Assembly: GCF_029814175.1 (NCBI RefSeq)
Contig: NZ_CP122312.1
Coordinates: 2,170,001-2,234,000, forward strand
Direction: 5' to 3'
DNA: 64,000 nt
DNA from: Halospeciosus flavus
GTDB lineage: Archaea; Halobacteriota; Halobacteria; Halobacteriales; Halobacteriaceae
Shown here: in pieces, positions 1 to 64,000 of the stretch
Position numbering within the stretch: the first letter of the stretch is position 1
Layout of the letters: each line of letters begins with the position of its first letter
The notes under the pieces: generated by a model
What the model saw: only the letters and a program-made list of their open reading frames with translations
Told to the model about the DNA's origin: nothing
Database searches by the model: none
Made by a program: the position numbers and the translations under genes

Positions 1-11
1 AGCTTGCTTAA

Positions 12-121
12 CAGTCATTGGTCGTACAGCACATTTATTCACGATGGGAGCTGTAACTAGCCACGGAACACCTGCAGTACATGTTCCACACTGAATAAAG
101 AAATCGTATTACCAACAACTG
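12..121 (-). repeat. 110-bp palindromic MITE, copy 1
   Basis: This is one of four 110-bp copies of the same element in the window; the others are 4396-4505, 14020-14129 and 14358-14467, and this one is inverted relative to them. The two outer 44-base arms are imperfect inverted repeats with roughly 60-65 percent identity by eye; the tips read CAGT.GTTGGT and both arms contain TTTATTC. The element is flanked by TTAA at 8-11 and 122-125, which fits a 4-bp target-site duplication. It has no coding capacity, as expected of a MITE. The parent transposon was not identified. Confidence 0.85.
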
Positions 122-257
122 TTAAACCACTCCAAGCAAGATTCCGTGCCACTATCCGCATGAGCACCGGTGTGGCTTGTGTCCATGGGGCAACTCGTCC
201 CAGGACACGTCGTTGTGAGGAAGAAAGCACTTACTGACTATTCTCCAAGGAGACGAC

Positions 258-605
258 ATGAGATCTACCCGTCGGGCAGTCCTCGCCACGATACCATTGT
301 CGCTCGCCGCCAGCGGATGTATACAACAGTCACAGTCACAACCGAAGGTTGTCTCCAGCCGAATCTCAGCGGTCCACGACGAGACCTTCATCTACACCGT
401 GACCGTTGAGAACCCAAATCCCTCGAAAATATCGACCAATCTCTATGTGATTTGCCAGATTGGCAGTGAATATCAGCGTGTCAGATCGACACCCGTTGAG
501 CTCGGTGCGACCACGACTAAAGCGTACGATCTCCAGTTTGATCTTCCACCCTCAAATGTAGATGGGAGTAAGCGTACATTTCGACACGATTTCAGAGATG
601 ACTAG
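258..605 (+). CDS. Small secreted lipoprotein of unknown function
   Basis: A 115-residue protein. It begins with basic residues (MRSTRR), then a hydrophobic stretch and a lipobox-like LAASGC (Cys21), so it is probably exported, possibly by Tat, and lipid-anchored. The mature part (about residues 30-110) is hydrophilic and predicted beta-rich; it contains a VTVENPNPS segment like those in small extracellular beta-sandwich domains. The ATG follows an AAGGAGA ribosome-binding-like sequence by a few bases, which supports this start. The family is not recognised. The gene sits between a MITE and an ISH8-type insertion. Confidence 0.6.
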   Translation: MRSTRRAVLATIPLSLAASGCIQQSQSQPKVVSSRISAVHDETFIYTVTVENPNPSKISTNLYVICQIGSEYQRVRSTPVELGATTTKAYDLQFDLPPSNVDGSKRTFRHDFRDD

Positions 606-1018
606 CGCCGCTTCAGCGGCTTCGAGTCGGCGCCTACGACTTCAATAGAGCTGGGCTTTCTGTTTCTGTGTCGGGACTTGCCCCCCACGTGGGCGTACGA
701 TCCCAGACTCCGCAGGCGATTTCTCTTCGCGGTTCGGAGTGTCCCACACCTACCAACTGGACACCCGGCCACAACCGACCGTACGCACTTTCTCTCGTAC
801 TTGGACACTGCCGGAGATGTGGTGAGCATCGGACTCCCGCTTTCGACCGCGCGAGTATGAATACCGATGAACGGGCAAGTACCGTGTCCGGGCTCTGTCT
901 CTCCTCTCTGCTCGCGCCTTCGGCGCTCACTGAGGAAGTGCGCTTAGCGCCCTCCCCCCAGAAGCTAACCGAGGTCAGTCAAGTCGACTTTTTTGTTTAC
1001 ACAAGGGATATATTGGAT
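606..1018. other. Gene-free stretch with a possible tnpB 3' relic
   Basis: No convincing intact gene is present. The minus strand from about 880 down to 602 reads in one frame through RAVESGSPML and on to an Arg-rich tail. This weakly resembles the C-terminal tails of haloarchaeal IS1341-type TnpB proteins, such as KHVVETGS in the copy at 39065. I read it as a possible decayed transposon end, but the match is short. The right edge carries the 10-bp duplication flanking the ISH8-type element. Confidence 0.3.
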
Positions 1019-2421
1019 CATTGGTCTTTAGTTAGGCCTCACACCTCGGTTGCGTAGCGGTAGCAAGCGTTTCTTGGAGAATTGGTCGCTGCTTGTGGAT
1101 CTTCTGCGCGTCTTCGATCAGCCGCTCCAGCAACGGCGGTGGCGAGTAGCCGAGGTACTCACCGAGTTCGTGGAGGATGAGCTGGGCGTGCGACCGGAAG
1201 GTCGCCGCCCAGCGTTCCGGCGGAAACACGATCTCCTCGTCAGCCTGTTCGGTGACCAGATCCAACAGATCACGGCTCACTAACAGCGATAACAACGCCG
1301 CATACAGCAGAATTTCCACGATATACGCCTTGCTCGTGTCGAACTCATCCAGGTTGTACTGCGTCTTCAACTCACGAAACAGCAGTTCTACCTCCCACCG
1401 ACAGCGATAGATCGTTGCGAGATCCGCTGGCAGGAACTCCTCTCTCGGCAGGTTCGTGATATACAGATGGTAGTCGTCGGCGTCCTCGTCGCGGACGCCG
1501 ACGACGCGGAACCGCTTGCTATCCCATGACTGCGTGCCGGCGTACTCGCGTCGCTGAAACGTCGCTTCCACTTCGACATCGATGTACTTCCGGTGGAGGT
1601 CGTCCACGACATCCTGGATCTGTTCGCCCTCCAAGGGAATGGCGTCGCCACGCCATTCCCGTAATTCCGCCGTTATCTCCGGATTTGCGTCCGGTTTCAG
1701 CCGACTCACGAAGTACCCGTCGTTTTCGTCAATCAGTGCAAAGCGGCGGTACTTGAAGTACGCTTGATCGAACAACACCAACCGGTCTTCGAGCCACGGT
1801 CCCGTGGAAAACTCGGTGCTGTCGTGTGCTTTCTCGTCAGTGACGCTGAACCGGCCGATCGTCTGCTCGGTGACGTTGTGGAGCAGGTGGAGCCGCGCTC
1901 CACCCTGCTCCCCTCGCCGTGGTTCGAAGTCCTCTGAAAGAAACCGATGCAACCGCAACACCGTGCCGTCGGCGATCATCACGTCACGGAACCGGTCAAC
2001 ATCGACGTCAACAGCATCAGGAACAGCGACCTCGTCGATACCGTGCTCGACGAGGTCGCAGAGATACTCCGCAAACGTCGGCGTCAACCGCTGATGGAAT
2101 CCGCCGGGTGAGAGTGTCTCATCGGCAGTAGCGTTGTAGCTGCGCCGGAACCCAGCGAGTGTTCGGCTCTCGCCTGCGGCGAAGCCGAACACGAACGACC
2201 ACACGAGGGCGGGCACCTGTGTCTTCCTGTCGCGTTCGACCACGCCGAGTTCCTCGGCGTGCTCTTCGAGGAACTCGGAAGGAAACAGTGTAGTGAGCCG
2301 ACGCATAATCCGAGGTGAGGGGGTTTCGTTGTGCACACTCGACACCTCCTCATTCCTTCCGAAAAGTAGCCTCGATAAGCCGCCGCTGTCACGCGGTTCG
2401 TCTCCTAACTAAAGACGGATG
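1019..2421 (-). mobile_element. ISH8-type insertion sequence (IS4 family), complete
   Basis: The element is 1403 bp. Its 18-bp terminal inverted repeats begin CAT..GTCTTTAGTTAGG and differ only at two internal bases. It is flanked by a perfect 10-bp target duplication, TATATTGGAT, at 1009-1018 and 2422-2431. Size, end sequence and duplication length agree with the ISH8 group of haloarchaeal IS4 elements. It carries one intact transposase gene on the minus strand, whose stop codon lies inside the left terminal repeat. The insertion lies 28 bp upstream of the ATG at 2450. Confidence 0.95.
1032..2345 (-). CDS. ISH8-type IS4-family transposase
   Basis: A 437-residue DDE transposase that catalyses cut-and-paste movement of the surrounding IS. 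Catalytic motifs are visible: MIADGT (first Asp), LVLFDQAY (second Asp) and YRCRWEVELLFRELK, the IS4 signature Y-x2-R-x3-E-x6-K with the catalytic Glu. Length is normal for the family and no frameshift is seen, so it may be active. The ATG lies about 75 bp inside the right end of the element. Confidence 0.95.
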   Translation of the reverse strand: MSSVHNETPSPRIMRRLTTLFPSEFLEEHAEELGVVERDRKTQVPALVWSFVFGFAAGESRTLAGFRRSYNATADETLSPGGFHQRLTPTFAEYLCDLVEHGIDEVAVPDAVDVDVDRFRDVMIADGTVLRLHRFLSEDFEPRRGEQGGARLHLLHNVTEQTIGRFSVTDEKAHDSTEFSTGPWLEDRLVLFDQAYFKYRRFALIDENDGYFVSRLKPDANPEITAELREWRGDAIPLEGEQIQDVVDDLHRKYIDVEVEATFQRREYAGTQSWDSKRFRVVGVRDEDADDYHLYITNLPREEFLPADLATIYRCRWEVELLFRELKTQYNLDEFDTSKAYIVEILLYAALLSLLVSRDLLDLVTEQADEEIVFPPERWAATFRSHAQLILHELGEYLGYSPPPLLERLIEDAQKIHKQRPILQETLATATQPRCEA

Positions 2422-2449
2422 TATATTGGATTCTGTTGATGCACGTATC

Positions 2450-3037
2450 ATGTCGCTACCGCCACATGCCTCACTGAGGGTTCTCGTCGGGCTATTCGCT
2501 GTTGCTGTCCTCCTCGCAGCAAGGCATACTCTCAGACGTTTCTGGAGCGGAATGCCTGCACTGCCAACGTTAGCAAAACGGATACTGCAGCAATTCGTGA
2601 CAGACCTCCAAACTCGGTCTGTCGTGCAATGGTGGTTCGGCGTACTGAGCGTGGGTCTGGTTATGGTGAGTCTCCACTACATTTGGTTAGCACACTCACT
2701 GTACGCGACGATTCCATGGCTGGATATCCCTGCCCATGCAGTGAGTAGTGCGGGCGTCGTCGGCATTCTGATTCTCGGACTCCGAGAGACATTTCCGGAC
2801 TACATCTCCAACTGGTGGGTTATCACCATGGTCCTCGCGATCGGTGCCGGATTCGAGATTTATGAATTCCTCGTCAAAACGTTCTGGTACCACTGGACGC
2901 TTACAACTTATCTCGAGGATACCGTTCTCGATCTCCTGATCGAGATGCTCAGTGCCGGCATCATCGTTCACCTCAGCTCCTCACTTAAGCGACAGCGTAG
3001 ATATACACCACCCTCGATGTATCCGCGAAATCGTTGA
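2450..3037 (+). CDS. Multi-pass membrane protein, YjdF/DUF2238-like
   Basis: A 195-residue membrane protein with about five hydrophobic segments. The features WLDIPAHA, GAGFEIYEFLVK and DTVLDLLIEML resemble the conserved core of DUF2238/YjdF-type proteins, where an E-x-x-E motif and an Asp-Leu pair sit in adjacent helices; the function of that family is unknown. I chose the ATG at 2450. Upstream in-frame codons run back into the ISH8-type element and so postdate the insertion. The insertion 28 bp upstream has probably displaced or replaced the native promoter. Confidence 0.6.
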   Translation: MSLPPHASLRVLVGLFAVAVLLAARHTLRRFWSGMPALPTLAKRILQQFVTDLQTRSVVQWWFGVLSVGLVMVSLHYIWLAHSLYATIPWLDIPAHAVSSAGVVGILILGLRETFPDYISNWWVITMVLAIGAGFEIYEFLVKTFWYHWTLTTYLEDTVLDLLIEMLSAGIIVHLSSSLKRQRRYTPPSMYPRNR

Positions 3038-3082
3038 CATCGCTGACCGCTAGTCGACAGCCGAGTTCCAACTTTAACTTGA

Positions 3083-3907
3083 CTAGAGTTGGGCTGTCCC
3101 GGAACCTTCTCGACTCGCAGTAATGCGGACGTAGAATGCGATTGTGAAAGTCACTCCAATAGCACCAATGATGATCGTGATGAGGATGGACAACAGGACA
3201 AATCCAAGTCGCACACCTAACGGGGCAGTGCTCATCTGATTGAATGCAGCACCAGTGAAGAAGAGGTAGCCGATCGGAATCGAGGAGATGAGCGCACCAA
3301 GAACGAATGCGAGAACGTCGAATCCGATGACGGTAACGAGATTTTGACGGACAACGGAATAGCTTCGTTTTAGAGAGTCAATAACCCCTTCGTCGTCGAC
3401 CACAATAGCTTGGGCGTAGAACTGAAAGAGAAATCCGACGACGAGGATGACGAGCGCAAACAGTAGTCCAACGATTCCGATAACAGCGAGGACAGCGAGA
3501 GAGACCCCACCAAATCCGGCGCCCCCACCGATGACACCACCGAGAACCAGTGCGAAGACGAGAAAGGCAACTCCGAAGCCGACGATGAAGTACACGACGA
3601 AGAAGAGTAGCGACACTGCAAGGAGTCGAAGATAGTACTGCTTTCCGCCGCTCCAGAATCGAGAAAGGGATGTCGAACCGGTTAGCCCATCGAGTGCCAT
3701 CGATAGGAGACCACCCATGAAGAATGGAAAGACGAACACTAAGAGCAGGTTGTACGCCGACGAAACGAGTTGAAGTGCGGGACTGCCGGATATTTGTAGC
3801 AACCAGGCCGGTACTTGCACAAGTCCGTACAAAGTCGCTGCGACAAACAGTATCGGGTTGCGCTTGAGGGTATCGACGGCGTCTTGGAGAGCTGAAACGA
3901 CGGCCAT
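3083..3907 (-). CDS. Polytopic membrane protein, DUF7847-like
   Basis: A 274-residue protein with six or so long hydrophobic helices and Gly-rich turns. The layout (ALQDAVDTLKRNP at the start, long glycine-rich helices, then DDEGVIDSLKRSYSVVR before the last helices) is that of the haloarchaeal DUF7847 group, related to membrane domains found beside glycerophosphodiesterases. The specific function is unknown. The ATG at 3907 starts directly at the conserved N-terminal amphipathic segment; the longer upstream reading frame is Pro/Ser-rich and unlikely to be translated. It is convergent with the membrane gene at 2450. Confidence 0.65.
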   Translation of the reverse strand: MAVVSALQDAVDTLKRNPILFVAATLYGLVQVPAWLLQISGSPALQLVSSAYNLLLVFVFPFFMGGLLSMALDGLTGSTSLSRFWSGGKQYYLRLLAVSLLFFVVYFIVGFGVAFLVFALVLGGVIGGGAGFGGVSLAVLAVIGIVGLLFALVILVVGFLFQFYAQAIVVDDEGVIDSLKRSYSVVRQNLVTVIGFDVLAFVLGALISSIPIGYLFFTGAAFNQMSTAPLGVRLGFVLLSILITIIIGAIGVTFTIAFYVRITASREGSGTAQL

Positions 3908-4226
3908 ACTTGATGAATATTCTCTACCAACTACCTTTTTGTGGATTTCCGGTTTCAAAACGTTACTTGAGTTTCTGGATTTTCTGACATCTCTATACGG
4001 TTCGAGCTGCGGTGATGGGGCTGGCGAGCAGATATGAGTGGGCTCGTGAGCGGGTGACTCCCGAGGACTCAAAATCGGGGCCACTTGACTCTCACACCGA
4101 GTTCGCTATTCAGCACAGCAGAATATCCGGGTTCGCTATCGGCGGTGGATTGTGGAGGGTTGTCGGATTCATCCCGCGCCTAAAGGCGCGGGTATTCTCC
4201 TTGCATTTTATAAATGATTTGTTGAA
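3908..4226. other. Gene-free stretch, transposon debris
   Basis: No gene was found. The stretch contains the upstream region of the DUF7847-like gene and a perfect IS200/IS605-style hairpin (see 4173-4192), so it probably includes a decayed transposon end. Confidence 0.4.
4173..4192. repeat. IS200/IS605-type end hairpin, orphan
   Basis: A perfect 8-bp stem (CCCGCGCC / GGCGCGGG) closes a TAAA loop. Hairpins of this design, with an AAAG-containing apex, form the subterminal ends of the tnpB elements elsewhere in this window (42461-42480 and 43801-43820). No tnpB gene is attached here, so it looks like an abandoned end. Confidence 0.6.
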
Positions 4227-4340
4227 CTACTGCACCGTTGCACCGCACGCAGGACACCGAGTGTCCTCCTTACTCTTTTCAAGATCTTGTTCATCACCAG
4301 CCCATCCACACGCCGGACATAGCACCACATCAGATGACAT
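4227..4340 (-). CDS. 37-residue double-CPxCG zinc-finger microprotein
   Basis: The translation has exactly two CPACG knuckles (Cys8/Cys11 and Cys29/Cys32) separated by a charged linker. This is the classic pattern of haloarchaeal zinc-finger microproteins, which bind one zinc ion and usually act as small regulatory or protein-protein interaction modules. The cysteine spacing and clean start and stop make chance coding unlikely. The specific family is not recognised. Its upstream side (higher coordinates) borders MITE copy 4396-4505. Confidence 0.7.
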   Translation of the reverse strand: MSSDVVLCPACGWAGDEQDLEKSKEDTRCPACGATVQ

Positions 4341-4395
4341 AGATTGAATGGGTGGCCAAGAAAACTTAGTGCTAGGGTCCAGCTCTCGCCCCTAT

Positions 4396-4505
4396 CAGTT
4401 GTTGGTAATACGATTTCTTTATTCAGTGTGGAACATGTACTGAAGGTGTTCCGTGGCTAGGTACAGCTCCCATCGTGAATAAATGTGCTGTACGACCAAC
4501 GACTG
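4396..4505 (+). repeat. 110-bp palindromic MITE, copy 2
   Basis: A 110-bp copy that differs at only a few bases from the copies at 14020 and 14358. It is flanked by CTAT (4392-4395) and GTAT (4506-4509), a 4-bp duplication with one mismatch. The sequence on its right continues as a degenerate, inverted second copy (4508-4549), so this copy seems to have landed inside an older one. Confidence 0.85.
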
Positions 4506-4507
4506 GT

Positions 4508-4549
4508 ATTCACAAACCGGGCCGCAACCAGCTATGGAACGCCTACAGT
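4508..4549 (-). repeat. Old degenerate MITE copy, left part, split by ISH3-type IS
   Basis: Aligned to the same stretch of copy 1, this segment keeps the same length and spacing from TATTCAC through to CAGT, with about two thirds identity. It ends in ACAGT (4545-4549), the first copy of the 5-bp duplication made by the ISH3-type insertion. Its other half is at 5979-6032. Confidence 0.65.
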
Positions 4550-4615
4550 CGGTAGTTCCCATCGAGTCAGCGGATAGTTACAACTGACGAGGTTACGTTC
4601 GCAGAAATCGTCTGG

Positions 4616-5797
4616 ATGGGTGTTGTGGAATTTCTCTACCACCCAGACACTGTTCTTACGGCCTCTGACCTTGAAACCTTAGCGCTTAATCTACTCGCAG
4701 CGATTCCAATCCCCGGAGTCGAAGGCTGCGGCTTCGACTCCGGGATCATCCGTCAAACGCTGCTGCAAGCTGCTGTCGATCAGAAGTCCATCAAAGCCGT
4801 CACAGATACCACTCGTGGAAGCTACTCCGACGATTACACCCTCAAACAACTGCACACCGTTCCAGCAGACGACCTCGAAGCCGCCGTCAACGACATCTTC
4901 GCTCAACAGGCGGCGATGATCCTCGGCCCCGGTCCGAGGATCATCTGCCTCGACTTCGTCGATATCCACTACCACGGTTGCCCACACGCTGACGCTAGCG
5001 AACTCTGTCACACGAAACCCCGCGATGGCACCAGCAAGTGCCATCGCTACCTCGCTGGATTCGTCCTCTGCCGGGCGAAACCACTCGTCGTTGCCGTCAC
5101 GCCCGTTCGTGGTGATGAGTCGAAAAGCGACGCGGTCGAGCGACTGCTCGACCACGTCGCGGCCCTCCCGTTCACCGTGGCTGGACTTCTCGCCGACCGC
5201 GGCTTCTACAACGGTGCATCAATCGAGCGACTGGATGCCGTGGCACCAGTCGCTCTTCCGATCGTCCGCCGTGGGAAGCAGGTGGCCGAGAAACTGGACA
5301 CGACGGTCTCCTACTGGACGGAGTACGTGATGTACGAGGGAAGCGAGCGGGAACTGCGCTTCCCGCTCGCAGTGTGTGTCTCCTACCAACAAGGCAACCG
5401 AGGCAAACACGGGTTGCTCGTGCGGGCCTACGTGGCGTGCGATCTGACCGATCGCACGCCGAAGGAAGTTGAAGCTCTCTACCAGAAACGCTCAGCCATC
5501 GAGACAGCCTTCCGGACGATGCGTGAAGCGCGTGCGCGGACAAGTACAACCGATCCAGCCGTTCGGTTGTTGTTCATCCTTGTGAGCTTCCTGCTGCGGA
5601 ACCTCTGGGTGATTGTCCGATGGGGCGTGCTCGCCACGCCGCGACGCGGCGGGCGAGCACTACCCGTCTGGTTCCGCTTCGAGGTGTTCCGGGAGTGGGT
5701 TGATCACGCTCTTGACGACACCTTGAGCCGGAAGTGGGAAGCACCAACCAACGGTGTCGGAATCCCGCCGACCTACAGCGAGCTGGACGCGGGCTGA
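4616..5797 (+). CDS. ISH3-family transposase
   Basis: A 393-residue DDE transposase. Catalytic candidates are the Asp in ICLDFVDIHYHG, the Asp in LLADRGFYN, and the Glu in LYQKRSAIETAFRTMREA. Between the first two is a Cys/His-rich insert (HGCPHADASELCH, then KCHRY) that may bind metal. Length and architecture fit the haloarchaeal ISH3 family and the frame is intact. A 13-bp terminator-like hairpin follows at 5860-5889. Confidence 0.93.
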   Translation: MGVVEFLYHPDTVLTASDLETLALNLLAAIPIPGVEGCGFDSGIIRQTLLQAAVDQKSIKAVTDTTRGSYSDDYTLKQLHTVPADDLEAAVNDIFAQQAAMILGPGPRIICLDFVDIHYHGCPHADASELCHTKPRDGTSKCHRYLAGFVLCRAKPLVVAVTPVRGDESKSDAVERLLDHVAALPFTVAGLLADRGFYNGASIERLDAVAPVALPIVRRGKQVAEKLDTTVSYWTEYVMYEGSERELRFPLAVCVSYQQGNRGKHGLLVRAYVACDLTDRTPKEVEALYQKRSAIETAFRTMREARARTSTTDPAVRLLFILVSFLLRNLWVIVRWGVLATPRRGGRALPVWFRFEVFREWVDHALDDTLSRKWEAPTNGVGIPPTYSELDAG

Positions 5798-5859
5798 AGC
5801 TGCCCGCGTCCAGCGGCAGCCCTGTACATGAGCGACAGCTTCGCCTCTTGTCTGGGTTG

Positions 5860-5889
5860 ACGGCGCTCTCACTGGCGTGAGAGCGCCGT
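5860..5889. terminator. Strong hairpin inside the ISH3-type element
   Basis: A perfect 13-bp stem (ACGGCGCTCTCAC / GTGAGAGCGCCGT) with a 4-base loop, followed by CTTTG. It sits 60 bp after the transposase stop and could terminate the transposase transcript or block read-in from outside. Confidence 0.5.
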
Positions 5890-5978
5890 CTTTGTTCGAC
5901 TCATTGAATCGGTCGCTCTGATCCCGTTCAGTTCCTTCCAGAAACCGAGTCAGCAATCAGGAACGATGGGAACTACCG

Positions 5979-6032
5979 ACAGTCCCAGATCCACACTAGA
6001 TAAAGAAATAGTATCACAACAACTAACAACTG
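5979..6032 (-). repeat. Old degenerate MITE copy, right part
   Basis: After the second ACAGT, this segment runs through CCACACT, ATAAAGAAAT and a CAACTG tip, in the order and almost the spacing of copy 1. It is the second half of the element interrupted by the ISH3-type IS. It ends two bases before the ATG of the next gene and so supplies that gene's immediate leader. Confidence 0.7.
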
Positions 6033-6034
6033 AT

Positions 6035-6271
6035 ATGCGCCCTCCTCTCGAGTACGTCCGAGAATGCAGTTGTGACAGCTGGGAGGACGTCTGGGAAGCG
6101 ATTCAGCTGGTTCTGTATGCCGCCTATTTCCCACTCCTCTTGGTCGGACTGTTCGTTTTGCCGTGGCTTCTAACAGCCTACACTGGCCTCTCGTTGGCCG
6201 TCGCGATCCAATTATCAGTGTTCGTCGTTACGGCCGGCTATGTGCTCGGATTCCTTGTTGTTTTTCGCTGA
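6035..6271 (+). CDS. Small two-helix membrane protein
   Basis: A 78-residue protein: a short acidic N-terminus with two Cys (ECSCDSWEDVWEA), then two long hydrophobic helices from about residue 24 to the end. It is unrecognised. The ATG at 6035 starts just beyond the MITE relic; the longer upstream frame would translate transposon and MITE sequence, so I rejected it. Its present promoter is probably MITE-derived AT-rich sequence. Confidence 0.5.
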   Translation: MRPPLEYVRECSCDSWEDVWEAIQLVLYAAYFPLLLVGLFVLPWLLTAYTGLSLAVAIQLSVFVVTAGYVLGFLVVFR

Positions 6272-6490
6272 TTTCTCTCGCTCGCCAGAATAGGTTGGGT
6301 AGTGGTCCAATTGCGTTACTTGATCGCCCAGAGGATCTTCGCGAGCCCTACAGATCGGCTTCAGAGTGATCTCCGGACTCAGTGAGTTCGTCGACTCGTA
6401 GTCACGTGATCGCGACGCGATGGCGGTGCACAGCGCGCATAGTCACGAGAGCAACGCTCTCGACACAGAAAGTGTCGGTATGGGTTACGT
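6272..6490. other. Intergenic stretch downstream of two convergent genes
   Basis: No gene seen. The stretch separates the small membrane gene from the S-layer gene terminator. A short inverted repeat (GAGAGCAACGCTCTC at about 6449-6463) is the only structure noticed. Confidence 0.4.
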
Positions 6491-6539
6491 CAAAAGAAAA
6501 AACCGCGACTGCGGTCGTGATGACCGGTTACGCCGGTCA
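6491..6539 (-). terminator. S-layer gene terminator, two hairpins plus T-run
   Basis: Reading with the S-layer gene, the hairpin TGACCGG/CCGGTCA (6521-6539) and then ACCGC/GCGGT (6502-6515) are followed by a run of Ts (TTTTTTCTTTT). It lies within 70 bp of the stop codon, consistent with a strong terminator for a very highly expressed gene. Confidence 0.7.
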
Positions 6540-6556
6540 GGCGTGATTAGTGTGCC

Positions 6557-9322
6557 TTAGTTCTCGCGGCGGAGCACGAGAAGCGCAGCACCGACGAGTG
6601 CGACGAGGGAGACCATGACGCCGAAGCCGGGCGTGCCACCGTTCGTCGTCGTGGTGGTCGGCGCGGCCGTCGTCGTGGTCGTGGTCGTCGTGCCCGTCGT
6701 GGTCGTCGTGGTGGTCGTCGTGTCAGACGGCGTGGTCGTGGTCGTCGTGTCCGTCTCCTCGACAACCTCGATCATCGTCGACGCGGACGAGTCCTCGGCC
6801 TCAGCGTTGACGCGGTAGGTCGTTCCGACCTCCGCATCAGCGAGCGAGACCGTCGTGTTCCACGTGCCGCTCATGGTGACGTCTGCCTGACCGCTGGCGA
6901 CGATGTCACCAGTGTCAGGGTTCGTGATCTCCACGAAGACCGTCGTGTCCGGACCCAGGTTCGTCGTCCCGGAGACCGTCACCTCACCCTGCGGGACCGT
7001 ACCCGTCGGGCTCGTGATTTCCAGCGACGGACTCTCGACCGTCAGGTTCGCACGTGCGATTGCGTCGTCAACACCAGCGCCCGTGTGCTCGTCGAGGATG
7101 ACCTCGACAGCCTGCTTCTGCGTTGCGGAGTTGCTGATGTTGTTGATGAGGGACTGCGGATCTGCGGACAGGTCACCGTCGCGGCCGGAGCCAACGACGA
7201 TGAGGTTCCACTGACCCTGCTGACGGAAGTTCGAGAGGTCCTTCTCGTAGGTCTGCTCGTCGTCGTCAACAGAGATCGACTCTGCCTGAATGTTGCCAGA
7301 GGTCGCTCCACGCGGACCAACGCGGTACACGTAGACGTCTTCCTGGCCGACTGCAGCACCGAACAGCGTAACCTCGTTGCCGCTCACGTCAGCGATCGTC
7401 GACCGCGAGAGCTGTGCGGAGAGGTTCCCTTCGACCGTCCGGATCGAGGTCGAAGTCGTCGTTTCGAAGTTCTGCCACTGGTCCTCGCTGTACGTACTGT
7501 CGTACGTTGCGGAGGCATCAGTCGTGGCGTAGAGACCGATCCGGTAGGAACCGGGGATTGCGAGCTCATCGCTCGCAGTCAGTTCGACCTCGTACGTACC
7601 GGAGCTGAGGTCATCGTCCGGGTTCGTCTCACCGGGGATCTTGTGCCAGGTCTCACCGACCTTGACGTAGGCACCAACCTGTTCTGCTTCCTGGGCAGTG
7701 CCGTTAATCGTGAAGTCGGTGCTCACCGGGACAACGCTCGGCGCGTCGCCGACCGTCATTTCCATCTCGGTGACTTCGAGATCGACTTCTTCATCAGCTT
7801 CACCGTAGCGCGTGTCGGAGACCTCGACGGTGATCGTCGAGTCCTCTTCAACGTACTGCGTGTCGATGCGGACCTGACCGGTCGCATCTTCGCCGAGTTC
7901 GATCTCGGCGACAACGGTGTTGTTTGCGGAGTCGTACGTGCGGTCAACAACATCACCAGTGTCGTCGAAGACCTGCGTGATGTTGCTGGCGTCGAGGCGG
8001 TCGAGCAGGTTGCTACTGTCGACGCGGACGAAGACGTTCTCGCCAGGCGAACCGGTGACCGTTCCGACAACCTTCTCGCCCTGGACGACGGACGTCTTGT
8101 CGAGCGAGATGCTGGGGTCAGCATCGCCAATCGTGAAGCTCACGGTATGGGATGCACTGTCGAGTTCGTCACCAGTAAGCGTGACATTGTACTGCTCTTG
8201 GTCGAGCGTGCCAAGGTTAGTCAGCTGGAACGTCGTGTCTGCCGTTCCAGTGTAGTAGTAGTCACCGCTAGCCTTCTCGATGTACTGGGAGCTCGTGTCG
8301 ACGAGGTCGCCAGTGATTTCGACACCGCTCGAGTCCTTGATCGTGATTTCGAGGCGGTCAGCACTCCCGAAGTTGTAGTCCGGGTTGACCGTGAGCGACG
8401 ACTGTTCAGTCGTCACCTGACCGTTCGTGACTTCAGTGTCCTCAGCGGAGCTAAGGTACAGGCTGACGTCGCTGAACGTCGGCTCGACAACACTATAGTC
8501 GACACCATCGTTGGTGTCAGTCGAGACCTGGTAGCCACCAGTCACGAAGTTGTTGGCCGACGTGAAGTCAGTCTTACTCGGATTCTCAACAACGATAGTC
8601 CGAGCATCGTCACCGGTCTTCTCGAACGTGACACTGCCGGTTTTCCCGACGTCGGGGACGATGTTCACGTCTTCCTCACCCATGAACACGGTCACAGGAT
8701 TGTTGTAGACCGTGTTGTAGTCACGCGTAGAGGACGAGGACGATAGGTCGGAGACCGTAAGGTCCGGGCTGAGGGTAACGTACCCGCCCGTGGACTCGTC
8801 GCTACCGACAACTTTAGCGAGAGTCTGACCAGTGTACGTCTGATCGCCCGTGACCGATGGTGCACGGAAGGAAACGACGAACTGAACCGAAACAGTGTCG
8901 TCCTGAAGACCACTGTCGGTCCCCGTCTTGATCATGACCTTGTTAGTGGACGAGTCAACAACGGACATCCCAGAGACCTCATAGGTCTGAGACGCGTTTG
9001 CGATCGTCCCGCCCGAGATAGCAATGTTCTCGAGGCTGTCGGGCAGATCAAGATAGAACTCGTCAGTGTTACCGTCAGCAGTGTTCACATCCTGAGCGGT
9101 ATACGTTACTTTGTACGAGCTATACGATTCTCCCTCATTAATGGGATCAGTCTCGTAGAGACTGACACCAGAGAGGGTCCCTTGGGTGCCGCCACCAGGA
9201 ACGTCGGCGGCCTGATTTGCCGCAGCTGCTCCCCCGGCGAACGCGATGGACCCTCCGAAGACGGAGATGACCATCAGCGCGGCGAGGAATAGGCCGCGGA
9301 TCTTATTGTTTGTGTCTGTCAT
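6557..9322 (-). CDS. csg: S-layer (major cell surface) glycoprotein, PGF-CTERM
   Basis: A 921-residue protein that forms the haloarchaeal cell wall lattice. It has a signal peptide (about residues 1-35, ending GGAAAA), long acidic beta-rich extracellular repeats with several N-x-S/T sequons, a Thr-rich spacer at about 860-890 that is probably O-glycosylated, and a C-terminal PGF motif (898-900) plus one hydrophobic helix and RREN tail. In this family, archaeosortase ArtA cleaves near PGF and attaches lipid. Length and order match Haloferax and Halobacterium Csg proteins. A leader with hairpins precedes the ATG and a strong terminator follows. The adjacent genes on the same strand encode a COG1361 surface protein and an exporter. 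Confidence 0.93.
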   Translation of the reverse strand: MTDTNNKIRGLFLAALMVISVFGGSIAFAGGAAAANQAADVPGGGTQGTLSGVSLYETDPINEGESYSSYKVTYTAQDVNTADGNTDEFYLDLPDSLENIAISGGTIANASQTYEVSGMSVVDSSTNKVMIKTGTDSGLQDDTVSVQFVVSFRAPSVTGDQTYTGQTLAKVVGSDESTGGYVTLSPDLTVSDLSSSSSTRDYNTVYNNPVTVFMGEEDVNIVPDVGKTGSVTFEKTGDDARTIVVENPSKTDFTSANNFVTGGYQVSTDTNDGVDYSVVEPTFSDVSLYLSSAEDTEVTNGQVTTEQSSLTVNPDYNFGSADRLEITIKDSSGVEITGDLVDTSSQYIEKASGDYYYTGTADTTFQLTNLGTLDQEQYNVTLTGDELDSASHTVSFTIGDADPSISLDKTSVVQGEKVVGTVTGSPGENVFVRVDSSNLLDRLDASNITQVFDDTGDVVDRTYDSANNTVVAEIELGEDATGQVRIDTQYVEEDSTITVEVSDTRYGEADEEVDLEVTEMEMTVGDAPSVVPVSTDFTINGTAQEAEQVGAYVKVGETWHKIPGETNPDDDLSSGTYEVELTASDELAIPGSYRIGLYATTDASATYDSTYSEDQWQNFETTTSTSIRTVEGNLSAQLSRSTIADVSGNEVTLFGAAVGQEDVYVYRVGPRGATSGNIQAESISVDDDEQTYEKDLSNFRQQGQWNLIVVGSGRDGDLSADPQSLINNISNSATQKQAVEVILDEHTGAGVDDAIARANLTVESPSLEITSPTGTVPQGEVTVSGTTNLGPDTTVFVEITNPDTGDIVASGQADVTMSGTWNTTVSLADAEVGTTYRVNAEAEDSSASTMIEVVEETDTTTTTTPSDTTTTTTTTTGTTTTTTTTAAPTTTTTNGGTPGFGVMVSLVALVGAALLVLRREN

Positions 9323-9446
9323 GGTTAGTTCGATGCTCGCTGATTTGCCGGGTCCTCGACCCAGACGGGGTCGGGTACTACGGCGCCCTCAGCTAGCCGA
9401 GGGGCGGGTAGGGGTATCCGAACAAAGACCTGTGTGTGGTATATGT
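9323..9446 (-). promoter_or_regulatory. S-layer gene promoter and structured leader
   Basis: On the minus strand a CATATAC TATA-like box lies at about 9439-9445, which would put transcription start near 9415 and give a leader of about 90 nt. The leader contains hairpins CGACCC/GGGTCG (9357-9373) and CCCTC/GAGGG (9386-9403). Long 5' leaders are unusual in haloarchaea, where leaderless mRNAs dominate, but have been reported for S-layer genes. Positions are inferred by eye. Confidence 0.5.
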
Positions 9447-9588
9447 CTTGTGGTGAATGCCTTCGATATCGGCCGCGAGAAGGCCTGCGTCATTCATTCA
9501 CACACCTTTCGATAATTACTCTCCACGAACCAATACTCGACGACCGAATCACGGCGAACAAGCGGAAAAACCACCAAAACGATAGTCC

Positions 9589-12036
9589 TCACTCCATCGG
9601 GTTGACGAGACTGTCCCAGACGACGAACGCCGATGGCGTCACGATCACTGACGTGATGTAGGAGTAGAAGATCGAGAGTGCAGTGATGACGCCGAACTGC
9701 CCAAGGATGGGCGTAATTGCGAGCGCGAGCACGCCGATACCGGAGACAGTCGTCAGCATACTGCCCGTGAGTGCCCCACCTGTTCCGGCGACCGTCGAGC
9801 CCATCGCTTCGTAGAGGTTGTCCCCCGTATACTCGTCGACGAAGCGGTGAACGAAGTGCGAGGAATAGTCAACACCCATCCCGATCGTGATCGAGAGAAT
9901 TGTGGCCGTCATCGCATTCAGCGGAATCGCCAAGAAACGCATCGTACCCGCGATAAAGGCGAGGGATAGCACGATCGGAACGAGATTGACGAGTCCGACT
10001 GTTGCGTACCCCTCGAATAGCCGGAAGATCGCGAGGAGGAAGACCGCGGCGGCGATCAGCGCGAGTGCAAGGCTTTGCAGGGCAGACTCAAGGATGGAGT
10101 CAGTGATCTGCTGGAAGATAATCGACTGGCCAGTCGCGGTCGCATCGTAGCGATAGTCATTGGCAATAGCCTGTGCGTCAGTCGTGACCTCGGCTTGGGA
10201 CGCACCGGACTCGATCGTGTAGACCACGCGCGTGCTTCGATAGGATGGAGTCAGGTAATTGTCGGCCCGATCACTGTATGGGGAGTCGAACAGGCGGTTA
10301 TAGATCGTTTTGAGATTGTCGTCGGGGATGCCGTCATCATCGACGTCGTTTCGCGCAACGAGCGCTGCGAACTCAGCATTCGCCTTGGCATAACTATCGA
10401 TGACATCGATAATGCTTGACGAGCGGGCAACCCGATCCTCGGCCGCGAAGGTGCTCGGCGGGTCGCGATTTGCACGCTGAATCTGTTCAAGCGCATAGTC
10501 GCGCGTCATCTGCCCCTCCACGTAGACGATGACCTGACCACCCCCAGTTGTCGCGAAGTGTTCGTCAAGATAGTCGATCGTCGCCGTCGCGGAGTAGTCA
10601 CTCGGCTTGAACGGCTCGGGAAGGCTCTCGAGATAGTCCGGGACGTCAGCTGGTGGGAGGAAGTCTTCCTGACTGAATGATGTATCAACACCAGTCCCGT
10701 ACGCGCCCGCGACGGCGGCCGAGAGAATCGCGAGTATCAAGAATGCTCGCGGCGCTCGCTTCGCGATAAACACTCCAAGTCTGAGAGCACGCCCGAGCAT
10801 GGACTCCTCAGAGCCGAGGGGACGCCGCCCGAATGCCGGGACGTTGTGGCGCTCACGCCATCTGTCAAGCAGGACCTTCCCGGCTGGGAGGAAGACCCCG
10901 AAGATAACCATGGTAAACGTAATTCCGATTGCGGCGACCAGGCCGAAACTTCGGATTGGAGGGAGTGAGCTCGTCAGATTCGCGGCGAATCCGAGGACGG
11001 TCGTCCCGGTAACAATGAAGAAGGCCGGAAGGAGTTGGTCCGTCGTCACCAACATGGCTTCATCAGTTCCAGCACCGTCAGCCCGTTCCTCACGATAGCG
11101 GTTGACCGCGTGGATACCGAAGTCGATACCGACGGCTAGGAGAAGTGGTGGCACGGCGACGAGCATCTGGGAAAACGGAATTCCCAGTAAGCCCATAAAG
11201 CCGAACGTCCAGATGACGGTCATCACCAGGGAAACGACGCCAAGGAACAGGTCAAAGGGATCCCGATAGGAGAAGATCAGGAAGAACAGAATCAGGAGGG
11301 CTGCAGCGGGCACGACGATAATCAGGGAGTCAACGATCACGTTTGCGAACTCCGCGGAGATCATCCCCGATCCGAAGACCGTAATATCACTGTTGACACT
11401 ATTGACGACGTGCTGGACGTTCTGCTGAATCGCAGTGAGTGGACTCGTTCCGCTGGCACCAATCGCAGAGCCACCTTCGCCAGGGATGCGGTGCGTAACA
11501 ACACCGATACTCCCAGAGGCGGTCGCGGACTCCCGGTTAAAGTCCTCACTCAGCGATTGGGCGATTCCCTTCTGTCGGGCCGCCTCTTCGACAGCGGCAT
11601 CAATCTCTTGGGGTGTCGCCGCCTGGAGCGCATCAATCTTCTCGGCAGTTGTGTCGGCCTGTGGGTTGAGCGTTGTCGCGATTGTGTCGGCCACACTCGA
11701 CGTTGCAGAAACACGAAGGCCCGGGCGCTCCGAAATACGCTTCTGGACGACTAACATGCGGAGCAGCGAGGACTTGGAGAGGACGTTCTGGTTCCGCTGG
11801 ATGAGCTGCGTTGAGCCGGTCCCAGCGGCGAATGGATCTTCGAACTCGCGCTGGACGTCCTCGTAGGCCTGCATCGCGGGGCTTCCTTCGGTGAACTGGG
11901 ACGTCCCGGATTCCGTCCCGATATTGCCGAGGCCCGCAGCGAACACCGCTGTCAGTAGTAGACAGGCGATGATGACTGTCTTGGGCTCCTCGACGACGAG
12001 TATATCGATCCGGTCGATGACGTCTTGATAGTCCAT
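9589..12036 (-). CDS. RND/MMPL-superfamily membrane transporter
   Basis: An 815-residue polytopic protein with two homologous halves. Each has one helix, a large extracytoplasmic domain, then a five- to six-helix block. The sterol-sensing/MMPL-like helix block is seen near GIDFGIHAVNRYREE in the first half and GMGVDYSSHFVHRF in the second. RND proteins use ion gradients to move hydrophobic or cell-envelope substrates. I chose the ATG at 12036; a TTG one codon earlier directly abuts the upstream stop. The start lies 3 bp after the stop of the COG1361 gene, so the two are surely one operon. The substrate is unknown. Confidence 0.85.
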   Translation of the reverse strand: MDYQDVIDRIDILVVEEPKTVIIACLLLTAVFAAGLGNIGTESGTSQFTEGSPAMQAYEDVQREFEDPFAAGTGSTQLIQRNQNVLSKSSLLRMLVVQKRISERPGLRVSATSSVADTIATTLNPQADTTAEKIDALQAATPQEIDAAVEEAARQKGIAQSLSEDFNRESATASGSIGVVTHRIPGEGGSAIGASGTSPLTAIQQNVQHVVNSVNSDITVFGSGMISAEFANVIVDSLIIVVPAAALLILFFLIFSYRDPFDLFLGVVSLVMTVIWTFGFMGLLGIPFSQMLVAVPPLLLAVGIDFGIHAVNRYREERADGAGTDEAMLVTTDQLLPAFFIVTGTTVLGFAANLTSSLPPIRSFGLVAAIGITFTMVIFGVFLPAGKVLLDRWRERHNVPAFGRRPLGSEESMLGRALRLGVFIAKRAPRAFLILAILSAAVAGAYGTGVDTSFSQEDFLPPADVPDYLESLPEPFKPSDYSATATIDYLDEHFATTGGGQVIVYVEGQMTRDYALEQIQRANRDPPSTFAAEDRVARSSSIIDVIDSYAKANAEFAALVARNDVDDDGIPDDNLKTIYNRLFDSPYSDRADNYLTPSYRSTRVVYTIESGASQAEVTTDAQAIANDYRYDATATGQSIIFQQITDSILESALQSLALALIAAAVFLLAIFRLFEGYATVGLVNLVPIVLSLAFIAGTMRFLAIPLNAMTATILSITIGMGVDYSSHFVHRFVDEYTGDNLYEAMGSTVAGTGGALTGSMLTTVSGIGVLALAITPILGQFGVITALSIFYSYITSVIVTPSAFVVWDSLVNPME

Positions 12037-12039
12037 CAA

Positions 12040-13683
12040 TTAGTTCTGGAGGTACCAGTAGATCCCGCCCGCGAGGACGACCAGCAGGATGACGACCCCG
12101 CCGATGAGGATCGGTGATGGGCCGCCACCCGCAGGCTCGGACACGTTCGCGGCGACAGTATACGTCTCGGAGAGCTGCTGGTCACCATCCGGGGTTTCGT
12201 ACTGGAAGTCCATCGTGACCGGGTATGGTTTCGCGAGTGCGCTGCCAGCCACACTCAGCTCGAAGCGCATGTTGACGGTTTCGCCCGGAGCGATCGTGGG
12301 AGCGAACGCCGTATCGTCGCTCGTCGAGAGCGGATTGTCGACGAATATCTTTGCGTTCACGTTCGACAACGGCTCATTGCCGTTGTTCGTGACCGCAACG
12401 GTGACGGCTCCTGCGGAGCCCGCAGTGAGTGAGACGTCGACTGGCTTCACAGTGAACTGCTTGCGCTCCGCGGCGACGGCTACCGTCGCAGGGATCGAAT
12501 CACTCTGCTGTGTCTCACCGGCCTTGTTCTGATACTCAACGGTAAATCGGAATTGGTGGGGGCCTGCCTCACCCGAATCGCTGACCTCTACGGGGAAGGA
12601 AATCTGCGTTGATTCGCCAGCCGACAGCTGTTCCAGGGCGAATTCTGTGCGCTGGGGATGAACCGCATCCGCACTCGTCGACAGCTTGGCAACAGCATTC
12701 GAGACAGTGCCTGGACCCTGATTCGTGAGCGTCGCTGTGACAGTCCCTTCTTCACCAACGCGGAGATTCGATGAGATATTTGAGAGCGTGAATGTCCGTT
12801 CTGGCTCAACAGTCACGCCCGTGGTGAGAAGATTCGACTCCGCGGCAATTCCTTTCGGCGTCGTGTAGTTCACCTGCATCTCGATCGGATAGGAGCCAGC
12901 CGTCGAACCATCTGTAGATCCGACCTTGATGGACCCGTTGTAGGTTTCACCCGGCTTGAGTTCGGGAATGAAGACCCGCGCCTGCTGCTGGGCCTTTGTT
13001 TGGCTGCCGAAGTAAATCGAGCGGTCCGAACTTGAGAATTCGACCGAGGCACGGTGTGCAACCTGTTCACCAGTGTTCTTGATCGTGAATTCGTACTGGC
13101 CCGTATCACCGACGAGCAAGTTGCTTGTCTGAGACGAGATAATGGAGAACTGCGGGCGTGCCTCAACGACGATCTCGACATATCGAGTTGTCGTGCGTGA
13201 AGAGTCGACGAATTCGATATTCGAGTATCCTCCCTGGGAGGACTGGTAGTTCACCATCGACGTATAGTCGTATTCGACACGGACAGGGACCTTGTACCGG
13301 CCCGGCTTGAGTTGCTCACCGACTTCGACAGTGAGTGCAGCCGTCTGTACACTCCCACTCGCAATCGAGCCAAGAGTAATCGTTCCGGATTTGACGTTGA
13401 CTGGTGCGTTGAGTTGCTCATCCAACACGGTTAGTTGGACATTGCGTGCCTCAGTCACCTGCTCGGTGAATTGGCTCGGCCCAGATTTCCAGATATTGCC
13501 ACTGTTCACGACTGTAACCCGGACCCGAGCTTCTTCACCAGCCTGGACATAATTGTCCCCCGACGAGAGGGTGATGCTCGGCGATCCGATAACCTGTTCC
13601 GTCCCGTCAGCGACGGCCGGAACGACGGGGATTACGAGGAGTGCCACCAGAAGGATGGCACCAATTGACTTTTTCTTAGTCAT
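12040..13683 (-). CDS. COG1361-type secreted protein, exporter partner
   Basis: A 547-residue protein with a signal peptide (about 1-25), four or more immunoglobulin-like NEW3/CARDB-type repeats (each with a GxTxxVxVTVVNSG or similar strand pattern), then a Gly/Pro linker and a C-terminal transmembrane helix ending WYLQN. It is therefore an extracellular protein anchored at the C-terminus. Haloarchaeal and methanogen genomes often pair such COG1361 proteins with RND-type exporters, as here, suggesting an envelope complex. It is first in the operon; the ATG is followed by a lysine-rich n-region. Confidence 0.8.
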   Translation of the reverse strand: MTKKKSIGAILLVALLVIPVVPAVADGTEQVIGSPSITLSSGDNYVQAGEEARVRVTVVNSGNIWKSGPSQFTEQVTEARNVQLTVLDEQLNAPVNVKSGTITLGSIASGSVQTAALTVEVGEQLKPGRYKVPVRVEYDYTSMVNYQSSQGGYSNIEFVDSSRTTTRYVEIVVEARPQFSIISSQTSNLLVGDTGQYEFTIKNTGEQVAHRASVEFSSSDRSIYFGSQTKAQQQARVFIPELKPGETYNGSIKVGSTDGSTAGSYPIEMQVNYTTPKGIAAESNLLTTGVTVEPERTFTLSNISSNLRVGEEGTVTATLTNQGPGTVSNAVAKLSTSADAVHPQRTEFALEQLSAGESTQISFPVEVSDSGEAGPHQFRFTVEYQNKAGETQQSDSIPATVAVAAERKQFTVKPVDVSLTAGSAGAVTVAVTNNGNEPLSNVNAKIFVDNPLSTSDDTAFAPTIAPGETVNMRFELSVAGSALAKPYPVTMDFQYETPDGDQQLSETYTVAANVSEPAGGGPSPILIGGVVILLVVLAGGIYWYLQN

Positions 13684-14019
13684 AGGAGGAATCGTATTGT
13701 CTCATACACTTCACCACTCGGGGATCCGCTCCAACCCAAATGTTGAATGTGCATTCAGTCACCTCGCAGTTCGGAAGTAGTACGTAAGTTCCTTTCGAAT
13801 ACCAGTGTTCCAACCCAGATCGCAAGGCGGACTTCCAACTACTTGCAGAGATTCGATAAGAGCTTGTGCTTTAGCGCAAGGAGGAATCCGGCAGCAGACG
13901 AAACAAACGACGATAGGCCTGTCTCTGCGATACCCACCGTTGGTTCTAGTCAATACCACAGAGCATACAGGGATCCAGGGCTTCCTCAGGGGACTCCGCA
14001 AACCGGCGCCGTATTTTAT
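13684..14019. other. Gene-free stretch upstream of the COG1361/RND operon
   Basis: No coding sequence is supported. On the minus strand it carries the upstream region of the COG1361 gene. The only in-frame readings are short, overlap on both strands and lack domain features. MITE copy 3 begins at the right edge. Confidence 0.4.
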
Positions 14020-14129
14020 CAGTTGTTGGTAATACGATTTCTTTATTCAGTGTGGAACATGTACTGAAAGTGTTCCGTGGCTAGTTACAGCTCCCATCGT
14101 GAATAAATGTGCTGTACGACCAACGACTG
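14020..14129 (+). repeat. 110-bp palindromic MITE, copy 3
   Basis: Near-identical to copy 2 and flanked by a perfect 4-bp duplication, TTAT, at 14016-14019 and 14130-14133. It ends 28 bp before the zinc-finger ATG at 14158, so it may provide part of that gene's promoter. Confidence 0.9.
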
Positions 14130-14157
14130 TTATACATAGGGAACCGTAGTATACACC

Positions 14158-14328
14158 ATGGAATCAGTTCGAAAGGGGCTGAGAAAGGATCAGCTGTACA
14201 AGGACACATACGGGCGCCTCAAATGCTCTGAGTGTGAGAAATCACTCCAAACGAAAGATAACCCATCTGAAGTCGGGACAACTCGAATCTGTCCCGATTG
14301 TGGAGAAGCGTGGACTGAACTCCGCTAG
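14158..14328 (+). CDS. HVO_0758-like small zinc-finger protein
   Basis: A 56-residue protein with two zinc knuckles, CSEC (23-26) and CPDC (45-48), and the framing ESVRKGLRKDQLYKDTYGRL ... ICPDCGEAW.ELR. That pattern is what I recall for the HVO_0758-family zinc-finger proteins of haloarchaea; this assignment rests on memory of the family. The role is probably regulatory. The gene lies alone between two near-identical 110-bp MITEs (copies 3 and 4). Confidence 0.75.
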   Translation: MESVRKGLRKDQLYKDTYGRLKCSECEKSLQTKDNPSEVGTTRICPDCGEAWTELR

Positions 14329-14357
14329 AGAACAACCACTCGTCTCGCACCTCCTAT

Positions 14358-14467
14358 CAGTTGTTGGTAATACGATTTCTTTATTCAGTGTAGAACATGT
14401 ACTGAAGGTGTTCCGTGGCTAGTTACAGCTCCCATCGTGAATAAATGTGCTGTACGACCAACGACTG
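14358..14467 (+). repeat. 110-bp palindromic MITE, copy 4
   Basis: Same length and orientation as copy 3, differing at a few bases. It is flanked by a perfect CTAT duplication at 14354-14357 and 14468-14471. The bases after the right duplication (TTCACAA) resemble those after copy 2, hinting that both copies landed in similar older sequence. Confidence 0.9.
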
Positions 14468-14530
14468 CTATTCACAACTTGATGACGGCCGGTCGGTCAG
14501 AAATTGGCTTTCACCAGGTTAGCTACGTAT

Positions 14531-15343
14531 TCAGATTTCTTCCCACCGGGCAATCTGGTTGGAGACCGTTTCAATCTCGTCACTCACTTGAGCGATCTCG
14601 CGTAACACTGGATGTGAGCTAGTAGTTTCAGTATAAAGATACTCGTTGAATGATGGCACAGTCGACGAACTCGGAGAGCGCTGGTGCCAGTCGCCATTCT
14701 GCCGTCGTTTAGCTACCTCGTGACAACGCGCTCGCAGTGCGTCCAAGTCATCGCGTAGCCGTTCCACCTCAGCAGGCGAACAGTCTGGAAAGGGACGGGA
14801 TTCGATTGCGATGAGTTCCGTACGGATTGCTGCGATCTCGGTTGCAGCCTCGTCAAGGATGGACTCCTCACGATCAAGACGATCGCGTACACGCTTTCGA
14901 CTGTCACGTGCCCGGCGAGCCGCAGTGAGAAATTGCTGTTTCAGGTATTCTGGAACTCCAGATGTGTCTCGAAGAGCACTAGCCAATTCTGGGTTGAACT
15001 CCGTCGCGACGCTTTCGAACCATCCCTCACCATACTCCTCGTCGTAGTGAGCGACCGCCATCACCGTATCGAGATACACCTCTTGGATCGGTGATACTGA
15101 CCGCTTGGCGTCATATCCAATGGTCGGGACAATCGTAGACTGATTTACATCAACTTGGCCGTCTGTTCTCGATGCATCACTCGATATTGATTCGAGCGAT
15201 CGAACTCGCCGTCGAAACGCATCAAAGGCGGCGATCTCGTCATCGAGAATCTCGCGCTCACGGTCTAGCGTCTCTCGTGCATCCGAGAAACACTGAGTCG
15301 TCGTCGAGTGTGACGGTGTATCTTGACGAGCAGACGAGACCAT
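14531..15343 (-). CDS. DUF7260-like coiled-coil protein
   Basis: A 270-residue, highly charged, mostly helical protein. Helical stretches at about 20-55 (DREREILDDEIAAFDAFRRRV) and 130-210 suggest coiled coils. The C-terminal PSFNEYLYTETTSSHPVLREI motif is typical of the haloarchaeal DUF7260 group as I remember it. It has no signal peptide or membrane helix, so it is cytoplasmic. Function unknown; such proteins are often encoded near mobile or accessory loci. Confidence 0.6.
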   Translation of the reverse strand: MVSSARQDTPSHSTTTQCFSDARETLDREREILDDEIAAFDAFRRRVRSLESISSDASRTDGQVDVNQSTIVPTIGYDAKRSVSPIQEVYLDTVMAVAHYDEEYGEGWFESVATEFNPELASALRDTSGVPEYLKQQFLTAARRARDSRKRVRDRLDREESILDEAATEIAAIRTELIAIESRPFPDCSPAEVERLRDDLDALRARCHEVAKRRQNGDWHQRSPSSSTVPSFNEYLYTETTSSHPVLREIAQVSDEIETVSNQIARWEEI

Positions 15344-15515
15344 ATACGGTATTTATTCGCCATTCGTTAATACCTGACTAGGAGATGCATGTTGGACACA
15401 ATATCTCTATATAGTTCAAGGCAGAGTACCACGGGCCACCTGATCCATGGTACTTCACAGCATCCATCAATTCAAGGAAGACAATCCAGAGACTGCAAGC
15501 GACACCAACGGATTT

Positions 15516-16745
15516 CTAGCTAGAAAGCGCTGCAGGATTCTTCGTGTTGGTGAGCGTCATATTCGTCTCGACCCGTGCATCCGAGCTATGCGCAACTGCG
15601 GTTACAGAGAAGTTGCCAGTTGGTGCAATCACCCACATGGTTCCATCGGGGCCCGTCGAACCGACCGATTCGTTGTTAATCAGGATCTCCGCCGCGACCG
15701 GTGATTCATCGCGATCGGTCACGTTGACGTAGAGCGGACCGCCAGCAAAGGACCGACTAATCGAGACCGTGAGCTCTCGATCTTGGACGATGCGATCTGC
15801 AGAGGTGTTGAGCGACGTGAGGTGGATTCGCTGGACTTCCTGATATACTGCGTCAGTATCCGTATCGATGTGGGCGTGAATGTTCCCCTGTGGGTAGTTC
15901 AGAGTGAGCACGTAGGCATAGCGTGGCGTATCTGTATCGATCGGTATTGGCACGAAGCTAATGCCGGGGCTTTGGTTCATCACCCAAGGGTACTGGTTTC
16001 GGATATTCTCAAGGAGGGTACTGGCTTCCGGGATCGAGCCAGGTGCGGAACTGTATCCGTCAGGATTCGTCGCCTCTCTAATATAGGTCTCTCCATCAAT
16101 CACTGCGAGTGCAGTTCCGTTTTGCCCAGCGCTAACGTAGACTCGCTCCGGGCCCTCCCCAGTTTTCATCGCAGCAGCGATTTTGTCCCGCACGGGGCCA
16201 GTATACATTGATAAGTGAGCGCGAACTTCGACAGCACGGCTTTTGATTTGTGAGCCAGGCTCTGCTTGCTCTGCGATGAATTGAGCGACTGCGATCGTTT
16301 CCTCAGCACGCGAGTGAATCTTCGCAATACGCGTACTGTATTCTCGTGTCGAGAGCGTACCGCGGAGATACGCTTGTCGCGTCTCCTTCGATTCCTGTAT
16401 TACCTGGGTTGCCTCCGTCTCTAGTGCGGCTGTCGCATTAACCAGCACAGCGTGACGGTCAGACTCGTTATCTGCCTTCTGAAGGCGTTCCCGAATCGTT
16501 CGTTGGGTGAGCTCCTGGGTAACGGAATACTGCTGGCTTGCAAGCGCACCGGTGACAGAGAGACCCGTCCCCGTGAAGTTACTCCGTTCGACACCGATGG
16601 CGAGCACCTCGGGCGTTTCAATCGCTGGCTGTGAAGCCTGGTGTATCGTGGTAGTTGGTTGGGCCTGTGGAGTAACGAATGCGGCAGCGCCAGCGGAGAC
16701 CAACAGGACACAGAGAAAGAGGGAGGCCGCACGTGTGGGGACCAT
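15516..16745 (-). CDS. Secreted DUF7096-like protein
   Basis: A 409-residue protein with an N-terminal signal peptide (LFLCVLLVSAGAAAF). A helical segment at about 70-190 follows the pattern of haloarchaeal DUF7096 proteins (STREYSTRIAKIHSRAEETIAVA), then a beta-rich C-terminal half contains an Ig-like or carboxypeptidase-regulatory-like fold (DESPVAAEILINNESVGSTG). Several N-x-S/T sequons suggest N-glycosylation. It is probably cell-surface or secreted; function unknown. It shares its general N-terminal plan with the secreted protein at 30267-31370. Confidence 0.65.
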   Translation of the reverse strand: MVPTRAASLFLCVLLVSAGAAAFVTPQAQPTTTIHQASQPAIETPEVLAIGVERSNFTGTGLSVTGALASQQYSVTQELTQRTIRERLQKADNESDRHAVLVNATAALETEATQVIQESKETRQAYLRGTLSTREYSTRIAKIHSRAEETIAVAQFIAEQAEPGSQIKSRAVEVRAHLSMYTGPVRDKIAAAMKTGEGPERVYVSAGQNGTALAVIDGETYIREATNPDGYSSAPGSIPEASTLLENIRNQYPWVMNQSPGISFVPIPIDTDTPRYAYVLTLNYPQGNIHAHIDTDTDAVYQEVQRIHLTSLNTSADRIVQDRELTVSISRSFAGGPLYVNVTDRDESPVAAEILINNESVGSTGPDGTMWVIAPTGNFSVTAVAHSSDARVETNMTLTNTKNPAALSS

Positions 16746-16834
16746 GCGCTCGTATTGCCACTGCCACTACAAAAATCCTCCCTGTCCAAGCCCCATCGCA
16801 TCACTCACACGAGCAGGCCTAGACTACGATGCTC

Positions 16835-17017
16835 TCACCGCAGGACGAGGACGTAGGTGACAGCCATCACGATGAGCGTCACAGTTGCCACGTTCATCGG
16901 TGTGTAGGCCACATAGCCGAGAAACGACGCTCCCCAGACAAGGAGACTGCTCCAGAGCGCGGAGAGCACAACGAGCATGACCGCGATAACGCGCGGGTCA
17001 CCCTTCCCTTCGAACAT
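16835..17017 (-). CDS. 60-residue membrane protein
   Basis: Two predicted transmembrane helices (about 11-34 and 38-58) after a short MFEGKGDPR leader. The N-terminal pattern recurs in small haloarchaeal membrane proteins, but I cannot name a family. It is not in an obvious operon; it lies between a secreted protein gene and the toxin relic. Confidence 0.5.
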   Translation of the reverse strand: MFEGKGDPRVIAVMLVVLSALWSSLLVWGASFLGYVAYTPMNVATVTLIVMAVTYVLVLR

Positions 17018-17259
17018 ACCCCAGAATTAGCACGGAGATGCTTAAGCCTGCTTCGCCGGCGATCTGGTCGTTGTCGCGGAAATCAGTCGAAACGCCACCG
17101 CGACCGTCCGCTTGGACGCGCGGCTCGCACTCAACCAAGAACAGCACACTCGACGTCGCGGTGAAGCCACGGGCACACAGTACACCGACGACCGCGAGAA
17201 TACACACCTGCTGGTCGTCGTCGACGAGTGCGCACGACCTTGACGGAAGAGTCAGTGAT
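17018..17259. other. Intergenic debris 3' of the toxin relic
   Basis: No intact gene. On the plus strand a run reading TVRLDARLALNQEQHTRRRGE and ending at a stop near 17240 looks protein-like. It has no clear start and could be a fragment of an unknown gene. Confidence 0.25.
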
Positions 17260-17535
17260 TCAGTCGTCGGCCGTGTACGCTCCGCTCCGGTGTTCGATCC
17301 GGTGGACTTCGAGAACGCAGTTGTCGCGGTCGAGAACACACGCGAGCCGGTAGGTTCCAACGCGGAGCTTCGAGAAGGGGCCACCCGTTAGCGGTTCAAG
17401 AAAATCGGCCGGGTCGCGCTACTCCGATTTGACGACATCGTCGAGTTTCGAAACGATACGGTCCTGAACGTGCCGATCAAGTCGATCGAACTGGTCAGCA
17501 GCGCACGGCGCGAATTTCCACGTCCACTCACTCGT
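17260..17535 (-). pseudogene. RelE/ParE-type toxin, inactivated
   Basis: The frame after the antitoxin reads EWTWKFAP..., VQDRIVSKLDDVVKSE, then an in-frame TAG at 17419-17421, then RDPADFLEPLTGGPFSKLRVG..., YRLACVLD... and HRSGAYTADD. This matches a full-length RelE-family ribosome-dependent mRNA interferase, with the stop replacing a Trp codon (TGG to TAG) expected in SEWRDP. The expected start, overlapping the antitoxin stop as ATGAGTGA, is instead ACG. The change is synonymous in the antitoxin (GAT to GAC, Asp). Two independent lesions make the toxin almost certainly dead while the antitoxin frame is intact. Confidence 0.8.
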
Positions 17536-17815
17536 CGGCGTCCATCAACTCGAGAACCTCCTCCCGCGACACTAACTCGGCCTCACCCGTCCGAAGGTCG
17601 TGTTCACTCGCAGCAATCTGCTTCCACCCCTCCCGGGAGAAGTCCGGGTTCTTCACTGCGTCACGCGCGACGAATCGGAGAAATTCACTCCGGGAGTTGA
17701 ACCCCTGCTCTTCCCAGGTTGCGTCGATGTCTTCGAGAAACGTCTTCGTGAGTCGAAGATTTACCTGTACCATCTCCGGTCCTTCGTCGCTACTCGACGT
17801 GTCTGCGTCAGACAT
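17528..17815 (-). CDS. Ribbon-helix-helix antitoxin of a RelE-type pair
   Basis: A 95-residue protein. The segment VQVNLRLTKTFLEDIDATWEEQGFNSRSEFLRFVARDAV (about 16-54) is a ribbon-helix-helix DNA-binding fold: a short beta-strand then two helices. The C-terminal part should wrap the toxin. The reading frame is intact and ends overlapping the dead toxin. Upstream, a perfect 9-bp inverted repeat over the start codon (17814-17846) looks like its own operator. With no toxin, it could still act as a repressor. Confidence 0.8.
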   Translation of the reverse strand: MSDADTSSSDEGPEMVQVNLRLTKTFLEDIDATWEEQGFNSRSEFLRFVARDAVKNPDFSREGWKQIAASEHDLRTGEAELVSREEVLELMDADE

Positions 17816-17853
17816 GATATACTATTACTATACACTCGTATATCATACGTCTG
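17809..17853 (-). promoter_or_regulatory. Antitoxin operator/promoter with inverted repeat
   Basis: ATGATATAC (17814-17822) and GTATATCAT (17838-17846) form a perfect 9-bp inverted repeat, extended by CAGAC and GTCTG outside it. The repeat begins at the antitoxin start codon and covers AT-rich TATA-like sequence, as expected for autorepression by a ribbon-helix-helix antitoxin. Confidence 0.6.
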
Positions 17854-17907
17854 ATTCTGTCGGTCGACAGCTGAGTCCCTGTCTGGTGGCCCCGAGACTC
17901 GCTCGAT

Positions 17908-18648
17908 CTACAACTGCGACTCCCAGTCGATCCACTCCTGCTCCCAACCCCGACGACTCTCCGCGGCGCGACTCGCCCGCTCCCGATCTTCCCGAACGGT
18001 CCGATTCCGGACGGGCACGCCACTCTGCTCGCCGTCGACCAACAGCGGGTCGAACGCGACGCGCCCGAATTCCTCGACCACCTCGCCGTCCTCGACGGCG
18101 GCGAGCGCCTGGGCACCCGACCCGAGAGGCATCACGAGTCGCCCGTCCTCGGCGAGCTGGCGAATGAGCATCCCGGGCGGGCGAACCGCGCCGGCCTCGA
18201 CCAGAATCCGGTCGAAGGGTGCGTACTCACGAAGGCCCCGCGCCCCATCACCGCAATCGACGAGCACCTCGTCGTAGCCCGCACTCGCGAGATTGTCCCG
18301 TGCCTCGTAGACGAGACGCCGAGCAATATCCACCGCGTGCACGTGTCGTGCGCCCGCGAGTTCTGCGATCACCCCTACTGTGTACCCAACGCCCGCGCCG
18401 ACGACCAACACCGAGTCACCGGGTCGGACGTCGAGGGCTTCGACCAACACGCCCGCGAGCGACGGCGAAAGGACGCGCGTGCCACGGTGCTCGAAGGACT
18501 GATCGGTGTAGGCCCGGTGGTCGCCCTCGACAAACTCGTGTCGGGGGACCGTCCGCATCGCGTCGGCGACCGCCTCGCTTTGCACGACGCCTTTGCTGTC
18601 GTGTTCGAGGCTGTCGACCATTCCGTTCCGGGCCACCGAATACTCCAT
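17908..18648 (-). CDS. pcm2: Protein-L-isoaspartate O-methyltransferase family protein
   Basis: A 246-residue SAM-dependent methyltransferase. The family repairs isoaspartyl residues in damaged proteins. Visible motifs are MRTVPRHEFV, YTDQSF, the SAM-binding VLVVGAGVGYTVGVIA (motif I), and GARGLREYAPFDRILVEAG (post-I and motif II). The N-terminal PRHEFV core is conserved, but PCMT proteins usually read GTGSGY where this one reads GAGVGY, so it may be a divergent paralogue. I chose the ATG at 18648 (MEYSVARNGM); the upstream extension lacks family features. A standard-looking paralogue lies at 23116-23763. Confidence 0.8.
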   Translation of the reverse strand: MEYSVARNGMVDSLEHDSKGVVQSEAVADAMRTVPRHEFVEGDHRAYTDQSFEHRGTRVLSPSLAGVLVEALDVRPGDSVLVVGAGVGYTVGVIAELAGARHVHAVDIARRLVYEARDNLASAGYDEVLVDCGDGARGLREYAPFDRILVEAGAVRPPGMLIRQLAEDGRLVMPLGSGAQALAAVEDGEVVEEFGRVAFDPLLVDGEQSGVPVRNRTVREDRERASRAAESRRGWEQEWIDWESQL

Positions 18649-18738
18649 ACTGAGGGTTGCAGCTATCGAGACATGAAGTTGTTGTCGTCCATATCCCCAA
18701 ATCGCCAACCGAGAACAGCCCGCAAAGGAAGGGAGACG

Positions 18739-20940
18739 CTAGAGCTGCTTTTGCGTATACCGGGCCACGAGACCAACCAAGACGATTAGCAGGAAGGCCC
18801 AGAGGAGTCCCTCTGCGATACCGTCTGGCCAGATCGTATCGCCGGTGTGGACCTGCCCTGAATCACTCGTTGTGGTCGTTGCCGTAGTCGTCGTTGTCGT
18901 GGTGGTCGTCGAGTCGGTGTCGTCCGTTGAAGATGTCGTCGTCGTTGAGGTGGTATCGTCCGTCGTCGTTGTCGTATTGGTTCCGTCCGTAGTCGTCGAA
19001 TTAGTGCTGTCAGTCGTCGTCGAACCAGTATCGTCTGTGGTCGTCTCTGTACTGTCCGTACTATCGGTTGAGTCGGTGCTGTCCGTTGAGTCCGTACTAT
19101 CGGTCGAATCCGTACTGTCCGTCGAGCCACCGTTCGTAGACTGTGCCTCGACAGTCACCTGGAACGTCGTCGTCTCAACGTTGCCACCCGCGTCGGCCAC
19201 TGCGAGCGTCGCGGTATACGTCCCGGTCTGCGAGTAGCTGTACGAGACTGACTCACCGGATGCAGTCGCCCCAGTCCCGAAGGCCCACTGATAGGCAGTT
19301 ATCCACGACCCGTCGGAAACGGAATCAGGACTATAGGTCGCCGACTGGTCGACAGTCACTGTTCGATTGGCGTTCGTCACACTGGGGGCAACTGTATCAA
19401 TGAGCAGGTCGTTCGTCGTCGCCGTATCAGTATGCCCTTCACCATCCTTTGCGGTCACTGTGACACTCCGATTGGCCCCGGACACACCAGTCACGTCGAC
19501 CGAAGCGTTGGTCGCCCACAGATTGTCGGAGACCTGCTCAAGGGACACAGACGAGCCCTGGCCGAACGCGGAGAGGTCGGCAGTGACTGTTTGGGCGTCG
19601 CCGGTCACGTTCGCACGCACCCGGACCCAATCAGACTCATTGACCACACCATTGTGGTCGGTAAGGTCGACGAGCGTCGCGTTCACGATGACGACACCAC
19701 CGAGCGTCAGCATCGAACGATCATGGAGCGGTCGATCGAAGACGTCACCGTCTAGACCGGTGGCAGTCGTGAGTGTCGCGTGATACTCGCCTTCCGTCGA
19801 GGCGTTGTACGTCGTCGTGTAGGTGTAGTCATCACCACTGCCACTCTCAGTGAAGTCCGACCGGTGGAAGGTCGTGTTCTCGGGGCCCTCAAGTTCGACA
19901 GTCACCTTGGAGAGTGGATCGTTCGTGTCAAAGCTGACCGTCAGGTTCTCGGATTGATTGACCAGCGAGAAGTTCGAGACCACGAGTGGCTCGTCCTCCG
20001 AGACCGTCACGATACCGGCACTCTGCAGACCATTCGATGCAGCGAGATCACTGGTCTGACCAGAGAGCGTCGTGTACTTGACGTCGTCATTTCGGAGATG
20101 GACGACCTCGAGCGTCCCATCACCAGTCACGTTCGCGGGCGCGATGGGTGCCTTATCAGCTGCACCAAGCTGTGTCGTCGAGCCATCGACGCTCACGAGG
20201 TCGATATTCCCACTCGTGTCGACGATCGGAACACGCGGAGACCCATCACGGTCGAAGTCTGCAGGCTGCCCAACACCGAGGCCACTACTCGCCCCGATAC
20301 CGTTATTGAAGAACGAGGTCGTGCCACCTGACGCGTTGTAGTACACGAGCGTACTACCGGACGCGTAGACCAGCTCCTCGACGCCGTCGTTCGTGAGGTC
20401 AGTCACTCCGAGTGGTGCGTCCGCGTTCAAACCTCCAGCGAAGGCCGTAACGTGCCCACCGACCTCCGTGCGATAGATCTGGCCGTCTGTCTTTGTGAAG
20501 AACACGGCTGGTCGGCCGTCATCGTCCCAGTCACCGGTCGCGATCTTCGTCACCTGCTTGCGGACACCTGACGCGAGATGCTGTCGGTCACCGTTCCGGT
20601 CGATGACGTACAGTTCGTTCTGACTCGTGACGTATGGAATCTCGATTGCTGGATCACTATCGAGGTCAGTTGCATCCCCCAGGATGACTGCCTGGCCAGT
20701 GTTGCTGATCCCACGTTCTGTCCCATTCGCGTAGACGAAGCTAATGTGCCCGTCACTCTCGTTGAAGTACGCAAACCGGAATATATCCGGATCATCCGGA
20801 GTCGTCGTGGTACTGGTGTTTGCCGCGGCGGCGACCCCAGCAAACGGAACCGACATCCCACTCAGTAGTACGATACCCACCACACCGATAACGAGGACCT
20901 GCCGAAGGCTGGTGCTCGCCGTGTCACCCCTCGTATCCAT
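18739..20940 (-). CDS. Large surface protein with propeller-like repeats and PKD domain
   Basis: A 733-residue protein: signal peptide (about 1-40); FG-GAP/VCBS-like repeats from about 45-300 (for example TGDWDDDGRPAVFF, DFDRDGSPRVPIV), suggesting a calcium-binding beta-propeller; Ig-like regions; a PKD domain at about 525-600 (WAFGTGATASG ... YSYSQTGTYTATLAV); a long Ser/Thr/Asp spacer with nine-base STD tandem repeats (about 605-700); and a C-terminal hydrophobic helix with a basic tail. It is probably O-glycosylated, projecting through the S-layer. There is no PGF motif, so anchoring is presumably by the helix. It may act in adhesion; partner unknown. Confidence 0.75.
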   Translation of the reverse strand: MDTRGDTASTSLRQVLVIGVVGIVLLSGMSVPFAGVAAAANTSTTTTPDDPDIFRFAYFNESDGHISFVYANGTERGISNTGQAVILGDATDLDSDPAIEIPYVTSQNELYVIDRNGDRQHLASGVRKQVTKIATGDWDDDGRPAVFFTKTDGQIYRTEVGGHVTAFAGGLNADAPLGVTDLTNDGVEELVYASGSTLVYYNASGGTTSFFNNGIGASSGLGVGQPADFDRDGSPRVPIVDTSGNIDLVSVDGSTTQLGAADKAPIAPANVTGDGTLEVVHLRNDDVKYTTLSGQTSDLAASNGLQSAGIVTVSEDEPLVVSNFSLVNQSENLTVSFDTNDPLSKVTVELEGPENTTFHRSDFTESGSGDDYTYTTTYNASTEGEYHATLTTATGLDGDVFDRPLHDRSMLTLGGVVIVNATLVDLTDHNGVVNESDWVRVRANVTGDAQTVTADLSAFGQGSSVSLEQVSDNLWATNASVDVTGVSGANRSVTVTAKDGEGHTDTATTNDLLIDTVAPSVTNANRTVTVDQSATYSPDSVSDGSWITAYQWAFGTGATASGESVSYSYSQTGTYTATLAVADAGGNVETTTFQVTVEAQSTNGGSTDSTDSTDSTDSTDSTDSTDSTDSTETTTDDTGSTTTDSTNSTTTDGTNTTTTTDDTTSTTTTSSTDDTDSTTTTTTTTTATTTTSDSGQVHTGDTIWPDGIAEGLLWAFLLIVLVGLVARYTQKQL

Positions 20941-21075
20941 GGTTCTGTCATTGATTTTACCCGTCAGTCATAAAGACCTTCTTGCCGTTTTGCAGGCAGA
21001 CGGGTATCTGAGTCTTTCAGAGTGTCCAAAATCGGCGAAAACTACTCGTCCAGACCTACCTGACAGCGTGGTGGG

Positions 21076-21852
21076 CTACTCGCCGGTCGCGACGTCGGCA
21101 TCAGCGAGCGGTTGCGTCCGGTTCTCGAGGTCGTCGAGTGCGCCGTCGCCGAACAGCGTCGAGAGCAACTCTTGCTCGCAGTTGTGGAGTCGCTGGTCGA
21201 GTGCATCCGCGTCGATACCGAGCGTGTCGGCCACGTCGGCGAGCGTCGCCTGCTGGGGCCACTCGTAGAAGCCCTCGCTGAGGGCAGTCATCAACGCCCC
21301 ACGCTGGCGCGTCGTGAGCGTATCGTGGGCCGCCTCAACGATGGTCGACTCCGAGATGTCCTCGGGCGCGTCAAAGGACCCACTGTGCGAGTCAACTTCG
21401 ACGCCGTCGTTGTCGTCGACGAGCTTCCGCACGACGTCGCGTGCACTCTCGCTCGGGAAGTCCGCGATGACGGACCCGTCACCGTCGTCGCCGCGGACGA
21501 CCCGCGGCCGGCCGCCTTCCTCGGCGATGGAGACGGCGATACAGCCACCGGCCACCTCGAACTCGAAGAGACTCTCGTCGCCCTCCTCGCGGAGGAGCGT
21601 CGGTTCGACCTGTGGAGCCTCCTCGGCGAGTTCAAGAATCCGGTCAGTGTCGGCGTCTTTGACTCGGAAGAACTCCGAGTAGACGCCGTCACCGCGAGGA
21701 ATCATCTCCTCAAGTTCGAACGTACACGATTCCTCCGCGGACGCGCCGACGAAGGGATAGCTCTCGTTTTCGACTCGGAATTCGACGGACACGGACCCAG
21801 GGACGGACTGGGGGGAATTCCCGTCGCGCTGGTCGGTCATCTGTGTCAACAT
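21076..21852 (-). CDS. HTH_10 (Bat-like) transcription regulator A
   Basis: A 258-residue protein. The N-terminal sensor-like domain (about 20-160) contains YPFVGASAEESC and EMIPRGDG; the C-terminal helix-turn-helix (about 190-245, LTTRQRGALMTALSEGFYEWPQQATLADVADTLGI) is the HTH_10 fold of bacterioopsin-activator-type regulators. A close paralogue lies at 24425-25192. Target genes are unknown; neighbours are methyltransferases. The second Met (MTDQRDG) is an alternative start. Confidence 0.8.
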   Translation of the reverse strand: MLTQMTDQRDGNSPQSVPGSVSVEFRVENESYPFVGASAEESCTFELEEMIPRGDGVYSEFFRVKDADTDRILELAEEAPQVEPTLLREEGDESLFEFEVAGGCIAVSIAEEGGRPRVVRGDDGDGSVIADFPSESARDVVRKLVDDNDGVEVDSHSGSFDAPEDISESTIVEAAHDTLTTRQRGALMTALSEGFYEWPQQATLADVADTLGIDADALDQRLHNCEQELLSTLFGDGALDDLENRTQPLADADVATGE

Positions 21853-21925
21853 ATTGAGACCGCACCCTGAAAAAAGCCGTACCTAACTGACTCAGAATCC
21901 GGAGTCGAGCGGACGGGTGGCCCGA

Positions 21926-22876
21926 CTACTCTGGTTTGTCGCCGGCGACGAGCTGGTGGTCGGTGCCGGGGACTTCGGCGGTCCGGATGCGCTCGAAGCC
22001 AGCGTCGCCGAACCACTCGCCGAACGCCGCCTCGTCGTAGGCGTCGCCCGCGTCGGTCTGGGCGAGCATCTCGGCACCGACGAGTGCGGCGTCCTCGGCC
22101 TGTTCGCGGAGTGTGTCGATGAAGACGACCGTCCCGCCCGGTGCGAGTACCTCACGAGCACTCTCCAGGAGCGTACGATTCTCCGCGGGGGAGAGGCCAC
22201 GCGCAACGCGCGCACAGAAGACGATATCGTAGTCGGCTGCCAACTCCTCGCGTTCACCGTCGTCGGCCACCGCGAGGTCGGTCGCCGAGTCGATGGGGAC
22301 GAGGTCGATGTCCTCGTGCTGGAGGAGGGGCTCGTCCACGTCAATGACGGCGGGTTCGTCGACGAGCGTCACTTCGTAGCCACGGCGGGCGAACTCGCGG
22401 GCGTACGAGCCAGGCCCACCACGCACGTCGAGGACGCGGTCGGCGTCGGCGTGTTCGTGGACCGCGGCGGTGACGAAGGCCCGGACGGTCGCGTCGTCCA
22501 TCGCAGCCATCGAGCCGAGTCGGTTGCGCGTCCAGTTGGGTGGCTTCTCGGGGACGACTCCCGACTGCATCGTCTCGGGGAGCGCGAGCCAGCGTTCGAG
22601 GCGGTCGAGTTCGTGTGGCATCGACCCGATCGAACGCACGTCCGTCTTTGTGATGAAGCCGAGCATCTTGTTCGTCGGCTCCAGTCCCTCTTCGAGATCT
22701 TCGAGGAATCCAGCCTCAACTAGGGCGTCGACGGTGATCCGAGCGGCGCGCTCGGTGACGTCCGTCTCGGCGACCACCTCGTCGACGGTGTTCGCACTCG
22801 TCACGAGCGCGTCGATGACGCCCGTCTCGCGGGCGGCGCGCAACAACAGGAGCGTGCGATAGTCGCGATCCGGCAT
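21926..22876 (-). CDS. SAM-dependent methyltransferase with N-terminal winged helix
   Basis: A 316-residue protein. The N-terminal dimerisation/winged-helix domain (residues 1-90, with TVDEVVAETDVTERAARITVDAL) is followed by a Rossmann methyltransferase domain: motif I VLDVRGGPGSYAREFARRG, the acidic DLVPID region, and DIVFCARVARGLSP before LAPGGTVVFIDTL. This plan is typical of class I O-methyltransferases acting on small molecules. Motif I reads DVRGGPG rather than the usual DVGGGxG. The substrate is unknown. Confidence 0.75.
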   Translation of the reverse strand: MPDRDYRTLLLLRAARETGVIDALVTSANTVDEVVAETDVTERAARITVDALVEAGFLEDLEEGLEPTNKMLGFITKTDVRSIGSMPHELDRLERWLALPETMQSGVVPEKPPNWTRNRLGSMAAMDDATVRAFVTAAVHEHADADRVLDVRGGPGSYAREFARRGYEVTLVDEPAVIDVDEPLLQHEDIDLVPIDSATDLAVADDGEREELAADYDIVFCARVARGLSPAENRTLLESAREVLAPGGTVVFIDTLREQAEDAALVGAEMLAQTDAGDAYDEAAFGEWFGDAGFERIRTAEVPGTDHQLVAGDKPE

Positions 22877-23079
22877 TCACTCACCTCGTCGGCCGGCCCC
22901 GGCAAAAGCGTATTTGCCACCTCGGCCAACAACTCCAGACTCGGAGTCCGGTCGCTGACTTCAACGGCCTTGAAAATCAGCCGGTCAATTCATACTGGAA
23001 CGTAGAATACACCTAACTGCGCTGTTCGAGCGCACTGAGAGCCGTTGCACCGTCGGAGTTGCGCTCGCTTGTCTGGGGG

Positions 23080-23097
23080 GAGAGGCGAGCGCCTCTC
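23080..23097. terminator. Hairpin 3' of pcm1
   Basis: A perfect 8-bp stem (GAGAGGCG / CGCCTCTC) with a 2-base loop, 19 bp beyond the pcm1 stop. There is no T-run, so its role as a terminator is only suggested. The 22877-23079 stretch to its left holds no gene. Confidence 0.35.
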
Positions 23098-23115
23098 AGT
23101 TCCGTTTCGAAACTC

Positions 23116-23763
23116 TCAGCCCTGAATACGGACGAACTGGACCTCGCCGTGGTGTTCTTCGTCGAGTTCGTCGTCGCGTTTCTCCGCGAGAATCAACTCC
23201 TGTCCAGCGACGCCGACCGGGCCGAGTAGCCGACCCCCCTCGCGAACCTGCTCGATCAGCGGGTCGGGGAATTCGGGGACCGCACACGTGAGGTAGGCGG
23301 CGTCGAAGGGTGCGTATTCGGGCCATCCCTCGCGGCCGTCGCCGTGGCGGACCGAGACGTCGCCGTAGCCCGCGTCGGCGAGATTCTCGCGTGCCGACTC
23401 GACGAGGTCGGACTCGTACTCGACGGTGTAAACGTGCTCGGCGCCGACCAATTCGGCGGTGACGGCCGCGTGATACCCACAGCCGGTCCCGACTTCGAGG
23501 ACGTCCTCGCCTGCCTCGAGGTCCGGCAGATCGGCCATGATGGCCACAATGTGCGGGGCGCTGACCGTCTGCCCGCTCCCAATGGGGATGGGCATGTCCA
23601 CGTACGCCCGGTCGTGTTCATCCTCGGGGAGGAACTCGTGGCGCGGCACCGACCGAATCGCATCCAGTACGTCTTCATCGAGGTCGCGAACCGCCGAGAT
23701 GTGCTCGACGAGTTCCTCACGCCGTTCTTCGTACTCCTGTTCCTCGTCGGCGTTCTGACTCAT
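23116..23763 (-). CDS. pcm: Protein-L-isoaspartate O-methyltransferase
   Basis: A 215-residue enzyme that methylates abnormal L-isoaspartyl residues using SAM, in the cytoplasm. Conserved family motifs are present in order: SVPRHEFLP, DMPIPIGSGQTVSAPHIVA (substrate loop), VLEVGTGCGYHAAVTAEL (SAM site), GDGREGWPEYAPFDAAYLTCA, and EGGRLLGPVG. Length is standard. The start MSQNADEEQ was chosen because upstream codons lack acidic composition. It diverges from the membrane gene at 23876 with about 110 bp between them. Confidence 0.9.
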   Translation of the reverse strand: MSQNADEEQEYEERREELVEHISAVRDLDEDVLDAIRSVPRHEFLPEDEHDRAYVDMPIPIGSGQTVSAPHIVAIMADLPDLEAGEDVLEVGTGCGYHAAVTAELVGAEHVYTVEYESDLVESARENLADAGYGDVSVRHGDGREGWPEYAPFDAAYLTCAVPEFPDPLIEQVREGGRLLGPVGVAGQELILAEKRDDELDEEHHGEVQFVRIQG

Positions 23764-23875
23764 GATGAATCGTTCGAGAGCCGGCAGAAAGAGGGTTGTG
23801 GGGCAAATCTCTCGACAGGACACAGTGGACCACACCCAGCCGAACCATTATGTCCTGTCGTGGTGACGACAAGAT

Positions 23876-24385
23876 ATGCCCGGGACGCCCGACCCAGTAC
23901 TCGGCAGCGATGCGCTCACGTTCGCAGTCGCGGCCGCACTCGGGATAGTCGCCACAACGGTCCCGATTGCCCTCGAGAGAGAAGACCGGCTCCCCGAACC
24001 ATGGCGCCTCGCACTCGGCGGCGGCGTCGTCTCCGCTCTTGGACATCTCACACTCTGGTCTCTCGCCCGCGACTTGGCTAATCCGTTGGCGTTGTTCGCG
24101 CCCAGTCGGCCACTCCTCGTCGGCTTCGTTGTACTCGCAGTTCTCGTCCTCGGCGCCCAGACGGCGATTCCCTGGTACTGCTACGCGCGCTGGCGCCTCC
24201 GAATCCCACTCGTCGTCCTATTTGGGGCAACGACGCTCGTCGTCGACAGTTTCCTCCACGTCCACGGTGAGACAGACCCACTCGGACTGTACACGCTATT
24301 TTTCGGACCAGTCCTCGTCGTGAGCCTCGGTATCCTCGCTACCGCCGAACTCCTCGGGAGAAAAGCCCGTAAAAGTCGTAGATAG
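23876..24385 (+). CDS. Five-helix membrane protein of unknown function
   Basis: A 169-residue protein with about five hydrophobic segments (15-30, 45-62, 80-100, 108-130, 140-160) joined by short acidic or basic loops. No family is recognised. The ATG follows TATGCCCGGG closely, suggesting a leaderless mRNA. It converges on the second HTH_10 regulator. Confidence 0.55.
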   Translation: MPGTPDPVLGSDALTFAVAAALGIVATTVPIALEREDRLPEPWRLALGGGVVSALGHLTLWSLARDLANPLALFAPSRPLLVGFVVLAVLVLGAQTAIPWYCYARWRLRIPLVVLFGATTLVVDSFLHVHGETDPLGLYTLFFGPVLVVSLGILATAELLGRKARKSRR

Positions 24386-24424
24386 CGTCCAGCACTTACC
24401 GAGCCGACCCAATCGAACTGTTGC

Positions 24425-25192
24425 TCACCCACCGGGGACGTCGGCGTCGATTAGTGGGTGGACATGCTCGTCGTGGTCGAGGTCTCCGTCGTCGAAGAGG
24501 GCGGCGAGGAGTTCCTGTTCGGCCTCGTGGAGTAACTCGCGAAGGATCGAGGCGTCCTGGTTGAGCTGTTCGGCCAACTCCTCGATCGAGCGTGTCCGCG
24601 GCCAGTCGTAGTAGCCTTCGCTGAGGGCGGCGACGACGAGTTCGCGCTTCTCGCTGTCCAGTATCTCGTGGGCCGTCTCGATGAACTCGGTGACCGTGAA
24701 GTCCGCCTCCATCCTGGTCGAGTCCCGCTGGTCGACGAGTTCGACGTCGGGATGATTGTCGAGGAACGACTCGACGATGTCGTCGGCCTTCGCTTGCGGT
24801 ACCTCGGCGACGAGCGTCCCCTCGCCCTCCTCACCGCGAACGACGCGCGGGAACGCCCCCTCGTCGGCCAGCGTCGCCGCGACACACTCCTCCTCGACGA
24901 CGAACTCGAAGAGCGCACAGCCATCGCTGGACTCGATGAGCGTCGGGTCGACTCGCGGCGTCTCCTCGGCGAGCGTCAGGACGCGCTCCGAGTCCGCCCC
25001 CTCGACACGGAAGAACTCCGAGTAGCTCCCGTCCCCACGTGGGACCATCTCCTGCAGGTCGACGACACACGATGCATTCGCCGATGCCCCAACGAACGGG
25101 TACGTGTCGTCCTCGACGGCGAACTCGACGTCGATTGTGTCCATCTCCTCCTGTTCCCCCTGGTCGGTGCTGGACGTGTAGCGGAGACTCAT
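24425..25192 (-). CDS. HTH_10 (Bat-like) transcription regulator B
   Basis: A 255-residue paralogue of the protein at 21076-21852. Shared landmarks include YPFVGASANASC, EMVPRGDGSYSEFFRVEGADS, FPRVVRGEEGEGTLVAEVP and a C-terminal HTH_10 (EKRELVVAALSEGYYDWPRTRSIEELAEQL). The conserved sensor half suggests both respond to related signals. The two genes bracket methyltransferase genes. An internal Met (MDTIDVEFAV) is an alternative start that would align better with the paralogue's N-terminus. Confidence 0.8.
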   Translation of the reverse strand: MSLRYTSSTDQGEQEEMDTIDVEFAVEDDTYPFVGASANASCVVDLQEMVPRGDGSYSEFFRVEGADSERVLTLAEETPRVDPTLIESSDGCALFEFVVEEECVAATLADEGAFPRVVRGEEGEGTLVAEVPQAKADDIVESFLDNHPDVELVDQRDSTRMEADFTVTEFIETAHEILDSEKRELVVAALSEGYYDWPRTRSIEELAEQLNQDASILRELLHEAEQELLAALFDDGDLDHDEHVHPLIDADVPGG

Positions 25193-25403
25193 TGCCCCTG
25201 TATCATTTTATTTCACCTACTACCAGATAGATATTTTTGCTGGATGTCCAACTCTTTAAGTGGAAAGGGATCACCGTCGCGGCTGGATGATACAAGTCGT
25301 CTCGTCCATCGAGGGGGGTGACTCGACGCCCACGAGGCGATACCATCGCCGGACGACACGAGTGGCCAGCATCTTTTTTCGCACGCCACTCCGTCTCTTC
25401 GAC

Positions 25404-26018
25404 ATGTTCGGGATACTGCAGATATCCGGCGTGAGTGCATACAATCCACTCGTCGTCGCGCTAATCGTCCTCGCGGCCGGTGGCGCGGTCGCCGCGACGT
25501 ACCTGTACCGTGAGGCGCGAGGCACTCTCGACAATCGCGAGAGTTTCGCGTGGCTACTCGGGATGCTCGGCTTCTTCGCGTTGCTCGTCTCGGGAGAACT
25601 CTTCTGGGCTAACTGGGCGGGCTTCCCGGCCCAGCAGTACACCGAGTTGTTCGGTGTCGCCCAGACGCTGTGGGCGGCCACACTCCTCTCGGCGGCGTTC
25701 GTCGTCTACCGTGATCTCGACCCGCGACCGTTCGCGTGGCTCACCGCCGTCGCGGGCGTACTCCTCCTCCAAGGTGCCCGAGCCATCCTCGCGTTCGACC
25801 TCACCCAAGCACCACTGGCGGCAGCCGGAATCTGGGCGAGCGCCGGCCTCGCGGGCATCCTCCTGCTCCCTGCAGCCTACGTCGACGAGTCCAGTAGCGC
25901 CCGTCGGTATCTCGTCTTGGCGGCCGCAGCCCTCGTCGCCGTGATGGCGGTGCTCGCACTCGTCACGGGCGTCGGCGCCCACTACAGCCACATCGCCGAA
26001 GCGGCCGCTGGCAGTTAA
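25404..26018 (+). CDS. Polytopic membrane protein, possibly DUF981
   Basis: A 204-residue protein with six hydrophobic segments. MFGILQISGVSAYN at the start and the WANWAGFPAQQYTELFGVAQTLWA loop resemble DUF981-type archaeal membrane proteins, though this is a by-eye impression. I preferred the ATG at 25404 to the in-frame ATG at 25287 because the intervening codons are basic and low in hydrophobicity. It diverges from regulator B, with an AT-rich shared promoter region near 25195-25260. Confidence 0.5.
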   Translation: MFGILQISGVSAYNPLVVALIVLAAGGAVAATYLYREARGTLDNRESFAWLLGMLGFFALLVSGELFWANWAGFPAQQYTELFGVAQTLWAATLLSAAFVVYRDLDPRPFAWLTAVAGVLLLQGARAILAFDLTQAPLAAAGIWASAGLAGILLLPAAYVDESSSARRYLVLAAAALVAVMAVLALVTGVGAHYSHIAEAAAGS

Positions 26019-26258
26019 GACGACGCAGTGGAGTCGCCGCCCAAGGCTGTCCATCTTTTTTCGGTCGGACGTACAGCAACCAGCGCTGTCGCGGTGGGAC
26101 ACAGTAATCGAGACAGCAGAGCGCTCATCGCCGTCTGCACGTGGCGGTCGAGTGCGGCCGTTGTTTCGAAGGTCGCGGATGGCGTTCGCGTCGCCACCTC
26201 AGCCGACGCCGAGCGCTTGGCCACAACGGTTTCTTCGCCGTGTGCCATAGGGGGACAC

Positions 26259-26666
26259 ATGATCCGGCGACTCGTGTACGTGCTTGCACGGGCGGCGTTC
26301 GGTGCGAAATTCGCCCGCGACGGCTACGAGAATCTCACAGATATCGACGACATCGTCGAGTTTGCCGACGGCGCCGGTGTCCCCTACGCGAGTGTGCTCG
26401 TCCCAGCGGCGAGTCTCCTGTTGCTCGTCGGTGGAATCTTGCTCGCGCTCGGTATCGCCCCGATACTCGGCGTTATCGCGATTGCGACCTTCCTGCTGGG
26501 CGTCACCCCCGAGATGCACGACTTCTGGCACGAGACCGGCGAGGAACGCACCGAAGAGTTCGACTCGTTCCTGCGCAATATCGCCTTCCTCGGGGCCGCC
26601 GTTGCGTTCTGGCTCGTCTCACGTCGACGTGGCCAGACTGCAACGAAGGAACTACCTGTAGAGTAG
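26259..26666 (+). CDS. DoxX-family membrane protein
   Basis: A 135-residue protein with four helices. The hallmark stretch, helices separated by EMHDFWHETGEERTEEFDSFLRNIAFLGAA, is shared with the DoxX protein at 47364 (MHDFWAVPDEDQQTEMTQFLKNISLAGGA). DoxX proteins are integral membrane proteins linked to quinone or thiosulfate redox chemistry in some species, but their role in haloarchaea is unproven. The ATG at 26259 is preferred over an upstream in-frame start because the upstream extension (26028-26258) is not family-like. Nothing else was seen in 26019-26258. Confidence 0.75.
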   Translation: MIRRLVYVLARAAFGAKFARDGYENLTDIDDIVEFADGAGVPYASVLVPAASLLLLVGGILLALGIAPILGVIAIATFLLGVTPEMHDFWHETGEERTEEFDSFLRNIAFLGAAVAFWLVSRRRGQTATKELPVE

Positions 26667-26792
26667 TACAACGATTGTAGTCGATTCTCAGGATCTTTCT
26701 GCGGCCTGTTGATGGGTGAAGGCACTTACATTCAAATACAATCACGGGTCCATCAACTGGTGCGCGGGTATCCACCCCCAAGAGCAACACAA

Positions 26793-27656
26793 ATGATCGA
26801 AAATATCGACCCCGATGTATTCGTGCGGATTCAGACCGACCTGTTGGTAGTCGGTGACAGTATCATGACCGACAGACACCACGCCAGCAACGGCAACTAC
26901 CAAGATGACGACCCTCAGAATCAAATCGGCGGCATCATCCCTGCCTTCCCACTCTCGGGCTGGCTCCGTCATGGAATGGAAGAGGTCGTCCATGAGTATG
27001 ACGGGACTGCCTGTCACCCCGGCGAGGCTAACGCGAACTTCATGAAAGACGACGTCTATGAGCGCGACCTTGACGACGGCTATCACGAGAAGGGCGCGTG
27101 CACCGACGACCCGAAAGAAGACGACGGCTGTGTGGTCTTCGAGCTCTTCGGTGGCTTCGGTGGCGTCCCCGGGAAGGTGATGCGTCGCCCGATCAAGTTC
27201 AACCCCGTCCGTTCCAGCGTAGACTACACACGGGGACAGGCTGAAGGCCACTACCGCCGGCTGAACCGGAACATCGTCTCTCGAAACGCCGACGACAACC
27301 GGGAGCCACTACGGAACGTCGAGGTAGACGCTGTCGCCCATCTTGACGGCTGTTGGCACCTTTCCTTCCGAGAGATGAAACCCGAATTCGTCGGTTTGCT
27401 GGCCGAGGGAGTCGACTTCCTTGATGAACACAAGACGGACTTCATGCACCAACTCGGTGGTGCACGGAACTTCGGCGCAGGGATTGTTGATTGCCACCTC
27501 ATCAATCCGCTCTACGACGAGCGCGAGTTGAAGCGCGTCTTCGACCGTGGGAAGGACAACACGAAGAAGATGGACGAAAAGGACGACCAGTGGGCCGAGG
27601 AGTACCGCCCGGTGTTTGTGGAGGCGATGGAAGAGCGCATCGAGGAGGGACCGTAG
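26793..27656 (+). CDS. Cas7-like RAMP protein (putative HRAMP module)
   Basis: A 287-residue protein of the RAMP superfamily, which forms RNA-binding backbones in class 1 CRISPR effectors. Supporting features are a first ferredoxin-like strand (FVRIQTDLLVVGDS, 10-23), the IPAFPLSGWLRHG loop (49-61) matching the IPGSSLKGALR-type motif of Csm3/Cmr4/Csf2 proteins, CVVFELFGGFGGVPGK (113-128) like the CxxxxLFG element, and a Gly-rich GGARNFGAG (222-230). The start at 26793 begins at the family fold; 28 upstream in-frame codons look non-coding. The stop abuts the next ATG. It corresponds to the diverged Cas7 of the predicted haloarchaeal HRAMP system. Metal-site residues for cleavage are not evident. 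Confidence 0.75.
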   Translation: MIENIDPDVFVRIQTDLLVVGDSIMTDRHHASNGNYQDDDPQNQIGGIIPAFPLSGWLRHGMEEVVHEYDGTACHPGEANANFMKDDVYERDLDDGYHEKGACTDDPKEDDGCVVFELFGGFGGVPGKVMRRPIKFNPVRSSVDYTRGQAEGHYRRLNRNIVSRNADDNREPLRNVEVDAVAHLDGCWHLSFREMKPEFVGLLAEGVDFLDEHKTDFMHQLGGARNFGAGIVDCHLINPLYDERELKRVFDRGKDNTKKMDEKDDQWAEEYRPVFVEAMEERIEEGP

Positions 27657-28457
27657 ATGGCCGAGAACGCTGCCTCCGGCGACTCCCAAATTGACCACGG
27701 CGGCCAAGACGTGATGGTCGCCGCGTACCGCCACGACGCCCACAAGATGAACGGCCAGCCGCACGACTACGCGCCGGAGACGTTCGCCGGGGTTCCCGTG
27801 AACCAGACGGTTCCTCACGGCGTGGACGGCGATGCGTCGGCGCTCTCGCGTCCCAACGGGAAGCCTGAGCAGACGATGGAGAACCACGAGACGCTCTACC
27901 GGCTGTCGCTTATCGAGGGTGAGAGCCGGTACGACCCGGAGGAGTTCACGCGGGACGGCGTGGAGAGCGCCTTGCGTGACCTCCTGACAGAGAACGACCT
28001 AGAGGCCATGCATCGGGCGTGGCTGGAGAGCGACGTCGTCTCGGCGTTCAACGAGAGCGTCTACTACCCGTACACGAGCCTGAAGTACCACACGCTACTC
28101 GTGGCAGCTCTATTCGATAACTACCGCGCCGACCACGAGTTCGCCGATCTCCTCTTAGTCGTAGATTCCACCGGTGAGATCGTCCCCCACCGGACGGTCT
28201 ACACAGGCGAAGACTTCGCGCTCCGCATCGACGAGAGCGCGGGCGCGCGGCCGTCGTCCCGTCTCGGGAGTCGGCCGTGGCGGTCTTGGGCCTCTACGTG
28301 GAACCGACTGACTGCGCACCCGCTCGATACCGCTCACGACAAGTACGACATGGTGCTCGACGCGAATCTTCGCCGAATCGGCGCGTGGTCCACTGCGCTC
28401 CAGTACATCGAGGACTTCGAGAACTGGACTAGCGACTCACTGAAGAAATCGACTTAA
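27657..28457 (+). CDS. Unrecognised middle protein of the HRAMP-like operon
   Basis: A 266-residue soluble, acidic protein of no family I can name from sequence. It starts on the base after the Cas7-like stop, so translation is almost surely coupled. The N-terminal 75 residues are polar and His-rich (RHDAHKMNGQPHDY); the central part (80-190) is mixed alpha/beta; VVDSTGEIVPHRTVYTGEDFALRID at about 168-192 is a plausible beta-hairpin. The published description of HRAMP includes one uncharacterised conserved protein beside the Cas5- and Cas7-like proteins, and by position this would be it. It could be a large- or small-subunit equivalent; that is inference. Confidence 0.65.
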   Translation: MAENAASGDSQIDHGGQDVMVAAYRHDAHKMNGQPHDYAPETFAGVPVNQTVPHGVDGDASALSRPNGKPEQTMENHETLYRLSLIEGESRYDPEEFTRDGVESALRDLLTENDLEAMHRAWLESDVVSAFNESVYYPYTSLKYHTLLVAALFDNYRADHEFADLLLVVDSTGEIVPHRTVYTGEDFALRIDESAGARPSSRLGSRPWRSWASTWNRLTAHPLDTAHDKYDMVLDANLRRIGAWSTALQYIEDFENWTSDSLKKST

Positions 28458-28499
28458 CAAAATGAGATACCTCGAGAACTTTAGGAGGGTGTTCGACCG

Positions 28500-29432
28500 A
28501 TGACGTCCATCCAGCAAGTCCATTGGGAGCTGGAGATGGACTACATCGGCCACCCGTACTACGTCTCGGGGAACGCCATCATGCACGCGCTCGGTCAGCA
28601 ACTCCCGCACGATGTCCACCGCCATCTGAACGCGAGTCACGGGATGTTCGTCCCCGGCCACTTCGGGACGTTCCCCGAGGAGCATTCACAGAACGGTATC
28701 CGGCCATACCTCGGGAGCGGCCTCCCGGACGTCGAGTCCTACGACGACCTGTTCTTGATGCGGCAGGCGTCGCATTCGTGGCTTCTCGACTCCCGGCCGC
28801 GAGACGCGCTGAACACCCACGACATCCGTGTCCAGAGCGGTCACCCAGCACTGTCCCACGAGACCATCATGGGGAAGCCCGAGGGCGCGCGGAAGCAGCA
28901 GCAGACGACGAAGTGGTACATCAACGCGTACCTCCACGCCGACCGGGACGATGTCCTCCCGCTTGGCGAGTGCGCTCTGGACGACCTCCAGTTCGGTGGG
29001 AAGCGCAACTACGGCTACGGCATCACGCAGCTGAAAAACACGCAAATCGTCGACCTAGGGGCGCTTGACTACTCGCGTCTCGAACACGGTGAAGCGTTCA
29101 TCCTCGAACTCATGACGCCGTTCGTACTGGAGTCGGAGTACCCCAAGGCCACCGATCAGGATGTCCCGTGGTGGTGGAAGGAGAATCGGCACGATCTCCG
29201 CGAACGTGAGGAAAGGGTACTGGAACAACGTGAAGTGTACAAGCTCCAGACCGTAGACCACGGGCAGGTCGTAAAGTACGAAGGCGACCGCCCGGTTGAG
29301 ACCGCGAAGAACGGCATCCTCCGAATCGGCAGTCACTCGAAGTACGGATTCGGTGAGTTGCGAGTGAAGCCCGTCGAATCTCGGTCAGACCAATCTCAGA
29401 ACCCAGAAGAAAAGACGAAGACTCCCGGGTGA
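28500..29432 (+). CDS. Cas5-like RAMP protein (putative HRAMP module)
   Basis: A 310-residue protein. LEMDYIGHPYYVSGNAIMHAL (11-31) resembles the first strand and helix of a RAMP ferredoxin fold. FGGKRNYGYG (165-174) is a strong glycine-rich RAMP loop, followed by the ITQLKNTQ strand; a second glycine-rich stretch, GSHSKYGFGEL, lies near the C-terminus (about 279-289). In class 1 systems Cas5 caps the 5' end of the guide RNA. A GGAGG-like site (about 28482-28487) precedes the ATG. The tail after residue 290 is charged and low in complexity. It ends about 80 bp before the convergent HVO_0476-like gene. Confidence 0.7.
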   Translation: MTSIQQVHWELEMDYIGHPYYVSGNAIMHALGQQLPHDVHRHLNASHGMFVPGHFGTFPEEHSQNGIRPYLGSGLPDVESYDDLFLMRQASHSWLLDSRPRDALNTHDIRVQSGHPALSHETIMGKPEGARKQQQTTKWYINAYLHADRDDVLPLGECALDDLQFGGKRNYGYGITQLKNTQIVDLGALDYSRLEHGEAFILELMTPFVLESEYPKATDQDVPWWWKENRHDLREREERVLEQREVYKLQTVDHGQVVKYEGDRPVETAKNGILRIGSHSKYGFGELRVKPVESRSDQSQNPEEKTKTPG

Positions 29433-29480
29433 GATAACTCACACGAGACAGCGGAATCGCACGAAAAATCAGGCCGCCGA

Positions 29481-29499
29481 TGAATAAAGAAATCGTATT
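29481..29499 (-). repeat. 19-bp relic of the 110-bp MITE end
   Basis: Nineteen bases (TGAATAAAGAAATCGTATT) match the end region of the MITE copies exactly, including copy 1. The rest of the element is missing. It sits between the Cas5-like gene and the stop of the HVO_0476-like gene. Confidence 0.6.
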
Positions 29500-29510
29500 G
29501 ACACTAAAAA

Positions 29511-30164
29511 TTACCAGGCCGACCAGGGTTCGCTCTTCTGGTCGAAGGCGTAGACGCGTTTGGCGTCTTTCGCCTCGACCCAGTCGCCCTCGTGTTCGTA
29601 GCGCTTGCGGTTGTAGCGCTCGGCGTCGTCGCGGACGACGACGGCGTCGATTTCGAACTCCTCGTCGGCGAACTCCTCGACCTCGCCGACTTCGAGTCGG
29701 TAGTCGCCGGGGACCTGGATGGTGACACTCCGGGACTCGTCGCGTTTGCCGCCGTTCGGGTGGACGGTCACGTCGACCGAGACGTTGTCGACAACGCGCG
29801 TCCAGAAGGTGTCGACCTCCTCGATCGTCGTCTCCTCGCGGCGCTGTTCGGGGCCGACCTCGATGCCCGTGATGCGGACCTGCATGATGGCCTCGTCGGT
29901 CTCGACGAGGAACTCCTCGCCGACGGCGACCTCCTCGTCTGGCGGCGCGGAGACGCGCGTCTTGAAGGACTCGCCGTCCTGGGAGACGACGACCTCGCGT
30001 TCGACCTCTTTCTCCTCGTCCATCGACTCCTTGTGGACGTGCCCGCACTCAGTACACTTCACGGTCGCGTTGCCGCCACCCGTCGTGAGGACCTCGTGGA
30101 CCGTCTCCAGCGAGGGCGAACACGACGGACACGCGACGGCGACACGTTCCGTCTGCTCAGTCAT
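29511..30164 (-). CDS. HVO_0476-family zinc-finger protein
   Basis: A 217-residue protein. The N-terminal zinc ribbon has CPSCSP (12-15) and CTECGH (37-40). It is followed by an acidic beta-rich domain (VVVSQDGESFKTRVSAPPDEEVAVGEEF) and a C-terminal region with RYNRKRYEHEGDWVEAKDAKRVYAFDQ. This is the layout of the haloarchaeal HVO_0476 zinc-finger family, conserved but functionally uncharacterised. It is monocistronic and convergent with the HRAMP-like operon. Confidence 0.85.
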   Translation of the reverse strand: MTEQTERVAVACPSCSPSLETVHEVLTTGGGNATVKCTECGHVHKESMDEEKEVEREVVVSQDGESFKTRVSAPPDEEVAVGEEFLVETDEAIMQVRITGIEVGPEQRREETTIEEVDTFWTRVVDNVSVDVTVHPNGGKRDESRSVTIQVPGDYRLEVGEVEEFADEEFEIDAVVVRDDAERYNRKRYEHEGDWVEAKDAKRVYAFDQKSEPWSAW

Positions 30165-30266
30165 ACACGAAAAGAGACGCTTGAGCCGTAAAAACCCCCC
30201 GAGACGGGCGTTGACACAATTTCGGGAGAAGGAACAGACAGCGTGGAGGCCGACGAACGCGCCCGT

Positions 30267-31370
30267 TCAGACGAGCGAGGTGTCGGTCGTCGTCGGCGCC
30301 GTCGTCGACGAAGTCGTGGTCGTCTCAGTACCGACCGTCACCGACACGGACCCGCTCAGTTCGATGGCGCTCCGGGCGTGTTCCTCGGCCACGGTCGCGT
30401 TCGCCTGAGCCTGCTGGGCGAGCGTGAGTGCCGTCTCGATGTTCCCGTTTTCGAGGGCCGTACGGGCGTCGGCGAGCGTCGTCTTCGCCGCGCTCAGGTT
30501 ACTTCGGGCCTGGTCGAGTGCCGTCGCGGCCTCACCAGTCTCGGCCGTCACGACCGAGGTCGCACGCGACACCTGGTGGTCGGCCTGTGCGATCTGTGCC
30601 TCGGCCTGATTAATCGCCTGTCGCGCACGCTGTTCGCTCACGGTCGCGTTCGCTCCAGTCCCGTTACCGACGGTCACGTTTCCCGCCGGGACGCCCGCGG
30701 GCGGACCGCGGGTCACGTTCCCGGGCGCACCGATAGTCGGGCCGGCGATGGTGTGCGCGATGGCGGCGACCTCGGGACCGGTGAGGTTCTTCGCCTGCTG
30801 TTGGAGCTGGGCGATGGCGCTCACGTTCACGCCGTGCTCACGGAGGACGTCCTCGGGGAGCCCGCGAGCCGTCTGCTCGGTCGTGTTCGCGAGCTCGGTC
30901 AGCGTCTGCGTCTGGGCGGCGAGGGCGGCCATCCGGGCCTGGTAGGCGCCCTTCGAGATGGAACCGTTCTCGTAGGCTGCCTGGACGCGCTGTTTGCGCT
31001 CCTCGAGTGCGGCGAGCCGCTGATCGAGTTCGGCCGACTGGTTGGCGACGACGGCCGCCTTGGCGTTAGCACTCGCCGCCGCGGCGATGCGGACGCCAAA
31101 GGCACGCTGTTCGACGCTCCCTTGGAGTTCGGCCTGCTGGACACCGAAGACGCCAGCGAGACGCTCACCAGGAGCCATCGCCGAAGAGTTGTTCGTCGAC
31201 TCGTTCGTCGAGTGATTCGTCATCGCTGCCGCCGATCCCGACGCCGACGCCGTGGCCGACCCCGAGACCGACGACGTATCATCCGCCATCGCCGGCTGCA
31301 CCGCGGCACCGAGCGGTGCGGCAGCCACGAGGAGCACCGCGGCGACGGCGAGGACAGTCGTTCGGTTCAT
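30267..31370 (-). CDS. Secreted Ala-rich helical protein
   Basis: A 367-residue protein with a signal peptide (about 1-28, VLLVAAAPLGAAV). A long Ala/Gln-rich helical region (about 70-330) has coiled-coil character and recurring QAxAxA heptads, several N-x-T sequons, and a C-terminal Thr/Ser tail without an obvious anchor helix. The stretch ERKQRVQAAYENGSISKGAYQARMAAL resembles the DUF7096-type segment in the protein at 15516. The start at MNRTTVL (31370) gives a proper signal peptide. Function unknown. Confidence 0.65.
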   Translation of the reverse strand: MNRTTVLAVAAVLLVAAAPLGAAVQPAMADDTSSVSGSATASASGSAAAMTNHSTNESTNNSSAMAPGERLAGVFGVQQAELQGSVEQRAFGVRIAAAASANAKAAVVANQSAELDQRLAALEERKQRVQAAYENGSISKGAYQARMAALAAQTQTLTELANTTEQTARGLPEDVLREHGVNVSAIAQLQQQAKNLTGPEVAAIAHTIAGPTIGAPGNVTRGPPAGVPAGNVTVGNGTGANATVSEQRARQAINQAEAQIAQADHQVSRATSVVTAETGEAATALDQARSNLSAAKTTLADARTALENGNIETALTLAQQAQANATVAEEHARSAIELSGSVSVTVGTETTTTSSTTAPTTTDTSLV

Positions 31371-31467
31371 GCTACTTCCTCCTCCGTCCTGGAGACCCAT
31401 ATAAACTGAAGACGCTCACGGTGAGTTAACCCGGATTAAGGCCGATTACAGATTCAGAAGGAGAAAG

Positions 31468-32775
31468 CCCAGGACTTTAGTTATGGGATGAATCCGACGA
31501 GATTCTCACCATATCCAAGCAACGCACAGAACAGGGTTATTCTGAGACTAACATTCTAATAGTATCTTGGGGAAATACGAGACAGAGGGTAGATGCGTCG
31601 TGATGTCACCACTACCGTGCGGCTCAAACTCCACTCGCTCACCGAGCGGAAAGCCCGACTCATCGAACGCGAGTACAGCGCGTTCCAAGACGGGGTTCAC
31701 GGTGACGACGCAAATCTCTACTCCGCGACTAAGCAACAGGCGAGAAAAGTCCAGTCGAACAAGAACCCGCGATCCGACACCGAACAGCCCATTGTTCTCC
31801 GCAACGACTGCATCACTATCGAACACGACGAGGACACGGTTCTCTCCTCGTGGTGGTTCAAACTCCCCGTCTACAACCCCGAGAAAGAACAAGGAGACAG
31901 CATCTGGGTGCCCGTCCACGTCCTCGAGAAGGACACGCACCTCCTCTCCGACGAATACATCTGTGACTCGGAACTCGTTTTGCGGGATGGCGAGTGGTAC
32001 GTCCACCTCGTTTGCGAGCGGTCTGTGGCCGTCGCAGACGAGTACGACGACGTTCTCGCCGTCGACATGGGTGCAAAGTGGATCGCCGTCAGTACGTTCC
32101 TCTCCGACCGCGACACCTCGTTCCACGGCGCGGAAGTCCGGCATGTTCGCGAACACTACAAGCAACTCCGCAAGTCCATCGGGAAGGCAAAGGTTCGCTC
32201 GGGCGCGCAGGTGATCGAGCGCCTCGGCGACAAGGAATCGCGGACGGTTGAACACGAGTTGCACCAAGTGGCGAACGAACTCGTCGCCCGCGCTCGGGAA
32301 CGCAACGCGGTCATCGTGTTCGGCGACATGACGGGATTGCGCTTCGACAACGACGAGGGGCGGTACGTGAACGACAAGACCCACAAGATGCCGTACGCGA
32401 AGATGGCGAATATCCTCACGTACAAGTCTCACCTTGACGGGCGAGAGTGCATCCCGATCGAGGAGTACGACACGTCTGTGACGTGTTGGCGATGTGGGTC
32501 GCAGAACACGAGTCGTGACGTGCAAGGGCGTGTCGAGTGTGAGGACTGTGGACTGGACGATAATGCGGACAAGAACGGTGCGTCGAACATCGGTCAACGA
32601 GCCGTCGGTAAGGACATTCAGAGCCCGCTATCGACGGCGGGGGCTGTTGTGGCTCAGCCCGAAACGCAGGTCGTACTCGAAGGACCCAGCGGTGAGATGG
32701 AACCTGCGAACTCCCCAAATCCAGCAGACGTGGGCCTAACCCTCAGTGAGGGAAGCCCACGACGTTAGTCGTGGG
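31468..32775 (+). mobile_element. IS1341-type (IS200/IS605 family) tnpB element 1
   Basis: The element is bounded approximately by hairpins CCCAGGAC TTTA GTTATGGG (31468-31487, imperfect) and CCCACGAC GTTA GTCGTGGG (32756-32775, perfect 8-bp stem). The tnpB stop codon lies inside the right hairpin. There is no tnpA gene, so movement would need a transposase in trans. True ends lie a few bases beyond the hairpins. The right end is where a guide (omega) RNA would be encoded. Confidence 0.75.
31593..32768 (+). CDS. tnpB: TnpB-type RNA-guided endonuclease homologue
   Basis: A 391-residue protein of the IS1341/OrfB family, related to Cas12. RuvC-like motifs are VDMGAKWIAVS (Asp at about 159), VIVFGDMTGLR (about 241-251) and DKNGASN with the last Asp. 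The zinc knuckle CWRCG...CEDCG is present. In the second motif the position usually occupied by catalytic Glu (as in AFEDL at 42483) reads Gly (FGDM), so nuclease activity is uncertain. This FGD variant also occurs in some archaeal TnpB groups. It does not closely resemble the other two TnpB proteins here. Confidence 0.85.
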   Translation: MRRDVTTTVRLKLHSLTERKARLIEREYSAFQDGVHGDDANLYSATKQQARKVQSNKNPRSDTEQPIVLRNDCITIEHDEDTVLSSWWFKLPVYNPEKEQGDSIWVPVHVLEKDTHLLSDEYICDSELVLRDGEWYVHLVCERSVAVADEYDDVLAVDMGAKWIAVSTFLSDRDTSFHGAEVRHVREHYKQLRKSIGKAKVRSGAQVIERLGDKESRTVEHELHQVANELVARARERNAVIVFGDMTGLRFDNDEGRYVNDKTHKMPYAKMANILTYKSHLDGRECIPIEEYDTSVTCWRCGSQNTSRDVQGRVECEDCGLDDNADKNGASNIGQRAVGKDIQSPLSTAGAVVAQPETQVVLEGPSGEMEPANSPNPADVGLTLSEGSPRR

Positions 32776-32780
32776 AGCAG

Positions 32781-33734
32781 TCACTCGCCGGCTGCGGGCA
32801 GGTCCACTTCCTCGCCGTCGGCGTAGACGGTCGGCCCGGTGACGATGCCGTCGAGGTGGATAGGCGCTTCCGTATCGCCGCCGATGCTCGCGTCGTCACC
32901 GAGCGCGATGTGGACCGTGCCTGCGGCCTTCTCGTCGAGCAACACGGAACCGACGAGGTCGGTCACCGCGACGTTCGTCCCGATCCCGAGTTCCGCGAGG
33001 TTGCGGGCCGCGTCCCCGACTTCCTGGGTCGCCTCCTCGACCTGCTCGCGGACGTCGTCGTCGGAGATGTCGGTCACGTAGCCGTCTTCGACCTCGAAGC
33101 GGAGTTCCTGACCCGCCTCGAGTTTGCCGTGGGGCATCATCGTCCCGTCGACGACGTACGTCCCGTTTGCAGTCTCGGGACTCACGAACACCTCGCCCGC
33201 GGGCAGATTCGAGAAGTCGCCGGCCTCGTGGACGATACCCGTATCCTGGTGCCACTCCCGTGCCCCGGGTTCGAACGTGATGTCCGTCCCCGCCTCGGTG
33301 GTGACGCGAATCTCGTCGGCGTCCTGGACCTGCGCGAGGACGTCCGCGCAGTGTCGGCGGATGGCCTTGTAGTCGGCGTCGAGACCGGTCGTGAACACGT
33401 CCTCGGTGATCCCGGGCAGCGTCGCCCCGCGAGCGCCGGCCTCGCAGGCCTTGCTCCGCGCGCGAGTGTGACTCAGACTTTTGGTGGTCGGCGCGAGGAA
33501 GACGTCGGCGTTCCGCATCGCGGCGGCGACGGCCGCGGGCGGTTCGGCGCCGTGCTGGCTCCCCGGCGGGTAGCGGAGGATGGTCGTGTCCGCAGAGACC
33601 TCGCAGGCGGCCTCGTAGAGTGCCTCACCGATGGTCTCGCGTTTGTCGTCGGTTACGACGACACAGGACTCGTCGGCTTCCAACCCCAGACACTGGACGA
33701 CGGCCGTTTCGGCGGCCTCTTCGAGTGTGCTCAT
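32781..33734 (-). CDS. M29-like aminopeptidase
   Basis: A 317-residue protein of the COG2309 (leucyl aminopeptidase/thermolabile M29) type. Visible landmarks are SLSHTRARSKACEAGARGATLPGI near the middle, a D-A-D-E-I-R-V-T substrate strand, FSNLPAGEVFVSPE, and a C-terminal NLAELGIGTN..., H-I-A-L-G-D-D metal-region pattern. M29 enzymes are two-metal aminopeptidases that remove N-terminal residues in the cytoplasm. The start at MSTLEEAAE (33734) is preferred over a Met seven codons upstream. Its 3' end lies 6 bp from the right hairpin of tnpB element 1. Confidence 0.75.
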   Translation of the reverse strand: MSTLEEAAETAVVQCLGLEADESCVVVTDDKRETIGEALYEAACEVSADTTILRYPPGSQHGAEPPAAVAAAMRNADVFLAPTTKSLSHTRARSKACEAGARGATLPGITEDVFTTGLDADYKAIRRHCADVLAQVQDADEIRVTTEAGTDITFEPGAREWHQDTGIVHEAGDFSNLPAGEVFVSPETANGTYVVDGTMMPHGKLEAGQELRFEVEDGYVTDISDDDVREQVEEATQEVGDAARNLAELGIGTNVAVTDLVGSVLLDEKAAGTVHIALGDDASIGGDTEAPIHLDGIVTGPTVYADGEEVDLPAAGE

Positions 33735-33873
33735 ACTCGGAGATACGGCGGCCACTCGAAAGTCCTTGCGACGTGTCGGTATTCAGCCGGAGAGGAGGTC
33801 TGAGGAGCGACACCCGAGACCACCCACGAGGATGCCGGGGAGAGTTAAGTATCTCAGTAGCGAACGAAACAGT

Positions 33874-34140
33874 ATGGCCGTCGACCTCACGGAGCGTGTA
33901 CAGGAGATTGCGGCGGCACACGATATCCCCGAATCGGAGGTGCTCCAACAAGCACTCGAGCGCGGTGTCGAAGACCTGTGGCAAGAGCTCGTTCTCGCCC
34001 GGTACCTAAACGAGGAGATTCCACGTGGCGAGGCAGTCGACCTCGTCGGTGTCGATCGCATCAAGCGCGCGGAACGTGGGGCTGCCGCTGTCGAGGAAGA
34101 CGTTCGGTGGGGCCTGAACGAGTCAGAGATCCACGACTGA
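33874..34140 (+). CDS. UPF0175-like antitoxin, C-terminus altered by IS end
   Basis: An 88-residue protein. Residues 3-60 (TERVQEIAAAHDIPESEVLQQALERGVEDLWQE...) form helices seen in UPF0175-type antitoxins, ending with the conserved EAVDLVGVDRIKRAE. These are normally followed by a PIN-domain toxin gene. Here no toxin follows: the last codons (SEIHD and stop) run into a CACGAC/GTCGTG hairpin typical of IS605 ends (34132-34147). The pair has probably been truncated by a transposon event, leaving an orphan. Confidence 0.6.
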   Translation: MAVDLTERVQEIAAAHDIPESEVLQQALERGVEDLWQELVLARYLNEEIPRGEAVDLVGVDRIKRAERGAAAVEEDVRWGLNESEIHD

Positions 34141-34147
34141 AGTCGTG
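34132..34147. repeat. IS605-type end hairpin, orphan
   Basis: A perfect 6-bp stem (CACGAC / GTCGTG) with a TGAA loop that contains the stop codon of the preceding antitoxin gene. It has the same design as the tnpB element ends at 32756 and 42461, but there is no tnpB here. Confidence 0.5.
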
Positions 34148-34265
34148 AACTTCCACGCTACTTCTGTGTAATTGGAGCCACTGTGAAGGAATTCACTCGT
34201 TTCGGCGTTAATCCCACCACACAGACCCCGAAACCGTTATCCACACGGGGTCGTGAGGTTCGACC

Positions 34266-35273
34266 ATGATTCGGGTCGCCATCAACGGCTACGGTACTAT
34301 CGGCAAGCGCGTCGCGGACGCCGTCCGCGAGCAACCCGACATGGAGGTCGTCGGCGTCGCGAAGACCTCGCCCAACTTCGAGGCGGTTCGCGCCGTCGAG
34401 AAGGGTTACGACCTCTATGCCGCCATCGAGGACCGCGCGGGGAAATTCGCCGACGCCGACATCGAGACGGCCGGTCTCGTCGACGAACTCGTCGCCCAGA
34501 GCGACGTCGTCGTGGACGCGACGCCCTCGGGCATCGGCGCGGAGAACAAGGCCATGTACGACGAGTACGAGACGCCCGCCCTCTACCAGGGAGGCGAGTC
34601 GGCCGACGTCGCCGACGTGAGCTTCAACGCCCGCAGCAACTACGACAAGGCTCGCGGCGCCGACCACGTCCGCGTCGTCTCCTGTAACACGACCGGTCTC
34701 TCGCGGCTACTCGCCCCGCTCGACGAAGAATATGGCGTCGAGAAAGCCCGCGTCACGCTCGTCCGCCGTGGCGGCGACCCGAGCCAGACCGGCCGCGGCC
34801 CCATCAACGACATCCTGCCCAACCCCATCACGCTCCCCTCCCACCACGGCCCGGACGTGAAGACCATCTTCCCCGAGATCGATATCGACACGCTCGGGCT
34901 GAAGGTGCCGGCGACGCTCATGCACATGCACAGCGTCAACGTCACGCTCGAGACCGCACCCGACGCCGACGAGGTACTCGACCTCCTCGAAGGCGAGTCG
35001 CGGATCTTCTGTATCCCGCCGGAGTTCGACATCGACGGCACGGGCCAACTCAAGGAGTACGCGAAGGACCTCGGCCGCCCCCGGGGGGACATCTGGGAGA
35101 ACGCCCTCTGGAGCGAGTCGATCACCATGGAGGGCAACGACTTCTACTGCTTCCAGGCAATCCACCAGGAGTCCGACGTCGTCTCCGAAAACGTCGACGC
35201 CATCCGCGCGGTCACCGGGTCCGCCGACGCCGAAGAGAGCGTTCAGACGACCAACGACGCGCTCGGCATCTAG
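34266..35273 (+). CDS. gap: Type II glyceraldehyde-3-phosphate dehydrogenase
   Basis: A 335-residue cytoplasmic enzyme that reversibly oxidises glyceraldehyde 3-phosphate to 1,3-bisphosphoglycerate. The N-terminal Rossmann motif is [15 protein letters not shown] (6-20). The catalytic Cys140 lies in SCNTTGLSR, as in archaeal GAPDHs, followed by [13 protein letters not shown] and the TLPSHHGPD loop. In haloarchaea the type II (GapB-like) enzyme serves mainly gluconeogenesis. Length is normal. The ATG follows TTCGACC with no obvious Shine-Dalgarno site, as in leaderless transcripts. Confidence 0.95.
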
Positions 35274-35318
35274 ACGGCCACGGCCAACGCTTTTCTCACT
35301 CGCGGCGAGTCGTGCGAT

Positions 35319-35981
35319 ATGGCCAGCCGCCCGACCAAAGTCCTCCTCGCAATCGGCCTAGGTACCCTCCTCCTCGTCAATCCGGCATTCGCACTTCCCG
35401 TCGACCAGACCGAGACGTACACGTACGCCGCCCAGGAGATCGACGATGCCCACGACGCGGAGACGACGCTCAGCTTCGACGCGCGTGTCCTCGACTGCCA
35501 CCAGGAGTCTCGACACTGCCTCTTCGAGCGAGGCGCCATGTCCAACTCCACCCGCGTGCCAGCAGGCGACTATCCAGACACGAATCCCGCAAACTACCGA
35601 TTCGTGCGCCTCGACAGCGAGTTCTACCGGCCGACAGCCCGTATCGAGAACGAATCGTACGTCCTCGGTCTCGAGAACGTCACGGGGCAGACTGTCCTCG
35701 ACAGCCTCGCACGCCACGACGAGCAGGGGCTACCTGACCTCGCAGAACACGTCCTCGCGGAGGGACGTGCGAGCACGACCATCGACTGGCGACGCGAACC
35801 GCTTTACGACGAGCCCTTGCTCGTCGAGTCGAACGGGTCGTACTACGTCGTCCAGATGGTCGCAAGCGAGACGAACGAACCCATCACCGAGGCGTGGTGG
35901 TTCCGGCTCTGCCGTGGCCTCCTCTCGTGTATCGGTGGCGGGCTCGTCCTCTACGGGTACTACCTCCAGAATCCGAGTTAA
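35319..35981 (+). CDS. Secreted protein with N- and C-terminal hydrophobic segments
   Basis: A 220-residue protein: an N-terminal signal or anchor helix (about 7-25), an extracellular-looking domain with two Cys (DCHQESRHC, 52-60) that could form a disulfide, several N-x-S/T sites, and a C-terminal helix (about 197-215). No family is recognised. It follows gap on the same strand with a 45-bp gap, so co-transcription is possible but not shown. Confidence 0.6.
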   Translation: MASRPTKVLLAIGLGTLLLVNPAFALPVDQTETYTYAAQEIDDAHDAETTLSFDARVLDCHQESRHCLFERGAMSNSTRVPAGDYPDTNPANYRFVRLDSEFYRPTARIENESYVLGLENVTGQTVLDSLARHDEQGLPDLAEHVLAEGRASTTIDWRREPLYDEPLLVESNGSYYVVQMVASETNEPITEAWWFRLCRGLLSCIGGGLVLYGYYLQNPS

Positions 35982-36206
35982 ATAGCCCCCATCCCGCCGA
36001 AATCGGCAACGTAGGACGCTCCCCGGCTCGGCCCAATCCAGCCCGGCCGATCTCGTCGCCATTCTTGGACTTCTCTTGCAGGGCGACGTGCTGCGGTCGG
36101 CAGTTGCTGCCCCTGAAGACGCTGCACACGCTGACTGAAACACCGATAGCGGCGGAACTCTCCGTGCCCCCGAAGGCTTTTCCACAGTCACGGCGTATCT
36201 CCTCCC

Positions 36207-36590
36207 ATGAGACGGGACGATAGGGACGATCCGTTCGACGACTTCTTCGACGAGATTGAGCGGATGATGAACGACATGATGCAGGGCGAGGGCGGTGGCT
36301 TCGAGGACGCCGGGTTCGGCTCGGACACCCACGTCACCATCCACGAGTTCGACGACGAGATTCGCGTCGTCGCGGACCTCCCGGGTGTCGAGAAGGAGGA
36401 CATCTCGCTGCAGTGCGACGGCGAGGTCCTCACCATCTCGGCGGCGACCGACGCCCGCGAGTACGACGAACGCATCGAACTTCCGGGTCTCGTCGACGAA
36501 CGCTCGGCCACCGCGACGTACAACAACGGCGTCCTCGAGGTCACGTTCGACCGCGCCGAAGGCAGCAAGAACGAGATCGACCTGCAGTAG
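36207..36590 (+). CDS. hsp20: Hsp20/alpha-crystallin small heat-shock protein
   Basis: A 127-residue chaperone that binds unfolding proteins without ATP. The N-terminal arm is short and Asp/Met-rich (DRDDPFDDFFDEIERMMNDMM); the alpha-crystallin domain spans about 40-125, with DEIRVVADLPGVEKEDISLQ and the ATYNNGVLEVTFDRA motif (the G-V-L signature). The C-terminal I-x-I/V tail is absent and the protein ends NEIDLQ. It is monocistronic. Confidence 0.9.
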   Translation: MRRDDRDDPFDDFFDEIERMMNDMMQGEGGGFEDAGFGSDTHVTIHEFDDEIRVVADLPGVEKEDISLQCDGEVLTISAATDAREYDERIELPGLVDERSATATYNNGVLEVTFDRAEGSKNEIDLQ

Positions 36591-36850
36591 CGAATTTTTC
36601 TCGTCGGGTTTCCTCGCGAACGCCTCGCGTTCGCTGCGGGAACCACTCCTCCAAAAAGACGCGGAAAAAGGCCGCTCGCCTCCGGCGAGCGGTGGGTGCA
36701 CTGGACCGCGCTGTCAGCAGGACACTTTCCTGCGAGCGAATTTTCCACTCGAATTTCCTCAGCCGTCGGCCTGCGGGACTCCTCGTGCAAACAGACGCAG
36801 AAAAAGCACGCACTGTCAGCAGTACACTTTTCTCGATTCGTTGACGACTG
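36591..36850 (+). repeat. Imperfect direct duplication downstream of hsp20
   Basis: Two related units, beginning CGAATTTTTCTC (36591) and CGAATTTTCCAC (36737), both run through a CTGCGGGA..., CTCCT.CAAA and GAAAAAG segment and end near CTGTCAGCAG.ACACTTT. They are diverged but in the same order. No gene is present in this spacer, which precedes the PQQ-propeller gene by about 10 bp. Confidence 0.5.
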
Positions 36851-36859
36851 AGGGCATAC

Positions 36860-38092
36860 ATGCCCTCCACTCCCACTCGTCGCTCGTTTCTCGCGACACT
36901 CGCCGGCGCCAGCGCTGTCGGGAGCGCCGGTTGTCTCGACGCCGCCCGCGACGCCGGTGTTGGCTACCGGCCATCGAACGCACAACTGGCTGGCGACCGC
37001 TCGGACTGGCCGAGCGTTCGACACAACCCATCCAATACTGGGTTCAACCCGAACACCGAGGGACCAAGCAACCCGTCCATCGAGTGGCAAACCCCAATCT
37101 GGGCCTCAGTCACTGAAGCTGTCGTCGCCGACGGGACCGTGTACCTCCCGATGGGCGACCACCTCCGTGCCCACGACGCAGCGACGGGCGAAGAACACTG
37201 GCGCTACTCTGGGCGCGAACACAGTAGTTTCTGGCAGGCGCCAGCGGTCCACGACGGCGAGGTGTACGTCACCGACGAAGAACCGCGTGTCGTCGCCCTG
37301 GACCCGAAGACAGGTGCGGAACGCTGGGAGGCCGAGACGGACGGCGACGTCCGGACCCCGCCAACCGTAGCGACTCCCTTCGACGACGAAGTGCTGGTCT
37401 GTGTCGGAACCGACAACGCCCGCCTTCACGCCGTCTCGACGCGTTCAGAAACCGTCGTCTGGACGGCCGATACGTTCACGCCCGCATCGCAAGCACCGGC
37501 CGTCTCGGGCCAGCAACTCTCCGTCTACGTCGCGACCCACGGCGGCGAAGTGTACGGCTTCGACGTCGAGGAGGGCGAGCCACTGTGGCGGACCAAACTC
37601 ACGACATGGGCGCAATCCCCTCCCGTCCTCTCTGCGCGTCACCTCTACATTTCGGGGTTCGGCGACGATCTCTTCGCCCTGAATCCCAAGCGTGTCGGCC
37701 GCGAGGAGTGGGACACCGAATTCGGCCCCGGTGTCGGTGCAGTCACCTCGGCAGGCGGGAGTACCTTCGTCGCGAGCGATGGCGGCCTGACGGCCCTCGA
37801 TACACACGACGGGAGCGAGTGGTGGCACGTCCCACTTACCGGGCGGGTTACGGGCGCACCGGCCGTCTCACGTGATACCGTCTACGTCGGCGACGAGAAC
37901 GGAATCCTTCACGCGGTGAAGCGCAGAGCCGGCCTCGACGCGGGACCGATGCGTCTCGAATCGAAACGGTGGACGCTCGACCTCGGACAGCCGATTCGCG
38001 GCCGCATCGCTGTCGCCGACGGAACCGTCTACGTCCCGACGAGCGGCAACAAGAACGAAGACGAGGACGGCCACCTGTACGCGATTCGCTGA
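36860..38092 (+). CDS. Tat-exported PQQ-like beta-propeller lipoprotein
   Basis: A 410-residue protein. A twin-arginine signal (TRRSFLATLAGASAV) and lipobox GSAGC (Cys at about 25) suggest folded export and lipid anchoring. The rest is a beta-propeller of PQQ-type blades, with repeated motifs such as DAATGEEHWRYS, DPKTGAERWEAE and DVEEGEPLWRTK. It may be a scaffold or a quinoprotein-like redox protein; no PQQ-binding cysteine pair was seen. It starts immediately after the hsp20-downstream repeats. Confidence 0.8.
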   Translation: MPSTPTRRSFLATLAGASAVGSAGCLDAARDAGVGYRPSNAQLAGDRSDWPSVRHNPSNTGFNPNTEGPSNPSIEWQTPIWASVTEAVVADGTVYLPMGDHLRAHDAATGEEHWRYSGREHSSFWQAPAVHDGEVYVTDEEPRVVALDPKTGAERWEAETDGDVRTPPTVATPFDDEVLVCVGTDNARLHAVSTRSETVVWTADTFTPASQAPAVSGQQLSVYVATHGGEVYGFDVEEGEPLWRTKLTTWAQSPPVLSARHLYISGFGDDLFALNPKRVGREEWDTEFGPGVGAVTSAGGSTFVASDGGLTALDTHDGSEWWHVPLTGRVTGAPAVSRDTVYVGDENGILHAVKRRAGLDAGPMRLESKRWTLDLGQPIRGRIAVADGTVYVPTSGNKNEDEDGHLYAIR

Positions 38093-38101
38093 GACGGAGA
38101 T

Positions 38102-38965
38102 TCAGACGAGCGACTCGATGGCGTCGGCCAGTCGGTCGTAGAAGCCGGGTTCGTACTTCGTCTCGGCGTCGATAGTCGGCCGGGCATTCGTCTCGTTGAC
38201 GACGACGCGGTCGTCGCTCACGAGCAAGTCGACACCGAGGAAGCGCACGTCGAGTTCGTCGGCCACACGCTCGGCGAGCCGTCGGAGGTCGGCGTCGAGG
38301 TCGACGCCCATCGCCTCGGCCCCGCGGTGGACGTTGTGCTTCCAGCGCCCGGACTCGAGTTCGCTCTCGGGGAGGCGCCGCTCGACCGCGCCGACGTACT
38401 CGCCGTCGAGGACCATCACCCGGTAGTCGGTCGCGTCAGGGACGTACTCTTGGACGAGGAAGGACTTGTCGCCGGTCGCGCGGTAGTCGTGGACCAAATC
38501 GAGGTAGTCGACGATTCCCAGAAACGAGTCGAGGTCGTGGGCCTTCGCGACGCCCACGCCCCGCGTCGTCGAGTTCGGCTTGACGACGACTGGCGAGTCG
38601 AAGCGATCGAAGACGGCCGCGAGGTCGTCCTCGTCGACTGAGTGCGAGACCATCGTCGTCTCGGGGACCGGAATGTCGGCGGCACCGAGGCGGGCAATCA
38701 CCTCGCCTTTGTCACGAGAGGTGAGGATGTCCTCGCGGCCGTTGAGCCACGGGACGTCGAGCAGGGCGTCGATGACGCCACCCTCCATCAACCGGGTCGG
38801 GTAGACGAAGCCAGCGTCGAAGTCGGCGAATTCGTCGGCTGGCGCCGCGAGGTCGAACGAACGGCCGACAGAGGGAACGTGGACGACCTCGATGCCGCGA
38901 CGGTCGAGCGGGTCGCCCATCCGCTCGAACGTCTCGGAACTCGTAGTCACCGCGAGTCGGAGCAT
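38102..38965 (-). CDS. RimK-like ATP-grasp ligase
   Basis: A 287-residue enzyme of the ATP-grasp superfamily, which joins a carboxylate to an amine using ATP. PVVVKPNSTTRGVGVAKAHD (ATP-binding lysine and loop), FLVQEYVPDATDYRVMVLDGEYVGAVERR, and the C-terminal LLVSDDRVVVNETNARPT (metal-binding E-x-N) are all present. Archaeal homologues include LysX and CofF, but the specific substrate cannot be read here. It converges with the propeller gene at a 9-bp gap. Confidence 0.8.
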   Translation of the reverse strand: MLRLAVTTSSETFERMGDPLDRRGIEVVHVPSVGRSFDLAAPADEFADFDAGFVYPTRLMEGGVIDALLDVPWLNGREDILTSRDKGEVIARLGAADIPVPETTMVSHSVDEDDLAAVFDRFDSPVVVKPNSTTRGVGVAKAHDLDSFLGIVDYLDLVHDYRATGDKSFLVQEYVPDATDYRVMVLDGEYVGAVERRLPESELESGRWKHNVHRGAEAMGVDLDADLRRLAERVADELDVRFLGVDLLVSDDRVVVNETNARPTIDAETKYEPGFYDRLADAIESLV

Positions 38966-39064
38966 ACGCTCCTTCGGTGATGCGGCGAGAAAAAACGTCG
39001 GAGTTCAGCGAACAGTGCCTCAACTCAGATATAAATACGAAGCCGGGGAAGTACTGAACTACCG

Positions 39065-40324
39065 ATGTGGTACTCCCACCGCTACCGTGCATATCCTGAC
39101 ACGGAGACGGCTACAGCTGCCGAACACCACATCGATATCCATAGACAGCTCTACAACCATGTGAGATGGGATTACGAGCGCGCTCCCTCAGAAGACAAAC
39201 CAACAAGGTACCAACAACACCGCTCGCTTACCGACTGGAAACGGGATTGGCCTACTTTCGCTGAACTCAACGCCAAAGCAGGTCAGCGGACTGTTTCCCG
39301 CTTCCACCAAAACCTCTCACTCCTCGCAGATCTCAAGAGTGAGGGATACAGTGTTGGTCGACTCAAATGGAAGAGTCCTTCCAACTTCCGATCAGTGACA
39401 TATCACCAAAGTGGCTTCAACCTCGACAAGAAGAGGGGCCCTAATGGCTATGCTCACGTTCGATTCGCCAAAATAGGTTGGATCCCAATTCGCTATCATC
39501 GAGACCTCCCCGAGAATTCCTCAGTTAAGGAAGTCGTGCTGAAAAGGGAGCGGACCGGCGAGTGGTTCGTGACCTTCGGTATCGAAGTTGACGACGCTAC
39601 TCTTCCCGAGAAACCAGACGTAGAGACGCTCGATAGCGGTAATAGCGTCGGTGTCGATCTCGGCATCCTCAACTATATCTATACGAGTGACGGTTTCGCG
39701 GTGACGAGTCTCGACCTGGATAGCGAGCACGAACGCTTACAAAAAGCCGGTCGAACGCTTTCGCGCCGTGAGCAGGGCAGCAACAATTGGGAGAAACAGC
39801 GTAAACGAGTCGCCCGATTGCGCCGAGACATCCGACGGAAAGTACTCGATTTCCAGCACAAGCTCACGACGTGGTTGGTTCGGGAGTACGACGCGGTATT
39901 CGTAGAAAACTTGGAGGTCAGAAAGTTGCTTCAGTCGTCGCATAATTCGAGGAATAAGCAAGATGCGGCGTGGGGGCGCTTCATCCAGCTCCTTGAGTAT
40001 AAATCGAAGCTATACGGATGCCACGTCAAGAGAGTGAAACCGGCAGGAACAACCAAAGAGTGCGCGAAATGCGGGGTAAACTCCGAGAAGCCACTCTGGG
40101 TCCGTGAACACTCCTGTCCAGCGTGTGGATTCGAGTGTGACCGAGATGCGAACGCAGCGTACAATGTACTCTCGCGCGGACTACACAAACTAGGTCAGGG
40201 ACTGGCCGAAGAAACGCCCGTGGAGACTGTGCTCCCTACATCTGCTGATGGAAACGATTCCACTACTGTAGATGCAAAGCACGTCGTAGAAACGGGAAGC
40301 GTCTGTCCAGCGGGTTCGCGTTAA
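39065..40324 (+). CDS. tnpB: TnpB-type RNA-guided endonuclease homologue, element 2
   Basis: A 419-residue IS1341-type protein. The RuvC residues are intact: GVDLGILNY (Asp at about 197), AVFVENLEV (Glu at about 280) and CDRDANAAYN (Asp). The CAKCG...CPACG zinc finger lies between the last two. The C-terminal tail (VDAKHVVETGS) is typical. A hairpin TTCGC/GCGAA at 40315-40331 overlaps the stop and marks the right end. There is no tnpA. It is inserted directly 3' of the rpl10e gene and may share or disturb its terminator. Confidence 0.9.
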   Translation: MWYSHRYRAYPDTETATAAEHHIDIHRQLYNHVRWDYERAPSEDKPTRYQQHRSLTDWKRDWPTFAELNAKAGQRTVSRFHQNLSLLADLKSEGYSVGRLKWKSPSNFRSVTYHQSGFNLDKKRGPNGYAHVRFAKIGWIPIRYHRDLPENSSVKEVVLKRERTGEWFVTFGIEVDDATLPEKPDVETLDSGNSVGVDLGILNYIYTSDGFAVTSLDLDSEHERLQKAGRTLSRREQGSNNWEKQRKRVARLRRDIRRKVLDFQHKLTTWLVREYDAVFVENLEVRKLLQSSHNSRNKQDAAWGRFIQLLEYKSKLYGCHVKRVKPAGTTKECAKCGVNSEKPLWVREHSCPACGFECDRDANAAYNVLSRGLHKLGQGLAEETPVETVLPTSADGNDSTTVDAKHVVETGSVCPAGSR

Positions 40325-40349
40325 CAGCGAATCGCGGGACAGTCGCAGT

Positions 40350-40880
40350 TCACTGGACGATCAGCGTCTCGCCGCGCTCGACGTTGATCTTGCACGGCGG
40401 CGTGATCTTGTTGTAGGCGCGACGGAAGGCCTCCTTGACGACGGGTGCCTCCTCGACTTCACACCACGCGGTGAACAGCTGGTCGCCAGCGTGGACGCGC
40501 GCGGCGGTGCCGACCGGGACACCGAACGCCTGGCGCATCCCGTCGGAGACACGGTCCGCACCCGCACCGGTCGCCTGTTTGTTCTCCCGGATGACCTGGT
40601 GGGGGAACTTGCGGAGGATCATCTTGTAGTTGCCCTCGCCGAGTTCCTTGATCAGGTGGCGGTTGGCGGACAGGCGCGCGGCCTCGAGGGAGCCGTGACG
40701 GATCTGGCTCGTCTCCTCCGGGACCAGGGAGATCTGGACCGGGTACTCCTCGGGGTCCTTCTGCAGGTCGCCCATCTTGTGCTGTGCGATTTTCGAGCCC
40801 GGGATACCCGTGATGTACTCTTTACGGGTGTACGACGGCTTGTCGATGTCCCGGTACATGGAGGCCGGCTTGTCCGACAT
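40350..40880 (-). CDS. rpl10e: 50S ribosomal protein L10e (uL16)
   Basis: A 176-residue ribosomal protein close to the peptidyl transferase centre, homologous to bacterial L16. [19 protein letters not shown] at the N-terminus, [15 protein letters not shown], the internal loop [22 protein letters not shown] and the C-terminal [17 protein letters not shown] are all classic archaeal L10e features. Length is standard. It is transcribed alone on the minus strand; the tnpB at 39065 lies just beyond its stop. Confidence 0.96.
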
Positions 40881-41137
40881 GGTTACTATCGAATGCTGAG
40901 GGTCAGCGAGCGGATAAAGCCTTCCTTTCGCCGCGGCGCGCCGTCGCCGCGAGAAACTGCCCGTCGAACCCCGCCGACTGTCGGATGGGAACAGTTATGT
41001 GCTTCTTTCGACGAATTTTCACTCGAAGCGACGACCGCGTACCCGTCCGACTCCCCCCGATCGTGGACGATACGGGCACTCTCGCCCGTCGCCACGACTT
41101 CGCGGCGGTGTACACGTGCCGTTGTTGGAGTCAAGCG

Positions 41138-41458
41138 ATGACTGGACACGAACTTCCCGACCCCGACTGCAGTACCACGCGAGCGAGCGACCCGTTCGAC
41201 ACGCCGGCGACAGAGCTTCGGCGCCGACACGCCCTGGCCGTCCTCCGGAGCTACGGCGCACTGACGCTCGCCGACCTCGCCGACGAAGTCGCCGTCCGCG
41301 AACACGGCTGTCCCCTCCCGGCCATCGATCCGGAGACGGTTCTCGACGTCTACCTCTCGTTGTATCACGACCACGTTCCCGCACTCGTCAACGCCGACGC
41401 GGCCGTCTACGACCAGGAACGCGACCTCGTCGCACCGCGGCTGGCGTTGGTCAGCTGA
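41138..41458 (+). CDS. DUF7344-like HTH protein
   Basis: A 106-residue protein. RRRHALAVLRSYGALTLADLADEVAVRE forms a winged-helix-like DNA-binding start, and VYLSLYHDHVPALVNADAAVYDQERDLVAPR completes the usual haloarchaeal DUF7344 pattern (HxHLPkL-like). It is a likely transcriptional regulator. The ATG at 41138 was chosen because the upstream in-frame stretch is basic and Arg-rich, unlike haloarchaeal proteins. Confidence 0.65.
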   Translation: MTGHELPDPDCSTTRASDPFDTPATELRRRHALAVLRSYGALTLADLADEVAVREHGCPLPAIDPETVLDVYLSLYHDHVPALVNADAAVYDQERDLVAPRLALVS

Positions 41459-41482
41459 GTCGACGTCCCGTCGAGAAACAAG

Positions 41483-41677
41483 TCACTGAGTTCCTTTGGT
41501 GGAGTCCGACGAGCCGAGGACAGAGATAACGACGTCCCACTCTTCACCGGTCGGGTTCGCCTCGCACGTCCAGCCGCCTTCGACGTCAACCCCGTTTGCA
41601 GCGGCCGCACTGACGAGTTTGCTGAGCGCTCGCTGGAACTCCTCTTCAGTCACGACATCGTCGAATTCGTGTGTCAT
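41483..41677 (-). CDS. 64-residue acidic haloarchaeal protein
   Basis: A compact acidic protein: MTHEFDDVVTEEEFQRALSKLVSAAAANGVDVEGGWTC, then EEWDVVISVL. Two helices then a beta-hairpin containing one Cys are predicted. The pattern is like small HalOD1-adjacent or output-domain proteins, but I cannot assign a family. It overlaps no other gene and is convergent with the DUF7344 gene. Confidence 0.5.
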   Translation of the reverse strand: MTHEFDDVVTEEEFQRALSKLVSAAAANGVDVEGGWTCEANPTGEEWDVVISVLGSSDSTKGTQ

Positions 41678-41710
41678 GTGTGTAATCGGATTTGGACGAC
41701 CCGGTAGGCT

Positions 41711-42405
41711 GGCGGTGTTCAGATAAGGATGAAGAGTGAGGCGGTTCGTTTTCTGAGTGCTCTATGCCCGAAAACGACCGCCTCAACGGATGTTTAGACG
41801 AGATCAACTTAGAGTTTGTTGAACGAGAAGCGACACCGCGATTGCTGATGAAGCTCAGTATTCAGCTGCATCTTGCTGGACTCTCTTTCGAATACTGTCT
41901 CTATTCTTGAGATATTCGGTATCGAACGCGCTCGATCCACCGTTCACAATTGGGTTCATAAGGCCGATCTACAGCCCGAATCTGGTCGGTGTCCGGATCA
42001 CGTTGCGGTTGACGAGACCGTGATCCGACTCAACAACGAGCAATATTGGCTGTACGCCGCCGTTGATCCCAAGACAAACGAATTACTGCATACTAAGCTT
42101 GAACCGACGAGAACGAAGGTTCTCGCTCATTCGTTTCTCATGGAGCTCTCCGAGAAACACGACGTCGAAGACGCCGTGTTTCTCGTCGATGGGTCGCACT
42201 CGTTGCAAGATGCGTGTCAGCGCCACGGCTTCGGTTTCAGATACGAGAAACATGGAAATCGGAATGCTGTCGAACGTGTCTTTCGAGAGATAAAAAGACG
42301 AACTCTCTGCTTCTCAAACTGCTTCAGCAACGCTGAAGCAGAAACTGCCGACGACTGGATCAGATCGTTCAGCTTCGCATGGAATCAGCTTACCTGAACA
42401 CTACC
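41711..42405 (+). mobile_element. IS6-family insertion sequence, inactive copy
   Basis: The element is 695 bp. Imperfect terminal inverted repeats read GGCGGTGTTCAGATAAG on the left and, reversed, GGTAGTGTTCAGGTAAG on the right. No 8-bp target duplication is visible, which is common for IS6 elements after recombination. Its transposase is frameshifted. Confidence 0.85.
41764..42397 (+). pseudogene. IS6-family transposase, frameshifted
   Basis: The first frame reads MPENDRLNGCLDEINLEFVEREATP..., LLMKLSIQLHLAGLS, then leaves frame near 41886-41889 and soon meets a stop. A second frame continues SNTVSILEIFGIERARSTVHNWVHKADLQ to the end. A 2-base loss within CTCTCTTTCG explains the break. Downstream DDE motifs VAVDETVIRL, VFLVDGSHSL and NAVERVFREIKRR remain. 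Normal length would be about 210 residues. Confidence 0.85.
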
Positions 42406-42460
42406 CCAGCATGGTACACCATGCTTGGACCTGAATACCGTGGAGAACCCTATTGAGCGA

Positions 42461-43825
<1,365 letters not shown>

Positions 43826-43846
43826 GCCTGCATTCCGTATAAGCAT

Positions 43847-44518
43847 ATGAGTGTCATCGTGGAACTCGAGGCCGCCGCCGAGTCCTTCGAACTCGGGCGG
43901 GCACTCGCAGTTCCCGGCCGGTCCGCGATCGAACTCGAGGATATGGTCCCCCTCGGCGACCAGGTCGTCCCACTCTTCTGGCTCTACGAGCAGGAGACGT
44001 CGGAGTTCGTCGAGCAGGTCGAGTCTCGGGAAGGCGTCGAGGAGCTAACTGTATTCGACCGGATGGACGACCGGACACTCTTCGCACTCAAGTGGGACCC
44101 CGACGCGGACCGGCTGCTCACGTCGATCTCTGACAACGGTGGCTACCTCCTGAGTGCCACTGGGCGGGGGACGGACTGGACACTCCAGATTCGCTTTCCG
44201 GACCACGAGTCGCTCACGAACTTCGCCGACGAGTGCGACGACCGGAACGTCACTCTCGAAATTGAGGGACTGTACAACCCGACCCGACCAGAGGTCGGCC
44301 CGTGGTACGGCCTGACCGAACCACAACACGAGACGCTCATCTTGGCCATCGAACGCGGGTACTACGACATCCCCCGACAGATTTCGACTCAGGACCTCGC
44401 CGCCGAACTCGGCGTCTCCGACCAAGCGGTGACCGAACGGCTCCGGCGTGCCATCCAGACGCTGACGGATAACACGCTTCGCGTCCCGAATGCCCACAAG
44501 AACTCCAACTCGGAGTGA
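43847..44518 (+). CDS. HTH_10 (Bat-type) transcription regulator C
   Basis: A 223-residue protein. The N-terminal ligand/sensor-like domain (about 1-155) starts MSVIVELEAAAESFELGRAL, as in bacterioopsin-activator-like proteins. The C-terminal HTH_10 is LTEPQHETLILAIERGYYDIPRQISTQDLAAELGVSDQAVTERLRR (about 156-201). Target unknown. The tnpB element 3 end hairpin lies 26 bp upstream, so its original promoter may have been replaced. Confidence 0.8.
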   Translation: MSVIVELEAAAESFELGRALAVPGRSAIELEDMVPLGDQVVPLFWLYEQETSEFVEQVESREGVEELTVFDRMDDRTLFALKWDPDADRLLTSISDNGGYLLSATGRGTDWTLQIRFPDHESLTNFADECDDRNVTLEIEGLYNPTRPEVGPWYGLTEPQHETLILAIERGYYDIPRQISTQDLAAELGVSDQAVTERLRRAIQTLTDNTLRVPNAHKNSNSE

Positions 44519-44917
44519 ATCCGACGCACGATTTCTGCGGCAGTTATATTTCTCCCCCCTCAAAAGGAGGGTGATAGACAAAGTAGAACGACTATCCCGC
44601 GGGAGGACCAAACATAGATTGGATTGCACGGTGGGGTGGCTTCCAAGCCAACTCGGCTCATCGATGCAATCCCTCCAATCGGATTGCCCCGTCGGGAATT
44701 GGCACTTGGGGGAGAGCCATCTCGTCTGGGGCCACGATTGGAGATGAATCGGACTTCTCGCGATACTGACTTCGAATAAGTACCCTGGTGTACCAGGCAA
44801 TCTATGTATCAGACGCGACGTTGTATCAGAAAGTGGATTGCTTCGGAGATCTGGTCTCTGGGGGGAGAACCGCTCTGCCGACGCAATCCACGGGGGAGTT
44901 AGTATTCGCCTACCGAG
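44519..44917. other. 398-bp non-coding stretch rich in paired GGATTGC/GCAATCC motifs
   Basis: No gene. GGATTGC pairs with GCAATCC at 44621-44628/44665-44672 (8 bp) and at 44833-44841/44883-44891 (9 bp, GTGGATTGC). A third GATTGCC (44682) can pair with GGCAATC (44796). Smaller hairpins sit inside and between: CCCTC/GAGGG near 44562-44576 and CCTGGT/ACCAGG at about 44784-44797. The stretch lies between convergent genes, so it is not a shared promoter. It could encode a structured RNA or be a decayed mobile element. Confidence 0.4.
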
Positions 44918-45538
44918 TTACCTCTTCTGTGCGAACGCGAGCGTCCCGCTGACACTCTTCACGTACGCACGAACCGTCTCGCCCTCACGGGCGCCCTCGA
45001 TGAAGATGGTGTACTTCCCACGCTCGGCCGTCCCGTCGCCCTTGCGGCCGGTACCCGTGACTTCGAGTTCGTAGGTCGTCCCCTCCTCGATGGCGTCTGG
45101 CTGCTCTGTCACCGTGGACGAGGAGGACTTTGCGGGCTGTTTGGCGACCGGTCGGAACGCACCACACGCCGCACAGCGGAGCATCGTGTTGCGATTCTCC
45201 GTGACGAGTTCCGTGTCGGGGAGGCCACACTCGGTACAGGTGACGTACACCTCGACGTAGCGGTCGAGGGCTGTCTGCAGGTCGGCGGCGGAGAACGAGC
45301 CGTTGTAGCGGGCCCAGTCGCCTTCGAACTGGCCAGCCGTCCCGAGTTCGCGCTGGATGACGCTGTGGATCTGCTCGGCGTCGCGCGCGAGTGCCTCGGC
45401 GACGTCGCCGAGGTTCGTGAAGCGAGTGAACGCACCGTCGCGCTGCGCCGACGGGTCGGGGACCGTGAGACGGTCGTGGTCGGCGGTGAGGTCGGGGGAC
45501 GCGTCGATGGCGCGCTGGAGACTGGCTTCGTAGTCCAT
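44918..45538 (-). CDS. eif2b: Translation initiation factor aIF2 subunit beta with TRAM domain
   Basis: A 206-residue protein. The N-terminal and central eIF5/eIF2-beta fold (about 1-130) has TRFTNLGDVAEALARDAEQIHSVIQRELGTAG. The C4 zinc ribbon is CTECG...CAACG (about 108-131), and a C-terminal TRAM domain (about 152-206) contains YELEVTGTGRKGDGTAERGKYTIFIEGAREGE. aIF2-beta helps deliver Met-tRNAi to the small ribosomal subunit; the added TRAM domain is characteristic of haloarchaeal copies. The ATG at 45538 begins at MDYEASLQRA. Confidence 0.93.
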   Translation of the reverse strand: MDYEASLQRAIDASPDLTADHDRLTVPDPSAQRDGAFTRFTNLGDVAEALARDAEQIHSVIQRELGTAGQFEGDWARYNGSFSAADLQTALDRYVEVYVTCTECGLPDTELVTENRNTMLRCAACGAFRPVAKQPAKSSSSTVTEQPDAIEEGTTYELEVTGTGRKGDGTAERGKYTIFIEGAREGETVRAYVKSVSGTLAFAQKR

Positions 45539-45654
45539 ACGTAACTGCGGAGGTGGACACAGATAGCTTTGGCCCACGCATTGTCTACACACACCATACC
45601 TGCGACGGCGACCCGTTCCACGCACCTTTAGCCACCCACCACACTACTCGGTGT

Positions 45655-46881
45655 ATGTCCGATTTCCTCACCCACGAGGAGCTTCTCGACGAACTCCACG
45701 ACCACGAGTTCGACCGCCCACCCGCACTCGTCAGTAACGCCCACATCACCGGACTCGGCGTCGCACGTGCCCTCTCGGCACACGGTGTCCCCGTCATCGC
45801 ACTCGACCGAGTAGGTGACGGTGCGGCACCGCCCTCCGACGCCGTCGACTTCGCCGGTGAGGTGACCTTCCCACTCGACGACCTGGAGGGGTTCCGCGAC
45901 GACGTCGAAGCCGTCGCCGAGGCCCTCGACCACGAACCGGTCGCGTTCGCCTGCATGGACGAGTGGGTCCACGCCTACGCCGACGCCGAACCCGAGGGCG
46001 TCCGACTCCCGTTCGCCGACCGGGACGTGATTGACGCGGTCTTAAACAAGTCCTCGCTATACAGAATCGCCGACGAGCTGGGTGTCCCCTACCCCGAGAC
46101 CCGCTGGCTCGACGAGACGAGCGTCGAAGACGCCGTCGCAGACCTCGGCCTCCCGCTGGTCGTCAAACCGGCGCTCAAACGGGAGTTCGAGGAGGAAGTC
46201 GGGACGAACGTCCTCGAAGTCGCGAGTGAAGAAGAGTTCCGCGACGTTGTGGAGATGGCCGACGAGGCCGGAATCGAAGTACTCGCCCAGGAGAAGGTGC
46301 CGGTCGAGCGCGGCGAGGACCACTCACTGGCCTCCTACGTCCCCGAGAGTGGCGTCGACGACGCACTCGGTGTCGTCGGCAACGCCCGCGTCCGTTACCC
46401 GCAGGGGTACGGGACCTCCTGTGTCGTCGAGACGGCCGAGCGCCCTGAGATCGAGGAGCGTGCCCTCGACGTCATCGCGGAGACGGACTACTACGGCATC
46501 AGCGAGGCCGAGTTCGTCTACGACGGCGAGCGCGAGGAGTTCGTCCTCCTCGACGTGAACACACGACCCTGGAAGTGGATCGGCCTCCCCGTCGCGGCCG
46601 GCGCGAACCTCCCGATGGCCGCCTACGCCGACGCGACCGGCGTCGACTACGAATCGCGAGAACAGACCGAGGCCCGGTGGGTATCGCTCGCCGACTACGG
46701 GTCGCTGCTCGCCGAGACGCCGAGTTTCCGGGACGTCCTCGGCCGCGAGGCGTGGCTCGACCTCCTCTCGGGTGCGGGCAGAACGAACGTCGCGGCCGTC
46801 TTCGACCCGGACGACCCCGAACCCGCCTACCAGATGCTCCGGAAGGAACTCGGGACGAGTACGTACTACTGCTCGTGTTGA
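45655..46881 (+). CDS. ATP-grasp carboxylate-amine ligase
   Basis: A 408-residue ATP-grasp enzyme. NAHITGLGVARALSAHGVPVIALDR is the pre-ATP-grasp domain; KSSLYRIADELGVPYPETRWLD leads into PLVVKPALKREFEEEVGTNVLEV (ATP lysine); EAEFVYDGEREEFVLLDVNTRPWKWIG holds the metal-binding E-x-N. Haloarchaeal proteins of this kind are annotated as ATP-grasp enzymes of uncertain substrate. A promoter-like AT-poor region and aIF2-beta lie upstream in the opposite orientation. The stop is adjacent to the convergent HxlR gene. Confidence 0.8.
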   Translation: MSDFLTHEELLDELHDHEFDRPPALVSNAHITGLGVARALSAHGVPVIALDRVGDGAAPPSDAVDFAGEVTFPLDDLEGFRDDVEAVAEALDHEPVAFACMDEWVHAYADAEPEGVRLPFADRDVIDAVLNKSSLYRIADELGVPYPETRWLDETSVEDAVADLGLPLVVKPALKREFEEEVGTNVLEVASEEEFRDVVEMADEAGIEVLAQEKVPVERGEDHSLASYVPESGVDDALGVVGNARVRYPQGYGTSCVVETAERPEIEERALDVIAETDYYGISEAEFVYDGEREEFVLLDVNTRPWKWIGLPVAAGANLPMAAYADATGVDYESREQTEARWVSLADYGSLLAETPSFRDVLGREAWLDLLSGAGRTNVAAVFDPDDPEPAYQMLRKELGTSTYYCSC

Positions 46882-46882
46882 G

Positions 46883-47236
46883 CTAGAGCCACTCGTCGCT
46901 CCACTCCTCGAGATCGCGGAAGACCGGACAGAGCGCCTCGCCCTTCTCGGTCAGGCTGTAGTAGGTCGCGACCGGTCGGTCCTCGACGCGCCGGTCGACC
47001 AGGTCGGCGTCTTCGAGGTCGTCGAGGACGCGCGAGAGCGTCCGCGAACTCGCGTCGGTCGAGCGCTTCAGCTCGTTGAAGCGCTTCTCGCCCTCGTCGA
47101 GGTCGTGGAGGACGACGAGTCGCCACTCCGAGCCGATCTGCTGGATCGCCTCGACGACCGAACAGAGGTCCGACTGGTCGGCCGACTGCTCGGCACTCGT
47201 GTCAGCGGATTCATTGGTCGAAGACATCGACGTCAT
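46883..47236 (-). CDS. HxlR-family transcription regulator
   Basis: A 117-residue winged-helix regulator: CSVVEAIQQIGSEWRLVVLHDLDEGEKRFNELKRSTDASSRTLSRVLDDLEDADLV (about 25-80), followed by the ATYYSLTEKGEAL wing. The conserved Cys at position 25 is near the N-terminus and could act as a redox sensor, as in some HxlR/HypR proteins. It diverges from the doxX unit, a common arrangement suggesting control of doxX. MSSTNES (47227) is an alternative start. Confidence 0.85.
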   Translation of the reverse strand: MTSMSSTNESADTSAEQSADQSDLCSVVEAIQQIGSEWRLVVLHDLDEGEKRFNELKRSTDASSRTLSRVLDDLEDADLVDRRVEDRPVATYYSLTEKGEALCPVFRDLEEWSDEWL

Positions 47237-47295
47237 CTACTAACGACTTCGTCGCCAAAGGTACATATAGGTTCCCTCCCGAACCAAGTAACGTA

Positions 47296-47364
47296 ATGAA
47301 ACTCGGTATCACTACGACACTGGTTGACTACGACTACGGCGCAGTCACGGAGGTGCGCGTCTAA
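47296..47364 (+). CDS. 22-residue ORF translationally coupled to doxX
   Basis: Reading MKLGITTTLVDYDYGAVTEVRV and ending in TAATG, so its stop overlaps the doxX ATG. It is short, but the overlap and position directly after the divergent HxlR promoter suggest a leader peptide or coupling device. It has no recognised family. Confidence 0.4.
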   Translation: MKLGITTTLVDYDYGAVTEVRV

Positions 47365-47777
47365 TGGCGACCGGACTCGAAGCCATCCTTCTGGTCGTCG
47401 GACGCGTTCTCTTCGGCGGCGTCCTCGCCTTCACCGGTCTGAACCACTTCATGCAGACCGAGGAGATGGCGGGCTACGCCGAGTACAAGGGCCTCCCCGC
47501 TCCAAAGCTTTCGGTACTCGCCTCGGGCGCCCTGCTCGTCCTCGGCGGTCTCGGCATCATCGTGGGTATCTTCCCCGTCGTCGCGGCCATCGCTCTCGCG
47601 GCGTTCCTCGTCATCTCGGCCGTCACGATGCACGACTTCTGGGCAGTTCCTGACGAAGACCAGCAGACCGAGATGACGCAGTTCCTCAAGAACATCTCCC
47701 TCGCCGGCGGCGCGCTCATCATCGGCGCGGTCGCGTCCGGTGGCTGGGCACTCTCGCTCGGCGTCCGCCTCTTCTAG
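47364..47777 (+). CDS. doxX: DoxX-family membrane protein
   Basis: A 137-residue four-helix membrane protein with DoxX landmarks: VGRVLFGGVLAFTGLNHFM in helix 1, AEYKGLPAPKLSVLASG, VTMHDFWAVPDEDQQTEMTQFLKNISLAGGAL. It is encoded divergently from an HxlR regulator, the same pairing seen for many bacterial DoxX/HxlR loci, where it relates to electrophile or quinone stress. A second, diverged DoxX lies at 26259. Confidence 0.88.
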   Translation: MATGLEAILLVVGRVLFGGVLAFTGLNHFMQTEEMAGYAEYKGLPAPKLSVLASGALLVLGGLGIIVGIFPVVAAIALAAFLVISAVTMHDFWAVPDEDQQTEMTQFLKNISLAGGALIIGAVASGGWALSLGVRLF

Positions 47778-47896
47778 AGGCACGCCACCTGCGATACGAC
47801 TCCGGTTTCTGACCATTCATTTTCGCCGTCGTAGCACCTGTCTGTGTAGCGACAGTACTCGACGAGCGAGACGCGATCCGGAGCGATGGGACCCGT

Positions 47897-48967
47897 CTAG
47901 AGCGTCAACGTGACCGGATCCATCTGGTAGAACGCCGTCTCGTAGCCCTCGTGGCGGGCAGTCTGCGAGGGTGCGTCGACCGTTATCTCCAGTTCGTCGC
48001 CGGACTGCACGTTGGAGAGGGCAGTGCCGTAGTGGTAGTTCAACTCACCGTCGAGCGCGGCGTCGAACTGGCCGTCGAACACCGTCTCGCCGTCGCGCGT
48101 GAGCGTCCCGGAGAGCGCCATCGCCGGGAGGACGAACCGGTTGTACGGCGTCCGCGCGGAGACCGCGAGGTACGTCTGGTCCGTCGACCCGCCGTAGGGT
48201 TCGGCGCCGTCGATAGTCGTCACGACGAGTTTCGCGTCGTCGCTCGTCCCGGTCGCACGAACCGTCCCGGGGAGGGCGTCCTTCGTGGGTGCCTGCGTCA
48301 TCTGGACGGTCGTCATTTCCGACGGGACGACTGCACCGGGTGTGCCCTCCTTCTCCGAGGGGATGTCGGTATACTCGATCTCGTTCAATTTCGACTCACT
48401 GAAGTCGAACTCGAACTCGAAGGTCGCCGGGCCGTACTCCCCGTCTTTCAGTGAGCCAGTCCGCTTCACCGACGGTTCGCCGATACGGATCGACACCTGA
48501 TAGGTCCCGTCGCCGGGAAGCGCGACGTTGTCGCCGAAGTGGACACCCATTGGCTGAGAGAGCATCGGCCACGGCGAGACGTTCGCGACCCGCTCGCCGT
48601 CCTGCTCGACGGTAATCTGTGGGTTCACGTCCGGCGGGACGATCTTCGCCTCGTTGTCCCAGACGACCGGCATCAGGTGGACCGAGTCCTCCCCCTTCAG
48701 CGCTACCTTCTGGCGGTGCGAACCGGTGAAAAGCCAGAAGCGGTGGGGATAGCTGTACGTGAGCGCGCAGGTGTAGTCGCCCACCGTCTGTTTACCGACC
48801 ATCTTCATCCCCTCGACGTGCGTGGGGTAGTAGACGCCATCCGGGCGGTTCTCGACCAGCGCAGGCTCCTGCGCCGAGGACGACGACTCCAACTGAAAGC
48901 CGGCACAGCCAGCGAGACCCGCCGTCCCGACGAGTCCACTGGCCGCGAGGAAGTCGCGTCTACGCAT
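47897..48967 (-). CDS. P19/Tp34-like iron-transport lipoprotein (DUF7350-like)
   Basis: A 356-residue protein. The Tat signal RRRDFLAASGLVGTAGLAGC contains a lipobox Cys21. The HVEGMKMVGKQTVGDYTCALTYSYPHRFW region fits the Met/His metal sites of P19-type periplasmic iron proteins, and a second beta domain (about 230-356) follows. In bacteria P19 acts with EfeUOB/FTR1 iron uptake. It overlaps the upstream EfeB-like gene by 8 bp, so the two are co-translated. Membrane-anchored on the outer face. Confidence 0.7.
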   Translation of the reverse strand: MRRRDFLAASGLVGTAGLAGCAGFQLESSSSAQEPALVENRPDGVYYPTHVEGMKMVGKQTVGDYTCALTYSYPHRFWLFTGSHRQKVALKGEDSVHLMPVVWDNEAKIVPPDVNPQITVEQDGERVANVSPWPMLSQPMGVHFGDNVALPGDGTYQVSIRIGEPSVKRTGSLKDGEYGPATFEFEFDFSESKLNEIEYTDIPSEKEGTPGAVVPSEMTTVQMTQAPTKDALPGTVRATGTSDDAKLVVTTIDGAEPYGGSTDQTYLAVSARTPYNRFVLPAMALSGTLTRDGETVFDGQFDAALDGELNYHYGTALSNVQSGDELEITVDAPSQTARHEGYETAFYQMDPVTLTL

Positions 48968-50246
48968 TCGTACCCTCCGTCTCGGGGTTGGCTGGTGGCA
49001 GTTCGCGGAGTCGTCGTGGGGGAACGAGGTAGTTCCCGCGGCGTTCGACGTTCATGTACTGGAGGATACCGTTGTTGTTGCGCTGGCCGACCGCCGAGTT
49101 CTCGGCGAGGTCGGTCCCGTTCATCGCCTCGCGGGTCGTTACGAAGTCGCCGATACCGCGCTGGAGCGACACGAAGTGAAGTCCGGCGTGGTCGCCGTCG
49201 GTCGAGTCGAAGTCCCGCCGGAGGATGATGGCCTGATCGCCCTCGCGGACGTCGACCATCTTCTGCGAGTGGCCGACGACGGCATCCTCGCGGGCGGCCT
49301 GTTCGTCCGGCTTGCACAGTTCCATCTGCGAGGTGTGGAGGTTCTCGCCCGTCCCCTCGACGATATCGTTTTTCGCGTGGTAGGGACAGAACATCTTGCT
49401 GACGCGCTGGTAGCGGTCGTCCTGCTGGTACCACTGGTTCAGGTTCAGCGTGATATTCGAGACGTGCTGGGTGGTCCCGTCGGCGAAGGGTCCTTTCGGG
49501 ATGCTCACGCGGTCCTCGCTTGCCTGGTTCTTCAGGAACCCGGACTCGAAGCCCATGTAGAGCGTCGCGTCCTCGGGGACCTCCCCCTCGGGAACGCCCG
49601 CGACGTCGTCGTGTTTCGCAGGCAGGCCGTCACCGATGAATCCCGTTCGCCGGTCGACGAAGTCGAAGACACCGTCGAGTGACGCCGCGACGTCGACGCC
49701 ATTCAGCGTCTCCTTCTCTCCCTTGAGTGCCTCCTCGGCGGCGAGGACGACTTTGCCGTAGTCGCTGGCGAGGTGGACGACGGCGTCAGGCGTGTCGAGT
49801 TCGGGATCCTCGAAGGACGCGAGCGCTTCGGGCATCGGGAGGTCGACCGAGTCGGGGAGCGACTCCTCGAAGCGCTCGAAGTAGGCTGGCGAATAGCTCA
49901 CGGTGAAGAGGAGGCCCTCGTTGTCGCGGGGGTAGGCGTGTTCGAGCGACTGGAGCGCCTCGGCCATCGTCTGGCGGTCGGCGTCCGTCGGCGCCCCGTC
50001 GCCGCGGTAGTTCAGGAGGAGGAGAACGCGGTGGCGGGGGACGATCGGGTTACCGTGCTCGTCGGTTTCGAGGACGTCGTTCCAGGCGTGCTGGCGTTGT
50101 GGGAGCGAAGAGAGGTCCGTCGGACCGCGCGGGACGTCGACGGACTCGCGTGACAGACACGCGCTGAGTGCGGAGGCGCCGCCGATGGCGACGGCGGACT
50201 TCACGAACTCGCGGCGGGGGATGCCACGTTCGTCTGGAGCAACCAT
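48960..50246 (-). CDS. EfeB-like Dyp-type peroxidase family protein (DUF7405-like)
   Basis: A 428-residue protein with a Tat signal (GIPRREFVKSAVAIGGASALSAC, Cys lipobox). The body has features of Dyp-type/EfeB-like proteins: GDGAPTDADRQTMAEAL, MGFESGFLKNQASEDRV, and a C-terminal HSQKMVDVREGDQAIILRRDFDSTDGDHAGLHFVSLQRGIGDF. These are haem proteins, in EfeB linked to iron uptake. The proximal His is probably in the HSQKM or DHAGL region; I cannot decide which. It overlaps the P19-like gene and is first in the operon. Confidence 0.75.
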   Translation of the reverse strand: MVAPDERGIPRREFVKSAVAIGGASALSACLSRESVDVPRGPTDLSSLPQRQHAWNDVLETDEHGNPIVPRHRVLLLLNYRGDGAPTDADRQTMAEALQSLEHAYPRDNEGLLFTVSYSPAYFERFEESLPDSVDLPMPEALASFEDPELDTPDAVVHLASDYGKVVLAAEEALKGEKETLNGVDVAASLDGVFDFVDRRTGFIGDGLPAKHDDVAGVPEGEVPEDATLYMGFESGFLKNQASEDRVSIPKGPFADGTTQHVSNITLNLNQWYQQDDRYQRVSKMFCPYHAKNDIVEGTGENLHTSQMELCKPDEQAAREDAVVGHSQKMVDVREGDQAIILRRDFDSTDGDHAGLHFVSLQRGIGDFVTTREAMNGTDLAENSAVGQRNNNGILQYMNVERRGNYLVPPRRLRELPPANPETEGTNA

Positions 50247-50363
50247 CGAGACGAACTAGCCGGTCTCGGAGCGAAAGCCGTTCTGGTGCGACCGTCGAAA
50301 CCACCGGTCTCCACGGCGACACCATCCGGGTGTACTTTAGTGGCCCCCCGTCAAGGAGGCACC

Positions 50364-51023
50364 ATGAGTATCCTCTCGATGGTCGCTGCCGGAGGGCTGT
50401 TCGGGGTCCGTCACGCCCTCGAAACGGACCACCTGGCGGCGGTCGCGACACTCGTCGAGGACGACGGGCGCTCGTCGGCCGTCGGTCTCTCGTGGGGCGT
50501 CGGTCACTGCGTCCCCATCGTCGTCCTCGGCCTGCTCGCGTGGTTCCTCGACCTCCAGCCGCCCGCGTTCCTCACGACCTCGGTCGAAGTGCTCGTCGGC
50601 GTCGTCCTCGTCTACTTCGGGGGTCGGATGCTCTGGCGGGTCCTCCGCGACGCGGAGATACACTCACACAGCCACGACGGCGACGACCACACGCACCTCG
50701 ACATCGGGTGGCTCTCACTCGGCCTCACTCACCAGCACTTCGATGGCGACTCGCTGGCCGTCGGCGTCCTCCACGGCGTCGCCGGGAGCGGGGGACTCGT
50801 CGTCCTCCTCGTCGCAACGGCCTCCTCACAGGCCAGCGCGCTGGCGTTCCTGACCGGCTTCTGCCTCCTGACCATCGCGACGATGGGCGTCGTCTCGGCT
50901 GTCTGGGGCGCGATCGTCGGGACCCGCTACACGAAGTACGTCGAGGGTGCCGCGGGCGTGTTCGGCATCGTGGCAGGGCTCATCCTCGTGGGCGAGCAAC
51001 TCGCCCACGCGGGCCTGTTCTGA
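50364..51023 (+). CDS. NiCoT/NicO-like metal transporter
   Basis: A 219-residue protein with six helices. GVRHALETDHLAAVATLVEDD contains the HX4DH signature (H-A-L-E-T-D-H) of nickel/cobalt transporters. A His-rich loop, HSHSHDGDDHTHLD (about 101-114), follows helix 3. The size is shorter than bacterial NiCoTs and closer to NicO/HupE-like exporters. A consensus AAGGAGG ribosome-binding site 6 bases before the ATG decides this start. Metal specificity and direction are not determinable. Confidence 0.75.
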   Translation: MSILSMVAAGGLFGVRHALETDHLAAVATLVEDDGRSSAVGLSWGVGHCVPIVVLGLLAWFLDLQPPAFLTTSVEVLVGVVLVYFGGRMLWRVLRDAEIHSHSHDGDDHTHLDIGWLSLGLTHQHFDGDSLAVGVLHGVAGSGGLVVLLVATASSQASALAFLTGFCLLTIATMGVVSAVWGAIVGTRYTKYVEGAAGVFGIVAGLILVGEQLAHAGLF

Positions 51024-51035
51024 AGCGAGCAGCCG

Positions 51036-51548
51036 TCAGGAGGAGAGGAGGGAGTCGACGAGGCGCTCGAAGCGATCGACCATCCGTTCCGGGAGCGAGG
51101 GGGAGATGACGTCGAGGAGTGTCGCCGTCTCTGCGGGTCGCGTGAGCGCGAGCGTGACCCGGTTTCGCTCGTCGCGCCGTTTTTCGACGAGGTCGCGTTC
51201 GACGAGTCGGTCGAGGTGCCACTCCAGCGTGCTCCGCGCGATATTGAGGTCCTCGGCGACCTGCTGCGGGCGCTCGGGGCCACCTTCGAGTAGGGCGAAG
51301 AGGACGTCACGACTCGTCTCGCGGCGGAGGAGGGCGAGCGCGCCGCGTTCCCACTCGTCGTAGCCGGGCGGGTAGTAGTGTGTCTGGCCATAGAGTGACT
51401 CGGCGAGGAGTTCGTCGGCCGCACGTAACTGCTTCAGGTGGTACTGGACCTGCCCGGTCGCGAGGTCGAGTTCGCGGACGAGTTCGTTGAAGTGGACGCC
51501 GGGGTGGGTCCGCACGTACCGACTGATTCGGCTGCGTGTCTCGCTCAT
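51036..51548 (-). CDS. Double winged-helix transcription regulator
   Basis: A 170-residue regulator with two winged-helix domains: RSRISRYVRTHPGVHFNELVRELDLATGQVQYHLKQL (6-42) and SRDVLFALLEGGPERPQQVAEDLNIARSTLEWHLDRLVERDLVE (78-121). The arrangement is widespread in haloarchaea and usually adjoins a small membrane protein, as here: its ATG overlaps the stop of the upstream membrane gene (ATGA). Ligand unknown. Confidence 0.8.
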   Translation of the reverse strand: MSETRSRISRYVRTHPGVHFNELVRELDLATGQVQYHLKQLRAADELLAESLYGQTHYYPPGYDEWERGALALLRRETSRDVLFALLEGGPERPQQVAEDLNIARSTLEWHLDRLVERDLVEKRRDERNRVTLALTRPAETATLLDVISPSLPERMVDRFERLVDSLLSS

Positions 51549-51874
51549 CGGTCGACTTCCTCCGTTCGGTACTCCGCCTCGCGTTCGCTCGCCCGGACGT
51601 AGTAGACGGCCGCGACGACGAGCGACGCCATCGCCGCGTCCAGCGCGTGTTCGAGGAGGTGGTGGACGTCCCCACCGAAGAACCCGGTCACCGAGGCGAC
51701 TGCGACACCCGTCCGTGCGAGCAGCGTCCCGACCGCGAGGACGACGAGGAGGTACGACCGGGATCGCCGACGGAGGTAGGCGGCGAGGGCGAGACCGACC
51801 AGCGGGACCGTCACCAGCGCCGCGAGCAGGAGAACGGCGAGTAACACCGGCGACAGCGACGACGGGGGCGTCAC
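51545..51874 (-). CDS. DUF7521-like small membrane protein
   Basis: A 109-residue protein with three hydrophobic helices (about 10-35, 45-65, 78-95). I chose a GTG start at 51874, because a GGAGGGG ribosome-binding-like site lies just upstream and the more distant ATG start would add a basic, unlikely N-terminus. The pairing with a downstream double-wHTH regulator is the usual haloarchaeal context for DUF7521-type proteins. ATGA overlap indicates an operon. Confidence 0.65.
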   Translation of the reverse strand: MTPPSSLSPVLLAVLLLAALVTVPLVGLALAAYLRRRSRSYLLVVLAVGTLLARTGVAVASVTGFFGGDVHHLLEHALDAAMASLVVAAVYYVRASEREAEYRTEEVDR

Positions 51875-52004
51875 AACGTACCCCTCCGTTCGCTGATGGT
51901 TCGGAAACCGTCGGCAGTCGGCGTCGACGACGCGGTCCCGGAAAGCCCCCACATACGTCGTATCGTCGTCGCTGAGACGTATCGATGTTGCGGTGTGCAC
52001 AGGC

Positions 52005-52482
52005 CAGACTCGACCGGCAAGCGCGAGAAGCTCACCACGCGCCAGCGCGAGGTGCTCCAGACGGCCTACTTCATCGGCTTCTTCGAACAACCACGCGTCC
52101 GTACCGGCACCGAGATCGCCGACGCAATGGGAATCTCCCAGCCCACGTTCAAACTAGGTAGCGAGGCGGATTCCCCGCCCCACTGTGGGCGGGGAGGAAG
52201 CCGACACTTGCTGCCAGTTCCGCAGTTTGAAAGTGCTGGCATCCCGAATTAATGGTGTGGTCGGCGGCCAACAGCTGTCGCTGGGCATGGGCCGCAGTCA
52301 ACCGGCCCCGAAGTCAGGGATGCCGACCCGTGAACGCCCGAAAGCGCTTCGGGTACGACGCGGTGAGTCCACTGACAAGCCCCGCGCCGCCGTGCTCGGG
52401 GCAGTTGACCGCACACCTCCGCGCGGCGCAACTCAAATTCTGTCGACAACTCTTCGAGTCGCAGACTGGCGCACGCACCCCG
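52005..52482 (+). pseudogene. HTH_10 regulator, C-terminal remnant split by an insertion
   Basis: The first part (about 52010-52150) reads KREKLTTRQREVLQTAYFIGFFEQPRVRTGTEIADAMGISQPTF, an HTH_10 domain that should continue ...AHLRAAQ. That continuation, TAHLRAAQLKFCRQLFES, is found at about 52408-52460. The gap of about 257 bp is foreign sequence. The N-terminal sensor part is absent upstream. The gene is therefore doubly broken. Confidence 0.7.
52151..52407. mobile_element. Short IS605-derived insertion in the HTH_10 remnant
   Basis: About 257 bp, defined by where HTH_10 homology stops and resumes. Near its left end is a hairpin with arms CCCCGCCC and GGGCGGGG. This is typical of IS200/IS605 ends, so the insertion looks like a non-autonomous, internally deleted derivative, similar in kind to the palindrome-associated elements reported in Haloquadratum. 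Boundaries are uncertain by a few bases. Confidence 0.5.
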
Positions 52483-52574
52483 ATTCGATATAGTGACTAT
52501 CGATTCATCGGGTCGGGCCGGTCGGTTCTGCCGAAGTCGACTCTCTTAGGAGTCTCGACCCCATCGACCCGACA

Positions 52575-53933
52575 ATGAGTAGCGACCATCTCCACCTGAA
52601 TCTCTTCACGATGGACTCCGTCGAGCACGTCACCGTCGGGTCGTGGCGCTACCCCGGCGACCAGTCGGCCCGGTACACCGACCGCGAGTACTGGACGGAG
52701 GTCGCGCGGACGGCCGAACGGGGCGGCTTCGACGGTATCTTCTTCGCCGACGTTCGGGGAATCTACGACGTCTACGGCGACAGTCGTGAGACAGCCATCG
52801 AGAAGGCCGTCCAGACGCCGTCGAACGACCCGGCCTACGTGGTGCCGGCGATGGCCGAGGTCACCGACCACCTCGGGTTCGCCGTCACGAAGTCGACGTC
52901 CTACAACCACCCCTACCAACTCGCCCGCGAACTCTCGACGCTGGACCACACGACCGACGGACGTGTCGCGTTCAACATCGTCACCTCCTACCTGGAGTCG
53001 GCGGCGGCGAACCTCGGCCTCGACGAACGGATGGAACACGACGAACGCTACGACCGCGCCGACGAGTTCATGGACGTCTCCTACGCTCTCTGGGAGGACT
53101 CCTGGGAAGACGACGCCGTCGTCCGCGACGCCGAATCGGGAACGTTCACCGACCCCGAGAAGGTCCACGCCATCGACCACGAGGGCGAGTACTTCGACGT
53201 CCCCGGACCTCACGGCTGCGAGCCCTCGCCCCAGCGGACGCCCGTGCTCTACCAGGCTGGCTCCTCCGATCGCGGCCGGGAGTTCGCCGCAAAGAACGCC
53301 GAGGCGGTCTTCGTCAGCCAGCCCACGGAGGAGGCCGTCGTCGACTACGTCGAGGACCTCCGCGAGCGCGCCGCCGGGTACGGTCGCGACCCCGACCACC
53401 TCAAGTTCTTCCCCGGTATCGTGCCCATCGTCGGCGAGACCGAAGAACTCGCCGAGGCCAAACACGAGTCCTACAAGGAACACATCGACACGGAGGGTGT
53501 CCTCGCGCTCATCTCCGGATTCGTCGACATGGACCTCTCAGAACTCGACCCCGACCAGAAACTCGAACACATCGAGACCGAGGCCATCCAGGGTGTCGTC
53601 AACGCCTTCACGTCGAACGACGACCGCGAGTGGACGGTCCGCGAGATGGCCGAGTTCGCCGGCCTCGGCACCACCTCGCCGGTCGTTGTCGGGACGCCCG
53701 AGCAGGTCGCCGATGAGTTCGAGTACTGGTTCCGCGAGGTCGGCGTCGACGGCTTCAACGTGAAGGAGGTCGTCCGCCCGGACACCCTGCAGGACTTCGT
53801 CGACCTCGTCGTCCCCGAACTCCGCGAGCGCGGCCTCCTCCGCGAGGAGTACGCGGGCAACACCCTCCGCGAGAACCTCTTCGGCGCCGGTCAGACCGAA
53901 CTCCACGACGACCACCCCGCACGGCAGTCCTGA
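52575..53933 (+). CDS. LLM-class flavin-dependent monooxygenase (NtaA/SnaA/DszA type)
   Basis: A 452-residue TIM-barrel flavoprotein. Family landmarks are HLNLFTMDSVEHVTVGSWRYP at the start, GGFDGIFFADVRGIYDVYG, GRVAFNIVTSYLESAAANLGLDERMEHDERYDRADEF, and TPVLYQAGSSDRGREFAAKNAEAVFVSQP. The NtaA/SnaA/DszA group uses FMNH2 supplied by a separate reductase to oxidise aminopolycarboxylates, sulfones or similar compounds. No reductase gene is adjacent. Length is full and the frame intact. Confidence 0.9.
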   Translation: MSSDHLHLNLFTMDSVEHVTVGSWRYPGDQSARYTDREYWTEVARTAERGGFDGIFFADVRGIYDVYGDSRETAIEKAVQTPSNDPAYVVPAMAEVTDHLGFAVTKSTSYNHPYQLARELSTLDHTTDGRVAFNIVTSYLESAAANLGLDERMEHDERYDRADEFMDVSYALWEDSWEDDAVVRDAESGTFTDPEKVHAIDHEGEYFDVPGPHGCEPSPQRTPVLYQAGSSDRGREFAAKNAEAVFVSQPTEEAVVDYVEDLRERAAGYGRDPDHLKFFPGIVPIVGETEELAEAKHESYKEHIDTEGVLALISGFVDMDLSELDPDQKLEHIETEAIQGVVNAFTSNDDREWTVREMAEFAGLGTTSPVVVGTPEQVADEFEYWFREVGVDGFNVKEVVRPDTLQDFVDLVVPELRERGLLREEYAGNTLRENLFGAGQTELHDDHPARQS

Positions 53934-54051
53934 GCGAATCGGTCCACACGGATACGACACAACACCTGCGCTCCGGGACGCCGGCCGGTGGCGAGCGCGC
54001 GATGAGACCATGAGGCGTCGCTTTTTCTGCTCGCCCCGAGTCTCAATACGT

Positions 54052-54684
54052 ATGCGTACCTGTACGTTCACGGTCGGCGGAGAGGCCGTCGACATCGTCC
54101 CCGAGCGCGTCGTTAACGCTGGCTCCACCGATCACGGAACCGCGTCTGCGTCGTCGACCGAGGCACCGCCGACCTATCCGCTGGCCCCCTACACGCTCCT
54201 CGTCGACCCCGGCCGGGTCGTCGTCACGGGCGAGCACACGTCGGGCGAGGCCGCGTTCGGTCTCTTCGTCACCGACCGCGAGACGTACGTGGTCGCCGCC
54301 AGCGACCACACCGACCGCGACCTGGAGTCGGTCAGCGTCCGGAAGTCGAAGCAGATCGCGCCGAACGTCCTCTCCGAGCGGGCGTGGCGCTACTCGGTCG
54401 TCCGCGACCACTGGGACCGCCTCGAACTCCGGGCGTGGACGACCACCGGGACGGGTGAGCGCAAACTCTACCAAGAGGAGGGTCTCGACGCCCTCCTCGC
54501 GCCCGAGGAGCTGCTGGAGACTGTCGAGAAGCGCCACGGCGGCCCGATGAACGGGACGGCCATCCTCTCGGGGACCGTGCCGACCACGGAGGGCGTCGTG
54601 CCAGGCACTCGTTTCGTCGTCGAACTCCACGACCCGGTCCGCGACCGGACGCTCCGCGTCGGCTACAACGTCGAGGTCGTCTGA
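54052..54684 (+). CDS. Haloarchaeal protein of unknown function, beta-rich
   Basis: A 210-residue protein: MRTCTFTVGGEAVDIVPERVVN, then Pro-rich linker, then YTLLVDPGRVVVTGEHTSGEAAFGLFVTDRETYVVA and an SVRKSKQIAPNVLSERAWRYSVVRD core. Predicted mixed beta/alpha, cytoplasmic (no signal or helix). No family is recognised. Start at MRTCTF (54052) is preferred over a Met 14 codons upstream that gives an Arg/Phe-rich leader. Confidence 0.6.
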   Translation: MRTCTFTVGGEAVDIVPERVVNAGSTDHGTASASSTEAPPTYPLAPYTLLVDPGRVVVTGEHTSGEAAFGLFVTDRETYVVAASDHTDRDLESVSVRKSKQIAPNVLSERAWRYSVVRDHWDRLELRAWTTTGTGERKLYQEEGLDALLAPEELLETVEKRHGGPMNGTAILSGTVPTTEGVVPGTRFVVELHDPVRDRTLRVGYNVEVV

Positions 54685-54763
54685 GGGTCCGTCTGACGAT
54701 TCTCCGTCGAGGGGAAGTTTCATTCTCGGTCCGCGCGTTCGTCAGTGCAACTGGACCTCCACC

Positions 54764-57058
54764 ATGGCGGAAGACACTCAAGAGCGAATCCACGTCGGCG
54801 AGACACCGGACGGTGACCCCGTCTACCTACCGACCATCGACATCCTGACTGGCCGGGGGTTCCTGACCGGGAAAAGCGGAGCTGGTAAGAGTAATTCCGT
54901 GAGCGTCGTCATCGAGGAACTCCTCGACGCCGGCTTCCCGGTCCTCATCGTCGACCAAGAGGGTGAGTACTTCGGGCTGAAAGAGCAGTACGAACTCCTC
55001 CACGCAGGCGCGGACGAGGAGTGCGACGTGCAGGTGAGTGCCGAGCACGCCGAGAAGCTCGCGACCCTCGCCCTGGAGGAGAACGTTCCCATCATCCTCG
55101 ACGTTTCTGGCTTTCTCGACGAGGATGAATCGAACGAACTTGTCCGCGAGACGGCCCGACACCTCTTTGCAAAGGAGAAGAGGATGAAGAAGCCCTTCCT
55201 ACTCGTCATCGAGGAATGCCACGAGTACCTCCCGGAGGGAGGCGGAATGGACGAAACGGGCAAGATGCTCATCAAGGTGAGCAAGCGCGGGCGCAAACAC
55301 GGTCTCGGCGTCGTCGGCGTCTCCCAGCGCCCGGCCGACGTGAAGAAGGACTTCATCACGCAGGCCAACTGGCTCGTCTGGCACCGCCTCACCTGGGAGA
55401 ACGACACGAAAGTGGTGAGTCGCATCGTCGGCTCGGAGTACGGTGACGAGGTAGCGGACCTCGACCCCGGCGAGGCGTTCGTCCAACTCGACTGGACCGA
55501 CGAGGAGGTCCAACGCATCCAGTTCAAGCGCAAGCAGACCTTCGACGCGGGCGCGACGCCCGGCCTCGACGACTTCGAGCGCCCCGACCTGAAGTCCGTC
55601 TCGGACTCTCTCACGGAGGACCTCTCGGAGATCACGGCCGAGCAGGAGGCCCGCGAGAATCGCGTCGCCGAACTGGAAAACGAGCTGGAGAAGAAGGAGG
55701 CCCGCATCGCCGACCTGAAGAACCAACTGGAGCAGGCCCGCGACGTCTCCGCGGCGGCACGGAAGATGGCCAACGCCCTCGCACACGGCGAGCAACACTC
55801 CGCGGACCTCGACGGCGATAGCTCGAGCTACCAGTCCACGCTCCAGTCGAAGAACCAGGAGATCGACCGCCTGGAGGACCGCGTCGCGGAACTGGAGTCG
55901 ATGGTGCGCGAGTTGGCCGAGCGCGACGCCGCAGCGGACGCGACGGTCGACGCCGGCGGTCCGACGACCGCAGAGATCGTCGCGGAGACCGCCGAGGTGC
56001 GTGCCGAGACGGCGACGACGACGGGTGAAACTGACGCGACCGCCCGAGCAGCCACCGACGGGGCGGCCGTGGAACCCCCGGAGACTTCCGACGAGACCAC
56101 GACCGCGGCTGGCACGGCTTCCGGCCCAGACGTGCCCTCCGATATGGACGATGACCGGACGACCAGCGACACGCGTCGGCCGCCGAACGTGACCACGACC
56201 ACAGCCACGGCCTCCCGTCCGAGCAGACGGACAGACGGCGTGTCCGGGAGTGCGTACGCGCGAGTCGTCGGAAAAGAGCCCGAACCAGTGCCGGACCCGG
56301 AACCAGAACCGGAGCCGGAGCAGGAAGCAGCACACGAGGACCACGAGGAGCGCGACGAGCGCGAGGGCCGTGAGACGGCGCTCCAGTCGACCCGCGCGGG
56401 GATGGACACTGGCCCCGGCGTCGACGCCGACGAGGCGGCCGAAGCCATCGGCTACGAGCGGAGAGCGTGGCCCACGCCGGACGACCCGGAGAGCGACGAC
56501 GCCGCGGAGCCGAGTCTCTCCCTCTCGGACGTCGACCCGGCCGACGACGACGAACCGCTCGACGAGCGGGGGAACGGGCTCCCCGAGGGCGGAGTCGAGA
56601 TCGAAGAGAAGGAGCCGAAGGACCCGGTCGACCGGATGCTGTCGGAACTCCGCGAGAAGGGCGAACAACTCCGGGCGGCCGAGGACATGGTCGACACCGA
56701 CCCGGACTACCCGGACGCGAGCGCCGAGGAGTTGCTGGAGTTGGCCGACGACCCCGCGGTGGTCGTCCGCGTCAACGCCGCCCGCCGGGAGTCGCTGTGC
56801 AACGAGGACGGGACGTGGGCGGTCGTCGCACGCCTCGCTGCCGACGCGCCGCTGACCGTCCAGGGAGTGGCCGACCACGTCGGTATCTCGAACGAGGCGG
56901 CCCACAGCCTCCTCACGGCGCTCCGGCAGCGCGACCTCGTCACGCGCGACCAGGAGCGCCGGTACGCACTCGACGCGAGCACACTCAGGAGTCTCGCAGG
57001 ACGAGACGACAAGACGACACGACTGGGCGAACTCCAGAAGCAGTGGCGCGTCGATTGA
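54764..57058 (+). CDS. HerA-like ATPase with long acidic linker and C-terminal winged helix
   Basis: A 764-residue protein. The HerA/FtsK-type ATPase domain (about 1-260) has Walker A GKSGAGKS (36-43), Walker B FLLVIEECHEYLPEGG (145-160), and the sensor stretch GVVGVSQRPADVKKDFITQAN. A coiled coil covers about 285-380. Residues about 385-660 are a low-complexity Ala/Thr/Glu/Pro linker (PEPVPDPEPEPEPEPE), and about 690-750 form a winged-helix-like domain (VQGVADHVGISNEAAHSLLTALRQRDLVTRD). HerA-type proteins pump DNA in repair or defence complexes; no NurA nuclease gene is adjacent. The extra regions suggest a specialised haloarchaeal subfamily. Confidence 0.8.
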   Translation: MAEDTQERIHVGETPDGDPVYLPTIDILTGRGFLTGKSGAGKSNSVSVVIEELLDAGFPVLIVDQEGEYFGLKEQYELLHAGADEECDVQVSAEHAEKLATLALEENVPIILDVSGFLDEDESNELVRETARHLFAKEKRMKKPFLLVIEECHEYLPEGGGMDETGKMLIKVSKRGRKHGLGVVGVSQRPADVKKDFITQANWLVWHRLTWENDTKVVSRIVGSEYGDEVADLDPGEAFVQLDWTDEEVQRIQFKRKQTFDAGATPGLDDFERPDLKSVSDSLTEDLSEITAEQEARENRVAELENELEKKEARIADLKNQLEQARDVSAAARKMANALAHGEQHSADLDGDSSSYQSTLQSKNQEIDRLEDRVAELESMVRELAERDAAADATVDAGGPTTAEIVAETAEVRAETATTTGETDATARAATDGAAVEPPETSDETTTAAGTASGPDVPSDMDDDRTTSDTRRPPNVTTTTATASRPSRRTDGVSGSAYARVVGKEPEPVPDPEPEPEPEQEAAHEDHEERDEREGRETALQSTRAGMDTGPGVDADEAAEAIGYERRAWPTPDDPESDDAAEPSLSLSDVDPADDDEPLDERGNGLPEGGVEIEEKEPKDPVDRMLSELREKGEQLRAAEDMVDTDPDYPDASAEELLELADDPAVVVRVNAARRESLCNEDGTWAVVARLAADAPLTVQGVADHVGISNEAAHSLLTALRQRDLVTRDQERRYALDASTLRSLAGRDDKTTRLGELQKQWRVD

Positions 57059-57152
57059 TGACCGAGAGTCGGACATGCCCCCTCCTCGGCGTGTGAGTCG
57101 CCGAGTTCGCTCGGGCAGAACCGTATTGTAGGCTCACCACCGACACTCCCGT

Positions 57153-57716
57153 ATGGAGTGGGAGGACTACCGCGATGTCATCCAGAGCGCGGAGTACCGC
57201 TACAACGTCCCCGCGCTGTTCGCCCACCCCGAAGCGTTCCACGCCTTTCTCGACGACCTCGCCGAGCCGTTCTCCCCCGACGAAGTGGACAAGGTCGCCG
57301 GTATCGACGCGCTCGGCTTCGTCCCCGGCGCGTGTCTCGCTCGCGAACTCGACGCGGGATTCGTCGCCGTCCGGAAGGGCGGAAAACTCCCCATCGCCGA
57401 GGAGTACCGCATCTCCGAGGACCTCGTCGACTACACGGGCGAGGAGAAGACCCTCGAACTCGACGTCCGGATGGTCGAGGCGGGGTGTCGAGTAGTCGTC
57501 GTCGACGACTGGATCGAGACCGCCTCGCAGATGACGGCAGCCATCAACTTGCTGGAACGGGCGGGGGCCGAAATCAAGGGAATCGCGGTCCTCGGGGCCG
57601 AGGAGAACGAGACACCGCTCCGTCTCGAAGAGAAGTACGGTGTTCACTCCGTTCGGCCGTGGCACGAAATGGGGGAGCCAGAGCGAGAGCAGCGAGATTC
57701 CGAGCGAACGGAGTGA
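57153..57716 (+). CDS. Phosphoribosyltransferase-like protein
   Basis: A 187-residue PRTase-fold protein, closest in plan to adenine phosphoribosyltransferases: VAGIDALGFVPGACLARELDAGFVAVRKGGKLP, with a PRPP loop-like VVVVDDWIETASQMTAAINLLERAGAEI (the usual motif is VDDVxxTGxT, so a few positions vary). It may be a regulatory or non-canonical salvage enzyme. The C-terminal 15 residues are charged and low in complexity. A tandem repeat follows. Confidence 0.75.
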   Translation: MEWEDYRDVIQSAEYRYNVPALFAHPEAFHAFLDDLAEPFSPDEVDKVAGIDALGFVPGACLARELDAGFVAVRKGGKLPIAEEYRISEDLVDYTGEEKTLELDVRMVEAGCRVVVVDDWIETASQMTAAINLLERAGAEIKGIAVLGAEENETPLRLEEKYGVHSVRPWHEMGEPEREQRDSERTE

Positions 57717-57742
57717 GCGAGGAATCTTCGGATAGCGAGCGG

Positions 57743-57793
57743 GAGCAACACGCGAGCAGGGGAGCAACACGCGAGCAGGGAGAGCAACACGCG
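57743..57793 (+). repeat. Three short tandem repeats, unit 19-20 bp
   Basis: The unit GAGCAACACGCGAGCAGG occurs at 57743-57760 and 57762-57779 and a truncated copy at 57782-57793. It lies between the phosphoribosyltransferase and nadE. It is far too short and unspaced to be a CRISPR array. Confidence 0.85.
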
Positions 57794-57868
57794 ACGACGC
57801 ACACCGGCGAGAGGGGTTGAGGCGCTTTCGAACGGCTTTTACGTCGTGAGGTGCGCCTCTGTGAGTCG

Positions 57869-58723
57869 ATGGCGAACCTCTACGAGCAGACACAGGACGA
57901 GATCGAGCCGATCGACCTCCGATTCTCCGAGGAGGAACTCGAAGCACGCGTCGACCACCTCACCGACTTCGTTCGCGAGCAGGTCGAGTCGGCGGGCGTC
58001 GACGGCGCCCTCATCGCCCTCTCGGGCGGTATCGACAGCACGGCGACCGCACACCTCGCGGTCGAGGCGCTCGGCGCCGACGCCGTCCACGGCCTCCTCC
58101 TCCCGAAGGAGGTCAACGAGGAGGAGAACATGAGCGACGCCGAACGGGTCGCCCAGGACCTCGGCATCACCTACGACGTCCTCGAAGTCGACTCCATCGT
58201 CGAGGAGATCCTCGACACGTACGACGCCGAGCACGACGACGAGTCCGAGGGCCGCTGGGAGGGCCGCTACGTCGGGAACACGAGCGCCCGTGTCCGCATG
58301 ACCCTCAACTACCTCGTCGCCAACTACGAGAACAAACTCGTCCTCGGGACGGGCAACCGCGCCGAACTCGGCACTGGCTACGTGACGAAGTACGGCGACG
58401 GCGGCGTCGACTGCAACCCGCTCGGGAACCTCTACAAACAGCAGGTCCGCCAACTCGCCGCACACCTCGGCGCGGACGAGAAACTCGTCCAGAAGACGCC
58501 GACCGGCGGGATGGTCGACTACGGCACGGACGAAGAGGAGTTCGGCGTCGACTACGACACGCTCGACGCCATCCTCGCACTCCACGTCGACGGCGGCGTC
58601 CCCGCCGAGGCGACGGCCCGGCTCACCGACACCTCCCTCGACGACGTCGAGTACGTCGTCCAGATGCACGAGGAGAGCGAGCACAAGCGGACGCCGCCGG
58701 CGACGCCCGACCCGCTCTTCTGA
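57869..58723 (+). CDS. nadE: NH3-dependent NAD+ synthase
   Basis: A 284-residue cytoplasmic enzyme that amidates nicotinic acid adenine dinucleotide to NAD+. The ATP-pyrophosphatase P-loop is ALSGGIDSTATAHLAVEAL (about 51-69, SGGxDS). NYLVANYENKLVLGTGNRAELGTGYVTKYGDGGVDCNPLGNLYKQQVRQLA is the nadE signature region. No glutaminase domain, so it uses ammonia. The start at 57869 gives a family-like MANLYEQTQDE; an upstream Met (57851) is less likely. Confidence 0.95.
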   Translation: MANLYEQTQDEIEPIDLRFSEEELEARVDHLTDFVREQVESAGVDGALIALSGGIDSTATAHLAVEALGADAVHGLLLPKEVNEEENMSDAERVAQDLGITYDVLEVDSIVEEILDTYDAEHDDESEGRWEGRYVGNTSARVRMTLNYLVANYENKLVLGTGNRAELGTGYVTKYGDGGVDCNPLGNLYKQQVRQLAAHLGADEKLVQKTPTGGMVDYGTDEEEFGVDYDTLDAILALHVDGGVPAEATARLTDTSLDDVEYVVQMHEESEHKRTPPATPDPLF

Positions 58724-58750
58724 GCGCCGGCACGGCGGCCGTTCGAATTT

Positions 58751-58757
58751 CTCTTTA
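58751..58757 (+). promoter_or_regulatory. TATA-like box upstream of the 58776 gene
   Basis: CTTTAAG lies about 25 bp before the ATG at 58776, at the distance expected for a leaderless haloarchaeal transcript, which supports the longer of two possible starts. Confidence 0.4.
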
Positions 58758-58775
58758 AGTAGTCGTCGAGAGTAT

Positions 58776-59111
58776 ATGAGCGAATTCGGCCGCCGCCACT
58801 ACGTGCTGGCGGACGACGTGTCGAGTATGGCCGGACCACATCCCTCGAAGTACGAACTGGAGGACGCCAAGGTGTACGTCCACGAGAAGGACGACGAGAC
58901 GGCGCAGGTGACCCACATCGACGTCGAACACCCCGACCTCAACGAGATCATCGAGTCGGGCGAGAACACGTACGTCGGTGGGAAGGAGGGTGGCGTCTTC
59001 GTCGGCCTGAAAGACGAGATGCTCGACCGTGCCGAGGAGTATCTCGAAGAGCGGAAGAGCGAGGGAGACGGCCAGAGCGGCGACGAAGAAAACGGAGAAG
59101 ACGGGGAGTAG
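58776..59111 (+). CDS. Small acidic soluble protein
   Basis: A 111-residue protein: GPHPSKYELEDAKVYVHEKDDETAQVTHIDVEHPDLNEIIESGENTYVGGKEGGVFVGLKDEMLDRAEEYLEERKSE, then an acidic low-complexity tail. A mixed alpha/beta fold is predicted, with no membrane helix. It is a conserved-looking haloarchaeal protein without a known role. A Met at 58827 (MAGPHPS) is an alternative start. Confidence 0.6.
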   Translation: MSEFGRRHYVLADDVSSMAGPHPSKYELEDAKVYVHEKDDETAQVTHIDVEHPDLNEIIESGENTYVGGKEGGVFVGLKDEMLDRAEEYLEERKSEGDGQSGDEENGEDGE

Positions 59112-59221
59112 TCCCGAATCTGGACACTGTATCGGCGCGACTGTTTTCCCCCATCTTCGGCGACCACGCACTGACAGCGGCCGGTACGCCCCGGTGACGA
59201 CCACCTCTCGTCGGCCACGTC

Positions 59222-59232
59222 CTTTATTTGGA
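59222..59232 (+). promoter_or_regulatory. TATA-like box upstream of the secretion ATPase
   Basis: CTTTATTTGGA lies about 40 bp before the ATG at 59268, with no closer alternative. It is the only AT-rich stretch in the 156-bp spacer after the previous gene. Confidence 0.4.
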
Positions 59233-59267
59233 GAGTGTGCGAGAGAAACAGGTACGGACGATTTCGT

Positions 59268-60911
59268 ATGGGTGGTGACACGAGTGGGATCGACACCGAC
59301 GCCGTCCTCGACACCGTCGTCGACGCGCTCAGGGAGGCCGACAAGCCGTTCGACGCGCCCGACGAGTCAGCAGTCCGCGAGTCGTTCTTCGACTTCGAGG
59401 ACGTGACTGCAGGCGAGCACATCGAACACTACTGGGTGACCGAGCCGTTCGCCCTCGTCTCGATACGGCGCGAGGAGGACGGCGAACTGCGCTATCACGT
59501 CGCCGAACCGGTCCTCGACGACTTCGAGGAACACGTCCGAGAGGACCTGACGGAGGTGCTCCGCCGGGAACTCGTCGACGTGGACGTCGAGAGCGCCGAC
59601 GACCCCGAGGCGGCGTTCGTCGACCACCTCGACGACCTCTTGGCACGCCACGGGGCGGCGCTCGACCCCCACACCCAGCACAAACTCGCCTACTACTTCC
59701 AGCGGGACTTCGTCGGCTACGGCGTCGTCGACCCGCTGATGTCCGACCCGTCGGTCGAGGACGTCTCCTGCGACGGCGCGAACGTCCCGGTGTTCGTCTA
59801 CCACGCCGACTACGGCAACGTGAAGACCGGGCTCACGCTCTCCGAGGAGCGTCTCGACTCGCTGGTCGTCCGCCTCGCCCAGCGCTGTGACCGCCACCTC
59901 TCGGAGGCGAAACCGCTGCTCACGGACACACTCCCGGACGGCTCTCGCGCACAGGTGACATTGGAGAGCGACGTGGCGACCCGGGGGTCGAACTTCACGG
60001 TCAGAAAGTTCCGCGAGGAGCCGTTCACCCCGCCCGAACTCGCCGCCTACGGGACGTTCTCGATTCCACAACTCGCCTACATCTGGCTCGCCGTCGAGCA
60101 CAACAAGTCGGTGCTGTTCGTCGGTCCAACCGCGTCGGGGAAGACTACCTCGATGAACGCGGTGACGCTGTTCGTCCCGCCGGACGACAAGGTAGTGTCC
60201 ATCGAGGAGACCCGCGAGGTGAACCTCCCCCACGAGAACTGGATCGCGAACGTCACCCGCGAGGCGGGAATGGGCGAGACCCGCGAGGAGGTCTCGACGG
60301 ACGACCTCCTGAGCGAGGCGCTCCACCAGCGCCCCGACCACGTCATCGTCGGCGAGATTCGCGTCGACCCGGACGTGGTCCGCACCTTCTTTCAGGCGAT
60401 GGGGACCGGCCACGCCGGTTTCTCGACGTTCCACGCGGAGACGGCCCGCGACACGCTCCGACGCCTCCGCCACGACCCTCTCTCGGTGCCCGACGAACTG
60501 CTCGCGGATCTCGACGTCATCTCGGTCCAGCACCTCCTCGAACTCGACGGCGACACCGCCCGCCGCTGTCGGTGGATGACCGAGGTCCGCGAGGCGGGGG
60601 GCGAGCGCCCGGAACTCCACGAGGTGTTCGCCCACGACCAGGGAACCGACAGTATCGAACAGACCGGTCCCTCGCGCGTCCTCGCCGACATCGCCCGCGA
60701 CCGCGGGTGGAGCGAGGAGCAGTTGACCCGCGAACTCCGCGAGCGCCAGCAGGTCCTCGCCCACCTCGTCGAGACCGATACGACCGGCTACGAGGAGTCC
60801 GTCGACTGGTTCTTCCGCTTCGCCCGCGAGCGCCAGCAGGTCCTCGACGAGATACCGGCCCGCGACGTGGCGCCGGTGAACGCCGCCTCCGAGACGGATG
60901 TCCGAGAGTGA
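59268..60911 (+). CDS. Type II/IV secretion ATPase (GspE/TadA-like)
   Basis: A 547-residue ATPase that powers pilus or related appendage assembly. The N-terminal helical domain is acidic; a middle domain has VEDVSCDGANVPVFVYHADYGN; the RecA-like core has Walker A GPTASGKTTSMNAV (about 286-299), Asp box EETREVNLPHENWI, Walker B DHVIVGEIRVDPD and His box GTGHAGFSTFHAE. It is the usual plan for haloarchaeal type IV pilus (PilB/TadA-like) ATPases. It overlaps the TadC-like gene by 14 bp, so the two form an operon. No pilin gene was seen. Confidence 0.9.
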   Translation: MGGDTSGIDTDAVLDTVVDALREADKPFDAPDESAVRESFFDFEDVTAGEHIEHYWVTEPFALVSIRREEDGELRYHVAEPVLDDFEEHVREDLTEVLRRELVDVDVESADDPEAAFVDHLDDLLARHGAALDPHTQHKLAYYFQRDFVGYGVVDPLMSDPSVEDVSCDGANVPVFVYHADYGNVKTGLTLSEERLDSLVVRLAQRCDRHLSEAKPLLTDTLPDGSRAQVTLESDVATRGSNFTVRKFREEPFTPPELAAYGTFSIPQLAYIWLAVEHNKSVLFVGPTASGKTTSMNAVTLFVPPDDKVVSIEETREVNLPHENWIANVTREAGMGETREEVSTDDLLSEALHQRPDHVIVGEIRVDPDVVRTFFQAMGTGHAGFSTFHAETARDTLRRLRHDPLSVPDELLADLDVISVQHLLELDGDTARRCRWMTEVREAGGERPELHEVFAHDQGTDSIEQTGPSRVLADIARDRGWSEEQLTRELRERQQVLAHLVETDTTGYEESVDWFFRFARERQQVLDEIPARDVAPVNAASETDVRE

Positions 60912-62889
60912 GAGCCGGGACGGGCCCGAGGACACCGGGTCGACCCACCGGGCGCCGTGGACGGCCGACTACGACACCGCCCGCGTCAGGTCGGCGTACG
61001 GACCGATCCGAACCTGGCTGCGAGAGAACCCCGAACGCTTCGCGGCCCACCAGGAATGGCTCGACGCGGCCCGCCTCGGGACGACCTACGACGCCACCCT
61101 CACGCGGGCGATTCGCTGGGCACTCCTCGCGACGGTCGGTGGCCTCCTCGTCGGTCTCCTGCTCGTCGCCGGGATACACGTCGGCGTCGTCGGTTTCCCG
61201 CTCGGGGGCCTCCTCGGCGCGGTCGTCCTCGCCGCGATTCCCGTCGTCCTCGCCGGTCTCGGCGGCGGCGGGACGCTCGCAGGTGCGTACTACCGGCCGA
61301 GGCTCGTCGCCTACCGCCGGGGACAGGCCATCGACGCCGCGCTCCCACACGCTATCATCTTCCTCTACGCGCTCACCCACGGCGGGGAGAGCCTCTTCTC
61401 GGCTATCGACGAACTCTCGGCCGCCGAGGACGTCTACGGCCCGGTCGCCGCGGAATTCGGCGTCGCCGTCGACGAGATGACACACCTCGACAGCGACCTC
61501 TACGCGGCCCTCGAACGAGTCCGCGACCGGACGGCCAGCGACGACCTCGCCGAGTTCCTCGACGAACTCGGGAGCGTCCTCGAGACTGGCGGCGACGTGG
61601 ACTCCTTCCTCGCGAGCGCCGCGGAGTCCCAACTCGAGGAGGCCGAGAGCAAACAGGAGGAGTTGCTCGCTGACCTCGGCCTCTTCGCGGAGATCTACGT
61701 CTCGACGGTGTTCGCCGGGCCGGTGTTCCTCCTGGTGGTCTTCCTCGTCGCGAGTTTCGCAAACCCGTCGTTCCTCCGGGCACTCCGGTGGCTCGTCTAC
61801 CTCGGCGTTCCGCTGATCGTTGCTGTTTCGATCGTTGGATTCGACTGGTTCGTCACCGCCAACCTCCGGGCCGGCGAGCGCCTCGGAAAGGGCATCGAAC
61901 TCGCCCGCGCCCGACCGACCGCCCCGGACGGGGTCGACGACGGTCGACTCGAGGACTATCGGCAAGTACGCCGGCAGCGCCGACTCCGCGAACGCCTCGC
62001 CACGCCCGTCCAGAGTTGTCGCGAGCGCCCTGCCCGCGTCCTCGCCGTCACCGTCCCGTTCACCCTACTCGTCCTCGTCGGCCTCGCACTCGCGGGCGTC
62101 GCAACGCCGACCCGGGCCGCGATGCTCGCCGAACCCGTCCGGACAACCCTCGCGTTCGTCGTTCTCCCGATACTCGTCTCGGGCGTCCCGTTCGCCGCAT
62201 TCCAGTGGGTGGCACGTCGCCACGACCGGACCATCCAGCGTCGACTCCCCGGCGCGCTGGACGTGCTCGCCGATGCCGACGAGAGCGGCGTCCCGCTCGG
62301 GAAGGCGTTCGACCTGGTCTCCCGCCGGGCCGAGGGTCCGCTCGCCGTCGAACTCCAGCGCGTCCACAATGACCTAACGTGGCGCGACGACGTCGCCGGG
62401 GCGCTTCGGGCGTTCGCCGATCGACTCGACGTTGGTGACGTGACTCGCGTCGTCCGCCTACTCAACGAGGCACTGCGGACGACCGACGACCTCGCACCGG
62501 TGTTGCGCGTCGTCGGCAACGACCTCGACGGCCGCAACGACCTCCGCCGCGAACGCCGCCGCGAGACCTCCCAGTACGTCGTCCTCGTCAGTATCGGCGT
62601 CCTCGTCTTCCTCGGTATCGTCGTCGTCTTCGAGGTAGTGTTGCTTCCCGCGCTCGTCTCCGCAAGCGCTCAGGCCGCATCCGGGTCGACCGAACGCGTC
62701 GTGAGCTTCGGCGGCGCGTCCAGTGCGACCTACCGACGACTCCTGTTCCACGCCGCACTCGCGCAGGCGGTCGGAAACGGCCTTCTTCTCGGGAAATTGA
62801 CCGACGACCGACTCGCGAGCGGCGTCAAGTACATCGTCCCGCTCGTCGCCTGTGTCGCGGCCGTCTTCGTCGGTCTGGCAGTGATCTGA
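60898..62889 (+). CDS. Type II secretion system F / TadC-like membrane protein
   Basis: A 663-residue assembly-platform protein with two homologous halves. Hydrophobic helix pairs lie at about 78-125, 255-310 (FAEIYVSTVFAGPVFLLVVFLVASF), 378-430 and 575-660. The T2SF signatures ESLFSAIDELSAAEDVYGPVAAEF and EFLDELGSVLETGGDVDSFL recur in each half. It recruits pilins to the partner ATPase encoded immediately upstream. The double-length form is typical of archaeal TadC/PilC proteins. Confidence 0.88.
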   Translation: MSESESRDGPEDTGSTHRAPWTADYDTARVRSAYGPIRTWLRENPERFAAHQEWLDAARLGTTYDATLTRAIRWALLATVGGLLVGLLLVAGIHVGVVGFPLGGLLGAVVLAAIPVVLAGLGGGGTLAGAYYRPRLVAYRRGQAIDAALPHAIIFLYALTHGGESLFSAIDELSAAEDVYGPVAAEFGVAVDEMTHLDSDLYAALERVRDRTASDDLAEFLDELGSVLETGGDVDSFLASAAESQLEEAESKQEELLADLGLFAEIYVSTVFAGPVFLLVVFLVASFANPSFLRALRWLVYLGVPLIVAVSIVGFDWFVTANLRAGERLGKGIELARARPTAPDGVDDGRLEDYRQVRRQRRLRERLATPVQSCRERPARVLAVTVPFTLLVLVGLALAGVATPTRAAMLAEPVRTTLAFVVLPILVSGVPFAAFQWVARRHDRTIQRRLPGALDVLADADESGVPLGKAFDLVSRRAEGPLAVELQRVHNDLTWRDDVAGALRAFADRLDVGDVTRVVRLLNEALRTTDDLAPVLRVVGNDLDGRNDLRRERRRETSQYVVLVSIGVLVFLGIVVVFEVVLLPALVSASAQAASGSTERVVSFGGASSATYRRLLFHAALAQAVGNGLLLGKLTDDRLASGVKYIVPLVACVAAVFVGLAVI

Positions 62890-62953
62890 TCCTCGCCATC
62901 ACCACGCCGTGTAGCCATCATTCTTTTCCACCGACCAGTCCTACGTCGGTTCG

Positions 62954-64000
62954 ATGCTCTCCGTGGCGCAGTCGATGGGTCAACAACTCCTGACGACCGG
63001 CGCCCTCCTCCTCGTGACCGTCGGCGTGGTCTGGGCGACGCCACTACTCATCGAGGCCGTCGTGGACCTCGTCGTGGCCCTCCTCGAACGGCAGGGGTGG
63101 GCCGAGCGTGCGGAGACGATCTGGTCGTACACGCCGCCAGGTGTCTCGCTCGTCGGCATCGTCTACTCGCTGCAGGCCGCGACGATCACGCTCGCGACGC
63201 TCTTCCTCTTCAGTATCTGGAGTGGATTGCCGTTCGTCCGGGACCTCGTCTCACTCCTGGTCTCCTCGCTACCGGGGCTGGCGCGGTTGCTCCTGACAGG
63301 CGTCGTACTGGCGAGTACCTACACCGCGACGTCTTACATCGGCGACTCCATCTATGGGCTCTCCGAGCAGGAGACGTACCTCGAAGAGCACACCCGCGAG
63401 ATTGTGACCCGGACCGCCCAGATCGTCGTCATCCTCGGCGGCGTCCTCACCGTCCTCTCGTTGTGGAAAGTCAATGTCGGCAACGTCCTCATCGGTGCCG
63501 GGATGTTGAGTATCCTCATCGGCTTCGCCGCTCGCGAGACGTTCAGCTCGGTCGTCGCGGGCTTCGTCCTCATGTTCTCGCGGCCCTTCGAGGTCGGCGA
63601 CTGGATCGCGGTCAGCGGGAAGGAAGGACGAGTCACCGACGTCACCATCGTCCACACCCGCCTGCGGACGCCGGAGGCCGAGATCATCGTCATCCCCAAC
63701 GACATCATCGGGCAGTCCGAGGTCGTCAACTACACCGAAGAGGAGAAACTCTGTCTCACTCTCGACTTCAGCGTCGAGTACGGCGCCGACCTCGACGCGG
63801 TCGAGGAGACCGTCCAGGACGCCCTCGGCGACGTCGAACTCCACTCCGAAGGGTCGACGCCCGAGGTATTCCCCGAGGACTTCGGGGACAGCGGAATCCA
63901 ACTGGAGGCGCGCTTCTGGATCGACGAGGTCCACCCCCGCCTCCGGTGGCGCGCCCGGGCGGAGGCCATCCAGGCCATCCAGGACGCACTCGGGAACATC
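62954..64000 (+). CDS. MscS-type mechanosensitive channel, 3' end beyond window
   Basis: 349 codons are visible and the frame is still open at the window edge. Four N-terminal helices (about 8-30, 60-78, 103-120, 150-170) precede the pore-lining helix region NVLIGAGMLSILIGFAARETFSSVVAGFVLMFSRPF, the MscS hallmark. Then comes the beta domain FEVGDWIAVSGKEGRVTDVTIVHTRLRTPEAEIIVIPNDIIGQSEVVNYT. Such channels release solutes when turgor rises. The last part, SVEYGADLDAVEETVQDALGD, is the C-terminal alpha/beta domain. Confidence 0.88.
   Translation, partial: MLSVAQSMGQQLLTTGALLLVTVGVVWATPLLIEAVVDLVVALLERQGWAERAETIWSYTPPGVSLVGIVYSLQAATITLATLFLFSIWSGLPFVRDLVSLLVSSLPGLARLLLTGVVLASTYTATSYIGDSIYGLSEQETYLEEHTREIVTRTAQIVVILGGVLTVLSLWKVNVGNVLIGAGMLSILIGFAARETFSSVVAGFVLMFSRPFEVGDWIAVSGKEGRVTDVTIVHTRLRTPEAEIIVIPNDIIGQSEVVNYTEEEKLCLTLDFSVEYGADLDAVEETVQDALGDVELHSEGSTPEVFPEDFGDSGIQLEARFWIDEVHPRLRWRARAEAIQAIQDALGNI

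Follow-up and report, generated by a model that had tools for sequence, protein, structure and literature searches.

Which enzyme moves a short repeat that carries no transposase gene of its own? The window analysed here, 64,000 nucleotides of the Halospeciosus flavus genome (NZ_CP122312.1, positions 2,170,001 to 2,234,000), contains four copies of a 110-bp sequence that a preliminary description, made from the letters alone, had taken for miniature transposons (MITEs) mobilised by a transposase not seen in the window. The answer that we reach involves HRAMP (haloarchaeal RAMP), a CRISPR-derived Cas5/Cas7 system without an array (PMC8730458, PMC12669027).

The 110-bp repeats as miniature transposons

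Each window copy measures exactly 110 bp and is 97-100% identical to the copy at 14020. The copies occupy 12..121 (minus strand) and 4396..4505, 14020..14129 and 14358..14467 (all plus strand), positions that agree with the preliminary description, as do the flanks: perfect 4-bp duplications of TTAA (8-11 and 122-125), TTAT (14016-14019 and 14130-14133) and CTAT (14354-14357 and 14468-14471), and a single mismatch (CTAT/GTAT) around the 4396 copy. The repeat has the imperfect inverted-repeat arms reported earlier, with left tip CAGTTGTTGGTAATACGATTTCTTTATTCAG and right tip CAGTCGTTGGTCGTACAGCACATTTATTCAC; read in a single orientation, it starts with CAGTTGTTGGTAATACGATTTCTTTATTCAGTGTGG and ends with the complement of CAGTCGTTGGTCGTACAGCACATTTATTCACGATGG. 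Genome-wide (3.56 Mb, three contigs) there are nine copies, all on contig C1 between 2,054,266 and 2,184,467, and nine random places on that contig would fall in a span as short as these 130 kb with p ~7e-11. Around most copies the G+C content is ~0.48-0.63, against ~0.62-0.70 on either side. A fifth full-length copy (C1:2054266-2054375) has a perfect ATAC duplication, bringing the perfect 4-bp duplications to four of the five full-length copies in the whole genome. Nine copies at unrelated sites, with such duplications, support both the MITE status and the duplication length proposed earlier, and the repeat is confirmed as a genuine MITE. The suggestion that TTTATTC in the tips could act as an outward promoter found no support, as the motif points inward in both arms; it is part of a terminal repeat conserved across the whole transposon family described below.

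A decayed tenth copy, absent from the preliminary description, abuts the 4396 copy. It lies on the minus strand in two parts, its right arm (tip lost) at 4506..4549 and its left arm at 5979..6034, separated by an ISH3-family IS on the plus strand (4550..5978; 5-bp duplication ACAGT; transposase at 4616-5797, scoring above the ISH3 family cut-off). The joined halves align to the MITE with a score of 80, whereas none of 1,000 shuffles exceeded 41, its highest score, and a reversed 234-kb control contained no end-like site at the threshold used for this copy. Because the ISH3 element sits inside the decayed MITE, MITE activity in the region is older than that insertion. The old copy may also be the cause of the imperfect duplication of the 4396 copy that it adjoins.

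The complete 110-bp MITE was found only in the window's genome and in none of the other 393 genomes of the order (394 searched), which argues against a conserved intergenic element at orthologous positions. The gene adjoining the copy at C1:2054266 was matched in 44 of 58 relatives, which are without the MITE, and a small ORF split by a MITE has an uninterrupted distant homologue (34% identical). Joining the flanks of two window copies yielded no match in plasmids. With four other copies, no aligned empty junction turned up among 59 genomes, because most copies sit in sequence that is unconserved in the relatives compared. The same tips also bound MITEs of 109-110 bp in three or more further genomes, of other genera (L206, L215 and L218); two of these MITEs have perfect duplications, and the interiors are unlike that of the window MITE. 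MITEs are known from haloarchaea, such as MITEHsal1/2 of Halobacterium and ISH2, which ISH8 mobilises (PMC10264941). Like the window MITE, these are short, lack coding sequence, are flanked by target duplications and have ends akin to those of a full-size element, and movement in trans would be common to both; they differ in their tips and duplication length, and the parent type of the window MITE would be a large HRAMP transposon, not a simple IS.

HRAMP-carrying transposons with matching ends

In a plasmid search, the MITE was matched over its left 31-35 bp only. The matches lie in 12 haloarchaeal plasmids, and most of them mark one end of a larger element or of its remnant; in H. salinarum plasmids the match was to the HRAMP-transposon end only. 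The left 31 bp of the MITE are identical (31/31) to the end of transposase-bearing elements in H. salinarum pNRC200, Natrinema pNATPE01 and others. The right tip resembles full-element ends, with no exact counterpart in any full element found, and the MITE interior matched no known HRAMP transposon. The preliminary description had suggested looking for an element with matching ends and a 4-bp duplication, and the one found is this 6-6.6-kb HRAMP transposon, which measures 6,569 bp in pNATPE01 (ATAC duplications), 6,008 bp in H. salinarum NRC-1 pNRC200 (TTAC duplications) and 6,628 bp in Halomicrobium urmianum (unequal flanks). From the left end, a Cas5-like gene (Cmr3-related, E 2e-7) comes first, followed by the conserved middle gene and by a Cas7-like gene with a weak relation to Csm3; then come variable genes, a winged-HTH gene, often a toxin-antitoxin pair (an RHH antitoxin and a ParE-like toxin) and, near the right end, the transposase. 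HNH and PD-(D/E)xK nucleases are listed as associates of HRAMP; what some of the present elements have is a TnpB-like half protein, encoded adjacent to cas7.

Insertion of the parent type is shown by its target sites. Six Halobacterium plasmids match, without interruption, the sequence obtained by joining the flanks of the pNRC200 element. In the two that we inspected, GSL-19 and KBTZ03, TTAC occurs once (...GGTTCCATTACCGACACC...), whereas in NRC-1 it flanks the 6,008-bp element on each side. This is a clean comparison of an empty with an occupied site. Perfect 4-bp NTAN duplications flank 16 of 19 distinct HRAMP loci with two facing ends, a fraction that, like others here, is not an unbiased frequency, as loci were chosen by match quality. 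With the small elements of other genera included, there are 31 perfect duplication pairs (29 distinct places), all of them NTAN, and the window MITE duplications are likewise NTAN. The end-scoring patterns were written after the first elements had been seen, and thresholds varied between scans; controls were reversed sequence (27 chance matches against 143 in one scan) or random pieces of the same loci.

Of the 394 genomes of the order, 108 encode the Cas5-like protein and 9 the transposase (E <= 1e-100), and 153 have a match to the MITE tip. Deletion derivatives that keep both ends measure 243 bp (L208, with CTAA duplications), 486 bp (L207) and 632 bp (L209), and the latter two contain pieces of cas5. 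HRAMP is not always needed, since same-ended elements without it exist in genomes that lack a listed HRAMP Cas5 (for example G250, G310 and G200). Neither the MITE nor HRAMP Cas7 was found in phage records.

These observations bear on whether the 110-bp sequence might be immobile, a conserved regulatory or RNA element (for example a HRAMP guide or binding site) at fixed positions. It is near-palindromic and folds, a single strand doing so better than shuffles (z = -2.5), and HRAMP genes often retain the inner part of the end despite decay of the tip. Yet the sequence has perfect duplications at unrelated places, it is missing from 393 other genomes, and no Rfam family matches the first 30 kb, all of which makes such a role highly improbable; as a sole explanation it is already contradicted, the same tips bounding whole elements that have an empty site.

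Candidate transposases

The transposase of the HRAMP transposon has ~610-626 aa, and its gene lies within paired ends in several genera. The ISH3 family is characterised by CRGT ends, 4-5 bp duplications and a DDE transposase with a Y-(2)-R-(3)-E-(3)-R motif (De Palmenaer 2008, PMC2266710). The CAGT ends and 4-bp NTAN duplications of the HRAMP transposon fit this definition, and the motif is present as YRRRWGIETGFR in one translated transposase (P0007). The transposon departs from the family in its cargo, its length of 3.4-10.9 kb (against a family range of 1,225-1,500 bp), its ~610-aa transposase and its 4-bp NTAN duplications, where 5 bp is typical; against the curated ISH3 family model, the transposase scored 115 and 118.6 bits, below the cut-off of 225. 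By these sequence features, it is a DDE enzyme distantly related to the ISH3 transposases. A structure model (pLDDT 58) was set aside.

No close homologue of this transposase was found in the window's genome, where the best full-length matches (31-32%) are generic ISH3-like proteins, in keeping with the earlier expectation of an unseen mover. The accompanying claim that the MITEs share no end sequence with the window's ISH8- or ISH3-type elements needs qualifying as regards ISH3: the tips differ from the tips of the window's canonical ISH3 element (CGGTAGTTCCCATCG, with its 5-bp ACAGT), but the transposase found with matching ends is itself a distant ISH3 relative. The ISH8-type and canonical ISH3-type elements of the window were ruled out as MITE parents by their tips and duplication length.

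The main rival to the HRAMP-transposon enzyme is that the genome's own ISH3-related ISs (~1.36 kb, tips CAGTAGTTGCCGAA) move the MITEs. Such ISs are present, with tips CAGTAGTTG or CAGTAGGTG; they make 4-bp duplications and have CAGT and most of the first nine tip bases. Their duplications (at tips CAGTAGTTGCCGAA or CAGTAGGTGCCGAA), however, are TGAA/TAAA and not NTAN, and the MITE tips agree with theirs at 7-10 of the first 16 bases, against 20/20 for the left end of the HRAMP transposon. They also lie elsewhere on the chromosome, whereas the MITE copies are confined to 130 kb. We therefore consider them unlikely movers.

Instead, we put the probability at roughly four in five that the MITEs are non-autonomous members of the HRAMP-carrying haloarchaeal transposon family, moved in trans by its ISH3-like transposase. 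Binding of this enzyme would be to the tip that the elements share (CAGTNGTTG..., which has TTTATTCA some 21 bp inward); it would cleave at CAGT and use NTAN as its insertion site, generating the 4-bp duplications. A short element with the family tips would require nothing more to be mobilised in trans.

The HRAMP relic and a probable origin of the repeats

HRAMP genes themselves lie in the same window, ~12 kb from MITE copies (26709-29432). All on the plus strand, they are a cas7-like gene (Csm3-related RAMP) at 26709..27656, a conserved middle gene without a family match at 27657..28457 and a cas5-like gene (Cmr3-related) at 28500..29432, whose product is 72% identical to the pNATPE01 protein. 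Of the HRAMP proteins, the Cas5-like one matches Cmr3 with E=2e-7, and the Cas7-like match to Csm3 (E about 1e-3) is weak alone; together with the conserved third protein, they make up the set by which HRAMP is defined. For the middle protein, the top fold matches, of Cas10/Csm1 type, were weak (E 0.5 or worse) and not relied on. A decayed transposon end follows on the minus strand at 29480..29510, with the inner AATACGATTTCTTTATTCA kept, equivalent to MITE positions 12-30, and the outer ~11 bp lost; no right end was found within the window. What remains of HRAMP in the window appears to be an immobile relic.

A Cas5 tree of 64 rows placed this relic among other HRAMPs. Fifteen deep-branching rows, with no end in the vicinity of cas5, are separated from the rest by a branch that has full support. 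In the other 49, an intact or near-intact end lies 101-166 bp downstream of cas5 in 27, and in the remaining 22 the end is decayed, faint or unrecognisable, the faintest being weak and several no better than random locus pieces; the names intact, decayed and deep for these groups are ours and follow the end scores. The window's HRAMP groups with relatives that have intact ends, the nearest being 91% identical. Elements with these tips are common (a tip match in 153/394 haloarchaeal genomes), and an end near HRAMP might thus be nothing but a MITE that landed there by chance. The near-constant spacing in 27 members of one clade, against 0/15 of the other, speaks against this, and the paired ends with matching duplications that bracket the whole module, together with the empty site of one element, already contradict it; we regard chance landing as close to negligible.

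The relic is not the direct parent of the MITEs, because the intact relatives of its subclade end in CAGTTGTTGCAAATACG. The MITE tip matches the pNRC200/Natrinema subclade (TTGGTAATACG) and not the relatives of the relic (TTGCAAATACG), so the MITE probably came from another, now lost, HRAMP transposon. Direct deletion from such a transposon is a candidate origin, with the right tip and the interior unmatched. A likely route would start with entry of a full HRAMP transposon into the lineage. Short derivatives may then have arisen, comparable to the 243-, 486- and 632-bp deletion forms extant in other genomes, and the 110-bp form would have expanded within one low-GC region; loss of the autonomous copies would have left the immobile HRAMP relic.

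The MITE itself is of an ordinary kind, and the HRAMP transposon appears to be unreported in the literature searched, which presents HRAMP as a derived defence system (e.g. PMC8730458, PMC12669027). The genes of the element resemble the reviewed HRAMP in the type III affinity of their Cas5-like and Cas7-like products, in the conserved uncharacterised protein and in the absence of a visible array; what those reviews do not describe is that one HRAMP clade is bounded by transposon ends. We found no mention of such ends in the literature searched, which lay outside the founding 2019 paper (FEMS Microbiol Lett). The Tn7-like CAST elements (PMC8730458) are likewise transposons carrying a CRISPR derivative, from which the HRAMP transposon differs in its ISH3-like transposase, in having no guide array that we could see and in its many same-ended counterparts without HRAMP. 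HRAMP proteins might conceivably act in the transposon's own life, for example through a guide RNA that chooses or excludes targets, which would make this a CRISPR-linked lineage independent of the Tn7-like one; we found no guide and no sign of HRAMP directing insertion, and rate the idea as quite improbable.

Among CRISPR derivatives HRAMP is a puzzle, having neither an array nor a known function. The finding that an entire clade is, or once was, transposon cargo explains how HRAMP can spread between haloarchaea, and the transposase, the empty site and the defined ends of the element provide a handle on testing its role. The small MITEs, in turn, are a natural minimal substrate for transposition tests.

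Clustering and pairing of the MITE copies

All nine genomic copies of the 110-bp palindromic MITE lie within one 130-kb, mostly low-GC stretch (C1:2054266-2184467), and the other two contigs of the genome carry none. This MITE-bearing stretch could represent an island or a plasmid that has integrated. One copy with an ATAG duplication (C1:2108831-2108940) interrupts a small ORF, of which residues 1-20 lie on one side and residues 17-76 on the other. In the window, a pair of MITEs separated by 228 bp (14130-14357) flanks a small zinc-ribbon-like ORF, and such a pair could move jointly as a compound unit.

Sister elements with ordinary cargo

Sister-group elements with the tips CAGTAGTTGGTAA / CAGTAGATAGTA, located at the haloarchaeal loci L214:9781-12423, L213:8824-9830 and L223:9109-9781, are flanked by perfect NTAN duplications. 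Their cargo is ordinary, for example a 402-aa ORF (putatively cystathionine gamma-synthase-like) or small lipoprotein-like genes; no transposase was seen in these elements, mobile cassettes that are probably moved in trans.

Proteins and ends of the HRAMP transposons

The best structural matches of the conserved middle protein of the CRISPR-derived HRAMP module (window 27657-28457) include Cas10/Csm1 chains, none of them significant (E 0.5 or worse); the protein is possibly a shrunken large subunit. In several HRAMP transposons, a TnpB-like protein of 220-224 aa (TNB domain, partial OrfB) is encoded immediately beside cas7 (L061:22591-23253, L161:11836-12510 and L172:7322-7996). At many HRAMP loci the inner GATTTCTTTATT has often been kept despite decay of the transposon tip, as at window 29480-29499, and this persistence might reflect an additional role of the surviving stretch for the HRAMP genes.

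Follow-up and report, generated by a model that had tools for sequence, protein, structure and literature searches.

The window analysed here, a stretch of 64,000 nt from Halospeciosus flavus (NZ_CP122312.1 positions 2,170,001-2,234,000, assembly GCF_029814175.1), holds a three-gene HRAMP core that belongs to a transposon-borne clade of this family. HRAMP, predicted in 2019 (Makarova et al., as cited in PMC8730458), is a haloarchaeal, array-less combination of Cas5 and Cas7 homologues with an uncharacterised protein, somewhat nearer to type III (PMC8730458, PMC12669027). It typically has nucleases, most often HNH and PD-(D/E)xK, a feature that is typical and not defining (PMC12669027). No experimental work on HRAMP was found in the literature searched. 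A sequence-only reading had already assigned the trio to HRAMP, and this assignment holds: Cas7 and Cas5 homologues, a third conserved protein, the absence of array and cas1 and a haloarchaeal host fit the published descriptions. Beyond that reading, we describe two clades, a transposon context, a leader RNA and a window copy that lacks the typical HRAMP nucleases.

That this type III-derived, array-less core from a clade carried by ISH3-like elements acts as a nuclease-less, RNA-guided binder is a proposal to which we give an even chance.

The trio and its protein families

The three genes, termed A, B and C, all lie on the plus strand (Table 1). By our reading of the open reading frames, A begins with the ATG at 26793 and its stop codon (27654-27656) abuts the ATG of B at 27657; B ends at 28457 and C starts at 28500. 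The tight plus-strand operon first noticed in the sequence was thus re-found, with the same coordinates, A/B abutment and B-C gap, and the loops quoted for it (IPAFPLSGWLRHG, GGARNFGAG and FGGKRNYGYG) are all present in trio proteins. In relatives, B commonly overlaps C, unlike in the window copy, so that the 42-nt gap goes together with some 65 nt inserted at this place. No direct-repeat array was found between window positions 22000 and 36000, and Rfam families gave zero matches across the window. Cas1 is missing from the whole genome by a search that was positive in 9 of 14 control genomes, which agrees with the earlier statement that neither repeats nor cas1 lie near the trio.

Table 1. 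Position of the trio, its borders and related miniature elements in the window
Feature	Position	Strand	Remarks
Gene A, Cas7-like (Csm3-like) RAMP, 287 aa	26793..27656	+	PADLOC Csm3, TIGR03986, AF2/Foldseek
Gene B, conserved HRAMP protein without known family, 266 aa	27657..28457	+	Confident fold, weakly Cas10-like
Gene C, Cas5-like (Cmr3-like) RAMP, 310 aa	28500..29432	+	PADLOC Cmr3
Right-end terminal-repeat core GAATAAAGAAATCGTATT	29482..29499	+	50 nt past the C stop
Junction with the upstream DoxX-type gene	26667..26792		126 bases, directly before A
Miniature element (about 110 bp), same terminal repeat	12-121		Duplication TTAA
Miniature element (about 110 bp), same terminal repeat	4396-about 4506		CTAT read at left end
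Miniature element (about 110 bp), same terminal repeat	14020-14129		Duplication TTAT
Miniature element (about 110 bp), same terminal repeat	14358-14467		Duplication CTAT

Csm3 is the Cas7 protein of type III-A, and Cmr3 a Cas5-group protein of type III-B. The PADLOC Csm3 profile is matched by 21 of the 39 members of the A family (best E 2.6e-6), and the window protein itself matches TIGR03986, a model of a type III RAMP, weakly (E 0.005). A structure-prediction check of the claimed RAMP fold gave an AlphaFold model of middling confidence (mean pLDDT 69.6, pTM 0.73), for which the top Foldseek hits are all of Cas7 type (E 2.6e-4, probability 1.00): Csm3 of SsoCsm, the type VII Cas7 and the type IV-A Csf2. 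Judging from profile and predicted fold, gene A is a Cas7 homologue. Every one of the 43 C-family proteins matches the Cmr3 profile of PADLOC (best E 6.9e-9 to 7.4e-9), the window protein scoring 2.1e-7; on this basis gene C is a predicted Cas5 homologue, as had been proposed.

Gene B has no match in Pfam, NCBIfam or PADLOC, and the middle protein is as unrecognisable by sequence as it had first appeared. Its AF2 model is confident (pLDDT 89.7, pTM 0.89), and the best 16 Foldseek matches in the PDB are type III large-subunit chains (Csm1/Cmr2, that is, Cas10), at a level that is not significant (E 0.4-2, probability at most 0.44). B may be a reduced type III large subunit, a hint from modelling rather than a finding. 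None of the trio proteins matches a Pfam family, and PDB profile searches with the A, B and C alignments returned nothing significant. A viral origin was considered and rejected: phage records searched with C hold no relatives, and the B model shows no viral fold.

Of the 394 genomes of the order, 108 have a homologue of C, as do 30 plasmid records. The gene order A-B-C is the same beside C in the loci read, an intact B accompanies A and C at 57 loci from both clades described below, and a GTDB-wide scan gave 40 loci, all titled haloarchaeal or uncultured archaeon. Plasmids of Halobacterium salinarum carry intact as well as broken copies of the trio; broken C copies, either fragments or genes with internal stops, are frequent elsewhere. 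Comparison of the three window genes with their six closest relatives gave a dN of 0.03-0.08 and a dS of 0.27-0.99, dN being lower by a factor of about 4 to 23. Because dN lies so far under dS, all three genes are under purifying selection, that is, kept as proteins, along the branches to these relatives, a selection that may have acted before the window copy became stranded. Conserved order, wide occurrence and dN below dS confirm that the trio is real and beyond chance.

Two clades, one of them transposon cargo

In a maximum-likelihood tree of 71 C proteins, 21 sequences (clade 2) fall apart from the other 50 (clade 1), with support of 100/100 on both sides. Clade 2 proteins are 45-54% identical to the window C and those of clade 1, decayed copies aside, at least about 60%; the window copy belongs to clade 1. 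Most clade 2 loci show one stereotyped plan with, in order, a small divergent winged-helix gene, a leader RNA, a small gene with CxxC pairs, A, B, C, an exonuclease gene and an HNH gene (PF01844, 3.6e-10), the two nuclease genes standing in one operon with the trio. The gene after C carries an FDIETTGF motif and matches RNase_H_2 (1.4e-6), and we read it by motif as a DEDDh-like exonuclease. Four loci depart from this plan: L097 and L107 lack the exonuclease at this place, and L112 and L113 differ downstream. Neither the DEDDh-like nor the HNH gene is present in the clade 1 loci read.

About 50-100 nt past the C stop, nearly all clade 1 copies have a motif, GAATAAAGAAATCGTATT-n-CAACAACTG-nTA, immediately beyond which the sequences of different loci diverge. 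It is found in 0 of the 21 clade 2 copies. In several clade 1 loci an inverted copy upstream marks the left end. The elements so delimited are flanked by matching 4-bp duplications in L089 (TTAT, 6341-bp element), L009 (ATAT, 5757 bp), L022 (TTAA, 3762 bp) and L007 (GTAA, 3559 bp), and the flanking duplications agree likewise in L033, L036 and L039. Those of L002, L073, L075 and L081 do not match; here, the two ends come from different insertions or have been shuffled. The joined flanks of L007, which lie 3.6 kb apart in the carrier genome, align uninterrupted in about ten or more related genomes (G229, G339, G241 and others), and this is an empty site. No empty site of the L089 element was found within its genus.

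Near the left end of several elements (L002, L009 and L073), the opposite strand encodes a DDE protein of about 610 aa that matches PF01609 (6.6e-10) and, under the cut-off, the ISH3 model NF033541 (4e-23, 82 of 225 bits); many clade 1 elements carry no transposase. With terminal repeats, 4-bp duplications, a DDE transposase in some elements and an empty site, clade 1 is the cargo of ISH3-like transposons. Since ISH3 elements of H. salinarum make 5-bp duplications (PMC10264941), the clade 1 transposase is a relative of ISH3 and not ISH3 itself. The exact right-end core occurs in five places in the window, where 0.01 would be expected. Four belong to miniature elements (Table 1), which show that the end used by the HRAMP elements is, or recently was, mobile in this genome.

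The heads of some clade 1 operons have further features. Beside L017/L071 (H. salinarum pNRC200) and L035, the opposite strand encodes a toxin-antitoxin-like pair, annotated as Phd/YefM and a small partner. The first small genes of L010, L011, L023 and others encode N-termini resembling twin-arginine signals (MQRRQFLAAAAALATLP); these stretches score just under the cut-off of Pfam TAT_signal and are unexpected for a putative nucleic-acid system.

The window copy has kept the right-end core, and the outermost CAACTG-nTAn part of its right end is degenerate, with GACACTAAAAATTACC where CAACAACTGnTA is expected. At the DoxX junction, local alignment finds a left terminal repeat no better than in shuffled sequences, and none of the small accessory genes that precede A in relatives is present. 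Neither of our two leader models, R1 and R2, matches in the window. The nearest relative of the flanking DoxX gene is 49% identical at best. The window copy is thus a stranded, immobile clade 1 core that is still conserved. An unlikely but serious alternative would make it a dying remnant, a piece of transposon cargo stripped of its promoter leader, its partners and its nuclease and without function today. The losses just described and the many broken copies elsewhere speak for this; however, the three frames of the window copy are intact and their dN is far under dS against relatives.

We found no linked nuclease between the DoxX gene and the CPxCG zinc-finger gene that flank the window trio, and no homologue of the DEDDh-like gene was returned from the same genome, in a search run without a positive control. 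A full-length TnpB, a member of a family of RNA-guided nucleases, lies 2 kb downstream of the trio at 31593-32768 (NF040570, 4.7e-35). We rejected it as a partner: it is not conserved there in relatives, and two opposite-strand genes stand between. Its position beside the trio is apparently a coincidence. In L002 (7685-8368) and L073 (6753-7415), a protein of about 220 aa made of a TnpB-like RuvC part and a zinc ribbon overlaps the start of A; it matches NF040570 under the cut-off (8.9e-16), and this reduced protein is a possible linked nuclease of some clade 1 operons. Although such overlapping fragments, together with the DEDDh-like and HNH genes of clade 2 loci, few exceptions apart, would suit a defence complex that still cuts with a nuclease borrowed in trans or from the downstream TnpB, we hold this to be improbable for the window copy, in view of the genome search and the setting of that TnpB. 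We favour the reading as a nuclease-less binder.

Known CASTs, in which nuclease-free class 1 complexes guide transposition, suggest another role, namely that the complex RNA-guides the insertion of its own transposon and that the trio serves transposition and not defence. The trio does stand at the right end of elements bounded by terminal inverted repeats, several of which (L002, L009, L073) have the DDE transposase. However, no array or other guide source was seen, many elements do without a transposase, and the 110-bp miniature elements move with the same ends and without the trio. Insertion sites share nTAn only, and no TnsC or TniQ homologue was noticed. We regard this role as very improbable, and less likely than interference with competing elements.

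A leader RNA at the head of long operons

Long operons of both clades have a leader RNA of about 80-95 nt before their first small gene. Two separate alignments, one of 19 sequences mainly from clade 1 and one of 17 mainly from clade 2, show the same three-way junction, which stem P1 closes and from which hairpins P2 and P3 project, with 92% and 98% of cells pairing, respectively. For this three-helix structure the covariation score exceeds all 500 shuffles in both alignments, and so does the count of doubly changed cells; in such a comparison related sequences may beat shuffles without any structure. When the pairing partner is slid by one to three columns as a control, pairing falls to 19-52%; given this control, and given that two diverged sets agree, the structure is unlikely to be due to chance.

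A second partner for the 3' arm of P1 lies directly before the start codon (GAAGC or GAACCC, then ATG), where the sequence is complementary to it. In this competing hairpin 98% and 94% of cells pair, and covariation beats the shuffles in the first set only, that of the clade 2 alignment being no higher than in shuffles. The two folds share most of the P1 3' arm and are mutually exclusive, with computed energies within about 9 kcal/mol; the search for the arms went wrong in L008 and L088 and found none in L099 and L105. The leader has the anatomy of a translational switch. In intact operons it would toggle translation of the first gene according to whether the P1 3' arm pairs with its 5' counterpart or with the bases before the start.

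Models R1 and R2 find the leader in 49 of the 57 loci with an intact trio (20/20 in clade 2, 29/37 in clade 1). Rfam has no match at these loci, and the leader looks like a new RNA family. R1 also matches 148 of the 394 genomes, just 50 of which have a C homologue. Among 22 leader places outside HRAMP that we read, two on the second replicon of H. flavus itself, most are flanked by a small divergent helix-turn-helix gene like that of HRAMP operons and, opposite to it, by small genes that vary. Divergent regulator and leader RNA together look like a cassette that controls haloarchaeal islands and is put to use by HRAMP operons. A leader that is found at operons without HRAMP as well reveals little of the way in which HRAMP works. 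For the same reason, we rejected an HRAMP-specific guide RNA as the main reading of the leader: it heads many operons that lack A, B and C. In the least probable reading of the trio, the complex would bind the leader RNA of its own operon, or transcripts of the host, and adjust expression in the manner of regulators derived from CRISPR systems. This reading could appeal to the two-fold leader RNA at the operon head, but the leader occurs just as often where the trio is absent, and the trio of the window persists with no linked leader.

Some leaders occur in pairs. The two on the 293-kb second replicon of H. flavus (L118 and L119; G000:C2 near 10196 and 255752) have identical neighbourhoods, each flanked by a divergent helix-turn-helix gene and by small genes, with no HRAMP; this replicon seems to hold a large duplication. 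At L165 (G284:C2:13175 and 14430), two leaders 1.25 kb apart are each followed by a gene whose start overlaps the leader and reads alike in both (MFEHVRPGFSKVIEAMQTSNT); the duplicated unit seems to have comprised leader and gene together. G382:C5 likewise has a pair of leaders, about 1.1 kb apart.

Haloarchaea are known for leaderless mRNAs. A leader RNA of this kind offers a direct handle on the control of their islands.

Proposed working and comparison with known systems

In Cas complexes, Cas7 subunits line the RNA, Cas5 caps one end and the large subunit sits beside this cap. By analogy, in the assembly that we infer, A would polymerise along RNA as Cas7 does, C would cap one end and B would replace the large subunit. 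There is no array, Cas1 or Cas6, and the RNA must therefore come from elsewhere; the complex would hold an RNA from a non-array source. It would then bind those nucleic acids of competing mobile elements that match this RNA, and leave them uncut. We propose silent binding because no nuclease is linked to the trio in the window or in most of clade 1; in clade 2, cutting would fall to the DEDDh-like exonuclease and the HNH protein encoded beside the trio. For a clade that travels on transposons, as clade 1 does, interference with competing elements is the simplest benefit. The window copy would now be transcribed without the leader.

In a bolder version, clade 1 HRAMP would be a working part of the transposon, an RNA-guided, nuclease-free complex with array-less guides that arose independently of the Tn7-like CASTs on an archaeal ISH3-like DDE element, and that directs insertion or silences competitors. 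We consider this a long shot. Should the complex prove to carry RNA, the source of guides in an array-less system becomes a sharp question.

Several known systems resemble the trio in part. The type III complexes (Csm/Cmr) offer counterparts in a Csm3-like Cas7, a Cmr3-like Cas5 and, possibly, a Cas10-like third subunit, whereas the trio has no Cas10 domain recognisable in sequence, no Cas11, no Cas6 and no array, and the genome no Cas1. Type IV-A (Csf) is likewise a class 1 core without adaptation module, and the predicted fold of A matches Csf2; however, the trio has neither DinG helicase nor array and is not plasmid-bound by rule.

With CASTs, clade 1 shares the placement of a nuclease-free class 1-like core within a transposon. 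Transposon ends and transposase surround the complex in some clade 1 elements and not in the window. Clade 1 differs in its ISH3-like DDE transposase, which takes the place of Tn7-like proteins, in the lack of a guide array and in insertion sites that share nTAn only. ISH3 is approached in the fit of the transposase to the NCBIfam model and in the short target duplication, but the protein of about 610 aa reaches 82 of 225 bits, the duplication is of 4 bp and the elements carry cargo over 3.6-6.3 kb.

We class the trio as HRAMP of the transposon-borne clade, since it has in common with HRAMP the diverged Cas5 and Cas7 homologues, the extra conserved protein, the missing array and the type III affinity; compared through later descriptions of HRAMP, the window copy and clade 1 differ in being transposon-borne and without linked nucleases. 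HRAMP splits in two: one form is chromosomal and has two linked nucleases, whereas the other is mobile, lacks a nuclease and has mapped ends. This split turns the Cas7-Cas5 core without array and nuclease into an experimentally approachable question in laboratory haloarchaea such as H. salinarum.
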